From Actinomortierella ambigua (lineage: Eukaryota; Mortierellomycota; Mortierellomycetes; Mortierellales; Mortierellaceae), in contig JAAAJB010000014.1 in NCBI GenBank assembly GCA_016098155.1, positions 62,001 to 126,000 on the forward strand: a DNA stretch of 64,000 bases. Direction: 5' to 3'. The position numbers and the translations under genes are program-made. This document shows positions 1 through 64,000 of this stretch, piece by piece. Below the pieces are notes generated by a model. It did no database searches. It had not been told where the DNA came from and saw nothing but the letters and a program-made list of their open reading frames with translations. Within the stretch, counting starts at the first letter, position 1. Each line of letters begins with the position of its first letter.

Positions 1-486
1 ACCTGTGTCTTGTGGATTCGAATTGTGCCCGCGAATGTATTGGTAATGATAGAAGTAAGCCTTCACCCCCCCCCCCAACATAATTCTCAGGTCATGAATG
101 TAAAAGTGAAGGCGCTGCTCGCAGAAGCACAAGGCGTTCGCGTCAGGAGGTTGCAGATGTAGAGCTACTCGCTTACCTCCTGTGTGCCACGATTCGGAGT
201 TGGAATCGTCTTAATGTTTCTACCTCTGTTAAGAGGCCTCGATATCCATGATCTAGACACTACATACTCTCTCAAGGTTGACTGCATTATTTTTGGTAGT
301 GTAACACAGATGTTGTGAAAGTAGAAGTAAGTTTCCTCGGGACGCATGGCAATGCTGAAAACATGAGCGATATTTCTTCTGCATACCTTACACCCTTTTC
401 GACTCTTTGCCACAACACAATCTTCCTCCTTCCTCTCTTCCTTTACCCCCTCTTGCACCATTTGCCTCCCAGGCACCAAAGCAGCC

Positions 487-1061
487 ATGGGTCAGCTCGA
501 TATCAGATGCTTCTCGGAGGCAGCCAACACGCTATACGCCATTGCTAACGGATTCAACGGCGAAAAACAAGTTATCATTCTACTAAAGTCCAACACTGCA
601 CCCGCAGGGCCCAGCAGCTTGTCGTGGTCAGTTGTCAGCACTACTCCTCTCGAGAGTCTGTTAACCATCTACAACGATGACATTCTATGTCATGCAGACC
701 CTTCAGGTGCCTTTGCGGTGTATTCTTCAGATACCAACAGTGACACAGGACCCATGCGACGTCCAGGCGGCTACCGATATCACCCCAATCTCCCTAAAAT
801 AACCGACTCGACCGGACCTGGTGGCTGGGCCAACATTTCTATCCCAAAAGACCTTGAATGGGGTTCTTCTTCGTCCAAGGGTAGACTCTTTTCCCTTAAG
901 GATAGTTCTGGCACGTACCATTTGTATCACGCCTTTGCAAAGCCTTCGGGTTCCAACAACCTCAAATTCAGCGTGTTAAATACTGGTACAAATGCCATGG
1001 AGAACTCTCCAGTTACCTGGTCATTGGTAAGTCCCTCTTCTCTCTTTAATGTTTTTTTCTT

Positions 1062-1102
<41 letters not shown>

Positions 1103-2803
1103 TCCTCTCTCTTTCCCTCACTCATTGGTTGAGAGCTTTGCTGTGTCTGATGCATGCCAAATTATGTTGTGGCTAACAATCGTACAAACAAATCCCCTGC
1201 CACACGCCGTCTCCTCTGTTCGACTCGACAACAGTCTCCTGCTTCAATTCCCACCGACTTGAGGTTCACAGGATCCCATATGTTTTTATGGAGCAACGGG
1301 TATCCTGCCGATCGCTTTTACTACGCAGCACTGCCACAAGGTCCCTTGCCCTCATCAGGGCCGAAACTGGTTGAAGGCGACTACAAAGTATCTGGAAAGT
1401 GCACTAGGATTGGCGCGGTGAATGAGCAATACTTTTCCTTCTGCTCCATTGCTGTAAGACAAGACGTGCAACGACTAGAAAAAAAATTATGTGAGCTTGC
1501 CGCAGACGTCGCGCCCATTGCTAACATTTTTCTTTTTTTTTTCTTCCCTCACTAGCTGCCATATGGCACTGATTATAGGCTTTTTAGCTGGGATGGCACC
1601 AAGGCTCTTCCTGCAGTCAATTCAACAGCCGGTCTCCCAATGGACGATTACATCAACACTCAAATTGGCACTGTCGGAGATGGCAAGACCTCATTCATGC
1701 TGATTCAGACAGGATCTTTGTCAGGGTATTCCAGCCACAATTATAAGCTTAACGCCCTGACTGTCACCGGTCCCTCTGCAGGCCAGATACAGGTTGTACC
1801 TAGCGGCGTCGCCGTTCCGGATGCTAACATCAATTTCAAGAAGGTGGAAAGCAGCAGCGGCGGCGGGTCCAGCGTTTGGTCCACTATTGGAACCGTCTTC
1901 AGTATCATCGTATCCCTTGTGATCCTGTCTTGTCTCCTAAAATGCTTCGGCCCCATGTTGTTCAAGTCAAAAACAAAGCCTGCTCCTGTCGAAATACCTG
2001 CCCAAGAGCCAGAGTATACGCCCCCAGCACCCCTCGACAACAAGGTGCATGACCAACCTCTGCCAGCTGGATTTTCGCCTATGATGGGAGGGTATGGTCA
2101 GAATTCTGGCCAGCTGTCGGGTGCATTCCCTCCTGGTCCTGGCGGTTTCCCCATCTCAGGCTTTCCAGCCGACGCCTCAGGCGTCATGCCCGCATCCACG
2201 GCGTCGGGCAATTTCCCTGTCTCGGGCCTGCCGCCCGATTCCGGTCGCCTGGATCCCATGGCCTCACAAGCGCACCGTGACCCATTACGGCATTTGCTTG
2301 GTCAACCGCCTACTCATTCGACCACGGTCAACAGTGGGCTATCTGGCTCCACCTTGGCCTCGACACCTGCGGCAACAAACTCTGCCCAGAGCCAGATCTC
2401 AATCGCGAACCTCTTCCAGTCTCAAGGCTCGATCCAAAATCCTTTCCAGAGTCACAACTCTATAGCGGCATCGGCGGCTGCTTCGTCCGTATCCTCAGCC
2501 GCTGCAGGTCCAAAGACACAGACAACTGTCGACAAGAACATCGTGTCGGACAACCCCATGTGGCACGCTGCAGACAACAATGGACCTTCCCCTGGTTCTA
2601 ATTCTTATCCACTTCAAGCGTATCCTCCATCGGGAGGGAACGCCAATGTCAGTTATCCGATGGTGGGAGGAGCAGTCCAGTCTTCTCTGCCAGGGCAGCC
2701 CCAGCCCGCCTTCGTCCCGCCCTCGACTTCGTCGTCGGATCCTCCGCCTTTTGTCGGCTCAAGACGGCGAGATTCAGATGTCTCTCTCATCAACCGCGAT
2801 TAA
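487..2803 (+). CDS. MGQLD-family single-pass membrane protein, copy A
   Basis: I do not recognise this family by name. Exons are 487-1026, 1235-1453 and 1556-2803, all joined in phase 0, giving 668 aa. The first ~350 residues look beta-rich, with Trp/Gly motifs such as GPGGWANI and ALPQGPLPSSG that suggest a propeller-like fold (inference). One TM helix spans about residues 361-382 (VWSTIGTVFSIIVSLVILSC). It is followed by a ~285-residue tail rich in Pro, Ser, Gly and Ala. The start MGQLDIRCF is shared with two paralogues in this window and sits in a CCATGGG context. No signal peptide precedes the TM, which is odd for a predicted ectodomain. Intron 1 carries a long CT microsatellite. An AATAAA lies at 2806-2811, directly after the stop. 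The next gene is a tandem copy 263 bp downstream. Confidence 0.85.
1062..1112. repeat. CT microsatellite inside intron 1
   Basis: A nearly pure CT tract lies within the first intron of copy A. It is long enough to be length-variable between strains, and it lengthens the polypyrimidine part of the intron. Confidence 0.8.
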
Positions 2804-3065
2804 AAAATAAAAGGTGGAGAAGATACGACAAGGTGTTTTGTAGAGACCAATATGCTGTGATTTTAGACTTTTTGGCACGTTGTCTCAGCATTGCCTTTTC
2901 GAGCACACAACAGCATGCACAGACAGTTTTGTGGCGTTGAGCCTAATTATTGATCAAAGGCTACCTTCCTCCCTCCTTTTTTCCCCTGAGAAATGACCCA
3001 TCGTCCATTTCCATCTCATTTTTACCTCCAACTCTGCATTCCATTCCATCCATTCATTGCCCACC

Positions 3066-5117
3066 ATGGGTCAACTTGAAGTCGAATGCTTCGCGACAGA
3101 CGAACTATCCATGGTTCTGTACGCCTTTGCTTATGGTTTCGACCAAAGCAGGGGTAACTCCTACGAGGACAGGCAAATAGGAATTCTGCTAAAGTCAAAC
3201 TCCGCCCCTTCGGGCCCAACAGGTGTGACCTGGTCTGTTGTGAGCACCGTGCGCCAAGACAGTCTGAGGTTCTTGAGGATGGCACCGGCATGCGTAGTGG
3301 ATCCCAGTGGTGTCTTTGTGGCCTTTTCCTCTCGGACAAACCTAAACAGCCAGGACCCTTCGAACGATCGTCCTGGTGGCATCATGTACGACCCGACCCT
3401 GACCCCCACGCGCAACTCGACAGGACCTGGTGGTTGGGCCAACATCAACGTCCCCAACACGTATCCATGGAAGGACGACGGAAGCCCGAGCACTGTCTTC
3501 TATATAAATGATGCCTCCGGTAGCTACAGTATCTATCATGCCTTTTGGACACCTCTCACGGCAACGTCTATTTCCTTTGGTGCGCTCGACAAAGCGGCAG
3601 GCTTGATGGACGTTGCCCCATTGCGCTGGGCTTTGGTAAGTCTTAACCCGAAAGAGTGCGGTATTTTGTCTGTTGCTGTTTTTTTCTCCTCCTGAAGAGC
3701 AGTAATATACATTCTCTCTTCTTTTCCCATTCTTTTTTCTGCGACGGGGGCACAAAAAAACAGCCAACCACCGGGGAGATCCAGCGCATTAGCTTCTCGG
3801 CCACAAACATCTTTGTGTGGAATACACCTCTCGATCGTTCAGGCGACCGAGTTTACTCGGCCACGCTTCCTCAAGGCCCCTTGTCGGCAACCATCCCTGA
3901 CATGCACTGGGGCAATCACACTGCTACAGGCTACTGCAGAAAACTAGGTGTCCTGGGGAGTCAGGCATATGAGTTCTGCACCGATAGCGTAAGCCTCTTG
4001 TTTTCTTTTTTTCTTTGCCGTGATTTCTAGATAACATGAGAAGTAACTTTCCCGCATGTTGGCTCCTTTATGCTCATCCACCGGGGGGGGGGGGTTGTTC
4101 ATATAGCTATCGCGCGCTACAACTTACACGCTTCATGTCTGGGACGGCAAGGATACCTCACCAGCCATCACAGCATCCTCCTACATTGAAGAGTCGTACG
4201 CCGTCATCGCTGGCACCATAACAAATGGCGACACAAGCTTCATGATCATCCAATCCAATCGCTTGTTTGAAAACGTCCAGACGAACTACATGGTGAGAGG
4301 CCTGATTCTCTCGGGTCCTTCAGCTGGCCTGGTCCAGGACGTACCTAATGGCATCTCGGTCCCCGACAGCACGATCTCCTACATTGCGGGTACCGACAGC
4401 CAAAACAAATCGCTCGGAACTCTGGGGATTGTTGGTATCGTTCTAGCCGTGGTCGTCGTCATTGCTCTCGTGGTCATCGTCATGACTAGGCGTCGAGCCA
4501 AAAACCGTAAGGCATTATCTGCAGCGGCGGCGGTAGCAGCAGGAGAGATTTACCTCGATGGAAAACGGCTGGCAGAAACGTCAGAAACGACTCTAGCAGT
4601 AGCAGCAGCCGATGGTCCTATCTACCCGACCCACTACTACCCACAGCCGGTTTCTCAGCCTGGATGGTCCACGAATGGGCAAGACCCTCCCTTGCCTGTC
4701 CTAGGAGGCTCAAACCTGAGCCCAATCACCGAGCCCGTAGCAGAACCGATGGCGGCGAATATGGGGGTTGGTCCCACGGAAGCAGCAACAACAATATGGC
4801 CAGTCCATATGCAAGCCAGCGGCGGCGAGAGTGGTGGTGGTGGTGGTCCCTCCATTCCGATCGTGTTCTCAAGTCATCCTCGACCCAACTTTGTCACCAC
4901 CGTCGGCGATCCCGCCACATCCCCGCACGCATCGTCGTTGTCGCCTGCAGATGCCGACTCGAGGCTGGCCTCCTCGGGTAACGACTCATCAGCAGCGATG
5001 CCTTGGGCGCCTAGGCCATTTGACCCACACGCTTGGACCGCGAGCAGGCCTTCTGCGACGCATGCTAGTGGTGTTGCGGCCGCGTCTTTTGGTGCAAGTC
5101 CGGCTGGTGGAGAGTGA
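3066..5117 (+). CDS. MGQLE-family single-pass membrane protein, copy B
   Basis: Tandem paralogue of the preceding gene. Exons are 3066-3635, 3764-3988 and 4107-5117, all in phase 0, giving 601 aa. Exon lengths (190, 75 and 336 codons) and splice phases match copy A. The shared exon-2 motif TLPQGPL and the exon-3 motif VWDGK confirm the model. One TM helix lies at about residues 369-391 and is very valine-rich (GIVGIVLAVVVVIALVVIVM). A basic stop-transfer stretch (RRRAKNRK) follows, then a low-complexity tail with poly-Ala, poly-Gly and Pro. The start CCACCATGGG is an excellent Kozak match. Intron 2 contains a 12-13-base G homopolymer just upstream of its acceptor, a likely sequencing weak spot. 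AATAAA is at 5209-5214. No signal peptide is visible. Confidence 0.85.
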
Positions 5118-6391
5118 ATCCTAGAGCTGTGGGTCATGAGGTAGGGATTGGATAGGGTGAGAGGCGGTACGACACTTCCCCCCCCCAACCTCGGTAGCTT
5201 TCACTGAAAATAAAAATCTTCCATCCCCTGTGTGGAATAGTCCACGCGATTTTAATGTCATGCTTCCGACATGCACCTCTTCGGTGCGGAGACCTCGAAA
5301 ATGCACCATTGGTCAGCTTCGACACCTGCAGAGGCCACATGGAAGTGTGTTTCCACAACTCGGTCTGGACAAGCTGGAAGAGAACTGCATGGTGCTCTCA
5401 AACGTCTACTATGAACCAATGATACCCATGGGTGTTTAGGGAAAGGAGGAGTGTCTCAATCCAAACCTCCGCGGAAAAAAATGAATCTGCTCTTGAATCT
5501 AGTGTTGTGGGTGCGTGGATGGTGGTGGTGAGGGTCGCATTGACTATTTTTCGCGTCGGGTTGACCATTGGTGTACATGCTGCCAAAGAAATTCCAGCAG
5601 TTCCAAGCAGCCCCCTCCCCAACCTTGATTTGTTTGTATGTGATGTGCGTGCCCTTTGTGTGTCACCCTCCAAGGCATCCTTACCAACATCTTGAGATTT
5701 GGCCCAAGGGGGTCTGGTCAGATCTTTAACCGCTGTCCTCCCTGTCCCTCCTCCTCCCCCCACCTCTCTCTCTCCCTCATCCTTCCTTTTTTTCTTACCC
5801 TCAAAGCCTTTGTTGTCATCTTGGCCTCTACCTTCGCGAATGAACCTGATATTGTGCAGCATTTCTTGCGGCTTCCACTCCCTCCCTCACTCACCTCGCA
5901 GTCTGCACTTTGCCGAGCCGTCAACACCAAGAGTCAACACCGAGCGTACAGCCGTGCTAGTGATGTGTGCTCGCTTTGTTCAAACCTCCCCCCTCCCCAC
6001 CCCCATCCCGCAGCAGGGAAGCGAGCAGGAGACGAGAGGGGAGGGGGAAGCCAGCACATAGCCATTTAGACTTTGTTGAATCGAGACCCTTTTTTCGGGC
6101 CTTTTTCAAAGTCCGAGTCATAAACATCGCCCCTTTCGATCATGGTATCACGATTCAGGTAGGTCAGCTCTTCTTACTTTTGGTTTTTATAACAGCATTG
6201 AGAATCAAAAATAAAAGGAAAAAAAAAAGAAAGAGGGTAATGGTATCATCTCCTCGGAGCGCAACAATGAGAAAAAAAAACAGGGGATCTGGGAAGAAAG
6301 TAACCGTGAAGATGGAGAATCGACAAGCATTAGGAGAGGGACGAGAGAGAGAGAGAGACCACCCGCCTGGACGAAGAACAAACAGCCCTAA

Positions 6392-7972
6392 TTAGGCTTT
6401 CTCAAGCTCAGAGACCTTCTGCTTGGTAAGTTCAGGGGAGCCAGACTCGGGAGTCTCGGGCGCAGGCACGGGGTCATGTGCGAACGATAGCAATAATCCA
6501 GCACCCCCCATAAGGATGGAAGCGGAAAAGAGCAGGATAACGGCAAGGTTGGAGACGTGGGCAAGAAATTCCGGCGCCTGTAGTATAATCAGGCCTAGGT
6601 TGAGCATGGTGCCTTGGGTCAGGAATGCGGTCAGATTGTGAATGTCGTCCTCCGAGTACCCCCAGTCAACCCAGGAGTGATCATAGGTGTCCAGATGCTC
6701 ATTGTCCACGTAGTAGGTAGCCTCAAAGGCCTCATGTCCCTGCATCCGTAATTCATCGGTTTTGCTCGCACGATTGAGCTCGGCACGGTTGACTGTGGTG
6801 TTGTAGTACTCCACACCAACATCAACGTGAATCGCCTCGACCGTCATCACGAAAGCTCGGTTGCCTGTAGAATCAACAGGAACGGTGCTCAACTGGGTGT
6901 TAACACCATCCCAGTGAGATCTACCATGCTTGTCATCTGTTAGCAACTGCGTCGCGTACAGCATGTAGAAGGATGGAACGCCGAGAAAATTGAGCCGCAT
7001 GCACAGGGTCTCGAGAGTAGGGGTTGGGAACCTTCGGCAGTCAATGGTGGTGTTGACAGATGGATCAACAAATTCCGGTATTTCCCGCTGGTTAAAGGTC
7101 TGGCTGAGCTGCATGGAATGTGTCATGGTGAAGACTCGACGGGTAATCACAAAGAGGTGTCCCTTTCGCGAGAGCAGGTATCCGAGGCTATGCCGAGTAC
7201 ACCGGTGTTCGCCGAGCGATCTTGTGAGGCAGGATTCTATCGACCGAGGACTGCTGAGCGACATATCGGAGTAATTCGTTGAGGACGCCTTTGCAATGTT
7301 GACAAAGGCTTCCTGCAGCATAAGGGTGCCGGCGGTATCCGTCCCGTTGTAGAACTGGAACACTTCGCCATCTGGTGCCGTTGCGTTCTGCGGGTAAGCC
7401 TTTTCTTCGATGTCAGTCTGAGGCCCAAAGGCATAGGAAAAATTGCCTCTCTCCCCGCCGCCGAACGTCATTTTCTCACCGCCGCAATCAACTTCGAATG
7501 CGACGACCTTACAAGACGTCCTCGTAGCAGGCATGAATGAGTATCCATTGAAAAGGCTCCCATTCATACCTGTCATGTGAAAGAGAATGCTCTCGACACT
7601 AGTGTCGTTGGGTAAGAGGGTGGTGGTCTTGGCGAAGTCCGTGCTGACATCGTGATAGAATTCATTTGTCGGGAGGTAGGTAGGTTCAAAAGGATAGGTG
7701 TAGTTCAGGAGTGTCGCGAGGTAGTTGAGGGCGAAGCTGATGACCAGAGCAAGACAAAGATAGATGCGACCATGAGTGTGTTGTCGGCCAGGGGACCTTC
7801 TGGCGAAGAAGAGAAACTTGACTGCCTCCAGAGAACCACCGTTGATGCGTTCTTTGTAGGTGAGGTTGCTTGTCCTCAATGCGAGATGAGATACGAAGAA
7901 GATCATGGACCCTTGCAAGGCGAGGCGTATGAAGGTGTAGAGCAGCGCGCTGATAACCTGATTGAGGTACAT
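6392..7972 (-). CDS. Three-TM glycoprotein of unknown function, paralogue 1
   Basis: Single-exon gene of 526 aa that I do not recognise. Two hydrophobic segments lie near the N-terminus (about residues 9-32 and 70-92: ALLYTFIRLALQGSMIFFV and GRIYLCLALVISFALNYLAT). A ~370-residue region with many N-glycosylation sequons (NYT, NDTS, NGS, NFS, NGT, NTT) and several Cys follows. A third TM helix lies near residues 470-495 (NLAVILLFSASILMGGAGLLL), followed by a short acidic tail (TKQKVSELEKA). The sequons imply the central part is extracytoplasmic (inference). A paralogue of 523 aa lies 3.9 kb away on the same strand. A TATAAA lies 82 bp upstream of the start. Confidence 0.85.
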   Translation of the reverse strand: MYLNQVISALLYTFIRLALQGSMIFFVSHLALRTSNLTYKERINGGSLEAVKFLFFARRSPGRQHTHGRIYLCLALVISFALNYLATLLNYTYPFEPTYLPTNEFYHDVSTDFAKTTTLLPNDTSVESILFHMTGMNGSLFNGYSFMPATRTSCKVVAFEVDCGGEKMTFGGGERGNFSYAFGPQTDIEEKAYPQNATAPDGEVFQFYNGTDTAGTLMLQEAFVNIAKASSTNYSDMSLSSPRSIESCLTRSLGEHRCTRHSLGYLLSRKGHLFVITRRVFTMTHSMQLSQTFNQREIPEFVDPSVNTTIDCRRFPTPTLETLCMRLNFLGVPSFYMLYATQLLTDDKHGRSHWDGVNTQLSTVPVDSTGNRAFVMTVEAIHVDVGVEYYNTTVNRAELNRASKTDELRMQGHEAFEATYYVDNEHLDTYDHSWVDWGYSEDDIHNLTAFLTQGTMLNLGLIILQAPEFLAHVSNLAVILLFSASILMGGAGLLLSFAHDPVPAPETPESGSPELTKQKVSELEKA

Positions 7973-8053
7973 GGTGTGAAGATGGGCGGTATTGTGGGGA
8001 AGTGGAGAGCTAGGTTGAGAGTGAGAAAGGAACTAGGTGGATGAAGGGCTGGG

Positions 8054-8059
8054 TTTATA
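8054..8059 (-). promoter_or_regulatory. TATA box of glycoprotein paralogue 1
   Basis: On the minus strand this reads TATAAA, 82 bp upstream of the ATG at 7972. The surrounding GTTTATAAACTTCTCG is conserved in front of the paralogue at 12033-12038, which supports promoter function. Confidence 0.55.
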
Positions 8060-8200
8060 AACTTCTCGGAATCGCTATGCCACGAGACTTCCCAGTGGAT
8101 CCCTTTCGCAGCATCAAAGTGTCTCTAGGTGCAAATCCTCTTCAAGTTCTGAAGATCGATGAACGCTGAGAGACTCGCAGATGAAAACGTGTGGAAAGAT

Positions 8201-9289
8201 GCTGACCAAAGTAAAGCGTTTCTTCGACTCGTGTGGGCGTGTCCACCCGCCCTATCGAATTTCGTGCAACCAAAGACAGACATGCACTAATGTTTGTCGA
8301 GCAGCCTTCAAGCCAATCATAGAAACACACCATTGTATATGTCGGCTAAGCCCTACGAGCATTACCGCCAATTGACTGTCGATTAGGTTTGCAGACCAAC
8401 GACATACGATGGGAATCATAGCAATTTTGGGAGGATCTAACTCTGCCTTTGCATTTCAGCGGCGCGATTTTTTTTGTGGTGCTCATGGTTGAAGCTTGCG
8501 ATAGATAATTTCACAGTCGTCAATTCAGTGTGCCGTTTTTTGTGGTCAATCAAAGTTGAGACATGATATCTCGTACATTGCGTATCAAGTAGGCCATCGA
8601 GCCTTGACAGGCACAACCTTGCTATGAGAAGGTCCAGCATATCACACGAATGGGGGACAAGAGTCGGAGAGTAAAAACAACATCATAGGTTGGATATGTG
8701 TCAGGAACGGTAGCTACCATCCAGAATGAGCCGACGTCTTCGCCGACAGTTGAACCATGGCTTGGGTAAAGACCAGTTAGTGTCCTACTTGGGGTGCACC
8801 TATGTGCTGAGCTCACTACCACCATCGCACGAATGAACTCGTGACCGACCATAGTCACAGAAGCACACAACACAATCGTAGCAGTAATGTTGGAGATGAA
8901 ACGGTCAAAATACCGTCCTCAAGCATGGTACTTCCTCCTAACGATCCTGTAAGGTCATTGAGGTCCATGTTGTAATTCCCAGCTGGCTCGCGAGTGACTG
9001 AAAGGGTTCACTGTTATCCAGCGAGAAACGTATTCATCGACCTTGGCGCAGTAGAACATACGTAACGTCGATCTCCAGATGAACAACTATGTGTCAAGAT
9101 GCTACCACTCTCAGAAATCTTGCGAGGCGAGGTAAGTAGCGGTTCTGAATTTCTATAGAAGGTAGGCTGGTCAAGAGTCGGCTACGCAATAGTACACGAG
9201 AGATGTCTCTGCAGATATTTTATCCCCGATAGGGACGAAACACATGCAGGTTTACTCCAAAACCCAGGCCCTCTATGGAGAATGTGGAG
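8201..9289. other. Intergenic spacer between duplicated units
   Basis: About 1.1 kb with no credible coding region on either strand. ORFs here are under 90 codons and match nothing I can recognise. Confidence 0.6.
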
Positions 9290-10304
9290 AACGAATGGTG
9301 CCACGAGCATCCACCATGAACCAATGGCCTTGAGAGTCATGGTGTTTAGGGGTGGGTGATGTTCAAATCTGCCTCCGCGGGATTTTAGCCTGCTCTCGCA
9401 AATCTAATGTTGTAAGTGGTGATGGCTTGATCATTGGTTGTGCCAAAAAACGTGCAAAGGAATTTCTGACAGTTCCGGCTGCATCGTCTTTGACCTCGAT
9501 TTGTTTTGTGTGTGTGCGTGCGTGCATGTTGTTTGTGTGTTTGTATGTGGTGCTGCATGTGGGTGCATTTGAGTGTTACCAAAACAAGGCATCACTACGA
9601 GCGTCTTGAGTTTGGAGAAAAGGGGGCTGGGTTCAGCTGCAAATGTTTGGCTACCACTCTATCTCTCTCTCCCATTTGTGTCTCATAAACCATTGTTGTC
9701 ATCTTGACCTCTACCTCCGCGAACGAGCTTGGGTCGCGCGAGAGTCCTTCTCACTCACCCCCACTCCCTCAGTTCCGCGGATCTGCACTGTGCCGAGCCA
9801 TCAACACCAAGTGTACAGTGTAGTGTGAATGAGCAGCTCTCTCTCTCTCTCTCTGTCTCTCTCTCTTCCCTCTCTCTCTCGGACAAATAAAGAGGCATCT
9901 TTTTGCTTACCCCTTCAACGCTGCTGAGCGAAACTGGCTCGGGCTGGGCACTGACGCTTCCGAGAACGAGGAAGGGAGGTCAGCTGGGAAATGAACATGG
10001 TTGTTTTAGATTTTTTTGTGGAGATCGAGACCCTTCTTGTTTAAAAGTCCGAGAAGCTCACAAACATGCAGGCCTTTTCCTCGGTAACGCGATTGGCATT
10101 GGAACGATATGGTTGGACTGCACCAAAGAAGTGGCAGTTTTTATTCTTTTTTTTTATTGTCCAAAACTATTGAGAAGCTGGACAATACAAACAAACGTGA
10201 CTAGGAAAGGAGAGGACATCTCCACCTCGGAACACGAGAATGCGGAAAAATGAACCTGAGAGAGAAGGAGGAGAACAGCTTGAAGAGGGAGTAGCCCCAG
10301 TCTT

Positions 10305-11876
10305 TTAAACTTTCTCGTGCTCAGACACCTTCTGCTTGGCAGGCTCGGGGGAACTTGGCTCGGGAGTCTCAGATTCAGAATCGGAGGTGAGCGAGAGCCA
10401 AAATCCAACACCTCCCATGAGGATCGAAGCGGCAAAGAGAAGGATGATGACAAGGTTGGAGACGTTGGCAAGCAGCTTCGGAGTCTGCATCACAATCAAG
10501 CCTCGATTGAGCATGGTGCCTTCGGTCAAGAACCTGGTCAGGTTACGGATGTCCTCCTCGGAGAATCCCCAGTCGACCCACGAGCGATCATAGATGTCGA
10601 CCTCGTGGTTGTCCACAAAATGAACAACCTCAAAAGCCTCGTGCCCCTGCAGTCGCATTCGGTTGATTTTGTTTGCGCTGTCGATCTCGTCGTAGTTGAC
10701 AGTGGTGTTGTAGTGCTCCACACCAACATCAACGTGAAACGCCTCCATGGTCAACATGAGAGTGTCGAGACCCAGATCTGCGTTGAACATGGAGCCCACT
10801 TGGGTATTGACAACATCCCAGTGAGATCTGCCATGTTTGTCGTCCGACAGCATCTGCGTCGAGTACAACCTTGGCGTCGATGGGGCACCAAGAGTGTTGA
10901 TCCGCTTGCACAGGGTCTCGAGAGTAGGGGTTGGGAACCTTCGGCAGTCAATGGTGGTGTTGACAGATGGATCGACAAATTCCGGCATTGTCTCGTTGAA
11001 GGTCTGGTTGAGCTGCATGGAATGCGTCATGGTGAAGACTCGACGGGTGATCACAAAGAGATGGCCATTTAGCGAGAGCAGGTATCCGAGGCTGTGCCGA
11101 GTACACCGGTGTTCGCCAAGCGATCTTGAAAGGCAAGATTCTATCGACCGAGGACTGCTGAGCGACATATCGGAGTAATCTGTTGACGAGGCCTGCGCAG
11201 CGTTGACAAACATCTCCTGCAGCATGAAGCTGGTGGTGGTATCCGAACCGTTAAAATACTCAAACTCTACCCCATCAGGTGTCATACCGAGTACCGGGAA
11301 AATCTGCTCTTCGTTGTCCGTCTGAGGCCCAAAGGCAAGCGAAGAGTTGATGGTATTCACAGCGAACTCAATGTACTCATCAGGGCACGAGACCTGGAAT
11401 CGAGCAAGCGTGCAAAGCGTCCGTGTAGCAGGGATGGACGAGTACTCGTTGAAAAGGCCCCCATTCACGCTCACCCCCATGTTGAAGAGAATTCTTTCGA
11501 CGCTAGTGTCGTTGGGTAAGAGACTGGTGGTTTTGGCAAATGCCGTGGTGACGTTGAAATCGATTAAATTTGTCGGGAGGTAGGTGGATACAACAGGATA
11601 GGTGTAGCTCAAGAGTGTCGCGAGATAGTTGAGGGCAAAGCTGAATGCCAGAGCAAGACACAGATAGATGCGACCATGAGTGTGTTGTCGGCCAGGGGAC
11701 TTTTTGGCGAAGAAGAGAAACTTGACTGCCTCCAGAGAGCCGCCATTGATGCGTTCTTTGTAGGTGAGGTTGCTTGTCCTCAGTGCGAGATGAGATATGA
11801 GGAAGATCATCGACCCCTGCAAGGCGAGGCGTATGAAGGTGTAGAGCAGCGCGCTCATAACCTGATTGAGGTACAT
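10305..11876 (-). CDS. Three-TM glycoprotein of unknown function, paralogue 2
   Basis: Single-exon paralogue of the 6392-7972 gene, 523 aa. I chose the ATG at 11876 because the protein then begins MYLNQVMSALLYTF, aligned with MYLNQVISALLYTF in paralogue 1; the reading frame stays open upstream for another 84 codons. Layout is the same: two N-terminal hydrophobic segments, a large sequon-rich central region, a C-terminal TM (NLVIILLFAASILMGGVGFWL) and a short charged tail ending KQKVSEHEKV. Long stretches are identical, for example SDMSLSSPRSIESCL and ITRRVFTMTHSMQL. The central region around residues 95-200 is much more diverged, as expected if the exposed part evolves fastest (inference). 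Function unknown. Confidence 0.85.
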   Translation of the reverse strand: MYLNQVMSALLYTFIRLALQGSMIFLISHLALRTSNLTYKERINGGSLEAVKFLFFAKKSPGRQHTHGRIYLCLALAFSFALNYLATLLSYTYPVVSTYLPTNLIDFNVTTAFAKTTSLLPNDTSVERILFNMGVSVNGGLFNEYSSIPATRTLCTLARFQVSCPDEYIEFAVNTINSSLAFGPQTDNEEQIFPVLGMTPDGVEFEYFNGSDTTTSFMLQEMFVNAAQASSTDYSDMSLSSPRSIESCLSRSLGEHRCTRHSLGYLLSLNGHLFVITRRVFTMTHSMQLNQTFNETMPEFVDPSVNTTIDCRRFPTPTLETLCKRINTLGAPSTPRLYSTQMLSDDKHGRSHWDVVNTQVGSMFNADLGLDTLMLTMEAFHVDVGVEHYNTTVNYDEIDSANKINRMRLQGHEAFEVVHFVDNHEVDIYDRSWVDWGFSEEDIRNLTRFLTEGTMLNRGLIVMQTPKLLANVSNLVIILLFAASILMGGVGFWLSLTSDSESETPEPSSPEPAKQKVSEHEKV

Positions 11877-12032
11877 GGTGTGAAAATGGGCGGTACTGCC
11901 GGGACGTTGAGGGCTGGTTTGAGAGTGAAAAAGAGGGACTAGTTGAGTGAGGGTATGAATTATGGGCAAGTAGAGAAGAGGTGGTATCGAACAAAGGAAG
12001 AGGAAGAGAATGTTGTGAGTGAAAGATGAAAG

Positions 12033-12038
12033 TTTATA
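12033..12038 (-). promoter_or_regulatory. TATA box of glycoprotein paralogue 2
   Basis: Minus-strand TATAAA, 157 bp upstream of the ATG at 11876. It lies in the same GTTTATAA-CTTCTCG context as the other paralogue. The extra distance suggests a longer 5' UTR here. Confidence 0.5.
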
Positions 12039-12451
12039 AGCTTCTCGACAACGTCGTTTTCGGGACGGTCTAGGCGCAGAACTATTTTGATCGGACCTGC
12101 ATAAGTTTCTGGAGCATCGACGCTGCATGTACCCTGGATGAAAACGTGTGACAAGATGTCGGGCTTTTGACCCTGACCAATCATGGATTCCGCTGCATGA
12201 CTGCTTTGATCAGCATGAAGATTTGGCCAGATTTAATGACATTCTTCGGGCCCGAGTAAGGTTAGGCTTATGCGTCTAGAGTGAAGGCCGTTTTTCTCCC
12301 TTCGAGGCTACGCCACTCTTTTAGGGGCTAGGATCATGAACTATTGTATTCTTTTCCAACAGAGGAAAGAGTCAAGTTTGCGAGAATTCTTTTAGTCGTA
12401 AAAGGTCCCTTCTTATAGCTTACTTTGGGCCATGTATTATTTTTTTGTCTA

Positions 12452-14551
12452 CTAAGGTGTATATTGTGGTCCTCGTACGTTAAGGTGACCTCTCCCATCC
12501 TGAGGTACGCTCTGTTCCAACATTTGTGGGTTGCGGGGTGGTTGCGACGCTCGCAGTCCCGACGAGGGCACCGATGACGCGGGGAAATGAGGTGGCGCAG
12601 AATGGAAGGGAGATTCTATTAAAGAAGGAGAGTGACCTGAGGAGGCCGACAGAGCTTGGTTTCCAGAGTACTGAGGGGCACCAGCGGTCATGGCATGGTG
12701 GAGCTGTGACATAGCATACGCTTGAGCATAGTCGACATTGACATTCCGTGGAGCAAAATGCTGTTCCGGTGTGGTGGCATGCATCGGTGCAGTGTGATCG
12801 TTGCTGAGTGGTTCATTAAGCGTCGCTATCCAAGACGCTGTTGGAGGCATCCATCCCGCCTCACGAATATCTTCATCCTGCTTGTTGCCCATAGCGGGAC
12901 GATGGGGGTCGTCATCAACGGACGAGAGAGGGTCATCCGAAGGTGTGGGCTTTGATCCTTGCCTATTGCGTCTCCACACAAGGAATCCAATGATGGCACA
13001 CACGACCACTACGCCAGCAACACCTCCAGCAATGGCACCGATATTAGGGCTGTTGTTGTCCGAGGACTCGTCAGTGTTGTTTGAGGGACTGGCCTGGGCT
13101 GGCGACGATGGAGAGGGCGTGCTGGGTGGAGGTGTGCTCGGAGCAGCATATTCTGCAGAAGGAATATAATCTGGCACCCAAATCTTTTTGGAAATTTGGT
13201 AGATAGAAACTGGAGTAGAAGCTTTGTCGGCATCAACGATGAGCCGATTTTGACCCGCATATGTCCCTTATGACAGTATTGAGAGAAAGAAAAAAAAGAA
13301 GAGCGAAGTCCATTGAACATGTCCATACCAATGTCAGGTTTGTCTTCTTTCTGTTTCTACTACTTTTTTTTTGTTCTTGGTTGGCAATATGCACTCGTTC
13401 AAATCAAGGCCTCGTTTGATTTCTTACCTCCCCAAACAAGAAAATAGTCGCCAGCAACAGCACAAACAGCGGATTCTCGATGACCACTATTCATTGGGAG
13501 GCTAGTCCACGACGAGCTAGCAAGGTCCAAAACTAGGAAATTCTGATTATTGGCGACGGGAGCATATCCGCCATACCAAAAAATCGAGTTTCCGTCCTCC
13601 GCTATTCAAGTCATGTAGGAAAGCATGAGCTAGTAAGATAAGAGTGCTCGAAAACTAGCGTCCACAACAACGTGTTTCCCCATTTTAACCAGTGGTCCTT
13701 ACAGCTGGCCATGCAACTTAGGTAGCTCGCCCCTTGGAAATTGTATGTAGCCTATAGCGATCAAAAGAAATGCCTGTTACAACCCTGGGACTGAAGGATC
13801 TCAATAAGAACCCACAATATTAGCAACAATCTCCCGTGAATTTTGTTACCTTCCATGACCACTGCTTTGTCTGCGCCTGGTAAAACATCGCCGTCTGAGT
13901 CTGTGGTTGATCCATATGTGCCGCGGTACCACTAAAGAATACGGCGCTCTTCAGCGACTCAGACCAAGCTGCCCGGTAGCCTGCTCCAGGGTAATACTCG
14001 CCAGCGAGAGGCCTAGCGGTCCTTGCTGGATAAACCGTCGACACATGACTATCCGTCGCAAAGGAGTAGATTACATATGATTGGTTGGTCAATGCACTAC
14101 CAAAAGTGCCTCCAGCAACGAGCACCGTGCCGTCTGTTCCTAGCGTCACAGGGTACGAAGCCATGACGTCTGGAAAAGTACTGAAGAGACTGTTGAAATC
14201 CTGCCAGGCGTTGCTGTCAAAATGAAACCGGCGACGGCCGTTGTACATGAATATCTTGTCGTCTGGCGATAAAACTGCAGTCGGGTTCAGGGCTGGAGGT
14301 CCATCGGGTAGCCGAGTCCATGCTGGTGAAACCGACTTCCATTGTTTGGAGAGATCAAGAACGAAGAACTGACCAGTGGCGACTTGGCCGGTACCATTGT
14401 AAGTCTCGCCACCGTAGACGTATAACTTGTTCTTGCGTTTGACAAACCCAGCGCCGGTAGCAGGCCGAGGTGCATCAGGGGCTTGCTGCGAAGTTGCCGT
14501 GGTAGCGATTGCCGTGAATAGTAGAAACCAATGAAGATACTGGCCCTTCAT
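12452..14551 (-). CDS. Kelch-repeat type I membrane protein with a 15-nt microexon
   Basis: Five exons on the minus strand: 14551-13850, 13751-13703, 13601-13428, 13343-13329 and 13266-12452, with phases 0, 1, 1, 1; 584 aa. The N-terminus MKGQYLHWFLLFTAIATTATS is a good signal peptide. Kelch-like blades follow (KLYVYGGE, TVLVAGGTF, IFWYGGY, YFLVWGG). A Ser/Pro stalk and TM helix (about residues 389-411, IGAIAGGVAGVVVVCAIIGF) come next, then the stop-transfer WRRNRQ and a ~170-aa tail rich in Pro, Ser and His. The 15-nt exon (ACAAACCTGACATTG) keeps the frame and joins YFLVWGG to DKPDIGTYAGQNR. Kelch blades usually mediate binding; the partner is unknown. An ATG 90 nt upstream is in frame, but the chosen start yields the signal peptide. 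Confidence 0.8.
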
Positions 14552-15413
14552 GGTACTACTTGCGATCCTAAAGGGGAAAGAGGATACAGGGACAGGGAGA
14601 GTGTGCTGTCTACCACTGATTAGTAGAAGTAGACAAGGCAATGAAGAGGCAATGAGGAGCGGAATGAGATGGAGCGGAATGAGATGAAGGCATTCATCCA
14701 GTTTGATTCGGGCCCATGGAGTTTATTGTTCAGACCATGCATACTGTTTGTACTCTGTGTTGATTGGTATTGATATTACACTACAGCTGCAGAATAAAAC
14801 AGATGCTCCAATTGCCATGCTCTACCAGCCAATCCAGCAAGCTTTGAATTCGTTCTCCTGCCTTAAGCCCAGTAAGTTCTTCTGTTGCATATGACAAGTA
14901 TGGCCAGAGAAGTAAGCAATCTATCGAATCGTGCCAGCGACCTCCATTCCTCACCAAATGGATACGTTTACAGGTTACATAATGTTGCCCATGCAGGAAT
15001 TCGATATTGCTGTAAGATGCCGCCAGATCTCGACGCTCCATATGCGCTTGAACGCGAAGCACTCCGCCAGCCGGCCTCATCGAGACACTGAGCTACCTTA
15101 CCTTCTCACTTGAAAAAGCAGCGAAGGTAGAGCATGGGACAACTATCGTCTGCCCCGAAGCAGAGGATTGAACCATCTGCAGCAGTGGGTGACAGAGCCA
15201 TGAGGAAAACCGCGCAATAACGTTACGAGGTCAACGAATGTCGAACTGAGACTGATGTGGTGGTGGAAAGGGTATGAGAGAGAGGAGGGGAGATGTGCAA
15301 GCGTTAAGTTTGGGCTATGCAAATATAGTTCAGCACCAAGACAATACATCCATGCTGCAGTAATACTCGGAGGATCAGACGTACTACAAAAAGTACCTTT
15401 TCCCTGAGCCCCC
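14552..15413. other. Intergenic, no gene seen
   Basis: About 860 bp upstream of the kelch gene. Only short ORFs without recognisable features occur. Confidence 0.5.
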
Positions 15414-15791
15414 TTAGCACCAGGTCTGGCAGGAGAGGAGAGACATGTTGAATCTACAACACCCGGTATCTTTTCCTAGAACGCGCAAGCTTTTCATAAC
15501 GCAAAACTCCATCTCAGTACGAGATATAGTACCATTTGCACGAACGTTTGCAACAGGTTCGTCGTACGAACGAAAAGGCATGTTGTACATGACTTGATCC
15601 ACCACTGCATTGGTCAGCTTATGTCTCCTCTGTAAATCTTCGTCGATGGAGACGAGGTCTTCTCCGTCAAGACTGTCCTTGTGATAACCATTTGCTCCCT
15701 GCTTCATGGGTATTGGCTCACTGAGGTTGTTCTGGAAACCATGTTCCATGATATAGGTGGTGGCACTATTGGGGGGTAGTTCAGAATACAT
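15414..15791 (-). CDS. Hypothetical protein, 125 aa
   Basis: Unrecognised uninterrupted ORF starting MYSELPPNSATTYIMEHG. It is polar, acidic in the middle (DSLDGEDLVSIDEDLQ), and has no TM or signal peptide. It could be the C-terminal exon of a longer gene or a relic, since no upstream exon was found in the 13 bp separating it from the divergent remnant at 15804. Confidence 0.3.
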   Translation of the reverse strand: MYSELPPNSATTYIMEHGFQNNLSEPIPMKQGANGYHKDSLDGEDLVSIDEDLQRRHKLTNAVVDQVMYNMPFRSYDEPVANVRANGTISRTEMEFCVMKSLRVLGKDTGCCRFNMSLLSCQTWC

Positions 15792-15803
15792 AATTTGAAA
15801 CGT

Positions 15804-16345
15804 ATGGGCGACAGGATGTCCAACGATGCACGCTTGGGCAATCCGATTCTCCTTCCCTCTTTTCCGAGCGCTCTACCTTCATCAACTCCAGCATGTCAGC
15901 CAGCCAGCCTGGAGGAGGCTATTCCTCAAGATGAAGAGGATCTTCGTTTGCAAGAACAGAAGATGGAAATCGACTTGGCTGCCGAGATGAAGTTGGAGGA
16001 GCTGCCAAGGGATCTATCGAAAGAGGGCAACAAGATGCGGGAAATGGCATTCTAGCCAACACTGTGCCGCTGAGCCGCAAGATTGAACGACTCCGGGACC
16101 GTCTGCTTGGGAACAAAGCTACGTGGAAGGCTCTCGAATCAAGCGCCGAGGACAAGCACCGCCGCAGTGCCATCAAGGAGACTGTACCAGTCGAACAGGA
16201 CGACTTTAGATCTACCAAGCTGCCACGTAGTCTCTGGCTTCCAAAGGATCGGTGGTCCGACCTGCACGAGGCCCTCCCCCGCTACCTCGACGACAAACAC
16301 GAGCATCTTCCAGTGGAGGATCTAGCCACCGATGACATCGACTGA
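15804..16345 (+). pseudogene. Frameshifted coding remnant
   Basis: Two charged, coding-looking segments lie in different frames. The first (MGDRMSNDARLG... to MREMAF) stops at about 16055. The second is open from about 16030 (GNGILANTVPLSRKIERLRD...) to the stop at 16345 (...LPVEDLATDDID). Their overlap near 16030-16050 and matching composition suggest one original frame broken by a single-base indel. No clear splice pair joins them. I do not recognise the protein; it is helical and rich in Lys, Glu, Arg and Asp. Confidence 0.4.
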
Positions 16346-16918
16346 CATCGTGTCCCTGCAGGGGCTTGATGATGCACCAAGCCTCCGCTTCCAGTCCTTG
16401 TCTGCCAACAAAATCGTCACCGCTGAGGTAATTGTATAGCCAGTAAGCTCTTGCTTCTACGCTGAAAGTTTCTGCATCACGTAAATGCTATGTGTCAATG
16501 GGACACCAAGTATATTGTTTTGTAGATGAGGGTGAGGCCGTCAAGGCTGTCATTCGCATGCATGACATGCATAGCAAAGCCGTTGAAAACGAGTTTACTC
16601 CAGAAACACAAATATCTTGCCATGTGGTCCTGCACGGATGCCGTTCAGGGGAGGGGCAACGTGGTGGATACAAACCCTTTGTGCAATGTGGCTGTGAGAG
16701 TGCATCTCACTCATATGCTCAGCAGCATGCAGAGCGGAGAGTGGGTGTCCATCTGCCAATAACATTGCTCGTAACGACCACCTGTGATTGCCTTTTTGGG
16801 ATACGCGGCGTGTGGGCTCCTGTGTTGTCAACCATGTCTACCTCTCACCCTACCTCTCACCATCTCTCATTTCTCTCAATTCGCTCTTCATCCACTCCCC
16901 TCCATCATTCGAGCTGCC
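16346..16918. other. Intergenic and promoter region of copy C
   Basis: No supported gene. The last ~80 bp are a CT-rich leader typical of the three MGQL[DE] genes. Confidence 0.5.
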
Positions 16919-19123
16919 ATGGGCCAACTTGACATCGCATGTTTTGCGACAGAAGAAACCACTAAGGTCCTTTATGCATTCTCATACGCTTACGACAATA
17001 ACCGTTCCGGCTACTCGGGCAAACAAGTTGGTGCGTTGATAAAGTCCAATGCTGCTCCTACCCCAGACACGCTGACCTGGTCTCTTGTCAGCTTTACCTC
17101 TGCCAGCAACATCTTTACACTTACATCTTACTCTTGCATTGTCGACCCAAATGGTGCCTTCACCATGTTTGGAGTGTACTCCAACTCCGGAAAGGACCGT
17201 CCAGGAGGCTTCCGGTACGATCCCACCCTGACTACAGGCAACGGCACCAGTGGAACCTGGACCAAGATTGACATCCCAATTGACTACGCATGGTCAGAGA
17301 CCTCGTATGCAAGCGCCGTCTTTTACCTTAAGAACGCTGCGGGCAAGTACGACATATATCATGCCTTCGCTAAAAGTACTCCGGCGGACATCAGGTTTGG
17401 TGCTCTCAACACAGCTACCAACACCATGGAGAACTCGAATGCAACTTGGGCGTTTGTGAGTATTCTTCCCCCCTTCCCCTTCTCAAGCTCTCTTTCAAAG
17501 TCGAGACCAGACTCTACTTCCTCCTTAAAATCAATATTGCTCACACACTAAACTTTTTTTTAATGGTTCAAAGCCCAACATTTCAGTGCGTCCAAAGTCC
17601 CTGTTGGCGACCTCAACCACCCTTCTTGTGTGGGACAGTGTTACCACTGCTAAGCGTTGGGTGGCAACACTCCCTCCGGGCCCATTGACCTCGACGCCGC
17701 CAACTCTCCGGGAGGTCAACTTTCCATTCGATGGCACCAATTGTGCGTATGCATACATTGCCTACGAGAGATATTTCCATTGTACCAATACTGTATGTTT
17801 ACTGTGTGCCCCATCGTTGCCTGGGGAGAGGCTATTGTAACTGAAGGGATAATAACTCGTTTTTCTCTTTCTCTCTCCGTCTCTCTGTCTGTCTGTCTGT
17901 CTCTCTAACGGCTTGACACCCTCTCCTAACCACAGCAAACGTATGGCTCATCGTACGTACTGTATCGGTATGATGGTAACATGTCGCTACCCATGATCAA
18001 TGCCACTGGGGGTATTGCCAAGTCCACTTATGCAGACAATGAAGCTGCTGTCGTCGGAGATGGCAATTCGAGTTTTATGGTGGTCCAGTCAGAACATTTG
18101 AGGTATTATGGCGGGAACGATAATTACATGGTCAGCACCGTAGTCGTCACTGGGCCTGCAGCGGGTACAGTCAAGAGTATTCCCAACGGCTTCTCTGTAC
18201 CGGAAAACCTCTCGTACAAGGAAGTGTATACCCCTCCTCCTCCTCCTACTAGCTCGAACGGAGGGAGCTATTATCCTGGACCTTCAGGCTCTGGTTCTGG
18301 TTCTGGCTCAGATGACTCGTCAGTAAGCACTGGCTTCGTTGTCGCAATTGTTGCTGTTGTTGTCATTGCCATAACGGCTCTATTTTTTGTTGTGCGATGG
18401 CGCATGAAGGCAGGACACAAGACCAAACCACCTGGAGATGGTGTGGTTGAGCCCTCGCCGTACACGCAAGGACCCGTCTACCCACAGCCAGTCCCACAGC
18501 CAGTCCCACAGCCTGCGTATCCCCAGCCTGCCTATTCCCAGCCTGCTTATCCCCAGCCTGTGCCACCTATGGCTCAAGGTGCTCCGGATGGTTACCCACA
18601 CATGGCAGGTGGACCCATGACAACGGCTGGCGCTGTGCCCGACGCCTCTATGTTCGCCACTTCTTCTGCTTTTGCTGCCACCCTGCCTTCGTTCTCGAGC
18701 CACCCCCGACCCAACGTTGTAACCAGCGTCAGTGGCAACCCTAATCCTGTCATTGACCCGATTTTAGGCCAAGACCCTTCGGCAGTGCCATGGACACCCG
18801 CACCCTTCGATCCACATGCTGGGACAGCAGTGCCTTCTAGTGCACCCAGCCCGGCTGACTTTGGAACAACCTCTAGCCCTTCTCCCGCACTGAGTGCGAT
18901 TTCACCAGCCTTGCCTGCTCCCTCTCCTTCCATCTCTGCTGGGTTTCCAGTCGTAGCTAGTCACGGTTCCCCCGGCTCTTTTGCAACGACGGCGGACCGC
19001 CCGCTTCCAGCATTGCCCCAGGAGCCACCAGCACAAGTCTCTGTCTCACAGGCACCTGTCACCGCCTCTCCGCCTATCCCTGCGCATACGCGACCCTCTA
19101 ACCCACAGCTTCGGGCTGTCTAA
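16919..19123 (+). CDS. MGQLD-family single-pass membrane protein, copy C
   Basis: Third paralogue, separated from A and B by 11.8 kb. Exons are 16919-17455, 17574-17792 and 17936-19123, all in phase 0, giving 647 aa. Exon 2 is 73 codons, exactly as in copy A. The N-terminal half carries the family motifs DRPGGFRYDPTLT, YDIYHAFAK and TLPPGPLTS. A Gly-Ser linker (SGSGSGSGSDDSS) leads into one TM helix at about residues 385-406 (GFVVAIVAVVVIAITALFFV), then RWRMK. The ~240-aa tail begins with repeats of the type PQPVPQPAYPQPAY and ends NPQLRAV. Upstream in-frame codons are open and hydrophobic but begin with no ATG, so no signal peptide is supported. Intron 2 contains a CT/GT-rich tract. Confidence 0.85.
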
Positions 19124-19219
19124 CTACGAATAACCATTTAAGGATTAGCTAAATTCATATATTTGAGAAGCCTCTCAGTGAGGTCATAATGACTTTTTAA
19201 AGCGCTGCGTTTCATTGGA

Positions 19220-19227
19220 TATAAAAG
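19220..19227 (+). promoter_or_regulatory. TATA box of CsbD-like gene 1
   Basis: TATAAAAG, 99 bp upstream of the ATG at 19319. A strong TATA box suits a stress-inducible gene (inference). Confidence 0.55.
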
Positions 19228-19318
19228 TGTACCAGGCAATTCATGCCACACTCTTCAAACCTTCACCACACCATACAAGCAACCCCTCCCCCTTTTTCCA
19301 CTGCCAACCCCAAGAACA

Positions 19319-19600
19319 ATGTCGCAACACGTCAACACCGCCAATGCCACCATCGGTCAGCTCAAAGAGTCAGTCGGCAAGGCTATTGGCAACGAATCCT
19401 TTGCTGCCGCGGGGGCTGAACAGCGTACTGCTGCAGAGCTCAAGCAGCACGATCTGGACTCCACGACACGAATGGAAGGGCTACAGAATGTTGCTCTGGG
19501 CGAGGCCCAAAAGGTTCTGGGCACTCTCAAGGGCGATGACGAAATGACCGCACGAGGACATGGCAATGTCGCCAAGGGACACGTCCAACGGAACGCATAA
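19319..19600 (+). CDS. CsbD-like stress protein 1
   Basis: Intronless, 93 aa, starting MSQHVNTANATIGQLKESVG. It has the CsbD-like pattern of a short helical hydrophilic protein: G(Q/S)xKExVGKAIGNxxxAAxGAEQRT near the N-terminus and a C-terminal GHGNVAKGHVQRN. CsbD was first known as a sigma-B general stress protein in Bacillus; the molecular role is unclear. Homologues are common in some fungi. Only Gly, Ala, Lys and Glu-rich amphipathic segments are visible, with no TM. A tandem relative of 94 aa follows 364 bp downstream on the same strand. Confidence 0.85.
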   Translation: MSQHVNTANATIGQLKESVGKAIGNESFAAAGAEQRTAAELKQHDLDSTTRMEGLQNVALGEAQKVLGTLKGDDEMTARGHGNVAKGHVQRNA

Positions 19601-19873
19601 GCAAGTACTCCTCAGACTTGGCATATCCATCGTCAATAAACACCATTTTTCTCTACATGATAAGACAAGACCAGGCGAGACAAGACAGGGTCGTGGGAGT
19701 TACCCAGTTCATGTGTTGCCTGGAGCCAATAGGTTTCTTGATATTTTGGGTGAGTCCTGGTGTCAAAGGCGCTGAAGCGCAAGTAAGACAGAATTTTGTA
19801 GCATATCATCATTACATCATGAGTAGCCAAAAAAATTTAATTTGAGCCAGATCGGGGGGAGGGAGCACACATA

Positions 19874-19880
19874 TATATAA
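19874..19880 (+). promoter_or_regulatory. TATA box of CsbD-like gene 2
   Basis: TATATAA within ATATATATAA, 91 bp upstream of the ATG at 19965. Spacing is similar to the first CsbD-like gene. Confidence 0.55.
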
Positions 19881-19964
19881 TGCTGTGTTCACACTGAGTT
19901 ATCCCCATTCTACAAACTTATCCATCCTCCAAGCCTCTCTCATACAACCCAACCCAATTTCAAC

Positions 19965-20249
19965 ATGTCTGAACGTCTTAACAACTCTGCCGACCAGCTC
20001 ATCGGTTCCGCCAAGGAGACCGTCGGCCGTGCCATTGGCAACACGAACCTCGCCGCCTCCGGTGCCGAGCAGCGCACCCGTGGTGAAGCCGCCCAGAAGG
20101 TTGCCGACGCCAAGACACACGCCTCTGGCATTCAGAACAAGGCCACGGGCGAGTTCCAGCAAAAGGTCGGAGAGTTGACTGGCGATAACAGCATGCGAGC
20201 CAAGGGTGCCGGCAAGGCTGCCCTCGGCGATGTCCAGCGCAACGTTTAA
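19965..20249 (+). CDS. CsbD-like stress protein 2
   Basis: Intronless, 94 aa, starting MSERLNNSADQLIGSAKETV. It keeps the hallmark segment GSAKETVGRAIGNTNLAASG and the C-terminal GAGKAALGDVQRNV. It is closer to the canonical CsbD pattern than its upstream neighbour, whose middle has changed (QHDLDSTTRMEG). The two probably arose by tandem duplication. Codon choice is strongly biased to C-ending codons, suggesting high expression (inference). Confidence 0.88.
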   Translation: MSERLNNSADQLIGSAKETVGRAIGNTNLAASGAEQRTRGEAAQKVADAKTHASGIQNKATGEFQQKVGELTGDNSMRAKGAGKAALGDVQRNV

Positions 20250-20676
20250 ATCGTTTCAAGTTTTGAAGACTCTTCCCTCCCCCCCTCCCTTCCGTCATTG
20301 AAGGGGGCTTTCAAGCACCAATCATTTCTTTCCACTGGCCTCTCTAGGCAAAGTAGTTGTACATAATCATAAAAACAGTTTTTTTTTTCTTCTTTGACCC
20401 GCGTTTCTTAAGACGATTTTCGGCATCCAATTTCTCCGTAGACACACACGGATGAACGTGGCACAGGACCCTCACTAGACCAATTGTGGAGTGGGCGGCA
20501 GCAGCTCTTATTCGTGGTTGAAAAGTGATCGAAACCTTGTTTGGACGTCAGTGTCTAAGAACATGTTCTCACCAAATCAGTCAGATGTACAAAAAGGCTG
20601 CATCTTCATTGCTCCCTCATCAATTAACATTTCATCTCCACAAGACCCCGTTCGTTACCACATTGTCATTGCAAAA

Positions 20677-21953
20677 ATGGGTGCTATCCAAAACACACAA
20701 ATCGTGCTCGCGAGTCGTCCAGTCGCAGAGATTGATCCAGACACCGCTTTCCGCCTGCAAAAGGTCGGTCTCTCGGACGAGCTCGGTGCTGACGAAATCC
20801 TTGTGAAGGTGCTCTACATCTCGCTCGATCCCGCTATGCGAGGATGGATGCGCGATATCCGAAGGTGAGGCGTTGTTGAAGGACCCTTTTTTTTTCTCCG
20901 TACCACGTCCGTCCTCTTTGGACTTCAGCACTTACTTTTTTTGGTTTCGGCCTAACGCGATTCGTTCATCCTCGTCAGCTATGTGCCGCCAGTGCAGATC
21001 AATGAGGTTATGCGTAGCGCCGATGTTGCTCAAGTCATCAAGTCGAACAACAAGAACTTCAAGGTCGGCGATCTTCTCACCGGGACTTTGGGCTGGCAAA
21101 GCTATGCCAAATTCAAGCCCACCAAGGATACCGTCAAGATTAACGTCTTCCCTGGTGTCTCGCCCTCAACTCATTTGGTAAGTGAGAAAAAAAAAAGCTA
21201 TACTACTATTTTTATGTTTCCGCTCCCAAGACAGCATTGCTAACCCCTTCTCTCCGTCTCTTCACTTGGCCATCTCTTCCTTAGGGCATGCTTGGACTGA
21301 CGGGACTGACGGCATACTTTGGACTGCACGAGGTTGGGGAGATTGCCACGCGTGCGTCTGCTAACCATACAGTTGTTGTCTCGGGTGCTGCTGGTGCCAC
21401 GGGCCTGGTAGCCGCACAGATCTGCAAGCATGTGTATGGATGCCGGGTGATCGGCATTGCAGGCAGCCAAGACAAGTGCGAGTACCTGACAAAGGAGATT
21501 GGCCTGGATGCGGCTCTCAACTACAAGAGCAAGACGTTCTTTAAGGACCTGTGTGCGGTCACCCCCAAGTACATTGACACATTCTTTGACAATACTGGTG
21601 GTGACATTCTGGATGCTTGCCTGCGTCGCATTGCCTTCAAGGGTCGTATTATTGTCTGTGGTGCGATCTCGACCTACAACGATGCCAACCCCAAAGGACC
21701 TGCCTACTACAGCGCTTTGATCACCCAGCGAGCCAGAATGGAGGGATTCATTGTTTTCGATTATGCCAAGAAGTACGGCCAGGCCATTCAAGACATGTCG
21801 CAGTGGATCAAGGAGGGCAAGCTGCAGAGCAAAGAAACCATCACCGAGGGCATCGAGAACGCCCCCACAGCCTTGGTCCGCCTCTTCAAGGGTGACAACA
21901 CCGGAAAGATGCTTATCCGCGTCGCCGAGGCGGATCCTGTAGCCAAGCTGTAA
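20677..21953 (+). CDS. NADP-dependent MDR oxidoreductase (prostaglandin/alkenal reductase type)
   Basis: Exons are 20677-20864, 20979-21177 and 21285-21953, giving 351 aa. I chose the ATG that gives MGAIQNTQIVLASRP. Family markers: SLDPAMRGWM in the N-terminal domain, FPGVSPSTHLGMLGLTGLTAY before the cofactor domain, and the Rossmann glycine motif SGAAGATG (about residues 162-169). These place it in the zinc-free leukotriene B4 dehydrogenase/alkenal reductase branch of medium-chain dehydrogenases. That branch reduces activated double bonds with NADPH in the cytosol. The physiological substrate cannot be read from the sequence. AATAAA is at 21957-21962, four bases after the stop. Confidence 0.9.
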
Positions 21954-22600
21954 AGCAATAAAATGTACCACCTCTTCAATCTTACAACCTTTCCACTCCT
22001 CTACCCACATAAGCAGGGTTGCCACCCAAACATCTTCATCGTCTCAAGATCGTATTGACTGTATTCTACAGCACAACCTGATAGGCCTATGGCACGCCTG
22101 ACAGTTTCAACAAGACCCACGCGGCACTCGAAAAGAAGATATGCCAGACTGACGACAAATCGCCGTTGGTGCTCAACATCGATGGCCAGCAATCCGAGGA
22201 AAACCTCTCAACCGCTCGCCACCGTGAATCAACTCGACAGGTCGCCCTTCCACTAGCCCAGAGAGGCACTTGAGCAATGACCCGAATCCACAGTCCAAGA
22301 GGCAAGAGCCGATGCCCCAGGCGCCAGCTGTAAGTCGTAAGAGACAAGCAGAAACCAAGGCTGTAAAGGAGGAGAGCAGGCGAAGCAAAAAAATAAAGAG
22401 TCGTCTCGGGAGCTTGTGTGCGCGCAAGCACAATCTCGAGATTGTGGCGCTGGGTCACCGGTCATGTGACCGAAATGGCCTCACAGTCGCCACCCACTTC
22501 TGTGTGCTGTGTCGCCCCTTTTTTTTTTGTCTCTCTCTCTCGGCCACCTTGTTCTCTTTTTTTTTTTCACCCCTCCTCTTTTCACTCTACCTCGTGCTAG
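21954..22600. other. Intergenic, no gene seen
   Basis: About 650 bp between the oxidoreductase and eIF2A. A pyrimidine-rich block with poly-T runs (22515-22570) directly precedes the eIF2A start and is probably its core promoter or leader. Confidence 0.5.
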
Positions 22601-25337
22601 ATGTCTGCAGCTCTTCCCCCGACCCAGTTCTCTTGTAAGCATCACACCGGACACCCCTTCCCCAGTTGCATTTCTGCAGATGTAGCATCGTAGTCTCTCA
22701 CTATGTGTCCAAAGCTGTGCCTTTCTGGTCCTGCTACTGTTGTCAACGACCCTGATCAGCCCATGAAGAACTAACATCGGCATGTTGACACATCTCTCTT
22801 GTCGCTGTGGCGAACAATGAATTAGATCGCTCGGGCGCTGGCCTTGGTCTTTCAGAGGGTGCCCCTGACTTTGCGGCGCCTCAAGGCTTTGAGAAGTATG
22901 CATGCCATCTGGTCGCCATCATGGCAAGACCTGATCTGATTGAAACCCGCGATGAACCTGAAGCAGCCCCCCCAGTGTCAGATTCGTTCAAGCGCACTTA
23001 CTCTCAGGGGCATTGCCTCATTCTCCATCACTCTTTGAATCATAGGCAATTGGGTCACATCCGTACCTTCCAGTATAGCAAGAATGGAAACGTCCTTGCC
23101 TGGGCTACCCCTGACTGGTAAGGAGATTGTGTCGGACACAGAGCCAGTTCTGCGACCCCTGGACACCCCCTCCCCCTTGCCCCTTCTTCCTACTTTCTCT
23201 CCTCATCCCTTCCCCAGGCACCCCCGCCACCATGGCCCACAACCTACGATTGGTTCCTCCCCCCGTCTTAGACTCTAACCATTAAGGACATTTATCTCCT
23301 TTACTTCGACATAGCGTCAAGGTCATGGATGCTCACTCCCTGAAGATGATCCAGGAGTTGGTCATCAAGGATGTTTATGAGCTTGAGTTTTCGCCCAAGG
23401 GAACCTACCTTTCGACTTGGGTGCGCCAAGGTATGTTGAGTTGTCCAGCGGGAGGGACCTTTGGAGAAAAAGGAGACAAAAAACCAACCATGAGTGGCGC
23501 AGTGGTGGAAAAAAAAAAGCTTACAGCAAACTAACATGGATCCAAATTTATGCTCTGTGTACACCCATGTTGTGATCTGTGCTCTGCATCTGATTACTCC
23601 GTCTACAGTCAAGACCGAGGATGGCTCACACAAGAATCTGTCGATTTACGATGTTCAGTCGGGCCAGTTGCTGGTCGGCTTTGCGCAAAAATCGCAGAAC
23701 AACTGGTAAGTGTTCGTGTTGCATTAAATGGCCGACCAAGCTGCATGGAAAAGGGGGGCACCCATTAATTTTTTTAAATGTTTTTTTTTTCAACCTTGGT
23801 CTGGATGAACGAAATGTCAACTATCAGGAACGTGCAGTGGACGGATGAAGAGACATACTGCGCTCGAATGGTCAGCAACGAGGTTCAATTTTGGGAGCCC
23901 AAGAACCTTGCCAAGCCCCCATTCACAAAGTTCAAGTTGGATGGCATGACACACTTTTCGCTCTCGCCCGGCAAGAGCGCCTCGGTGGCCGTCTTTATTG
24001 GCGAGCGCAAGGGTGCGCCAGCCCTGGTCCGCATCTACTCGATCACCAACTTTGCAACCCCTCTTGCTAGCAAGTCGTTCTTCAAGGCTGATCGTGTGCA
24101 GATGATCTGGAACCAGCTTGGCACCAACGTCCTTGTGTGGACTCAGACCGATGTCGACAACACTGGCAAGTCGTACTATGGTGAGACCAACCTGTACTAC
24201 CTCTCGGTCGCAGGCAACTTTGACTGCCGTGTCCCCATCGACGGCATCATTCACGATGTCGCCTGGGCCCCCGCTTCCAAGGACTTTGTCGTCATCCACG
24301 GCACTATGCCCACCCCTCGGACGACGCTCTATGACCACCGTGCCAACGCCGTGCACGAGTTTGGCCGCGATGCTCGCAACTGCATCAAGTGGAATCCCCA
24401 GGGTCGCATTTTGGTGCTGGCCGGTTTCGGCAACTTGGCGGGCACGATGGACTTTTGGGATCGCAAGACGTTGAAGAAGATTGCGTCGGTCTCGGCCCGC
24501 GATACGACGGCATGCGAGTGGAGCCCCGACGGCCGTTTCATCCTCACGGCGACGCTCAGCCCCCGTCTGCGTGTCGACAATGGCTACAAGATGTGGCACT
24601 ACACCGGTACGCTTATCCATCAGGAAGACATTTCCGAGCTGTACCAGGTCAACTGGCGCCCTGCTGCCCCAGAGCTGTACCCGATCCGCTCGTCCCTGTC
24701 CCCGGCTCCCAAGGTGTCGCTCAGTGTCTCTCAGGTGCCTGCCAAGCCTGCGCCTGTCCGTGTGGGTGCCTACCGCCCTCCGCAGGCTCGCGGCACGCCC
24801 CCTCCTCAGCTGTTTGCCGACCCATCCTCTTCGTCTGCCACAAATGCCAGCGCCTCGAGTGCTGCAGCCAGCGCGGAAGCTCAGCTCTCCAAGGCGGCTC
24901 TGAAGAACAAGAAGAAGCGCGAGGCAAGGAAGAACAAGGATGGTAGCGATATTACTTCGTCGGCACCTTCTTCGGCACCTTCGTCGCCTGCTGCTGCACC
25001 GGCACGAACCAGCACCCCTCGTCCTGCCAATAGCGCCAATAACTCGCGCAACGGATCACCAATGATTGGAAGCAACGGCGGTGGCAGGTCGAAGGTTGGT
25101 AACAATAACAACAACAACAGCAACAATAACAACAACAGCAACAACAACAATGGTAGCTCGTCCACTTCGGCGATGACGGAGACAGAAAAGAAGATTCGTA
25201 ATGTCACCAAGAAGCTGAAGCAGATCCAGGAGTTGAAGGAGAAGCAGGCTGCGGGTGAGACGCTCGAACTGACACAGCTCCAAAAGATCCAGGCCGAGGC
25301 ACAATTGCTCAAAGAGCTGGAGGCCCTGAAGATTTAG
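22601..25337 (+). CDS. eIF2A: Eukaryotic translation initiation factor 2A
   Basis: Six exons: 22601-22634, 22826-22895, 23046-23117, 23315-23430, 23609-23705 and 23828-25337; all phases agree; 632 aa. The protein follows the eIF2A family from end to end. The N-terminal propeller contains LEFSPKGTYLSTW, SQNNWNVQWTDEETYCAR, KSFFKADRVQMIWN, ILVLAGFGNLAGTMDFWD and ILTATLSPRLRVDNGYKMWHYTG. A basic low-complexity linker follows, then the C-terminal helix MTETEKKIRNVTKKLKQIQ. eIF2A binds initiator tRNA on the 40S subunit and supports non-canonical initiation. The linker has an Asn/Ser tract (near 25100-25152) encoded by AAC/AAT repeats. First-exon coding is only 34 nt, and introns cluster in the 5' third. 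Confidence 0.95.
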
Positions 25338-25830
25338 AATCGGACACACACACACCAAAAAAAAAACACATAGTTGACAAGGCTAATAGGGGGGTTGTTG
25401 CCTTGTGAGTTTAGTTGTGGATGACTAGCCTCCGTTTTCATCTTCGCCCACATATTCCCAACTTGTATTTGCTTTCCTCGTTCAATGTAGAGTAAACCCA
25501 TTCTTTCACAATTGTACACAAAATGATAATGACGAGAATATATATAAGTACAGAGAGAAAATGAAAACAAGTCTATAGGATAGTCTCGCCCTCGGCCTTT
25601 TTGCTCCGCTCGGATGTGGATGAAAAGGTTTGGGAGAAGAAAAAAGGCGATCGTGGGTGTGGATATGGAGTTTTGGTTCTCATGGGAGAGGGTTGAAGGC
25701 GGTAGAGAAAGGAGAATTGGAGGCGCTCGCAAGTTGAAGCATCGGTCGATCCTGCGCCACCAAAAGGAAAAATACACACTTTGATCCAAGGCAAAGGAGG
25801 GGGGGGGCCTTTCAATGCATATATCTCCCT
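25338..25830. other. Convergent 3' regions of eIF2A and uS14m
   Basis: About 490 bp between two convergent genes. It has poly-A and poly-G runs and no supported ORF. Confidence 0.5.
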
Positions 25831-26133
25831 CTACCAGGTCGACTTCTTGACACCAGGAAGCTCACCCTCAAGGGCCTTGATACGGAACTGGAAGCGACAG
25901 AGACGGAAGGCACGCAGGACACCACGGCCACGGCCAGTCTCGAGACAGCGGTTGTGGATGGCGGTCGGGCGAGCTGCTCGGGGGAAGGCGTTGAGCTGCA
26001 GCTGTGCCTGGGCGCGGACCTTGGCGGGCAGCTCAGTGTTGTGGGTCAGGTAGCGGAATGCCTGGCGCACAACCTCGGCAGAGGCCACGGTTGCTCTTGC
26101 CTTGATGTCTCGAATCACACGGGCGCGAGGCAT
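25831..26133 (-). CDS. MRP2: Mitochondrial small-subunit ribosomal protein uS14m
   Basis: Intronless, 100 aa, the usual size for uS14m. The conserved core NRCLETGRGRGVLRAFRLCR and the C-terminal FRIKALEGELPGVKKSTW are diagnostic of mitochondrial and bacterial uS14. The zinc-binding Cys pairs of the zinc-containing form are absent, so this is the zinc-free type. The N-terminus (MPRARVIRDIKARATVASAEVV) is basic and amphipathic, consistent with import. It is divergent from the uL6m gene, with 358 bp between the two starts. Confidence 0.9.
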   Translation of the reverse strand: MPRARVIRDIKARATVASAEVVRQAFRYLTHNTELPAKVRAQAQLQLNAFPRAARPTAIHNRCLETGRGRGVLRAFRLCRFQFRIKALEGELPGVKKSTW

Positions 26134-26491
26134 GGTGTTGCTGTTTAGGATGGAGGGTGGGTGAATGAAAAAAGGCCTTGATCAGACGTCCCGAACAATG
26201 CCACAATGCACAGAACACGGCCACCGCCACGGCCAAAATGACGTCATTCGAAAACGCTTGGTGGCGACGGGAGAACACAACCTGCTGATCAACGGGATCC
26301 ACCTTCTTCATTCAGGCAGCCTGTCCAGACAGAGAGATTGCGACCTAGCCCTAGCAAGCATACCGACACTTTGCCTCACTCGCCTAATCCCCTGCTTCTT
26401 CTACGGCGTTGTCTGTCCAAAGCAAGCTCGACCTCCAGCCCACCCTCACCCATCCATATACCTCCGACTCTCACAGCAGGCAGATCACACC
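26134..26491. promoter_or_regulatory. Shared bidirectional promoter region of uS14m and uL6m
   Basis: 358 bp lie between the divergent ATGs of two mitochondrial ribosomal protein genes. No TATA box is obvious. Co-regulation of the pair from this region is inferred from layout only. Confidence 0.5.
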
Positions 26492-27175
26492 ATGCTCAGG
26501 AGTATTGTTCGGACCATTCCTTCGTGCAACCGGAGGCTCATTTCCACCTCGGCATCAGTCTACTCGCACATTGGCAAGCAGCCCCTGTCCTTTGGCAGCG
26601 ATGTCACCATGACCCATGACCAGACACCGATCTTGCAGCCGCGTGTGGCTGCAGACTTGAACTCGACGACGCTGACGATTAAGGGTCCCCTGGGCGAGCA
26701 CGTCCTCCCGATCAAGCCATTTGTCAACCTCAGCTTTGAGCAGGAGCAGGGCGACTCGCAGCTGACAGTCTCTGTGGCGGATGCCGGTGTCAAGGAGCAG
26801 CGTGCGATGTGGGGCACGACTCGGGCCCTGATTGCCAATGCAATCACCGGCGTGACCGAGGGTTTCACGGTGCCCATCCGTCTGGTGGGTGTTGGTTACC
26901 GTGCCACGGTCGAGCCCTCCAAGTACGGAGATGGCAACATGAAGCAATTGAACATGAAGCTGGGCTTTTCGCACCCTGTCGAGATGGAGATCCCTGCCGG
27001 CATCACTTGCTCGACACCACTGCCCAACAAGATTGTCCTCCAGGGCAATGATATCCAAAAGGTCAAGGAGTTTGCCTTCAAGGTTCGCAAGTGGCGCCCC
27101 CCAGAGCCCTACAACCAGAAGGGCATCTTTGTTGGCGATGAGACCATTGCCAAGAAGACATCCAAGAAGAAGTAA
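26492..27175 (+). CDS. MRPL6: Mitochondrial large-subunit ribosomal protein uL6m
   Basis: Intronless, 227 aa. I chose the ATG giving MLRSIVRTIPSCNRRLISTS, a classic Arg/Ser-rich mitochondrial presequence; the frame is open further upstream. uL6 features: LTIKGPLGEHVLPI in the first domain, WGTTRALIANAITGVTEGF linking the halves, VGYRATVE in the second domain, and the C-terminal signature KVRKWRPPEPYNQKGIFVGDE. It should sit near the sarcin-ricin loop of the mitoribosome (family knowledge). It diverges from uS14m. The tail ends KKTSKKK. Confidence 0.93.
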   Translation: MLRSIVRTIPSCNRRLISTSASVYSHIGKQPLSFGSDVTMTHDQTPILQPRVAADLNSTTLTIKGPLGEHVLPIKPFVNLSFEQEQGDSQLTVSVADAGVKEQRAMWGTTRALIANAITGVTEGFTVPIRLVGVGYRATVEPSKYGDGNMKQLNMKLGFSHPVEMEIPAGITCSTPLPNKIVLQGNDIQKVKEFAFKVRKWRPPEPYNQKGIFVGDETIAKKTSKKK

Positions 27176-27635
27176 ACCAAGAGAGAGAAGAGAAAAAACT
27201 CTTGGGGGATGGATTTTGCTGGCCTCATACTTTATTATTTCATAGAAACGTTTTTATTGTATTTTTTTTGTTGCATTTCATCTACTCTTTCAAGTCTAAG
27301 CATGAACATAGTGTCTGTGTGTGTGTGTGGAGTGTATGTGCGTTGGATGACCTGTTGTTCTGTGGCTCAGGCGGGGTTGACTTGCCACCCTTCTTTAAAC
27401 CTGCCGTTGTTGGCCTGCAGCTGACCAGTGAGATGGCGTGCATGTCGTATTGTGTGTTGCTGAGGAGGAGGTATGAGGTGAAAATCTATCTTTGGGCCAA
27501 CGTACTGTACGTTGCTCTCTCTGAATGACGACGCACAAGACCTTGCTCTTGTCCAGCCATCATCATCTCTGCCACGCGCACGCACCATATGGAGAGGGGG
27601 TGGAAGGGGTTGAGAGAGTGCGAGTGAGAGCAAGC

Positions 27636-27666
<31 letters not shown>

Positions 27667-27800
27667 AAAAGGGGAAATGTCATCAAAGTGAGGGGAAGAG
27701 GATGGTGAGGGGGGGGGGCACCTGACAATTCTCCAAAAAGGGCCTTTGGTCCTTTATTCGCGTTTTTTTTTCTCTCTTTTTTTTTTTTTTTTTTTGCTAG

Positions 27801-28417
27801 ACTCAAACATTTTTATCGACAACAATTTCATTAGTAGAAGACGTAAGTGATTCTGTCGCGAGAAAACAACCACTCTTTCCCCCCTCCTCCCCCCCCCTCT
27901 TTGGTCGCTTTCCTACCTCTCGTTAATTTTGCTGCGCTTGTACCAAACGCTGGAGACGTGGAGGCGAATACTAACAATGTTTTGCCTTCTTTCTCCATAT
28001 TCTTGTACAAATGTGCATACCCTTTTTCGTTCTGGATTGGAACACTAGATTGTCAGTTGAGATGGGAACAACCGTCGGCATATCTTGAGGCCACTTGCCA
28101 TAATAGGATGAAAGTCAGTGGGCACGAGGTCAAGGGATCGATGCAGCTACGCGAAGGCGACAGGGTGAGCCTTATTGTAAGCCCAAGTAAGTTTTTATTA
28201 TTGCCTCAAACTTGAAGAGTTTTGTTTAATTAGGATACTGAGCAATGGTAAGAAGAAGAAAAACTGACGTTGCTTTCTTCTCACATGTGTACTCAATCCA
28301 CACTCTGGTGTTTTGTGCACTTGCATAGACGAAGAGGACGACATTGGATTTATTTTCCACTTCAACGAGGACCAAATGATAATGGGTCCCCCCGCCAAGC
28401 GGATGCGCGATGCATAA
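27801..28417 (+). CDS. FHA-domain protein, 5' exon not found
   Basis: Three phase-consistent exons: 27801-27842, 28049-28186 and 28329-28417. Joined, they give a forkhead-associated core: SNIFIDNNFISRRHCQLRW (the SxxH-type phosphothreonine-binding segment, here SRRH), NRMKVSGHEVKG, LREGDRVSLIV and DDIGFIFHF. A short tail ends PPAKRMRDA. FHA domains bind phosphothreonine and are typical of DNA-damage and signalling proteins. The first exon must end with one extra base and should carry the N-terminal FHA strands with the GR motif. I could not identify it in the 625 bp upstream, which is low-complexity with a long poly-T. The gene is either short with a cryptic first exon, or 5'-truncated. Confidence 0.65.
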
Positions 28418-28885
28418 TCAAGAACTTGTTTTTTTCCTTCACCTTTTCCTTCACCTTTTCCTTCGACACAGCCTGTTCCATGAGCATAAAAAAAGAATCG
28501 AGACGAAACACAGCACGAATAAAAGAGACCAAATGTATGATATCTTGCGTGAGGGAATCTGAGTAGGAGTAATAAACTGAAAGTACGAGATGGCAGAAGA
28601 AGGATGATTTATATATGGAACTTGGTGAATGAAAAATGGTAGATGGAAAACAGACTGTGGCTGAAGCACCTCTCCAAGATAGGCTTTTTGGTTAGGGGCT
28701 TTATGGCTGGATCGTGAATCCTGCACAAGTCCACCCTTCCCCTAGATGAAAGGTAGGGTAACTTTCAGCGTTGAGAAAGAAGATGTCGATCTCCAGCTAA
28801 AGCCTTGTGGATTGTTCAAGGAAAAGTGTATAACCTCTTTGTATGTTGAAGAGAAAAAACCATAAAGATTGGGACAGTGCCCTCT

Positions 28886-29163
28886 CCCTCCTCATAAAGG
28901 ATATCTATTATCCTTTTAGCTGCTCATCCTGGTGCGTGAGGAAGGGTGTGACCCTAGATGCCACGCGACTGAGGTCGGCGATGGCGAGGCAGAGTCGGTT
29001 CGCTGGCGTAGCTGTCATGAACTCTGCTCTAGATCTCGACTCGACCAAGCTGAGTGGTATCTAGGGTCACGTCTTTCCTCCCTCACCAAGATGAACTCCT
29101 CCCGCGTTAACCACGGGAAGCCTTCAGCAGCTAAAAGATAGTAGATATCCTTTCTGCGGAGGG
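28886..29163. mobile_element. MITE-like hairpin element
   Basis: Imperfect terminal inverted repeats: 28886-28924 against 29126-29163, sharing AAAGGATATCTA and TTTTAGCTGCT. A second inner pair, 28925-28964 against 29054-29093, shares TGACCCTAGAT. The right arm carries ~30 extra bases between the two blocks. The whole ~280-bp unit can fold into one hairpin. No transposase is encoded. The superfamily is not certain, because the flanking duplication is unclear. Confidence 0.7.
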
Positions 29164-29790
29164 CTGACAATTAAGTGACTGCCTCCCCCCTGAGCCCAGA
29201 AGAACGTGATCCCTTTCAACATCAACAAAAAAAAGCGCGCTTTCGTTCCTCGCCGGCATCCATTGCTCCCACAATAACACTTTGTGTCGACAACCACCGC
29301 CGCTCCCCTCTCTCTCTCTTTCTCTCCCACTCTCTCTCCTTTTACTCACCATCCAGGTTGTGAGGCTTGGGAAAAACACATCCTTCCTTGCCCTTTTTTT
29401 TTTCTTCCCTTCCACCCTCGTTGCATTGAGTGCCTAGTCAAACGCCACTAAACTTTTTCACTGGCATTCAGTCTGGAATGCTGCATGCCCATGGTACCTC
29501 TCTCTCTCTCTCTGCAAAGCAGCAATCATAAGCAATACTATCGACTTCTTCACTTTCCTATTGATTCTAGCAATGTGCTAACTCCTCTTCTCACCCTTTC
29601 ACTCTTTCTCGATACACCCGGTTATCCTGAACGCCAGGGTATGAAGAGTTCCGCACTGACCGTTTGAATCGAGTTCCTGCTTTTGATCACTGATGATGAA
29701 TTAACACGCGTTAAATCCTCTCTATTTCTCTCTCGCTCTCTCTCTATCTTCCTCTCTCATCTCTGTAGCAGATCGCACGTCGTCACATCG

Positions 29791-32700
29791 ATGGAGAATG
29801 TCAAAGTCTATGTCAGGGTACGGCCACCCAATGAGCGCGAATTGGTCTCGGAGACCTACACAGGATCCAGCACCACAATAACCAGTAGCCAAGGGTCCTC
29901 CACCCAGCCCACCATCTCTATTCATGCATCCAAGTAAGGAAACAATAATGTCTTCCATTGGAGAAAAATAGTGTCGAGGATAACTTCATCTGACTTCCCT
30001 TTGTCCATTTTTTTTCTCTTATAGTCATGTTGTCATCACAGGTGGAGGAGGCTCAAAAAGCGACATGTTTACATACGACTGTGTAGGCGACGAGGGGACG
30101 ACGCAGGAGCAGGTGTTTAATGATGTTGGCAAGCGCATTGTCGAGCAGTGTGTGCAAGGATACAACGGGACCATCTTTGCGTATGGCCAGACAGGATCTG
30201 GCAAAACCTATACGATGCAAGGTCCCACCCCTCGTCCATGTGTCACCGATCGTGAGAGCTTTGACCTACGTGGTATCATTCCACGGTGTCTGGAGTATTG
30301 TAAGTCTTTTTCTTACCTCGAGATCATCTGGAGGGAGAACCTGAAATGAACGAGGAACCATTGGAAAGTGGATGGCAAAGGAAACAAATAGATACTTATT
30401 AACACCCGTTTTGTGTTAATTCCATTTTCTTTTTTATGCCCATGCCCCACTTTTGATACCTTTAGTGTTTGAACTTATTTCAAAAGAAGAAATGTTGAAT
30501 ACTTCTGTCAAGTATCTCTGCAAGGCATCGTACATTGAGATGTAAGGATTATTGGTCTCTGATTTTTGTTTTAATACCCATTGTAACTTTGCAACTAGAG
30601 AGAAGAAAGCTCTTCTCATCGCGTTGTTCGATCCCTCTTCCAAATCTAGTTACAACGAAGCCATTTATGATTTGCTGGACAATTCCAACGTCCCCAGGTC
30701 GACACGGGAAGATATCAAGCGAGGCGTCTATGTGGATGGCATCTGTGAAGAGTCGATCGACAGCCCAGACGATGCCTTTCGACTGTTTGAACAGGGCGCT
30801 GCAAACCGACATATCAGTGCCACGTCCATGAACCGTGAGTCCAGTCGCTCCCATACAGTGCTGACTTTGACTATCCAGTCCATGGTAATCCACAGGAAAA
30901 GAGGAAAATGAAAAGATGAGAGAAGAGGAAACTAAATTCATAAATTCATATTGTTACTCATAAGCTCCAAATTTTTTTGGACCTTCGCCATTCTCTTCCT
31001 TACCAATTGAACAACCCTTAGACATTTCGCGACGGTGTGCATCATATCCGAGAGTCGCGCTTCAACCTAGTGGACTTGGCGGGCTCGGAGCGACAAAAGC
31101 TTGCGCAGACGGAAGGGATGCGTCTGAAGGAGGCGAGCAACATCAACAAGAGTCTGTTGTGTCTGGGAACGGTGATCAACGCGCTGGTGGAGATTGCGAG
31201 CGGCAACTCACGGCATGTGCACTACCGTGATAGCAAGCTGACTTTTTTGCTCAAGGATTCGCTGGGTGGCAATTCCAACACGTTCATCATCGCCAACGTC
31301 TCGCCCTCGCCACTTTGCTACCAAGAGTCCCTCAGCACGCTCCGGTTTGCACAACGCGCAAAGATGATCAAGAACAAGGCTGTCGTCAACGAGGATATTC
31401 AAGGAAACGTGAACGAACTCCGTGCAGAGATCCATCGGCTCAAGGCCCAGCTTTCATCCAACTCTGTATTGTCGGGTTCGAGAGCACCAGCGTCATCCGG
31501 CACTTCCTCTTCTTTGTTGGACGACGACAATAACGAAGGCTATCGACGGGTTCGATGGCTGTTGGTCGCGACGGAGGAACGACTGCAGAAGGAACAGGCG
31601 GCGCATTTGGAGACGCAGCGCAAGGCATTCTTGTTGGACGATGCCTGCAAGGCACGTGAGAAACAGGTCCAGTCGTCGCAGCTGACGCTCAAGCTTCGCG
31701 ATGCAACGATCGCTCAGTATCGGAAGGGGCTGACGGCCCAGGCCATGGAGACCGAAAGAGGTGTTTGGGAGCAGGAGGTTGCGCAGCTGAAGAGGCAGTT
31801 GGATTTTAATCCAGGTAAGGAAAAGAGATGGTATCTAGAAGCAGTACCTCCCCAGATCCCTTTTGTTTTGTTTTTTTTTCTTCTTCCTCTGACTAATATG
31901 CTTCTTACTCGCCCACATTGACATGGATAGAGGTACTGAAGCTCAGGGCTGAGAATCTGGCGCTACGGGATTTGCTCCGCAAGTACGAGCAGCTGCAGGA
32001 GAAGCTGGAGGATCACGAGGAGGCTGGCAAGAAGGAGAAGGAGTACCAGATGAATCTCTCGCAACACTTGGTTGCTGTCGAGCACGAAAACGCGGCTCTG
32101 CGAGACAAGCTCGCCAAGGAACAAGAGGAAGACCAGTTCCGGTTCCGGTTAGCCGACGAGGAGAACATTATGCACGAATCGCCACCCAACCTGCGTAGTA
32201 GTTCGGATGTGGGCGTGATGTCGTTGATGACGGCAACGGGCCGCGTGTCCACGTCGTCGTCATCTGTGTCGCTGTCGTCGTCCTCGATGGTCACACCGGA
32301 TAACGCTCGTCGATTCTCGTCCGATACCAAATCGCTGTTGCAGCGAGTCACTCAGTCCAGAAAGGAGGAGTTGCGACGGCTCTCGGGAAGTCTCAAAAAC
32401 AGTCTTGGTGGTGGTCGGGAATCTTGCGGTGCAGGTCACGGCGATGATTCCCCGACTTCGTTTGGCGACGTGGGTAGCCTTGGTCCCACACCTCCGTCCT
32501 GGAAGCAAATGATGTCGAGCACGACGAGCACGAGCAACAACAACAATACAGGAGGCGGCGAGAATCTGTCAGAAAGTCTGATGGCCGATGCCTTGATGCA
32601 CAGCGAGGACACGGTGGAGATGACGCTGTTAAAGCGGGATGTGGACCGACTCAAGGACGAGAACGCCATGTTGCTGGACGACAAGAAGGAGCTGGAGAGC

Positions 32701-35700
32701 GAGCTGTCCGCGGCCGGGTTCCAATTGTTGACGCTGGAAAAGTCGCTGGAGGAGGTGACGCGACAGGCAGAGGAGTTTGCGCGTAACCTGCAAGAAGCGC
32801 AGGCGCAGGCGCAGGAGCAGGCGCATCAGCAACAGCAGGCCCAAAAGCAAGCCTCGAACCAGATTGTCGAGAACCTGAAGCGGGACCTGCAGGAGCATGT
32901 ACGACTCATGGAGGAGATGCAGCAGGTCTCGCTGGCCGTCGAGGAAGAGCAGAATCGGTTGCGCGACAAGCTTCAGCTGGTCGAGGCTAAAGCGGCTCAA
33001 CAGGACCAGCTCCTGGAGGAGAAACATAAAAAGCTTGAGGAGATGCAGCGCGAGGCCACCGTGGCCGATGCCGAGCTAAAGACGCTGCGCGATCAGCTCG
33101 CAACGGCCGACGAGAAGGTCGAGTTTGTCCAGCAAGAGATTCAGAAGCTGCGACAGGCTTCACTGCAGCACGAGGCTGATACTCTTTTGCTGCGTGAGCA
33201 GTTGCAAGAGACCCAAGACCGGTTAAGCGCCAAGGAACATGCCCTGCAAGAGGCGCAGCGTCAGGCGACCCAGGCCTTGGAAGACCTCCGACAGCAGTGG
33301 GCTTCCAAGGAGGAGGCCACAGCGGCGGCAGCGGTCGAGACACTACGAGAACAGCAGGAGAAGCTCCGTGAAGAGGCCGAATCGACCCAGCGAGCTCTCG
33401 AGACGCAACTGGAAGAGCTGCGTGACAAGGTCGCGTCTGCCGAGGCCGAGCTCAAGACACGCGAGGCGACATGGCAAGGATCGTTGGAAGAGCAACAGCG
33501 ACAGGTTCAGATGTTAAAGACGCAGCAGGAGCAAGCGACGGAGCAGCTGGAGCAACAGCAGGCGCAGGCCAAGTTGCAGGCGCAGGAACACGAGCAGACG
33601 CTGCAGGACAAGGCAGGACTGGAAGCCAAGATCGAGGAGCTTCAGGCGACCCACCAGCAGTTGAGTACCCAGCTGGAGGAGGCCAAGCTTGAACTGCAAC
33701 GGACCCACCTGGCCCTGCAACAGGCCGAGTGGGACAAGAAGCGGTTCGAGTCGATCAAGCGAGACTTGCGTGAAAAGCATCATGCATCACAGCGCAAGCT
33801 GGCCGAGACCGAACATCGTCTGGAAGGGATGCGGGATGAGCAACGGACGGCCGAGGCAGAGACGCGGGCGATTCAGGAGGAGTTGGAACAACAATTGCAC
33901 AAGACGCAGTCAGATCTGGCGGTGAAGGTCCAGGAGACGTTGCATCTGGAGGCGTACCGGAAACGGTTCCGCGAGCTGCGGGCACAGTTTGAAGGCCTGG
34001 GCCAGACGGCCCTGTCGGAGCGTGCCCGGCAAGAGGCGAGCTTCCAGGAGAAGGAGCTGCAACGGGTGATGGAGCTTGAAAAGATGCAAGAGACGCTGGA
34101 GCAGTACCAGGTGAAGCAGAGTCAGCTCGAGGCAAGTCTTGCGTTGGCCCAGGAGGTGAATGAGCAGGCGCAGACGTTGCATGAACAAGTCCTCGAAGAG
34201 ACCAAGGCAGGCACGCGCAAGATCGCCGAGGAGATGGAGAAGAAGCTGATGGAGCTCGAGGCGCAACGCCAGGAGGCGGAGAAACAGGTCGAGCAGCTGT
34301 TGGAGAAGGAACACCATCAAACCTTGAGCATTCAGAGCATCGAGGAAGAATGCCTGCACCTCAAGGAAAAGATCCAAGAGGCAGAACAGCGCCTGCTGGA
34401 GGAGCGTGAACGATACGAGAAGGTCGAGCGGGAACTGGAGGAGGCTCGTCGGATGGGGGCGATGGCCCAGCCCGAATCTCACCAGGTCGACGCAACGCCT
34501 GATACCTCTGAAGATCAAATATCCGAGAGCTCGGCTCTGGCAGCAGGAAGACCTAGTCTACAACCGGATTTCCGAACCCAACAAGGGGTTGGGTCGGACG
34601 AGGAAGCGATAAAGCGGCAACAACTTAAGGAGCAGTTGGAAACCCAGCGACAGCTGTTGATGCGGATGAAGCAGGAACAACAGGCATTGATCCGGCAGCA
34701 GCAAGTGGAGCAACGCGACAAGACGATGGCGCTCTTTGAAGGGTTGGCGACGGAGAACAACAAGTTGATGGAGCAAGTGCGAGATTTGGGGCTGGTGAAC
34801 GAGCGGATGATGAAGCACCAGAACCCGAAACAAAAGCTGCAGTACCATGTGAAGATCAAGCAGGAGAACAATGAGCTGCGGATCGAGAACCAGCGGCTCA
34901 TGTTCCGCGCGATTGAGCTGGAGGAGCGCCTGGGCAACAAGGAGAACGTCGAGAGCCTGCGCAAGCAGGCTTGGGCCGTCCATGGCGACACTCCGATGCT
35001 GGTGGCGCGGGTCAGGATGAATGAGAGCACCACCACTACTACTACTCCTACTACGTCTGACAAGGGCGAATCATCGTCGGCTCATCCAAAACAGCCTCAG
35101 CAACAACTTGGGTCGGACGATACGGCGATGATGGATTGCTTGGAAGTTCCTGAGGTCGCGGCTGCCTCTCGAGAGCCGCTGAGGAGCAAGTCGACGCCAC
35201 CTGGCGTGAGCACTACGACAGGAGGAGGAGGAGTCATCACAGGGCGTAAGCGTCCATCGTCATCGGTTGTGACAACGGCGCCGCCATCGACGCGCCAGCG
35301 CAAGCTGTCGACGGCGTCGTCGTCCATGTCGGCGATGGAAGATCATCATCACCTTCCTCCTCCATCGCCAGCTTTGTCGTCAACCTCCTCGTCAACGACG
35401 ACGACGACGACTACCCGGGGAGAAGGGAGTGCGAGAGCACGCGCCAAGGCAGCAGCTGATGCCGCACTGGCGCTCAAACAGGCCGCAGGACGATCAGGCT
35501 CAGCCCTTTCCTCGGGATCCTCATCGTTGTCGACTGCGACAGGCGCGTCGTTGAGCGCTGCGTCTAGGAGACGGGCCATGACACCCTCGGCGTCGACTCG
35601 GTCTCAGCGACAGCAACAACAACAGCGGGGCTTTGAGCGGGCGAAGAGCCAGCCGGCACAAGGTCTACGCGCAGTTCGACAGGGAATGGGCGGAAGCCAG

Positions 35701-36699
35701 TTGTCAAAAACTGCAACAGCAGGATCGACAAGGCAGACAACAGCCCTGTCTAGCACAACGACGACGACGACGACAAGTAGTGCGATTGGGTCTGCCAGCG
35801 CGCAGCGGGCCTTGGTCCGAGAGGCACGACGTCAGGCGGCAGCAACGGCCGTCACCGGGAGCCGAGGTGGTGGTGGAGGTGGAGGGGGCGGGGTAGTCAA
35901 TCGACTCTTTGCGCCAACGGCAGCATCAAGGGCGCGTGCTGCAACACCCTCGTCTACACCAGCTTCATCATCGTCGTCATCAAGAGCAGCAGCAGCAGCA
36001 GCTAGAGCCTCGGCACCACCTACGACACCAAGGAGGACCTCAGCGCGCCTCAGCAGTAAAGGCGCAAGTGGCAGTGGCCGTGGTGTTGGCGATCAAAACA
36101 TGAGTGACAATAAGAGGATGGAGACCGGAGAGGAAGAAGGCTCTTTTGAGGTGGAACAGGCCCGTGTTCGTGACGACGACGTCGACGACGATGACAATGA
36201 CGACAAAGAGCCAGACGCCCCGCACAAAGGCAACCATGATGAGGAAACAGAAGATGGACACGACGTGCAGGTCCCAAGGTCCCGCATGGAATTTTTGGCC
36301 TCACCCCCTCCACCGCCGTCGTTGCCGCTGCCACCGCCTGCCACGCCGTCCAAGATGGTCTCGGCGTCGGCGTCGGCATCGGTGTCAGCAGTCTCGGTTG
36401 CAGTGTCGAACGAGACGCCATCGTCACCCGTCTCACCCACTTGTCCACAAAGCGATATCGAAATCGCGGAGCTGATGGAGTTGACGAACCGAACAGACGG
36501 GGACGAGGCTGTGGAAGAGCAGCGAGTAATGACTTGCTCGGCAAATGAAATGGTAGTGGTGGTGGCGGCGAACAGATTTGAGCTGGATGAAGGAGTGACT
36601 GAATCAGCGGTGGAGACGGTGGAGACGTTTATGGAGGTGCAGGAGGATGTCACGGGTCCGTTGGATGATGATGTCGTGTTGGTGAAGGACGGCGACTAG
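29791..36699 (+). CDS. Kinesin-12 (KIF15-like) motor protein
   Basis: Six exons: 29791-29933, 30025-30299, 30466-30541, 30650-30884, 31022-31814 and 31931-36699; 2096 aa. The N-terminal motor has the P-loop GQTGSGKT (residues 102-109), switch I NRESSRSH (226-233) and switch II DLAGSE (261-266). Its [18 protein letters not shown] and [19 protein letters not shown] match the kinesin-12/KIF15 branch. A ~1000-residue coiled coil follows (about 508-1524, extremely Gln/Glu/Leu-rich). The last ~570 residues are disordered: Ser/Thr/Pro and basic Ala/Arg/Gly tracts, then an acidic run. Kinesin-12 works at spindle and overlapping microtubules. This tail is far longer than in animal KIF15 (about 1390 aa), so the localisation signal may differ. 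Exon 6 alone is 4.8 kb, against small early exons. Confidence 0.92.
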
Positions 36700-37433
36700 G
36701 TAGTTTTTTTTCTTCTTGTTATAATACTTAATCCTGCTCGTTATTTTTTATTTCCTTTCTTCTCTCATGAAGGAAACCCGTAGCAACTTGTGTGCCTACA
36801 TACCATGTCACATATGTTTGTCGTCTGCGGGAATGGTTCCTGCGGGATGAGCCACCTGTATGAGGCAGACTGTAGGACTAAATCTTGCAGGCTACACATA
36901 GTCAGCGGATATGCGACCATGGGTCATGGTGAATATCTACTGTTCTTCCCCGCCGTTGCTTACTGTTGCTGTTGAGGGTGTAAATTTAAAACTTGTCCGC
37001 AATGGTCTATTGAGACTTGCTCAACCCCATGCAGCGATTGTAGAAGTCGTCAACGCTCACGATCGCGATGGCTAACGCTGAACCGGGGGGGTCTACATTG
37101 TGGAAGGATAACTGAAAGCGCTCTGCATTAAGAGAACACGAAAACCAGACGCAAGCCGCCAGCCAAACAGTGTCTGCCAGCGAAAGCTAGCTCAAGAGCT
37201 GAGTTCAATCGAGGAGAGTTCTTTATATGTAGCCCATGTCCACCTGCATGCTTGCCAGTGTACAACCATGTGACTTTGACCACACCATAAGGGGCACTCC
37301 CACGCCTCCTCAAACTCAACCCTACCATACTCATTCCCACCATCTCGCAAACTCCATCTCCGTTTCCCCATTTTCTCCATTCTCTCTCTCTCGGCTTAAT
37401 GAATCCAGTTCAGCCTCAAACCTCATTCAGGGT
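36700..37433. other. Intergenic, promoter of kinase-Sel1 gene
   Basis: About 730 bp with no supported ORF. CT-rich near 37380, directly before the likely start of the kinase gene. Confidence 0.5.
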
Positions 37434-40099
37434 ATGGAGAACACCAAGTCCATCATAGTGTCGTCTACGCGCAGGCTTGCGAAAATTGATACTCACCATC
37501 GCCCCACTCTCCTCTCTGTTTTCAGCCTTCACTCCAACATTCTCTTCTCGTCCTAGGAAAGCTGCTAGGATCGGGTGGCTATGGCTCAGTGTACAAGGCT
37601 CATTGGGGAAACCAGCCCTGTGCCGTCAAGACATTCTTCCTCAGTCAGTCCGAGCTTGCCAAACAGTCAATCCAGACCGAGATCTCGTTCCTCCAGACGC
37701 TTCGCCATCGCCACATCATCCAGTTCTATCGAACACACCAAGACCACGGCCACACCTACCTCCTCATGGAGCTCGCCGAGAACGGGAGCCTCCAGCACGC
37801 CATTCTCAATACTCATCCTTCTCTCGATGACTGGACGACCAAGAGACGGCTCGCGAGCGAGATTGCTCAAGGTCTTGCCTTCATCCATCAAGAGGGAATC
37901 ATCCATCGCGACCTCAAGAGTGCCAATGTGCTCCTCACCAGACACATGGAGGTCAAGCTGGCGGACTTTGGGCTGGCCCAGATCAAGTCGATGACTCTCA
38001 GGTCGTTGAAGACTAGCAACCAGTCAAGAGCCAATCTTCTAGGGACACTCCGATGGATTGCTCCTGAGCTCCTGTTCGCCAAGAAGCCAAAGTACACGGC
38101 CAAGTCGGATGTGTACGCACTCGGCGTGGTGATGTGGGAGATGGCAGCCAACTGTGCACGACCGTTCAATGACCAGGACAACGATGCCTGTGTCGCTCTG
38201 GCTGTCAGCAACGGTGAGCGTGAGACCTTTCCAGATGACACTCCAGCCGAGTATCGTTCGTGGGCAGAGCGATGCTGGCGCCAAGATCCTATTCAACGTC
38301 CAGATGCAAGCGAGGTGGTCCAGATCCATGACGAGCCAGCCAAGGAGAGCACCGAGAATGACGACGACATCTTTCTTGATGATAGTTTCGGCCAGTCTGG
38401 TCTGACAGGTGGTCGGCTAGGAACACATGGAGGCCACCAAGGAGCTTCGGGAGCGAAGGCCACTCACCACGAGAACGCTGACCAGCATATTGGTCAATTA
38501 CCATCGACGGACGATGATGTGGTGTCACATATGTGCACGGCTGCGAAGCAAGGTAGTGTCGAGGCACAGATGTTTCTCGGATGGATGTACGATTATGGCC
38601 ATGGTGTCGGCAAGAGTGAAAAGGACGCCTTCTGGTGGTATCGGCTAGCGGCATCGCATGGAACGGTGGTGGCACAGCTCCGTGTTGCCAAGATGTACGA
38701 GCAAGCCCGTGGTGTCCAATGGAGCAGAGAAAAGGCTACGTCATGGTATTTGCGAGCGGCGGAAGGAGGCAGTGCAGAGGCTCAATATCAGATTGCCGAC
38801 ATGTATGCATCATATTTCAGTGACAAGCATGATGACGAGAAGGCTTCAAGATGGTACCACATGGCAGCAGATCAAGGGCACAGTGGTGCACAGTACCAGC
38901 TATGGCAACTGTACTCGCTTGGTCGACATGTGAAGCAAAGCGATGAAGAGGCACTCAAGTGGCTTACTCTGGCGGCACAACAAGGGAATACGGATGCACA
39001 ATACGAACTTGGAATGGCGTATTGGAATGGACAAGGGGCTACGAAGAGCGATGCTGAGGCGGTCAAGTGGCTCATTCTGGCGGCACAACATGGCAATATC
39101 TCTTCACAATTTAAACTTTATTCAATGTACGATGAAGGACAGAGGGTGGAACAGAGCACAACTGAGGCAGTCAAATGGCTTACCAAGATGGCAGAGCAAG
39201 GGCACCTGGACTCGCAATTCGACCTTGGCTTTAGGTACAGGGAAGGACGTGGTGTTGAGCAGAATGACGATGAGGCAGTCAAATGGTTCGCCATGGCAGC
39301 AGACCGCGAAGTTGTGCGACGTTGTTTGGGTTTTGGTCCGAGCCGCAAGTCTTTCCAATGGTTCACCAAGTTGGCCAAACAAGGTGTCAGAGTTGCTCAA
39401 TTCTACCTTGGCGTGATGCATGAGACTGGAGACGGTGCTGAGAAGAGTGAGATCGAAGCGTTCAAGTGGTACTCTAAGGCAGCTGAGCAAGGTTACGACA
39501 GGGCACAAAGGACGCTTGGTCGGTTGTATATGGAAAGTCAAGGGATCGAGAAGAACTGCATTGAAGCGTCCAAGTGGTTTACTAAAGCAGCTGAGCAAGG
39601 AGATGCGGCAGCACAAAACAGCCTTGGACGGCTGTACGATTTTGGCATAGGAGTTGAACAGAGCGATCGTTTGGCACTCCAATGGTATGGCCGGAGTGCT
39701 GCTCAGCAAGACCCGCTTACGCTATTCAGCCTCGGCTCAATGTATGAGCTTGGCCTCGAAGTGGAACCTGATGCTAATGAGGCTCTTCGTTTGTTCCGGA
39801 TGGCAGGTGCGGAGTGGAACCTAGATGGAGACTATGATTCTCATATCGAATGGTTGACCAGCGCTGTGTATCTTGGCAGACATGCAAGCAATGATCTATC
39901 AGATGTTGTCTCGTTGTACCAACAAGGGGCCGAACAAGACTATGAAGCGGCGATGTACAGCCTTGGTCGAATGTATGAGAAGGGCCTCGGGGTGACGAAG
40001 AGTGTGGAAGAGGCAATTGTATGGTACCGCAAGGCGGTTAAATGGGGTCATTTAGAAGCGGACGCCCGGTTAAAATCCCTTCTAACGAACATGGAATAA
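37434..40099 (+). CDS. TKL-like protein kinase fused to Sel1 repeats
   Basis: The main exon is open from 37526 to 40099. The kinase domain has the glycine loop GSGGYGSVYKA, catalytic Lys in CAVKTFF, IIHRDLKSANVLL, ADFGLAQ and WIAPELL, so it looks active and is TKL-like. A ~50-residue acidic linker follows (ENDDDIFLDDSFG). Next come about 13 Sel1-like repeats of ~36 residues (pattern A..QLG.MY..G.GV..S..EA..WY..AA.QG), one degenerate near 39300-39350. Sel1 repeats act as protein scaffolds. The 5' end is uncertain. One model uses ATG 37434, an intron at 37458-37525 (weak donor GTGTCG) and 865 aa total. However, the frame after that ATG reads on as VSSTRRLAKIDT, which also looks real, so a frameshift or unusual splice is possible. 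Confidence 0.85.
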
Positions 40100-40615
40100 A
40101 ATCATGATCATATCCCTATGATGTTTTGCACCTTGTTGTCCTATACTCCTAAACTTGCTCAGGGACTACTTTCCGATGTCCGGTTGGTGATGCTCTCTTT
40201 CCTAATGTCCTTGTACGATTCGCTGATGCTACCACGCTCGTGATCTCCCCCCCCCCCATGCAGGGAGCCTCTTCTGTTGCTCTCTCTTTAGCCCTTATGC
40301 CATACCATAGTCGCTTGTATTTTCGTCCACTCATACTCCGGTCTTTCCTACACCCACCGTATGTATTTTCCTTCCATGTGCCCATGGTCCATGAAGAAAA
40401 AGAAAAACAATGTCCTCCTGGTTCGGTCTCCCTCATTACACATGCGCTCAAAACGTCACATTGACTTGAAGTCCTGTTGGCGGTACCCCGCCTTGATCCA
40501 AACGACTTGGACCCATGTCATTATCTACAAATGTTTGAAAAGCAGAGTGCTACCACTCATCTGTCATTCCTTTCGCAACACTCGTGATTCTCAGTGACAC
40601 TTTGATATCATCGAA

Positions 40616-40819
40616 ATGTATCCATCCCTTCTCGTCGCCAACCTCATATCCGCCTTGGCCGTTATTGCGGCCACGACTTCCCGCAATGAACTGTCAAGAT
40701 CTCATCCCTTCCTTCGTCGTGGATGCCACGCTGTATTCTCTACTCGGATGAAAAGAGAACGCTTAGCAGCGCTCCAATACGATGGCAATACCCTGGCCAC
40801 CGCTAATTCAGACAGCTAG
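40616..40819 (+). CDS. Small secreted-type hypothetical protein, 67 aa
   Basis: ORF starting MYPSLLVANLISALAVIAAT, which reads as a plausible signal peptide, followed by a basic, Cys-poor mature part (HPFLRRGCHAVFSTRMKRER). No homologue recognised. A short ORF in a gene-poor stretch can arise by chance, so support is weak. Confidence 0.3.
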   Translation: MYPSLLVANLISALAVIAATTSRNELSRSHPFLRRGCHAVFSTRMKRERLAALQYDGNTLATANSDS

Positions 40820-41106
40820 AAGGTGCTGGAAGATCCAGAGCCGCAAACCAAACATGCCGGCATATGCTCAGCTGACGCACGTGTGGCTGTGCCATCGATG
40901 ATTTCTAATGTTTGTCAATTTAGTCGCCATTGGACAGGGCGCCGTCTTTTTGTTTGTGGTATACGTCAACTGGCCTTTTGGAGATGTGTCACACATGAGG
41001 GATTTCGACAATGGTTGGTATCTAAGAACAGACCACTTGCGACAATTTTTGGACGTCTCTTCCCAAATCGGGTAACTGGTGGCCGACCAACTGACAAAGC
41101 AAAAAG

Positions 41107-41114
41107 TATAAATA
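41107..41114 (+). promoter_or_regulatory. TATA box of ATX1
   Basis: TATAAATA, 130 bp upstream of the ATG at 41244. No copper-response element could be assigned with confidence. Confidence 0.5.
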
Positions 41115-41243
41115 TTTGGGTATTCTTCAACTTCTCCCCTCCAGACCAAACAACATCTCTTTCCTCAGAAGACTCTAGTACTACCCTCTTTGTGCTCTAC
41201 CAAAACTCCCCCTTACACAACACACTCTCTCTACATTTTCACA

Positions 41244-41559
41244 ATGACTGTATGTACTCATCTCCCATCGGCCTTGCTTGTGACCATTCGCTTCTTTTTT
41301 TTCAATGTGAACCCCTCCCTGACCAACGTTCCAATTCTTTCAATCACAACAATAGCAATACAAGTACGACGTTACCATGTCCTGCGGTGGATGCTCCGGT
41401 GCCATCACTCGTGTTCTGAAAAAGCTGAATGGTGTCGATAGCTTTGATGTCTCGCTCGAGAACCAATCCGTTACCGTCGATTCTGCAACTCTTTCCGAGC
41501 AAGAGATCCTCACTGCCATCAAACAGACCGGCAAACCCGCCAAGGTTGCAGAAAAGTAA
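41244..41559 (+). CDS. ATX1: Copper chaperone Atx1
   Basis: Two exons: 41244-41249 (only ATG ACT) and 41365-41559; 66 aa. The protein begins MTYDVTMSCGGCSGAI. It carries the heavy-metal-associated motif MSCGGC (MxCxxC), which binds Cu(I), and the Lys-rich C-terminal half seen in Atx1/ATOX1. Atx1 hands copper to the P-type ATPase of the secretory pathway in the cytosol. The two-codon first exon is supported by phase 0, a good donor (GTATGT) and an acceptor at ACAAG; without it the frame has no upstream ATG. Length matches the family (about 65-73 aa). Confidence 0.92.
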
Positions 41560-42157
41560 AAGACCTTTCACTTCCCTTCCCTTCCTTCCCTCCTCCCCTC
41601 CTCCCACCACATCCCTCACAAGTCTTCTAGAACTCTATGACATCTTACGTGTAGTTAGAGCCCACTTATTTATAAATGTACCATAAATTCCAAAAAGGTA
41701 TCACACAGGAAGCGAGTGATCGCCCCCAACTGTTACTTCCATGGTCCAAGAGATTTTGAATGACTTTTAGCCTCGTGGCTGAAAATTGAGCTTATCGTAC
41801 GTAACCTGTACGTTTTGTGTTCTGCCATGCCACACAACTCCAATGACCAAGATATTGGTTAGTGAGGCCCCAAAAAAAATTGAAGCGTAGGTTTAGCTAG
41901 TCCACTTTTGGGAGATCACGGTGAAGGGACAGGAGACTGGATCAGCGCCTGAACCAGTAAGAGGGTCTTCCCGCCGCCCCCCCCTCACCCTCGCGCATGC
42001 TATTAAAGGCGCCAAGGGAGAGCTAATGTCTATCGAATGCAGACAGCTCCATGACCATGCGCGCGCTTTACATCTATCAAGGCGACTGTATTTATTGGCA
42101 CAAGTTGCTGAAGGGAAGATACTAGGATTCTTTGTTCAAACGTGTGGCATGGAAATG

Positions 42158-42842
42158 TTAATAACAGATCGCTTTACCAGACCAATCTAGCACCGTATAG
42201 CCCCTCTCATACAATAGCCCAATATAGGTCAGTTTGCCATCAACGTTCCTGATATGCTTGGCTTCAGACAGAATAGAAGTACCAAAAAAGGGACGTGGTT
42301 AGTAGACAAAAAAAAACTTGCAGTCAACACTATGATGCAGTGAATCATGTACTCGTCTAAGTGAACTTACGAAGGTAAACCTGGTCGTACATTGCAACAC
42401 CTCCAGGTCCCTGCAGCATGGCTGTCAAGGTCAGGTTATGCTGGAAAAAAGCTGGTTCTCCGGCCCTGCAATCCCACCAATTGCCGCCGCCCACATCGAA
42501 CTTGCCTAAGATCGAAAGGGGGGGGGGACGTTAGCAATTTGTGTTTTTTTTTTTCGTCTCTTTCTTCTATAACTTCATTCCTTCATTTATTCATACGATA
42601 TCAGGGCACATAATCTCGTTACCATTCATGTTTCCAAGGAAATACGTCGTATCGATTTCACTTGAAAACCACTCATGAGTTTTATCTTTACAGATTGCTC
42701 TCAGGAGACGGCCATTTTTCAGCGACTGGATCTTGACACAGGATTCGGAAATGTCCTCACCAACACTCTGGCTCTCCGAGACCGGGGCGGAAAGGGCGGC
42801 TGTGGCGAGGCAGAGGAAGATGGCGATGCTGTGGAAGTGCAT
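42158..42842 (-). CDS. Secreted cyanovirin-N homology (CVNH) lectin
   Basis: Three exons on the minus strand: 42842-42623, 42505-42371 and 42261-42158; phases 1 and 1; 152 aa. Signal peptide MHFHSIAIFLCLATAALSAP. CVNH landmarks: ESCVKIQSLKNGRLLRAIC, then SSEIDTTYFLGNMNGKFDVG, NWWDC and the final strand pattern HIRNVDGKLTY. Four Cys remain in the domain, in positions compatible with the family's disulfides. CVNH proteins bind high-mannose glycans in the founding member; activity here is inferred. Exon 2 restores the second half, which is invisible if only the first exon is read. The last 19 residues after the domain are unusual. A TATTTAAA lies at 42921-42928 upstream. Confidence 0.8.
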
Positions 42843-45800
42843 GGATTCTTTTTTTGAGGGGGGGGGGGTTGCTTGAAGATTGGAAAAAAAATGGTAAATC
42901 TAGGAGCGGTCTGTTGACTTTTTAAATACCATCGCTGTCGGGGAATGAGGAGGAGAGGATGAAACAGTGATTGGTACCGATATTCGGTACCGCAAGTTTG
43001 TGTATTCGTAGTCTACTATCATGCAGTTTGTCAGTGACGTAGCATACGTCCTGCGTCATTTGTTCTCTTTGGTCGTTTTTTTTTGCTTGGCCAGCAGGCC
43101 GAATACTTGCTTAGAGCCGTATTCAGAAATGTTTGAGTTATTACTCCTTGCAGTGCGCTTCGCGCTTCGGGTTATGGCTGCAGTCATTCTACAGATGAAA
43201 TCTTGTTTCTGATTGGCTAACGACACGACAGATTGAGACACGAACTTGCCACGACTTTCACACACAACACCTCAAGTGACGCCAAAGGCGACGACGACGA
43301 AAGTGCAAGCAGGGGCAACCAAGATTCAGAATATGTGAATGGCGTAGCCTCAGAAGCGAATGGGGTACTAGTGATGGGTCGGCACTTCGGCTGAAGTATC
43401 CGATCAGGGATGTCTTGCAGAGATGGAACAGGAGTATCCTACGCTTGCTCGCTTTCGCAAGATTGTACCTCTCCGTTCAAGCGTCGTAGGTCAAGAGTGA
43501 GTGTCTGTTCATTAATAGTTACCTGAAACATGTTATATCAAAGAAACGTACTCGTCTAGGAGACAATGCTACTGACGATGTTGGTTTCTGCCCAAAGATA
43601 GAATTTATACCATAGATACATGAAGACTATGGTACGTACAGGTGTGGAAGAAAAATTATGGGCCAAGTAACAGTATGCCAGAGTGTACCGGAACCAACTG
43701 CTGGCTAATTCCCGAGCAGCTGACTTGGTCAAGCTCCCGACCATTCCGCGACATCCTCCCATCGTCTCCGGATAAAGGCTACAAACATGACCACCGATAC
43801 ATAGAACAAAGAGAAGGCTACAACTACAAAGGGGAGAGGGGGAAGGGATTGGAAGAGCTGGAATGTCGAAGGAGAGTGGGGACGAAATGGGGATAAAAAA
43901 ATAGAACAAAGGACTACCCATGCGAAGATCACAGAAAAAAAAAAGCGAACAGAAAAAGTGGCATAGTACCGAAAGTCCGAAAGCACAGCATCTTTTCGCC
44001 TTAAACTTGACTGAACCCACACCGACCGATCAAATCATGCTTGACCGACAAACCCTCCACAATAGGGGCGGGGGTCCATGGTCCCCCATGCCCGGTAATC
44101 TCAACGCGCCTCCGCTGACTACCTACCTCGCCGTAAAGCAGGGTGTTGCTGTAGCTCACTCACATGTGCACCGATGGCAGCCGGGAACCCCACTCTCCCT
44201 AACCCATCCCCTCTTGCTGTTCTCCACAGCGCCTCTTATCTACAAGCTGCAGGGGCCTTACCACGAGCTCTTGGGACGGACGTGACCAGAGGCTTGACGA
44301 TGGCCTTGCGGCCAACCTGTTCCGACGACGGTTGTGTCGCCAGCGGGTGGACAAGCAGGGGAGGGGGACCGAGTGTGGACCTCGCCTGTTGTCAGAATAT
44401 ACATAGAAAAACGATACCAATGAGCTTCAGCATGCTACTTTGCATTCCTCAGCGCACTCATTCGCTAAAAAAATAATGGGGGTGTCTTACGTGCTCGTCA
44501 GTTGGTTGAGGCGAGAGCAGCCCCGTGCGATGTGTACCGGTGGCGGTGCAACGACAACCAACAACAGCCATGAGAATGAGATGAAGATGCTGAGCCTAAT
44601 CACCACGACATTTTGTTGGTGCGCGGTCTTCATCTTTTACAATTCCACCTCCTACGGTAAAGGGCATCAACAGAGCCGGCAACAGTGCGTATTAGTTAAA
44701 GGAGCAGGAGGAGGCACTTTCGCATCAGAAATATCAAGTAATGAACTTAAAACAACCGTTTATTCTAAATATGTTGACAAAAAGTCTTGTGATGCTCGCC
44801 ATCGAAACAGAAGAAAAGAGAGGAAACAATGGGTAGTCGGGCTGGTCTGAGAGAATGGCTCTGAGCTGATACCCCCAATCCTATTACTCTAGGCCCTCTC
44901 AAGCAGTCCGAGCCTGAGACAGCTGGCAAGGAGGCTCCCCAGAGCGAGGAGACAGTCCTGCTCTCAGCCAGCGACCGACGTCTACTCGACACTGGCGATC
45001 AGGTAGGGGTGCAGATATGTCATTTACTCGAAGAATGCACCCTCACCCTACCCCCAGATAGAGGCGGCGTAGGCACACATTATCCACGAACCTACGCACG
45101 CTCTTCACAAGCACTCACTCTCTCTTCATCCCAAGCACAGACTACCCAATTACCTTAATCCATGACTTAGTCTCGACGGCCGGCCACTTTAAGCGACCCG
45201 AAGCAGACAGGGCCCTATGGTGTGTTGAATGATCATATTGGCAAAGAGAGGAGAGAAGGGGGAGTTGGTGGAACGGAAAGCGTGCAAGAGGGAAGAGGGG
45301 GGGAGGAGAGGCTGTGTGCAAGAGAAAGGGAACATCGTGCAGATATGGGAGGTCTTTTGCAGGAAGAGAGAGAACCCTCTGGATTATCAGTCGTTGATGT
45401 CAGAGGTGATTACTAGTGATGGACTGGCGGGTAGTGGCAAAAGTGTCGCGAAAAAGGATGATGACAAAGGACAGAAAACGACCAAGTGTAAGAGGTGGTC
45501 AGTGAGGCGAGGAAGGAGGTGGACGAAGAACAATATGCGGGTGGAAAGAAGGCGGGTGACGACAAAGATGTCATGAAAGGGTGGAGACAAAGGTGGCATA
45601 AATCGGAGGAGACGAAAGGTGGTGGAGAAAGAAGAGTGTATAGAGGGTGCAGGGTGAGGTGGAGGAGGTGCGAAAAGAACAGCGAGGTGGAGGAAGAGCG
45701 ATGAGTATGTCGAAAGAAGGAGGAGGGGGGGAGAAGAACAGTCAGAGTGGAGGTGAAGGGTGTTTGCTTACCTGGCCTTGTTTGCGCGCGGTGGTGTGGA

Positions 45801-47706
45801 AGAGAGGTGGAGAAGGGGATGAGTGATGGAAAGGAAAGAAACAACTGGCGGTTTATATAGCGAGACAGGTTATACGGTCCACAAAGCAAGTCCCCCCCCC
45901 CTCCCACATAACGGTATGGAGGAGTCAAGTGGAAAACGGCGATAGAGGATGGTGTTGGTGTCTACCCTACCCTTTGAGTGCCAACAACCATCTCCGAGCC
46001 TCACCCTACTCCAAAATCAACCCCTGCTCTACCCCCAGCATAGATTTTCATCCGCTCAGGGCGTTCACTCGTAGAGAGAGCAGCCTTTGCATGGCAGGAA
46101 ACATTACCATTCAACCGTACGTTGCATGCAGTCACTTGTGTGAATGGGTTGAGGCTTCCACTTGCACCATGCACTCATTCTCTCGGCAGCATGGCGAGAA
46201 TGTTTGTTGTCTAGCGATAGTGGAGACGCGTCCTATGTACCTCTGGAGCAGGGCTCTCTCCTAATTTGACATGTATTACTGCTGCACGCACACCACCCAC
46301 TGACCAGCTCCTGCAGGGTCTTGTAAACAAGCAATGGAGGTCTCCTCTCTTGGTTCATTCAAGCATTACTTCACCAATCATCTCACTCTCTCCTACGTGG
46401 GACATGTCTACTCTCCGCCTAGCCTAGGCTCAGACATCATACCTATACGGGGGACAGGAGGGTTTTTCGCGAGTATAACTTTGTTGTGATTCTGACCATT
46501 CAGAAGGAGACAGTGACCAATGCGCGAACTATCAATGGCACCGAAGCGAAGACTTGCCTGTAAGCAAGCAATGAGCGGATGGGTCTGACCAAGAATGAGA
46601 GTAGCGGGCATCAGCATATGTAAGGGAGAGGTGTGTGTGAGGCGTTCCTCTCAAGCGGAGTCCATTGTCACGACTCTGTACTTATATAATTACACAATCG
46701 TAGGTAGCAACATATCAGAGGCCTCCTCGGTGTATCTGGTCGACTGGAGAGCTCACTATTCCCACTACCATGTCCCTCTATGTCACACTGGATGCTGTCT
46801 TGGGCAGTGCAACATAGGATGCCTCTGTCGTCCTCGAATCCAGAGCAAAAGGTTTATTTATCTACTATACAAGATGAAGAAGATTATGCTACTTACTTGC
46901 CGATCTTGTCCTGGGTCTCTATGATGGATTTAGAAACAGAGAATGAGAAGGGCCGTCAATGGCTGCTCCTCCTTTCAATTCCTTTGAAAAAAAAATTGTG
47001 AGCATCGACACCACCGATAATGGCCTCTCCCTGGGCAAGAACCACTCCCAAAGGGGCATGTTTACGCTGTCCTAGGTTTGGTTCCGATTTTCATCTTTCA
47101 TCTTGGTCTATGGGAGGGACAGGTCTGTCTGAAGGAAATGGAAGATTGTGTCCCCAGCCCTCCCTTGTGAAGAGGGGGCCGGGTAAGATGATCGCGAAGA
47201 GTCTTTAAACTTGTTCCTTAGTCGGTAAAACCTCTTCACCCCTGCAACCGTAGATAATTGGAACCCCTGTGTTACTTGCTCCATGTGAATGCTCGTTTAT
47301 CCTTCGACCTTGCTTTTGTTTAACCAATGTCACTGTGTTTTGCCTTTGACTGCTGTGGATCCCTTCTACAATGTACCGGGCAGTATGGAAAAATCTGCTG
47401 CCGTTTGTATGCGATCACAGCTCCTGGATAAAATGATGGCACAAATTCAACCGACGTATCCAGCATCGACCACCAGTCCCCCCCCCTCCTCCGCGCTCCC
47501 CAAGCACAGCTCAACCTCCGAACTAGGAGATAGCGTGTTCTTGAACTAACAAAGAAGGTAGATATTAAAGGGGCACTGTACACTTTTTAGAGGGCTTTTG
47601 GAGGGAGGAAGGGAGAGAGAGAGAGACGAAACTTCGCGGAGAGGAAGAGACACCTTTTTGTTTTGTATTGTTTTGATTTTATGAAGAATTTCAGATTTTT
47701 TTGTTT
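42843..47706. other. Gene-poor 4.9-kb region
   Basis: No gene is supported. It contains GA-rich low-complexity DNA at about 45240-45870. One exon-like open segment lies at 44902-45001 on the plus strand (PLKQSEPETAGKEAPQSEE..., acceptor CTCTAG, donor GTAGGG) without identifiable partners. A small ORF at 47289-47549 has a coding-like C-terminal half. These may be relics or exons of an unrecognised gene. Confidence 0.45.
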
Positions 47707-50583
47707 CTATGCTAAAGGAGATAGACGCGGAGACGAAGGCGGAGACGAGCCCGGAGACGAGATCGGCGACGAGTTGGGGGACGCTATTGATACAGTGGGT
47801 GAATGTGGGCGAGAATGTATGGTGGTGGTGGTGGTGGTGGTGGTGTTATGGTTGTTTGCAAATGTCGCTGGGAAAAAGTGGGGCGGAAACTGATGGTGCG
47901 AGGACATGGTGGACGAGGACGATCCCTGTCCTGTTGTACTCCCACCCTCTACTTGTCCTATTCCTCCTACTCCTCCTATCGGGGCTCCTGTTGCTGCTGT
48001 CTGTAGTGGTGGCATTGCTTGAGCTCGAACTGCAGGATATGGCGTCCTGGGCGAATGCAAAGAAGCTGGGAACGGTGACATCTCGCCCATGTCGGGGATA
48101 GAATCGTGGCCGGCAGACGAGACGGTCAGGATCGACCGCGTATCAAAATCATCCATTTCCTCCTCTTCACTCGACGTGAACGTTGTCGTCGCTGACAAGA
48201 GCCCGGTACTCGACCGTTGAGATCCTGGTGCCTGGTGTGTTCCTGGATTAAGAGACGGCACCTGTAGGAACAATCCTCCCACTCCTCCTCCTCCTCCTCC
48301 ACCTATTGTTCCCGCTGCCCCAGCGGATCCTCCGACTCCCGCCCCTCCCATCAACGTCGATGGGTCCATATCTGCAGCGCCTGTGCCATCCAGGCCTGTA
48401 AATCCGCCACGTCCTCCAAGCCCAACAACGGCGTTTGGTCCGACGCCTAAAAGACCTCCATTCAGGTCCAAGGGAGGCCAGTTGTGGTAATTATTGCTGC
48501 TACTTCTGTCGCCGTTGTTGTTGTTGTTGTTGTTGTTGCCCAGGTTGTTGGAAGGTATGTACAGGTAAGGATAGGGCGTTGTTGTTCCTGCTGCGGAGGA
48601 GGGTGCAGAGGAGGAGGAGGAAGCGGCAGATGCTGATACTGAAGATTGAGCACTGGTCAGATATGAGGGATGGTGGTATTTTGGCGACTCTGAATAAAAC
48701 TGTGAATAATGATGAGAAGACGGCGGCATCGACGGAGCAAGAATGGCAGCCTTTGGAAACGCAATCTGTGGTGTTGACCGGACCTCGGCCATGGCCGGGA
48801 TGGCTGTTGTTGATGGTGATGATGATGACGATGCAGATCCTTCTGGGGCCAACTCTTGGCTCCTCCTTGTTCTGACAGACCGCTTCATCCCCCTGCGTTG
48901 GCTATCGCTACGGACTCCCAGTGCTGCCTCTTCATCGTACATTCCTCCTCCTCCTCCTGCTGCTGTTGCTCCTGTTCCTCCTCCTGCTGCTCCCCGGTAG
49001 TGTTCCATCTCCCTGATTGTCGGCCTCCGTCGACCAGCCGACGGCCGATCACCATTGCCAACATAGACTTGAATTTGGCTGTCGTTATCGTCCGGATCAC
49101 TAAAAGAAGGAGCTCTGGATGAGGGGGCCGACTCGCCCTCATACTCGGTAGCGCCAGCAATGGAGCGGGGGCCATCATCATACGAGTCATCGTCAGCGAT
49201 CGAGTCTCCATAGTAGGAAGCCGAGTCGTTGTCGTCGATGGTGGTGTCGGTGATGGTCTTGCAGACGAGAAACATGGCGATCATGGAGATGGCACAGAGG
49301 ATCCAGTTGGTGACAAGGTAGACCTCGAGAGGCGTCTGGGCAAGGTCCAAGGGCGCAGCAACGGCGCTGCCAAGCGACTGGATGGCCTTGAAAAAGCCAG
49401 CATAGCGGGAGAGGTCGTCATACTTGTTGGAGAGGGCACCCATGAGCCAATAACAAAAGCAGGCAAAGGCTGCATCGCAAAAGCCAAACATGGCATACAC
49501 CGCCAAAAGGCCGGTGTACTTGACGCCATGTTTTTCATAGTCGAGCAATTTGTGGGCTATCTGATTGCGCTCAAAGTTGTTCTTGATCTGAGAGACATAG
49601 GCGCCGATCCAAGTGCCCATGAAGAGCAGGAGGATGAGGGCTAGGCCCAACATGGCACGCTTGGGGCGCCGGTATGGGGCTCTGTCGAGGACATAGCCGA
49701 TGACCAAAGCGCCGATGATTTGTGAGATCCAGAAGAGGACAGAGTTGAGCGAGCGGGTGCGGATGTTGAAGGAGGAGCCGTTAAAGTCGTTGAACTGATA
49801 GGTGTAGGAGAAGTTTGAGAAGAAGAAGGCCGGGATGAGAAGTAACATGCGCCAGTCGCAAAAGACGGACAGGATAGCGATCGTCTCGGCGCGGACACCT
49901 TGGAACTTTGTGACAATGACGGGTTCGCCGTTGTCACGGACAATGGTGGAAGGGCGGACGAGGAAGATGGAGAGGCAGGTTGCGATGGCCATGATGATCA
50001 TGTACAGCTTGTAGGTCAAGGGGTCAAAGTCGTCTAGATCCATGCCGGGCTTGCTGTTGATGATGAGGGGTAGGACGGAGCCAAAGACGGCGCCGAGGTT
50101 GAAGATGGCCCAAAAGGCACCGATGTACTTGCCCTTGTTGTCTTCGGTTGGGTAGGACATCATCATGGCGCCCTGGGTGACCCAGATAAGGCCTCCTCCA
50201 AAGCCCAGTAGGATACCGGCCAGAGGTGGATACAACGAATCCTCGTCGTCGCCGGCATAGTACATGGCAGCGACGTAGACGACAAAGGTGAGACCGCCAA
50301 AGGCCACGCATGGGCGAGGGCCGAGCATGTTGTGCAGGCCTCCCGAGATCAAAAAGCCGATAATGTAGGCGATGGATGATGAGGTGATGGCCAGGTTCTG
50401 ATTGGTATTGTTGTGCTTGCCAGCGTTGCCGACGCTGGAGATTGCATTAAACATGCCGACTGTTCCAAAGCACACAAGGCCGATGACGATAATCTGCCTC
50501 ATGGCTTGGGACCCCAGCATGTTGCGCCCCAGCATGGTGGGCCAATGGAAGCTACAATGAGCTTTGGAAGTAGAGTCGAGCAA
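47707..50583 (-). CDS. UNC93-like (DUF895) major facilitator family protein with long tail
   Basis: Single exon, 958 aa. Residues ~28-460 form an MFS-type membrane domain of the UNC93/DUF895 group: QIIVIGLVCFGTVGMFNAIS, GPRPCVAFGG, LLGFGGGLIWVTQGAMMMSYP, GAFWAIFNLGAVFGS, and further TM segments to WILCAISMIAMFLVC. The remaining ~490 residues are low-complexity: acidic Asp/Ser, poly-Gly, poly-Asn and Ser/Pro tracts ending SPISSPGSSPPSSPRLS. Typical fungal members are about 450-500 aa, so the tail doubles the protein. Fungal members are uncharacterised transporters; the substrate is unknown. An ATG 48 nt downstream (MLGRNMLGSQ) is an alternative start. Frame and codon use stay consistent through the tail, so it is probably translated. 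Confidence 0.88.
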   Translation of the reverse strand: MLDSTSKAHCSFHWPTMLGRNMLGSQAMRQIIVIGLVCFGTVGMFNAISSVGNAGKHNNTNQNLAITSSSIAYIIGFLISGGLHNMLGPRPCVAFGGLTFVVYVAAMYYAGDDEDSLYPPLAGILLGFGGGLIWVTQGAMMMSYPTEDNKGKYIGAFWAIFNLGAVFGSVLPLIINSKPGMDLDDFDPLTYKLYMIIMAIATCLSIFLVRPSTIVRDNGEPVIVTKFQGVRAETIAILSVFCDWRMLLLIPAFFFSNFSYTYQFNDFNGSSFNIRTRSLNSVLFWISQIIGALVIGYVLDRAPYRRPKRAMLGLALILLLFMGTWIGAYVSQIKNNFERNQIAHKLLDYEKHGVKYTGLLAVYAMFGFCDAAFACFCYWLMGALSNKYDDLSRYAGFFKAIQSLGSAVAAPLDLAQTPLEVYLVTNWILCAISMIAMFLVCKTITDTTIDDNDSASYYGDSIADDDSYDDGPRSIAGATEYEGESAPSSRAPSFSDPDDNDSQIQVYVGNGDRPSAGRRRPTIREMEHYRGAAGGGTGATAAGGGGGMYDEEAALGVRSDSQRRGMKRSVRTRRSQELAPEGSASSSSSPSTTAIPAMAEVRSTPQIAFPKAAILAPSMPPSSHHYSQFYSESPKYHHPSYLTSAQSSVSASAASSSSSAPSSAAGTTTPYPYLYIPSNNLGNNNNNNNNGDRSSSNNYHNWPPLDLNGGLLGVGPNAVVGLGGRGGFTGLDGTGAADMDPSTLMGGAGVGGSAGAAGTIGGGGGGGVGGLFLQVPSLNPGTHQAPGSQRSSTGLLSATTTFTSSEEEEMDDFDTRSILTVSSAGHDSIPDMGEMSPFPASLHSPRTPYPAVRAQAMPPLQTAATGAPIGGVGGIGQVEGGSTTGQGSSSSTMSSHHQFPPHFFPATFANNHNTTTTTTTTIHSRPHSPTVSIASPNSSPISSPGSSPPSSPRLSPLA

Positions 50584-51405
50584 TGATGGCAGCGGCGGCA
50601 GCAGCGGCGGCGGGGGTGGTTCAGAGTGGTGGTGGTGCTACAGAGTGGGGGATGGAAAGGAGGACTGGAGAGGGTTTAGCCAGGGCCTGGTGGGAAAGAG
50701 AGAGCGAGAGAGAGGAGAGAGAGAGAGAGAACAGGGGGGGAGTTGCCGAGGAGGGAGAAAGGGAGAAAGGAAAACGAGGGAGGGTCAGAAAGATGAATGT
50801 CCGTTACAGAGTGAGTGAGTGAGAGAGTGGGAGTGAGTGAGTGAGAGGGAGTAAAGGAGAGAGAGAGAGAGGAGACAGTGGACGGACAATTGCCCGAGTG
50901 AGGGGAGAGGAGCGTGGGTAGCTGGGATGAATGGAATGGATGAATGGATGGATGGAGAAGAGAGAAGAGTGGGGGGGAAGTGAGAGAGAATGAGAAAGAA
51001 AGAGGGGAGACAGGGAGGGGGGAGAAGGTTGATCCTGACGATGGATGGGGGGGCAGGAGACAAGTTGTTCCACTAAGTGAGAGTGAGAGAGTTACCGAAA
51101 AAAAAAGAGGTTGTTACTTGTTGCAGTTGAAGAGAGCGAGGAGAGAATGAGACACCACTGCAGCGAATATGTTAGCACTGCATGGAGGCCAATATTGATG
51201 GGAAAGAATGAAAAAAAAAATAAAGGGAATGAAAGGGGGGGAATGGGATGAAGAAAGAGGAGGTGCTTGGACTACAGGAAGAAGGAGAAGATAAAGACCA
51301 CCGGCCCACCAAGAGGAAGAAGAAGAAGAAGGAGAGGAAGGAGAGCAAGAAGAATGAATGTCAATGCCACTTCTAATTGAAAAAGACCTCTTTATTGTCT
51401 TCTCT

Positions 51406-51445
<40 letters not shown>

Positions 51446-52601
51446 CAAAAACAATCGAGGCACACACCACCCACACCCTTTTCCGGGTAGTGAGTGTCCT
51501 CTCTCTCACTCTCTCCAGCATATATATCTCGCTCTCTACATTCTCCATGATTTCATTCACCCATTCTTTCTTACCCAACAGGGACAACAATGGGTACTAG
51601 ACAACGAATACATCCGGAGAAAAAAAAGAGAGAGAAAGTGAGAGAGGGAAACATTAACCTTTGTGAGGGTTGCTTGCAACCTAGTCCAACCATTGCTGGG
51701 ACACATTCTTCCCTTCCCTCTTGCTCTTCTTGGGAGCAACCTTCGTGGTGCACTCACACCATTGTGCATGGGATAGATAGAATACATGCAGTAGTACCAC
51801 TACAAAGTAGACACTTTGGCATTGTACCTGGTACTCATAAGATGCCACTCTCTCTCCCACCAACCCCCTCTCTTACTCACTCGCTCACTCACTCTCTCTC
51901 TCTCTCTCTCTCATTCTTTCTCACCCTCTCTTCGTGCAAACTGCAGAAGCCTTCTTAGTGTTCTCTTTTTATTTGTGCTTCCTTCCCACCACCACACACA
52001 CACACGCGCGCCTTTATTATTTATTTATTCCCCCTGTTCGTCCTAGTCATGTGATCGCGATCTCGCGAGTGTGGACCAAAGAGAGAAGACCTGTCCATTT
52101 GACCTCCATTGCTCATCGCACACACACCACACACACACACACACAACTCTCTCCATTACCCTCATTCACTCTCCACCCATACACCATACACACCCATTAT
52201 TCTTCTTCTTCTCTCTCTCTCTCTCTCCCTACACTTTCTGTTTCTCTCTCCCTTTCTCTCTCTCTTCAATCTCAATTCAGCCTGAATTGTCACAAGTCAA
52301 GAAGGAACTGCACACTCCATTCCTCGTACATACCTCCTTCAACCCGCAACATCGTTCTTCCTTCCCTCTGACACCTCCCCTCCCCTCCACGTTCCTCACG
52401 CCCAAACAGGTGCTATCGACCACCTTGCGGGTGCATTCTCGACAATACCCTATCCACGTCCACCCTCTCGGCTGCAGGCGGGAGATCCAGAGAAAGATTA
52501 TACTACCTACCCATCCACGATCTGTGGTATCACTCGTCACTTGAGACACCACGACCGTTAGTTTTCCATCACTACGCTACCTTACACGGTACCATTGAGA
52601 T
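50584..52601. repeat. GA/CT-rich low-complexity intergenic region
   Basis: About 2 kb of purine- and pyrimidine-rich DNA: GA tracts at 50690-50740 and 50810-51010, CT at 51405-51445 and 51890-51915, CA at 52120-52145, CT again at 52205-52265. The purine strand switches near 51.4 kb. It lies between the divergent starts of the UNC93-like and PAP2 genes and probably holds both promoters. Open frames here are repeat artefacts. Confidence 0.75.
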
Positions 52602-54578
52602 ATGACGACACTCTCAGACACTCGCGCTACCCCATCCTCGTCCTCCTGCACAACAGCCTCACCTGCAGCTGTATCTGCGCCTTCGCAAACAACTACCACC
52701 TCGACTACGACTACGACTCTGACTACTCTAAAAGATACCTCTCCTTCGCCCTCGGTAACAGCAGGCTCTGTTCAGGATGAGGCACTTCTGACGTCAACGA
52801 CTATAGCCCAGTCACCTTCCACTCTCTCGCCAGATACTCGGACATTTCAACAACAACAACCACCGCAACAACCCCATCATATGTCCAACCGCCACCTACA
52901 CCGTCGCCTTCCTCCTCAGGGGTCGGTCCTCGGCGCCCTCTCCATCTCGCTGTACGAGTCCATGTCCTTCTCGCGGTCGCCGTCGTTTGAGCGGACACGA
53001 TACATTGTGTCGACTTGCACCTTCATCACCATCATATACCTCCGCACCTTGCACTGTCTATTCTTTGGCACAGGTGCACTCTCATGCGCCGTTCTCGGTA
53101 TGTTTTTTTTTTTTCTGTTTGTGTGTGTCTCCCAGGGCGGGAAAGTGTCAGGGGGGGGTGAGTGGTGAGTGGTGAGCAGTGAGAGGTAAGAAAGAAAGGG
53201 GGGTCGTGTGGCCTTGCGCACATACACATCCCCCTCCCCATCTTTCTTTTTCCTTCCCTCCTCTCCGAAGTGTGCACAAAAATGACAAACAATGGAGAAA
53301 GCAACAATAGCATGCGTGAGGAACTAGGAAAAATATCAAGCCGATAGGGACTGTGGCGCAAGAGGAAGAAAAAAAAAAAAAGGGCACTAAAGATGATCGA
53401 GAGTCGAGAGGAGGAGTTTAAAATTTTGGTTTGCTGTACCTTCCGCTTTGGTGGGTCCGTTTGTCTTTCGATCGCATGGCTAGAGTATCCACCAGAATCC
53501 CTCGTCGCTGTCGATCATAATCTTTTTTTTTTTTTTTGGCGGCGATCGTTGTTCCGCACAAATCCTACAAATAGAGGGGTACTTTCCACCATGACACGAA
53601 TTGGAGAAACTGACTGACACCTTTTTTCCATCTCTCTTTTTTGTTCCTGGCGGACTAATAGCCAAATGTCTCAAGCACATTATCCGTCAACCACGCCCCT
53701 ATGTGGCTAGAATCGACGAAGAGGACGACATGGCCGTGATCACTGCGAATGACCCAGTCACGGCACCACCACCCTCAACCTTGTCGAAATCGGGAACCGC
53801 TAGCAGCCCCAAAGCAGGAGAAGCGGCAATGTTACACATGTCCACATCATCTACAACAAACTTTGACGAGGATACGAGCACAGCCCAACTATCCATGACA
53901 GCAGCATCGGTGCAAGTAGACAGCTCCGATACCGCAGAGCCCGAAACTACCGTCCCTTCCTCGCCATTGACCGCATCAGCACCTTCTCCAGACACGGCAA
54001 CCACTACGACGACCAACAATAATAACAACAACAACGCCAACAACAACAACAACAACACTACGCGACCCAAGATCAAGCGGCTGCGGCTTCAGAACCGGCA
54101 CCGTCGCAAGATCCTGTTCCGGTTGGACTATGGCATGCCATCGAGTCATGCGCAGCTGGTGGCCTTTTTCGTTTGCTACATCTCATTGCAGCTGATTCTG
54201 ACGATGGAGGGCGAGCAAGGGGCGTTTTTCGGACAATGGTTCCTGATCCTGTTGTTGCAGCTGTATGCGTGGTCGGTCGTGTGGTCGCGCGTGCGACTTG
54301 GCAGGCACACGGTGAAGCAGGTGTTGGTCGGAGCCGCGGTTGGAGCCATCTACGGAATCGTGTGGTTCACACTGTGGTGCTGGAAGGTCGAGGCGATGAT
54401 CCAGCAGTGGCAGTGGATGGACCGCTATGGTGTCATCCAGGTGCGCAAGATGTGGCGGCAGCTGGAGATGGAGAGCTCACGGCTGGATACTCGCGGCCGA
54501 ATGTTGTTTGAGCCAATGCATCCTCGCCAGCATCAGCATCACCTTCACCGAGACCGACTTTTGCCCTTGGGATTTTAG
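52602..54578 (+). CDS. PAP2-family phosphatase, dolichyl-diphosphatase-like, with internal insertion
   Basis: Two exons, 52602-53097 and 53662-54578 (phase 1), 470 aa. The splice creates motif 1, KHIIRQPRP (about 170-178). Motif 2 is PSSH (325-328) in GMPSSHAQLVAFF. Motif 3 is SRVRLGRHTVKQ (374-385). The GMPSSH and HT-x-KQ forms fit Cax4/DOLPP1, which hydrolyses dolichyl diphosphate in the ER lumen to recycle the N-glycosylation carrier. Unlike the ~240-aa enzymes, it has a ~115-residue Ser/Thr-rich N-terminus and ~130 residues of acidic, Ser/Thr and poly-Asn sequence between motifs 1 and 2. The 564-nt intron is long for this window. Confidence 0.85.
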
Positions 54579-55160
54579 AGGAGCATAGATCCCGCTTATT
54601 GTGTATTTTTTTGTTTTTGTGTCTCTTGTACATTAAAGTGTGTTCAATACTATCCTTCACGACAACCCACCAAAATGTTGAGTTAAACTCTCCCCACATA
54701 GCCGCAGCCCCTCAGGTGCCAAGACAACATATCATCCTGCAATCAGACACACTGTTTCTTTTCAGGGAAGATGAACCTTTGAGAAGGTCAAGTGGACTAC
54801 AACTGCATTATTTGGCAACTTTTTTTGTTTCAACATTTTCAATGAGACCTCCGACTGTTTCAGTATGATCTGCAAGTTTTGTATAAATTCTCCGAATTGG
54901 CTGTACGCGATCCCAAACCTACTGCAACAACTGCCTGTCACACACGGCCGGGTTCATTTTCTCGTTACAACTCTCTACTCGTCAGGCGACCCATCTCTAT
55001 CAAAAAACGAGTATGGATCTTGCCTCCATCGTCTATGACATTGCTAAAGACATTTATTTCATGACTGACACCCTCCTACTCTCTCTCTCTCTCCTCTTTC
55101 CCTCATATGGTTTTCACGTAAAGTCGTAGAAAAGGCCCACCCTACCCTCAAGCATTCGAG
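54579..55160. other. Intergenic, no gene seen
   Basis: 580 bp. A CT microsatellite lies near 55077-55095, just upstream of the cysteine-rich gene. Confidence 0.5.
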
Positions 55161-55466
55161 ATGAAGCGCTCTCTGGTTCTCTTTTCTACACTGCTTGTCT
55201 GCATCGCCAGCATCACCATCGTCGCCGCCAAAATCGAACCATATTGTTATGAACGGTGTGAAGAGGCCCATGGCGATGGTACTTGGGTGTGTGACGATCT
55301 GTGCAACACGTGCCGGTGCACTAAGGATGGCGTGAGCAGCACAGAAAAGGAATGCAGTCCCTACTCGCAGCAGACATGTTTTACAGTCAAAGGGCGCGGC
55401 TCTTTTTATTGCGCAGGAGGATCTGCAAGGTGCAAATGTGGACCAAAGGGGTTGATTTACTTTTAG
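55161..55466 (+). CDS. Small cysteine-rich secreted protein
   Basis: Intronless, 101 aa. The signal peptide MKRSLVLFSTLLVCIASITIVAA is followed by a ~77-residue mature part with 11 Cys spaced C-x3-C, C-x3-C-x2-C-x-C, then C, C, C, and C-x-C. It has the look of a disulfide-stabilised extracellular protein such as an antimicrobial, inhibitor or effector-like peptide, but I do not recognise a family. The odd Cys count leaves one free or used for dimerisation. It converges with the ABC transporter on the opposite strand, 125 bp away. Confidence 0.7.
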   Translation: MKRSLVLFSTLLVCIASITIVAAKIEPYCYERCEEAHGDGTWVCDDLCNTCRCTKDGVSSTEKECSPYSQQTCFTVKGRGSFYCAGGSARCKCGPKGLIYF

Positions 55467-55591
55467 AACTGTCTTGCACCGTGGTCACTACCATCCTATC
55501 TTCTCTTTCTCCCCTTTCTTTTGTTGGTGTCAACATCTCTCAATTGTGCGATTTACTATTTATTTTTACTTCTGTCCCCCCCAAATAAAGG

Positions 55592-58500
55592 CTACTTGTT
55601 CTGCTTCTTGTCCTTCTTTGAACCCTTCTGGTCCTTGGGATCGACATCCGTGACCTCATAACCGAGGTAGCCCTGCGGGTTAGCGTCTCGGATCACGCGC
55701 AGGAAAACATCCTCGAGCGAGATTTGCGAGATACCCCAACCTTCGATCAGCGACTCGGAGGCCTCGGCCGGCAACTGTAGTTCCTCCACCGCCGACGACG
55801 ATGACAACGACGCTGCAGAAGCCGACGCCGATGGCAGGTTGTTGCCGCCGCCAGTGCCGGCATCGACGCCCTCGAGCCAACGGACAAGGCTTGGGATCAT
55901 GGGCGTGGCCTCGGATGGCAACTGGTAGATCAGTGCGCCCGCAGAGTCGTCGGCCAACTCGGCCCCCGGAATCATCTTTTCGATGACCGACTTGACCTTG
56001 TCTGACTTGGCGGGCTCAGTCACCAGGTTGACGCGGTAGCCTGATCCAAACTTGTTCTTCAGATGAACACCGTTGCCAATGGCACTATTAGTAGGAGAGG
56101 AATAAGAAAAAGAAAAAAGAGGTATTAGCATTTTGATTCTCCTCTCGATAATTTTGACATGAAAACATCGCGCACCACATAAAATAGAACATTACCGAAG
56201 TCGACCGTGAGCCATGATACAAATGCGATCGCCAAGGACATCCGCCTCCTCCATCGAGTGGGTCGTGAGGACGATGATACGGCCGTGTTTAAACTTTTCG
56301 ATAAACGACCACACATTGCGACGGTTGACCGGATCCATGCCCGTCGTAGGTTCGTCCATAAAGATGATCTTTGGATCGCCCAAGGTCGAGATGACCATCG
56401 ACAAACGACGCTTCATACCGCCCGAGTACGTACCGGCCATGCGGTCCTTGACCTTCCACAACCGGACAGCCTTCAGGCGCTCCTCCGCCAACGCCGGGAT
56501 ATCGACCGCGGGCACATTCTTCAACCCCGCATAGAGCTCGATATGTTCCCACGCCGACATTTCGTCAAACAAGATGTCATGTTGAGGACAAACACCCATC
56601 ATGCTTCGGATCTGCGGCATATCCCTGTCCATCGACAATCCATAAAACAAGGCATCTCCTCCCGAGGACTTTGTCAACCCCGACAACATATTCATCGACG
56701 ACGTCTTTCCAGCACCGTTCTGGCCCAGCAAGATCATCGTGCTGCCCTCGTTCAGCGTCAGACACAGATCCTTGACCGCAATCTTGTCCAGCTTTGTCGA
56801 CCGGAACATGGACTGTCGAAAGATCTTTTGGAGATGCACGATCCGCGCCTGGGTCCGCGTTTGGTCGTCCAACGCCCGCTCACGTTCCATCTGCACATCC
56901 GCGTCCTCGTCCTCCTGAAGGGCCATGTCGTCCAGATGGTCACGGTTCTTCTTTTTCAACAACTTGGCCGTTCGTCGGTCCTTGTCCTGCCTCTGCTGCT
57001 CGATCCACTCGCTCTCCGACCGCGCGTTGCCGAGCATGCGGAGCTTGAGCCCGTAGAACCGTGGGTCGAGGAAGAAGAGCGCGTGTCGTCGGTTGCCGTA
57101 CTCGTCCGCAACCACCTGGTCAAAGTAGAGTGTCAGAATCGCAAAGAATCCAATGTTCATCAACAGTAGGTACCAGGACTGGATCGGCGCTGGCACATCT
57201 GGGTGTCGTGTCCGGTACTCGTCGTAGGTTGGCGTGTACATTTGCGGGATTGGCTGGTAGAGGTCAGACCAGTGGAAGCCCGGTCCGGGGACATAGGTGT
57301 CCGTCAGAACGTCGTACCGGCCCGTTGACAACATGGAGATATCCAAAAAGATTTTGCCAAAGTTGAAGAATGGCAAGAACATCAAGACTAAGGTTGAAGA
57401 AAAAGAAAAGAAAGAGAAATAAGATGGGTGAGTGTGTGTGTATGTGTGTTGGGGAGGCGAGTCCATGTCACAAAATCACAATGACTTCTCTCTCTCTCGC
57501 CATTACGTACCATACTTAGCAACGGGTGAGGTGCCCTCATCGTACCAGATGTATCCGACAAAGGGGTTGGAGAACACCATGCTCTGAAACAACAGACCGA
57601 TGATGAACAGGAAGATACCGATCAAGATGGCCGTACGGCTCGCCTTGACCATCGTCGTCAGCCAAAAAGCCATGGTAACCATGGCCAATCCAAACAAGAC
57701 AAACGAGATGAAGAGAACACCAAAGTTGGCATTCTTGAAGGCATCGAATCCAAAAGCAACGCCAAAGCCCGACAGCACAATCGCCGAGATGACCACCAAG
57801 ACAGAGTTTGACAACCACCACGAAAGCCAGTAGACCACCGTCTTGAGACCCATCATCTGCATACTATGCCGAAGATGCAGCTCCTTCTCACCGACCAACT
57901 GATTCAAGACACAGATGAAAATGACCATCATCGAGCAAAAGAAGAACATGGCGCCCAGCTGCTGGATCACCTGGTCGGCCGTGCGGGCCGGCGGCACCTT
58001 GGGAAAGTCCTTGAGCTCGACATCGAGGTCGGTCGTGGAGGTGCCACTGACAATCATGATCGCCTCATCGACAGCACGCGTGAACGAGAGGAGTGAATCG
58101 CCAAAGGGATCCGTCTGGTTCGCATCCGAGGTATAGTTGAACCAGGTCTGGTAGCGATAGTTCTTGGGCGGCCCATCGACGATCGAAAACTCGATGCCAA
58201 AGCGGGTGGTGTTTGGGAACTGGATGCCATACTGGTAGATAAAGTCGGTGTTCGGGACCGGCACAAAGCCATACGTGCGTTCGGGTGCGGCCATGGCATT
58301 TGTCGCAACCGTCCACGGTTGCTCAAACTGGAACGACACCTTGGGCTCGCGGACCTGGTTACGGCTGTTGACTGTCTCCAGGATCTGGCGCACCTCTGGG
58401 GTATCGGGCGTGAACATGAGGTTCACGCAGGGGCTGGTTGGCGTGCGGCCCTGACAGTTGGTAATGCCAGGAAGAGTCCAGCTCTCCGGGTGGTAGTTGG

Positions 58501-59113
58501 ACCGCAATTGACGTGCCGTGTCTGCCTTTTGGAGAATCCACAGCAAGAGTAGGAACAGGATGGGACCCAAAAGTGTTTGGGCAAACGTCGAGCGACGGTA
58601 GCGGATCTAAGGAAAGGAGGGGGAGGGGGGAGGAAGTATGATCGAACTCACTTTAGTGTTCCGCTTTTTGCATGCATTCGTGCACGTTCCACGACAGGAA
58701 AGTCAAATGTGTTGAGATGGGGACGAGTACGTGGCCAAGGGTCCTCCGATGTTCCACCTTGATCACTGCACTGTCAGGGGGAGGTGATCCCCCTAGCGAA
58801 CCTCCCAAAACGGTCAATTGGCTTCTGTAAGAGATTCTGGGCAAGGAAAGAATGAAGTGCCATAAGGAAGGGGAAGCAGGGTGCTCACCTGAAGGACAGT
58901 GTTGCGCTTCAGCATAGTCCCTAGTTGACGAAAGGCAATAGCCAAAGTGCCTTTGGGAGCACGGCTCTGAGACGACTTTATGGCAGCCTCGGGACTCTGC
59001 ACATGCATGGCATCGACCTGCCCCTGGTTTTGCTGATGCGAAATGGACCGGCGAAGTCGCAGATCCTGCAGGGCATGGTCCTGCCCGCTTCCCTGCTGAT
59101 GCTGGCCAGCCAT
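55592..59113 (-). CDS. Half-size ABCA-type ABC transporter
   Basis: Four exons on the minus strand: 59113-58889, 58606-57511, 57387-56196 and 56084-55592; 1001 aa. A cytosolic N-terminus precedes a first TM (LLGPILFLLLLWIL). A ~215-residue extracytoplasmic loop with sequons follows, then five to six more TM segments, and one nucleotide-binding domain. Walker A is GQNGAGKT (about 662), signature YSGGMKRR (about 761), Walker B IIFMDEPTTGMDP (about 781), H-loop LTTHSMEEAD (about 817). The order TMD-NBD and GMKRR are typical of ABCA. Animal ABCA proteins are full-size; this half form probably dimerises. It likely moves lipids (inference). The usual Leu of LSGG is Tyr here. The C-terminal domain carries an Ala/Ser/Gly insertion and a Lys-rich end. 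Confidence 0.92.
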
Positions 59114-60163
59114 GGAATGGAATGAGGAAGGGGGAGAGGGGGGACGTGTTGCGACTTGAAGAATGAGAGCGTATGTGTTGTATCTGGCGGAGTCGCAAAG
59201 GGTCACAGCAGCGAGGCAGGCGGCTTCCTTTCTTTCAGGAACAAAGAGGAAAGGAGAGAGGAAAAGGGAACAGAGAGAGATGAGGTGAATGGGGAATGGC
59301 AACGTGTAATGGAGTGGTGCAACGATATTAGAAAAGAGAGAATGAGCGAAATGGCCCAACGTATCCTTTCTGCCAATAGAGGAGACTGAACTGGAGAGGG
59401 AGGTGCCAAACTCGTTTTTTGCAAAAGTGCTCACTCTTTTTTTTTTTTTTTGGATTGTGGGAGGGGGATGGCCCGAAGGACAAAAGTCTATTTATCCTCT
59501 TTGTTATTTGCCCTGCCTTCCTTCGACCCTTTTTTTTTGTGCGCAGAACCTCATCTAGCTTGGCAACAGCCATGTTCATTCATGGTGCTGTCGGCTCTGC
59601 CTACCCTGCAGCGTCTCGTCGGACAGATCGCCCCTAATGAAAATAACTTTCATTCGTCCCCTTTCTCCTCTTCTTCTTCTTCTTCTTCTTCTTCTTAATC
59701 GGCGGCGGATTGCTACCTATTCCTTGGCATTCCCGTATCAATCTGGGCCTTTCGAAAAAAAACACGCCGGAAAGAAGGGTCGAAAGACGCATGTCTTTGA
59801 TCTTGCCCCGATCAGACAATGGCACGATGATGCGTCTTTTTCTCTGCTGCGCGCTCTTGGAATCTTAGAGTCTCGACCATCTCTTCCCCTCACCCCATTG
59901 TCCAGTTGCTTCTTGCTTGGAAAACCATCGCGCCATCTTCCTACCCTACGCATATGTAACGCAAAAACGCAAACTGGCTTTAACCTTAATTGCCAGCACG
60001 ATATCAATTACATTTCTCCATACACACAATCCCACTGTGTTGTCATAAAAACGACTCCTCATTTTTTTGGTAATGCCACAAGTTTTTTGTTATTACATGT
60101 ATTGTTTTCAGAGTATCTCCTTCCTTCTCCTTGTTGCTATTTAGTAGTCACTGTGATCAAACC
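59114..60163. other. Intergenic 1.05 kb with TTC microsatellite
   Basis: No supported gene. A TTC repeat lies at 59668-59696. Poly-T and poly-A runs are common. The region separates the ABCA start from the 3' end of the SARAF gene. Confidence 0.55.
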
Positions 60164-61483
60164 TCACCGGCGACGAGTGCCGCCATAACCGGTCGACGAC
60201 CGCATGCCGGAACCAGAAGACGAGGAAGAGGACGACGATCGATGGGTCGACCCTGAGCCTCCGCTATTACTGCTTGGCCGATACCCAAATCCAGACGTCG
60301 AAGGCCCGGCAGCATAACTGCTGCCTCCATAGCTATCATAATACATGGCCTCGCGCTCTCGATTCCGGTTGGCCGCCGAGGTAGCCAGGTAGGTTGCTAG
60401 GCCACCCATACCAACTCCGCTCCAGAATCCAGGACGGTACCCACTGCCTTCTGAGGATGATGAAGTGCCGGTCGACTTGAAGTAGCCAGGTGGCGGTGCA
60501 GATCCTCCTCCATAACCGGCCGGTCCACCACCAAATCCTGGCCCACCACCGCCCCCACCACCACCACTATTGCGTGAATGTGGGTCTGAAGGTTGATAAG
60601 GCGGTGGAGGACCATCACGATGGGATGAAGCGGCCCATGACTGGTAGAACGAGTAGATAACAAGGCCTGCAAAGCCAAACGCCAGGACCGAGAAGACCTT
60701 GTCGGACTGCGATCGTCTTTTTGCTAGATTTTCAAGGCAACGAAATTAAGAACAAAAGTATAAGGGGGTAAGGGTCGACAGTTCCTTAAACAGAGAGCTC
60801 TAACAAAAACAAATATGTTCACCCCCCCCCCCCTTACTCAACTTACCAGCTCTCCTCCATGGCTCAAAGGATTCACCCCAAGAGTTGCTGTCCTCACGGT
60901 ATCCGGCGTATCTTAGGGTATACTCCAGTCCACAGCTGCCTTTGGTGATATATGGATCATCTGGATACGCGTAACCTAGATTGTTCCAATTAAAAAGTAT
61001 CGAGAAAAGAAAACAAAATTGGTGAGCACCGATGGGGGGTAAAACAAAATAAAAAAGATAGAGAAACGTGGTCCTTTTCGTTGGCTAGGACACAAAAGCC
61101 ATGTATGTCAATGTACCTTCGCACAAGACCTCAAGTTCACCAAAGCGGATATCGCTAGGCATGTCAGCCTTGCACTCCCACTGAATGTCGACACCATCCG
61201 AACCAACGTTGGTACACTGGACGACCTCGGGACGGAACCCGCTGCCCATGGCGTTGCCACCAACGCACTTGAGCTGAGGAACAGGATGCGTTCGTCGGAA
61301 CGCCGTTTTCCTGCCGTCCCGAAGCGTCAGTGCCTTGACATCCTTGAGCAGTACCCTATCAGCGTAAGGCTGCGCAGCGGCTTGTTCGTGGAACAGGGAG
61401 AGGAAGAGCAGGGAAGCGACGGCCAAGGTGGCCATTCGGTGGCTCCATGCTGGTCTGCCTTTTGGGCCAATTGAAAGCTTCAT
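60164..61483 (-). CDS. SARAF: SARAF (store-operated calcium entry regulator) homologue
   Basis: Three exons on the minus strand: 61483-61117, 60975-60847 and 60723-60164; phases 1 and 1; 351 aa. The signal peptide ends near AAAQP (residues ~35-39). The luminal domain has the family core RVLLKDVKALTL, VPQLKCVGGNA and WECKADMPSDIRFG, then KGSCGLEYTL. One TM follows (VFSVLAFGFAGLVIYSFY, about 173-193). The cytosolic tail is Gly/Ser/Tyr-rich with GFWSGVGMGGLATYL and ends GYGGTRRR, matching the animal SARAF C-terminus. In animals SARAF sits in the ER membrane and inactivates STIM-Orai calcium entry. Whether this fungus has such a partner cannot be seen here. Confidence 0.93.
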
Positions 61484-64000
61484 TCAGAGTCGAGTCAGTC
61501 GATGAGGAATGAATGAAGAAACCGAGATGGGTAATGGATGCGAGGGACAGAAAGAAGGGGAGAAGGGGAGGAGGTGTGGGAACAAATGCCAGAGACGAAG
61601 AAACAGGAGAGAACGAATGAGAGACAAAAAGGAGGGGTAAGGGAACAAGCCAGAAAAGCCAAGAGTCGAGACACGCGCTGCCACGTTTACGACGTGAAAT
61701 CAAAAAACCATACATACGCCCTTCCTCAAATGGAAATACGTCGTCGTAATCGGAGTCTCCATGGGATTCTGGAAAGTGCAAGACGTTACAAGTAAAACCA
61801 CGCCAATGCCTTTAGAGTATCAACGAACCCGGAAGAAATCTAGACTGGGTTTCCATCTCTTTTTCGTGTCCAACAACCACCGTGAGGATGATGCCAGTTG
61901 GAACCATACAACATGCATGCCTCCATACGATAGGATGTAATCGGCAGTCTTCTCACAAAATACAGAAACTGGTCCTACGGAGCATGTGTCGCTATCAACG
62001 TAATCTGGCCTTGACTTCCTGCTCTACTGCCAGGATCTTGGAGGCGTAGCACAGCCAATGCCTGCTGCCTATAGTATTTAGCCCCTCTCCTAACGATATT
62101 ACAGGCAATGCAAAGGCCAGACTACCGACTCCACAGATGTGTTCATTTTGAAAAAAAAAAAAAAAAAAAAAAATCCAGATGCTTTTAGTCGTACAAATTG
62201 CATATTCCCCGGGCCGCCTGCCTCTCCGTCACAGTGGGAATGATCCCCGGCGTGTCTTGCTTCATAAATTTCAACCCTCACCAAGACTGGCAAGCCTTGG
62301 CTAAGCGCCCCTTTGTAGTGACCTACTGTATCTCCAGAGAGCGGATATGCACCAAGGGTCCCTTCATGCACTTTTATCAAACCGGCCCTAGCAAAAGTAT
62401 CTTCACTAGGGACCTAAATGGCTTTGGAGTACGACCAGGTGGTCTCAAAGACAGATTCAATGGCCTGGAAACCAGCGATGATAGCAGGGATGAAGGTGCC
62501 TTGATTCAAAGGTGGGCTGCCCAAACGGCCTCTCATCTTGGCAATGTGCTTCGAACTCGTTTTCGCGCCATGTACACCTGGTGACAGTGGAATGATCTCC
62601 GGCGCTGCACAGACAGCAAACACGACATGGCTGCTTAACGCTCCCTAGCTCTTCACACTGGTCATGGTCGGGGAAAGATTGACAGCCAATGGGATGGTAG
62701 TCGCAGGCGCACCGTGACCTACAATTAATCGCGGAAGAGGTTGTGAACCCCACCCAGTGCAGGGAGCCAGATGGAATTGCATAGCTGTAGTAGAGTTACC
62801 CATTTTTTGCCAAGTACTCGGTAGGCATCGAAAAGTATTGTACGCCAAAGAGTGCAACATACCAGAAGTCGTGATTTTACAATGCGAGCCTTTGGAATCG
62901 AGACCCCGGAACGAACACTACCGGTAATTCCCAACCAATGGTGATCGGCCGAAACATTTCGCTGAAACAGACGAGCACGGGCCATCTGGTAACCCCCTTG
63001 GTTGGTGTAGGGTGCCACGCTCCCCATCGAACAAGCTGATCACCCAGCCACACTTCCATGGCCATTTATGTTTAACCACTCTTTTGCTTTAAAACTATGC
63101 TCTCTAAAGAACGCACTACACCTTGAGACGCTTTCCGCACAATAGCCCTTTGCATTTGGGAGTCCACAATGCGGTGTTTCACCTTCGAGTTCTGTGGATG
63201 GACTAGGCATAATTTATCTTCTCCAACTACCAGTAATGACGTGAAATTTGAGAGAGGAATGAACTAGTACTTCGAGGAACTGTACATGCTTCACAGGGAC
63301 CATCAATCTGGAATTCCGGAGCGCGATATAAGGCATGAGTGGGCATTTAGCTTAGCACGCGCTTCATATCCTGAGTTGGCAACCTTGCGGTCGTAGTGAT
63401 GACATGCAATTCTCACCTCTCAGTGACCTTCAGAAGGTATTGTTTTTTGGCTTCAAGTTTGTGACGATGCAACACAGCCTGCTCTATGTACGCAAGTAAT
63501 GGTATTCAGTGATAGCACTAGCTACACCACCACCAATCTTCCACCTACGCAATCAATATTGCTTTGTTTTCCACTCCACCAGTCTACTCTGTGCTTCCTC
63601 GAAGCTCTTCGCGAACATTGCGCTGCATCTTGGGGCAACACGATCTCACTCAATGCGCCTGTGAATTTCGAGCATGAAAGTCCGCCTTTACCCCGTACCC
63701 TGTGGAAAACCATCTGGGTCTCCCTTTTCCATTTACAGCTGGACTCGATTCCCATCTAATGAAGCCACAGCAAGCATTGGCCGGGAATGACTGATCTTTG
63801 TGCACGATCTTTTATCTTGGCATCAAAAGAAAACAATACAACTTTGCCTTTCTTCCTTTGTGCACACCTCGCCCTCCCGGAGACTTCAGTCGTCGCGTCC
63901 CGACTAGCGAATCCACGACCTGTCTCTTTACGAAACGCTCGTTCTCTAGAGTTGGGACAATCTCCATCCCCTCCTTCCCTCGACTCCCTCCCGCTTTAAC
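61484..64000. other. Terminal gene-poor region with possible coding relic
   Basis: 2.5 kb without a supported gene. On the minus strand, 62200-62880 stays almost open in one frame with two stops (near 62647 and 62413). It reads in pieces such as EIIPLSPGVHGAKTSSKHIAK and GDTVGHYKGALSQGLPVLV, suggesting decayed coding DNA. I do not recognise it. A poly-A run lies at about 62150-62173. The final 500 bp are CT-rich. Confidence 0.35.

Follow-up and report, generated by a model that had tools for sequence, protein, structure and literature searches.

The first 19 kb of the 64,000-bp window of Actinomortierella ambigua DNA analysed here (the window being the whole stretch, located on the contig designated C46) raises the question of whether the membrane protein genes found there form an array of surface receptors built to one design, and whether the kelch gene lying among them belongs to it. 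Six genes were modelled in positions 1–19,123 and all six code for membrane proteins, as the initial annotation had stated; they come from only three families, namely three MGQL[DE] paralogues (genes A, B and C, hereafter MGQL genes), two D genes and one kelch gene (K), and hence do not represent six independent events. Gene A (487–2803, plus strand; exons 487–1026, 1235–1453 and 1556–2803; 668 aa), gene B (3066–5117, plus strand; exons 3066–3635, 3764–3988 and 4107–5117; 601 aa) and gene C (16919–19123, plus strand; exons 16919–17455, 17574–17792 and 17936–19123; 647 aa) consist of three exons each, with all introns in phase 0, and gene K (12452–14551, minus strand; exons 14551–13850, 13751–13703, 13601–13428 and 13266–12452; 579 aa) consists of four. 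All four models translate without interruption.

The model of C is the same as the deposited protein DFQ27_001240 (P0004), with equal length and 100% identity and coverage, and no deposited protein for B was found among the matches listed in the protein searches. The deposited counterpart of A, DFQ27_001236, has a CsbD exon joined in front and lacks exon 2. A CsbD–MGQL fusion was discarded as a true protein and judged to be an annotation artefact, since the CsbD ORF ends at a stop codon of its own and A begins at a conserved start of its own, and since the joint in P0003 is unlike the joint in P0001 and P0002.

The common design that had been proposed for the three MGQL paralogues and the kelch protein was found in every element: a front of about 345–380 residues, a single transmembrane (TM) helix within residues 363–405, and a Pro/Ser/Thr-rich tail in which these three residues make up 30–41%. 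According to hydropathy, the TM helices are encoded at 1883–1939 in A (residues 363–381), 4428–4484 in B (residues 373–391) and 18338–18394 in C (residues 387–405), all on the plus strand, and at 12977–13033 on the minus strand in K (residues 387–405). Gene structures, family membership, TM helices and tail motifs come directly from computation.

The MGQL family, including A, B and C, comprises about 14 genes on 6 contigs of the A. ambigua genome. A probable additional member, E, starts on C46 1.6 kb before the first base of the window (ORFs C46:58418–60383, minus strand), so that the array reaches beyond 487–19123. Homologues of the MGQL proteins belong only to Mortierellaceae among the matches listed. 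In A. ambigua BGZ73, the relatives of A and C bear the locus tags 001305 and 001307 and are on contigs of identical listed length, which speaks in part for clustering being kept in relatives. The suggestion of a lineage-specific surface array is thus supported for A, B and C, which constitute a lineage-restricted array of receptor-like proteins sharing one layout, but not for K as a group member. In the literature search no paper was recognised as dealing with these proteins, and neither PMC11878562 nor PMC6303338 concerns this family in the portions available.

K is a kelch protein by profile (PF24681, 61.3 bits with a cut-off of 50; PF13415 and PF13964 also score above their cut-offs) and has a signal-peptide-like start according to hydropathy. 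When the MGQL profile is compared with K, the alignment is confined to the TM helix and leaves the front unaligned, and the idea that K is a divergent MGQL member was discarded on this ground. K lacks the HPRP signature of MGQL tails, which is absent from all seven kelch tails read. With 75 of 119 candidates scored, the K family has matches on no fewer than 24 contigs, of which C46 alone also bears MGQL genes, so the place of K here may be due to chance. With the fronts unaligned, the tail signatures different and the K family mostly on contigs without MGQL genes, membership of K in the same array is not supported, and it is best explained as a separate kelch protein with an analogous layout. 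If K instead worked together with the MGQL proteins in a receptor cluster kept by co-selection, the adjacency of the genes, their shared layout and two fronts that are plausibly both propellers would be accounted for; nevertheless, the finding of both families on a single contig, despite the at least 24 contigs of one and the 6 of the other, and the missing HPRP make such a partnership very improbable.

The NPQ near the C-terminus that had been pointed out in both K and C is literally present, in RNPQM of the K tail (12521–12535, minus strand; NPQ at residues 554–556) and in the C-terminus of C, TRPSNPQLRAV (19088–19120, plus strand; NPQ at residues 641–643), but is weak as a link between the families, because RNPQ is frequent in kelch tails (6/7 read). 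In C the NPQ is part of the terminal TRPSNPQ. The data do not support NPQ as a docking motif of both proteins. Within the MGQL family, PQ lies close to the C-terminus in three of ten tails, where shuffling gives an expectation of 0.58 (P 0.017).

The MGQL front has no significant sequence match in Pfam or the PDB. With E values of up to 1 admitted, hmmscan of ten members against Pfam listed 13 families, with neither kelch nor the fungal fucose-lectin profile among them. The 24 PDB matches to the family profile at E up to 10 were set aside, as all of them lie at its TM end; so was the sole match to the first MGQL profile, which was weak and within the tail. AlphaFold models predict a beta-propeller for the first two thirds of the front. 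In C the predicted propeller front as a whole occupies 16919–18214 on the plus strand (residues 1–345, introns included), with residues 1–230 well modelled. Past residue ~230 the models are poor: P0004 has block pLDDT values of 38–70 at residues 231–340, a whole-model mean of 54.6 and a pTM of 0.51, and the second model has a mean of 64.4 and a pTM of 0.67. Foldseek TM-scores are low, 0.17–0.28 by query length (with the disordered tail counted) and 0.23–0.51 by target length, and for the second model only 5 matches reach an E of 0.001.

In the fold search lectins and kelch domains tied as the best matches, a ranking which covers the families in the VIA-align lists. The comparison used MGQL models, and the propeller of K is deduced from its kelch Pfam match. 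With a predicted MGQL propeller and kelch among the tied matches, the two fronts plausibly have a common fold although their sequences do not align, and a check for unrelated folds leaves the array reading standing. The MGQL proteins resemble kelch-propeller single-pass proteins (attractin/LZTR1-type, and gene K) in having a predicted propeller front, one TM helix and a disordered tail, and their tied fold matches include kelch domains; they differ in lacking a kelch profile match and an evident signal peptide, in being unalignable outside the TM helix and in their tail motifs. The fungal fucose lectins (AAL/AOL/AofleA/AFL) and Photorhabdus PLL/PHL, which belong to the best-ranked, tied matches, have propellers of approximately the size predicted for the MGQL front. 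Unlike these lectins, the MGQL proteins are membrane-anchored with a long tail; they have no matching Pfam profile listed and show about 6–10% identity in structural alignments.

Which side of the membrane the front occupies was judged from several features. A canonical signal peptide is not evident in the MGQL proteins from the hydropathy and charge of residues 1–30, with K as control, and from the conserved start, an observation that is absent from the initial annotation. The bias of charges around the TM helix favours an outer N-terminus in 13/13 MGQL-type sequences, so that the front is predicted to lie outside the cell. Sequons in the fronts are in modest excess (58 against 45, P 0.016; 11 sequences), with A, B, C52, P0005 and P0003 under their own expectation. 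The inverted arrangement, with a cytosolic propeller and the Pro/Ser/Thr tail outside or luminal, or with the protein in an internal membrane, would agree with a hydropathy of residues 1–30 below that of K in 13/13 sequences (narrowly so in E, P0006, C52 and B) and with the lack of any upstream sequence conserved by eye at the start codon in 10 loci, and the tails could then be O-glycosylated stalks. It is hard to reconcile with the net positive charge after the TM helix in 12/13 sequences (the exception is C18b), with Cys8 and Cys73, which are invariant in 10/10 alignment rows while the tails have 0–1 Cys, and with acidic clusters and linear motifs in the tails that look cytosolic; we therefore consider inversion quite unlikely. 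A hidden upstream exon coding for a signal peptide was also disfavoured within the 60 nt upstream of the start, a YAG acceptor being absent there in four of ten loci (B, C, C140b and C52) and present in the other six.

As the proteins appear to begin at the propeller, the TM helix itself would have to serve as the insertion signal, probably as a reverse signal-anchor with the N-terminus outside. Signal-less N-out (type III) membrane proteins likewise have a single TM helix followed by positive charges and no apparent cleavable leader, but their domains are unrelated and the MGQL topology is a predicted one. Pro-neuregulin is a precedent for a signal-less N-out protein with a long N-terminal domain. 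The crossing of about 350 residues without a signal peptide is unusual. If real, this topology would lend itself naturally to testing how N-terminal domains of such length get across the ER membrane.

Pfam shows no significant domain in the A, B and C tails. Motif 1 (HPRP-type) is present in 9/14 MGQL tails, including B (VFSSHPRPNFVTTV, 4863–4904, plus strand) and C (SFSSHPRPNVVTSV, 18689–18730, plus strand), and motif 2 (W.P.PFDP) in 7/14, again including B (PWAPRPFDPHAWT, 5001–5039, plus strand) and C (PWTPAPFDPHAGT, 18788–18826, plus strand). A, C190 and C392 have neither, the tail of C392 being short. Since C18a/C18b and C140a/b/c are closely related, these counts are not independent, and motif 1 represents about six lineages. 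Another seven-of-14 feature is the [LP]PxY-type site, presumably of the type bound by Rsp5/Nedd4 ubiquitin ligases and putative here. The check for docking motifs common to the tails thus turned up docking-like motifs shared inside the MGQL family, but not with K, whose tail signature differs. The known docking classes considered for motifs 1 and 2 (calcineurin, Atg8, SH3 and adaptor-ear) were rejected, none suiting every copy.

On balance, we favour A, B, C and probably E being paralogous, receptor-like single-pass proteins with an outer propeller, one TM helix and a motif-bearing cytosolic tail for a common partner. The ~345-residue propeller would recognise a ligand, either glycan or protein, and motifs 1 and 2, together with [LP]PxY in half of the copies, would recruit that partner to the long disordered tail, with signalling or endocytosis as the possible outcome. 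The family may have expanded through tandem duplication, its fronts diverging and the tail motifs being kept in most copies, which is consistent with many inputs leading to one output. Endocytic or adhesive surface proteins, in which the propeller would attach to a glycan or a component of the wall while the tail motifs direct trafficking alone through ubiquitin and adaptors, would suit the fucose-binding lectins among the fold matches, the [LP]PxY-type sites and the lack of a significant Pfam domain in the tails of A, B and C. We regard this as unlikely, though worth some weight, given that the propeller matches are tied across functions and that motifs 1 and 2 are not known to match any trafficking signal; it is not cleanly separable from the receptor explanation. 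More specific, and rather doubtful when taken as a whole, is the proposal that these receptors form a small Mortierellaceae-restricted recognition repertoire in which signal-less outer 350-residue propellers with private HPRP-type/W.P.PFDP tails all serve one cytosolic partner. Outside the common classes, early-diverging fungi have few known receptors at the cell surface. In a family whose heads have diverged while its tail motifs are conserved, these motifs could serve as bait for a cytosolic partner.

In 8040–10300 and 15400–16400 no gene was identified; the three ORFs compared with Pfam there have no match, and a DNA search of these regions gave no long second copy. The remaining membrane proteins of the region are D1 (6392–7972, minus strand; 526 aa), in which three hydrophobic spans accompany a large loop rich in sequons, and its tandem relative D2 (10305–11876, minus strand; 523 aa), which is 70% identical to it and likewise has three such spans and a sequon-rich loop. 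The D family has five matches in the genome, counting D1 and D2.

The array of receptor-like surface proteins that the initial annotation proposed in this window (C46:62001-126000, in an assembly of 33.8 Mb and 846 contigs) is confirmed and can be defined more closely, as one of the MGQL family with its shared tail motifs, beside a kelch protein of another family. The family can be described as receptor-like, predicted propeller proteins with an unusual start and, apparently, a distribution restricted to Mortierellaceae; its function is inferred. No earlier description of it was found in the literature searched. After GT-AG splicing, uninterrupted proteins were obtained for the paralogues A (668 aa), B (601 aa) and C (647 aa; deposited as P0004, DFQ27_001240 of Actinomortierella ambigua) and for the kelch gene K (579 aa). 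A, B and C have a common plan of three exons, separated by introns of phase 0 that fall at residues 179-190 and 252-265.

A genome search with the front of C gave 13 exon matches on contigs C46, C52, C140, C18 and C190, and a search with C140a, an MGQL-type gene on C140, extended the list by a third copy on C140, two further ones on C18 and a weak match on C392 (E 1.9e-4), where the gene, inspected by eye, has a family-type front, a TM and a short tail. In total, the genome contains at least 14 MGQL genes, four on C46, three on C140, four on C18 and one each on C52, C190 and C392. Gene E, located 1.6 kb upstream of the window, was recovered through tail-motif matches and is included in this count as no more than a probable member of the family: it has the family layout and a tail motif, but its front is 23% identical to those of B and C, it was absent from the matches of both genome searches, and a search with E itself returned only E. 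Database homologues were found only in A. ambigua, A. wolfii, Mortierella antarctica, M. alpina and Haplosporangium gracile (E up to 0.001, 0.01 and 0.1), with no deposited protein of B among the matches. These searches depend on shared five-residue words, in two of the three the best approximately 8,000 candidates were scored, and at E up to 0.1 the deposited homologue P0006 was absent from the matches listed though part of the query, for which reason the restriction to Mortierellaceae is regarded as no more than likely.

Nine of the ten aligned members, including those from A. wolfii and M. antarctica, start with M-G-x-L-x3-C, the exception being C52 with MTSL. The hydropathy of residues 1-30 is lower than that of K in all 13 MGQL-type sequences (10-residue maximum 0.65-1.87 vs 1.92), the closest being E (1.87), P0006 (1.71), C52 (1.68) and B (1.67), and the proteins likely lack a signal peptide. 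No likeness was seen upstream of the start codon when 10 loci were compared by eye. All 13 sequences have a higher net charge after the TM than ahead of it, and in 12 the charge after it is positive; two front cysteines are invariant in all ten rows, and the tails contain none or one. Taken together, the start, hydropathy, upstream comparison, charge and cysteines suggest that the TM helix drives insertion with the N-terminus outside. Front sequons are modestly enriched in the pool of 11 sequences left after exclusion of C18b, C140b and P0003 (58 vs 45.2, P 0.016); taken singly, A, B, C52, P0005 and P0003 fall under their own expectation and C140a and C140b lie well over it.

Motif 1 consists of HPRP preceded by [FLM][SG][SNT] and followed by a hydrophobic/Thr/Ser stretch, and is present in eight of ten tails (B, C, E, C18a, C18b, C52, C140a and C140b), with a variant in C140c. 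Motif 2, W.P.PFDP[HRQ], was found in B, C, C140a, C140b, C18c, C18d and C140c. Across the 14 genes, motif 1 occurs in nine, motif 2 in seven and either in 11, with neither in A, C190 and C392. In shuffled controls, which take no account of common ancestry (motif 1 represents about six independent lineages), HPRP alone has a mean of 0.05 for the ten tails and [LP]PxY a mean of 1.4, the latter being present in six real tails (C18a, C18b, C52, C190, C140a and C140b; P 0.001) and, by eye, in C140c, which makes 7 of 14. In seven pairs, 7-11 of 14 motif-1 positions agree, with identities of 25-36% for the remaining tail and 23-38% for the fronts. Genome-wide, a degenerate pattern that includes SHPRPN had 16 matches and its reversed control 6. 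Of the 16, five fall in long ORFs of receptor type (B, C, C140a, C140b and E), ten in ORFs shorter than 130 aa and one in an ORF of 178 aa that lacks the receptor-type layout.

In a tree of 14 rows, from which C18c, C18d, C140c and C392 were left out, A pairs with a protein of the A. ambigua strain BGZ73 (100/100), C with A. wolfii (100/99) and M. antarctica with H. gracile (100/99); these pairs and B form one group (97/99) of unresolved internal order, C18a/b and C140a/b form another (99/98), and E is on a very long branch. By these pairings, A and C had separated before the lineages concerned diverged. The array including E is not a single clade in this tree. In BGZ73, the locus tags of the relatives of A and C differ by two and their contigs are listed at one same length, which points to some conservation of the clustering. 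Between C and its BGZ73 relative, identity is 66.7% in the tail (207 positions) and 55.5% in the front (128 positions, the part covered by the relative's model); for A the order is opposite (front 63.1%, tail 56.6%), and the CsbD piece has 83.9% identity.

The inclusion of K in the same group, also part of the initial annotation, was not supported, and K was rejected as an MGQL member: only its TM aligns with the MGQL profile, its tail signature is different and its family is located mostly on other contigs. K itself passes kelch profiles (PF24681, 61.3 bits). The family of K has at least 83 exon matches on at least 24 contigs (75 of 119 candidates scored), among which only C46 also carries MGQL genes. 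RNPQ is present near the C-terminus in six of seven kelch tails (K and six others) and HPRP in none of the seven. K and the MGQL proteins are alike in layout and perhaps in fold, a likeness due perhaps to analogy or to very old common descent. As a second family signature, PGPQW is located near the C-terminus in all six of the other tails (L049-L054), with RGPQY in K.

The earlier statement that every confidently coding gene in the first 19 kb encodes a membrane protein agrees with the modelled genes but rests on three families, two of which, MGQL and D, are duplicated. The tandem genes D1 and D2 are 70% identical and have three hydrophobic spans apiece; against Pfam at E up to 1, one sub-threshold match (D1) was obtained. 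The N-glycosylation sequons in their loops exceed those of shuffled sequence (9 vs 3.8, P 0.005; 10 vs 5.0, P 0.016). The stretches downstream of D1 and D2 (5799-5933 and 9682-9814 of the window) are 74% identical, suggesting that the duplication took in flanking DNA. No gene was identified at 8040-10300 and 15400-16400 of the window, where three ORFs were compared with Pfam. The former contains a stretch of ~45 bases (about 9837-9884) with dozens of genome-wide matches (84-97%), several of them in head-to-tail series; the latter has ORFs without Pfam match on both strands and no second DNA copy in the genome, and is possibly a decayed gene.

In the deposited A. ambigua proteins P0001-P0003, a CsbD gene is fused to gene A or a relative of it (487-2803 of the window plus locus L027). 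As the joint in P0003 is unlike that in P0001 and P0002 and the CsbD ORF ends in its own stop, the fusion looks like an annotation artefact and was rejected as a real protein. Four CsbD-like genes are located on both flanks of the array, at 19319-19600 and 19965-20249 of the window and at C46:60801-61151 and 61552-61926 (L027). A genome search for CsbD gave 12 matches, those beyond the array flanks being only on C392, C276, C641 and C30, and on C392 an MGQL-like gene is located about 11 kb from the CsbD match.
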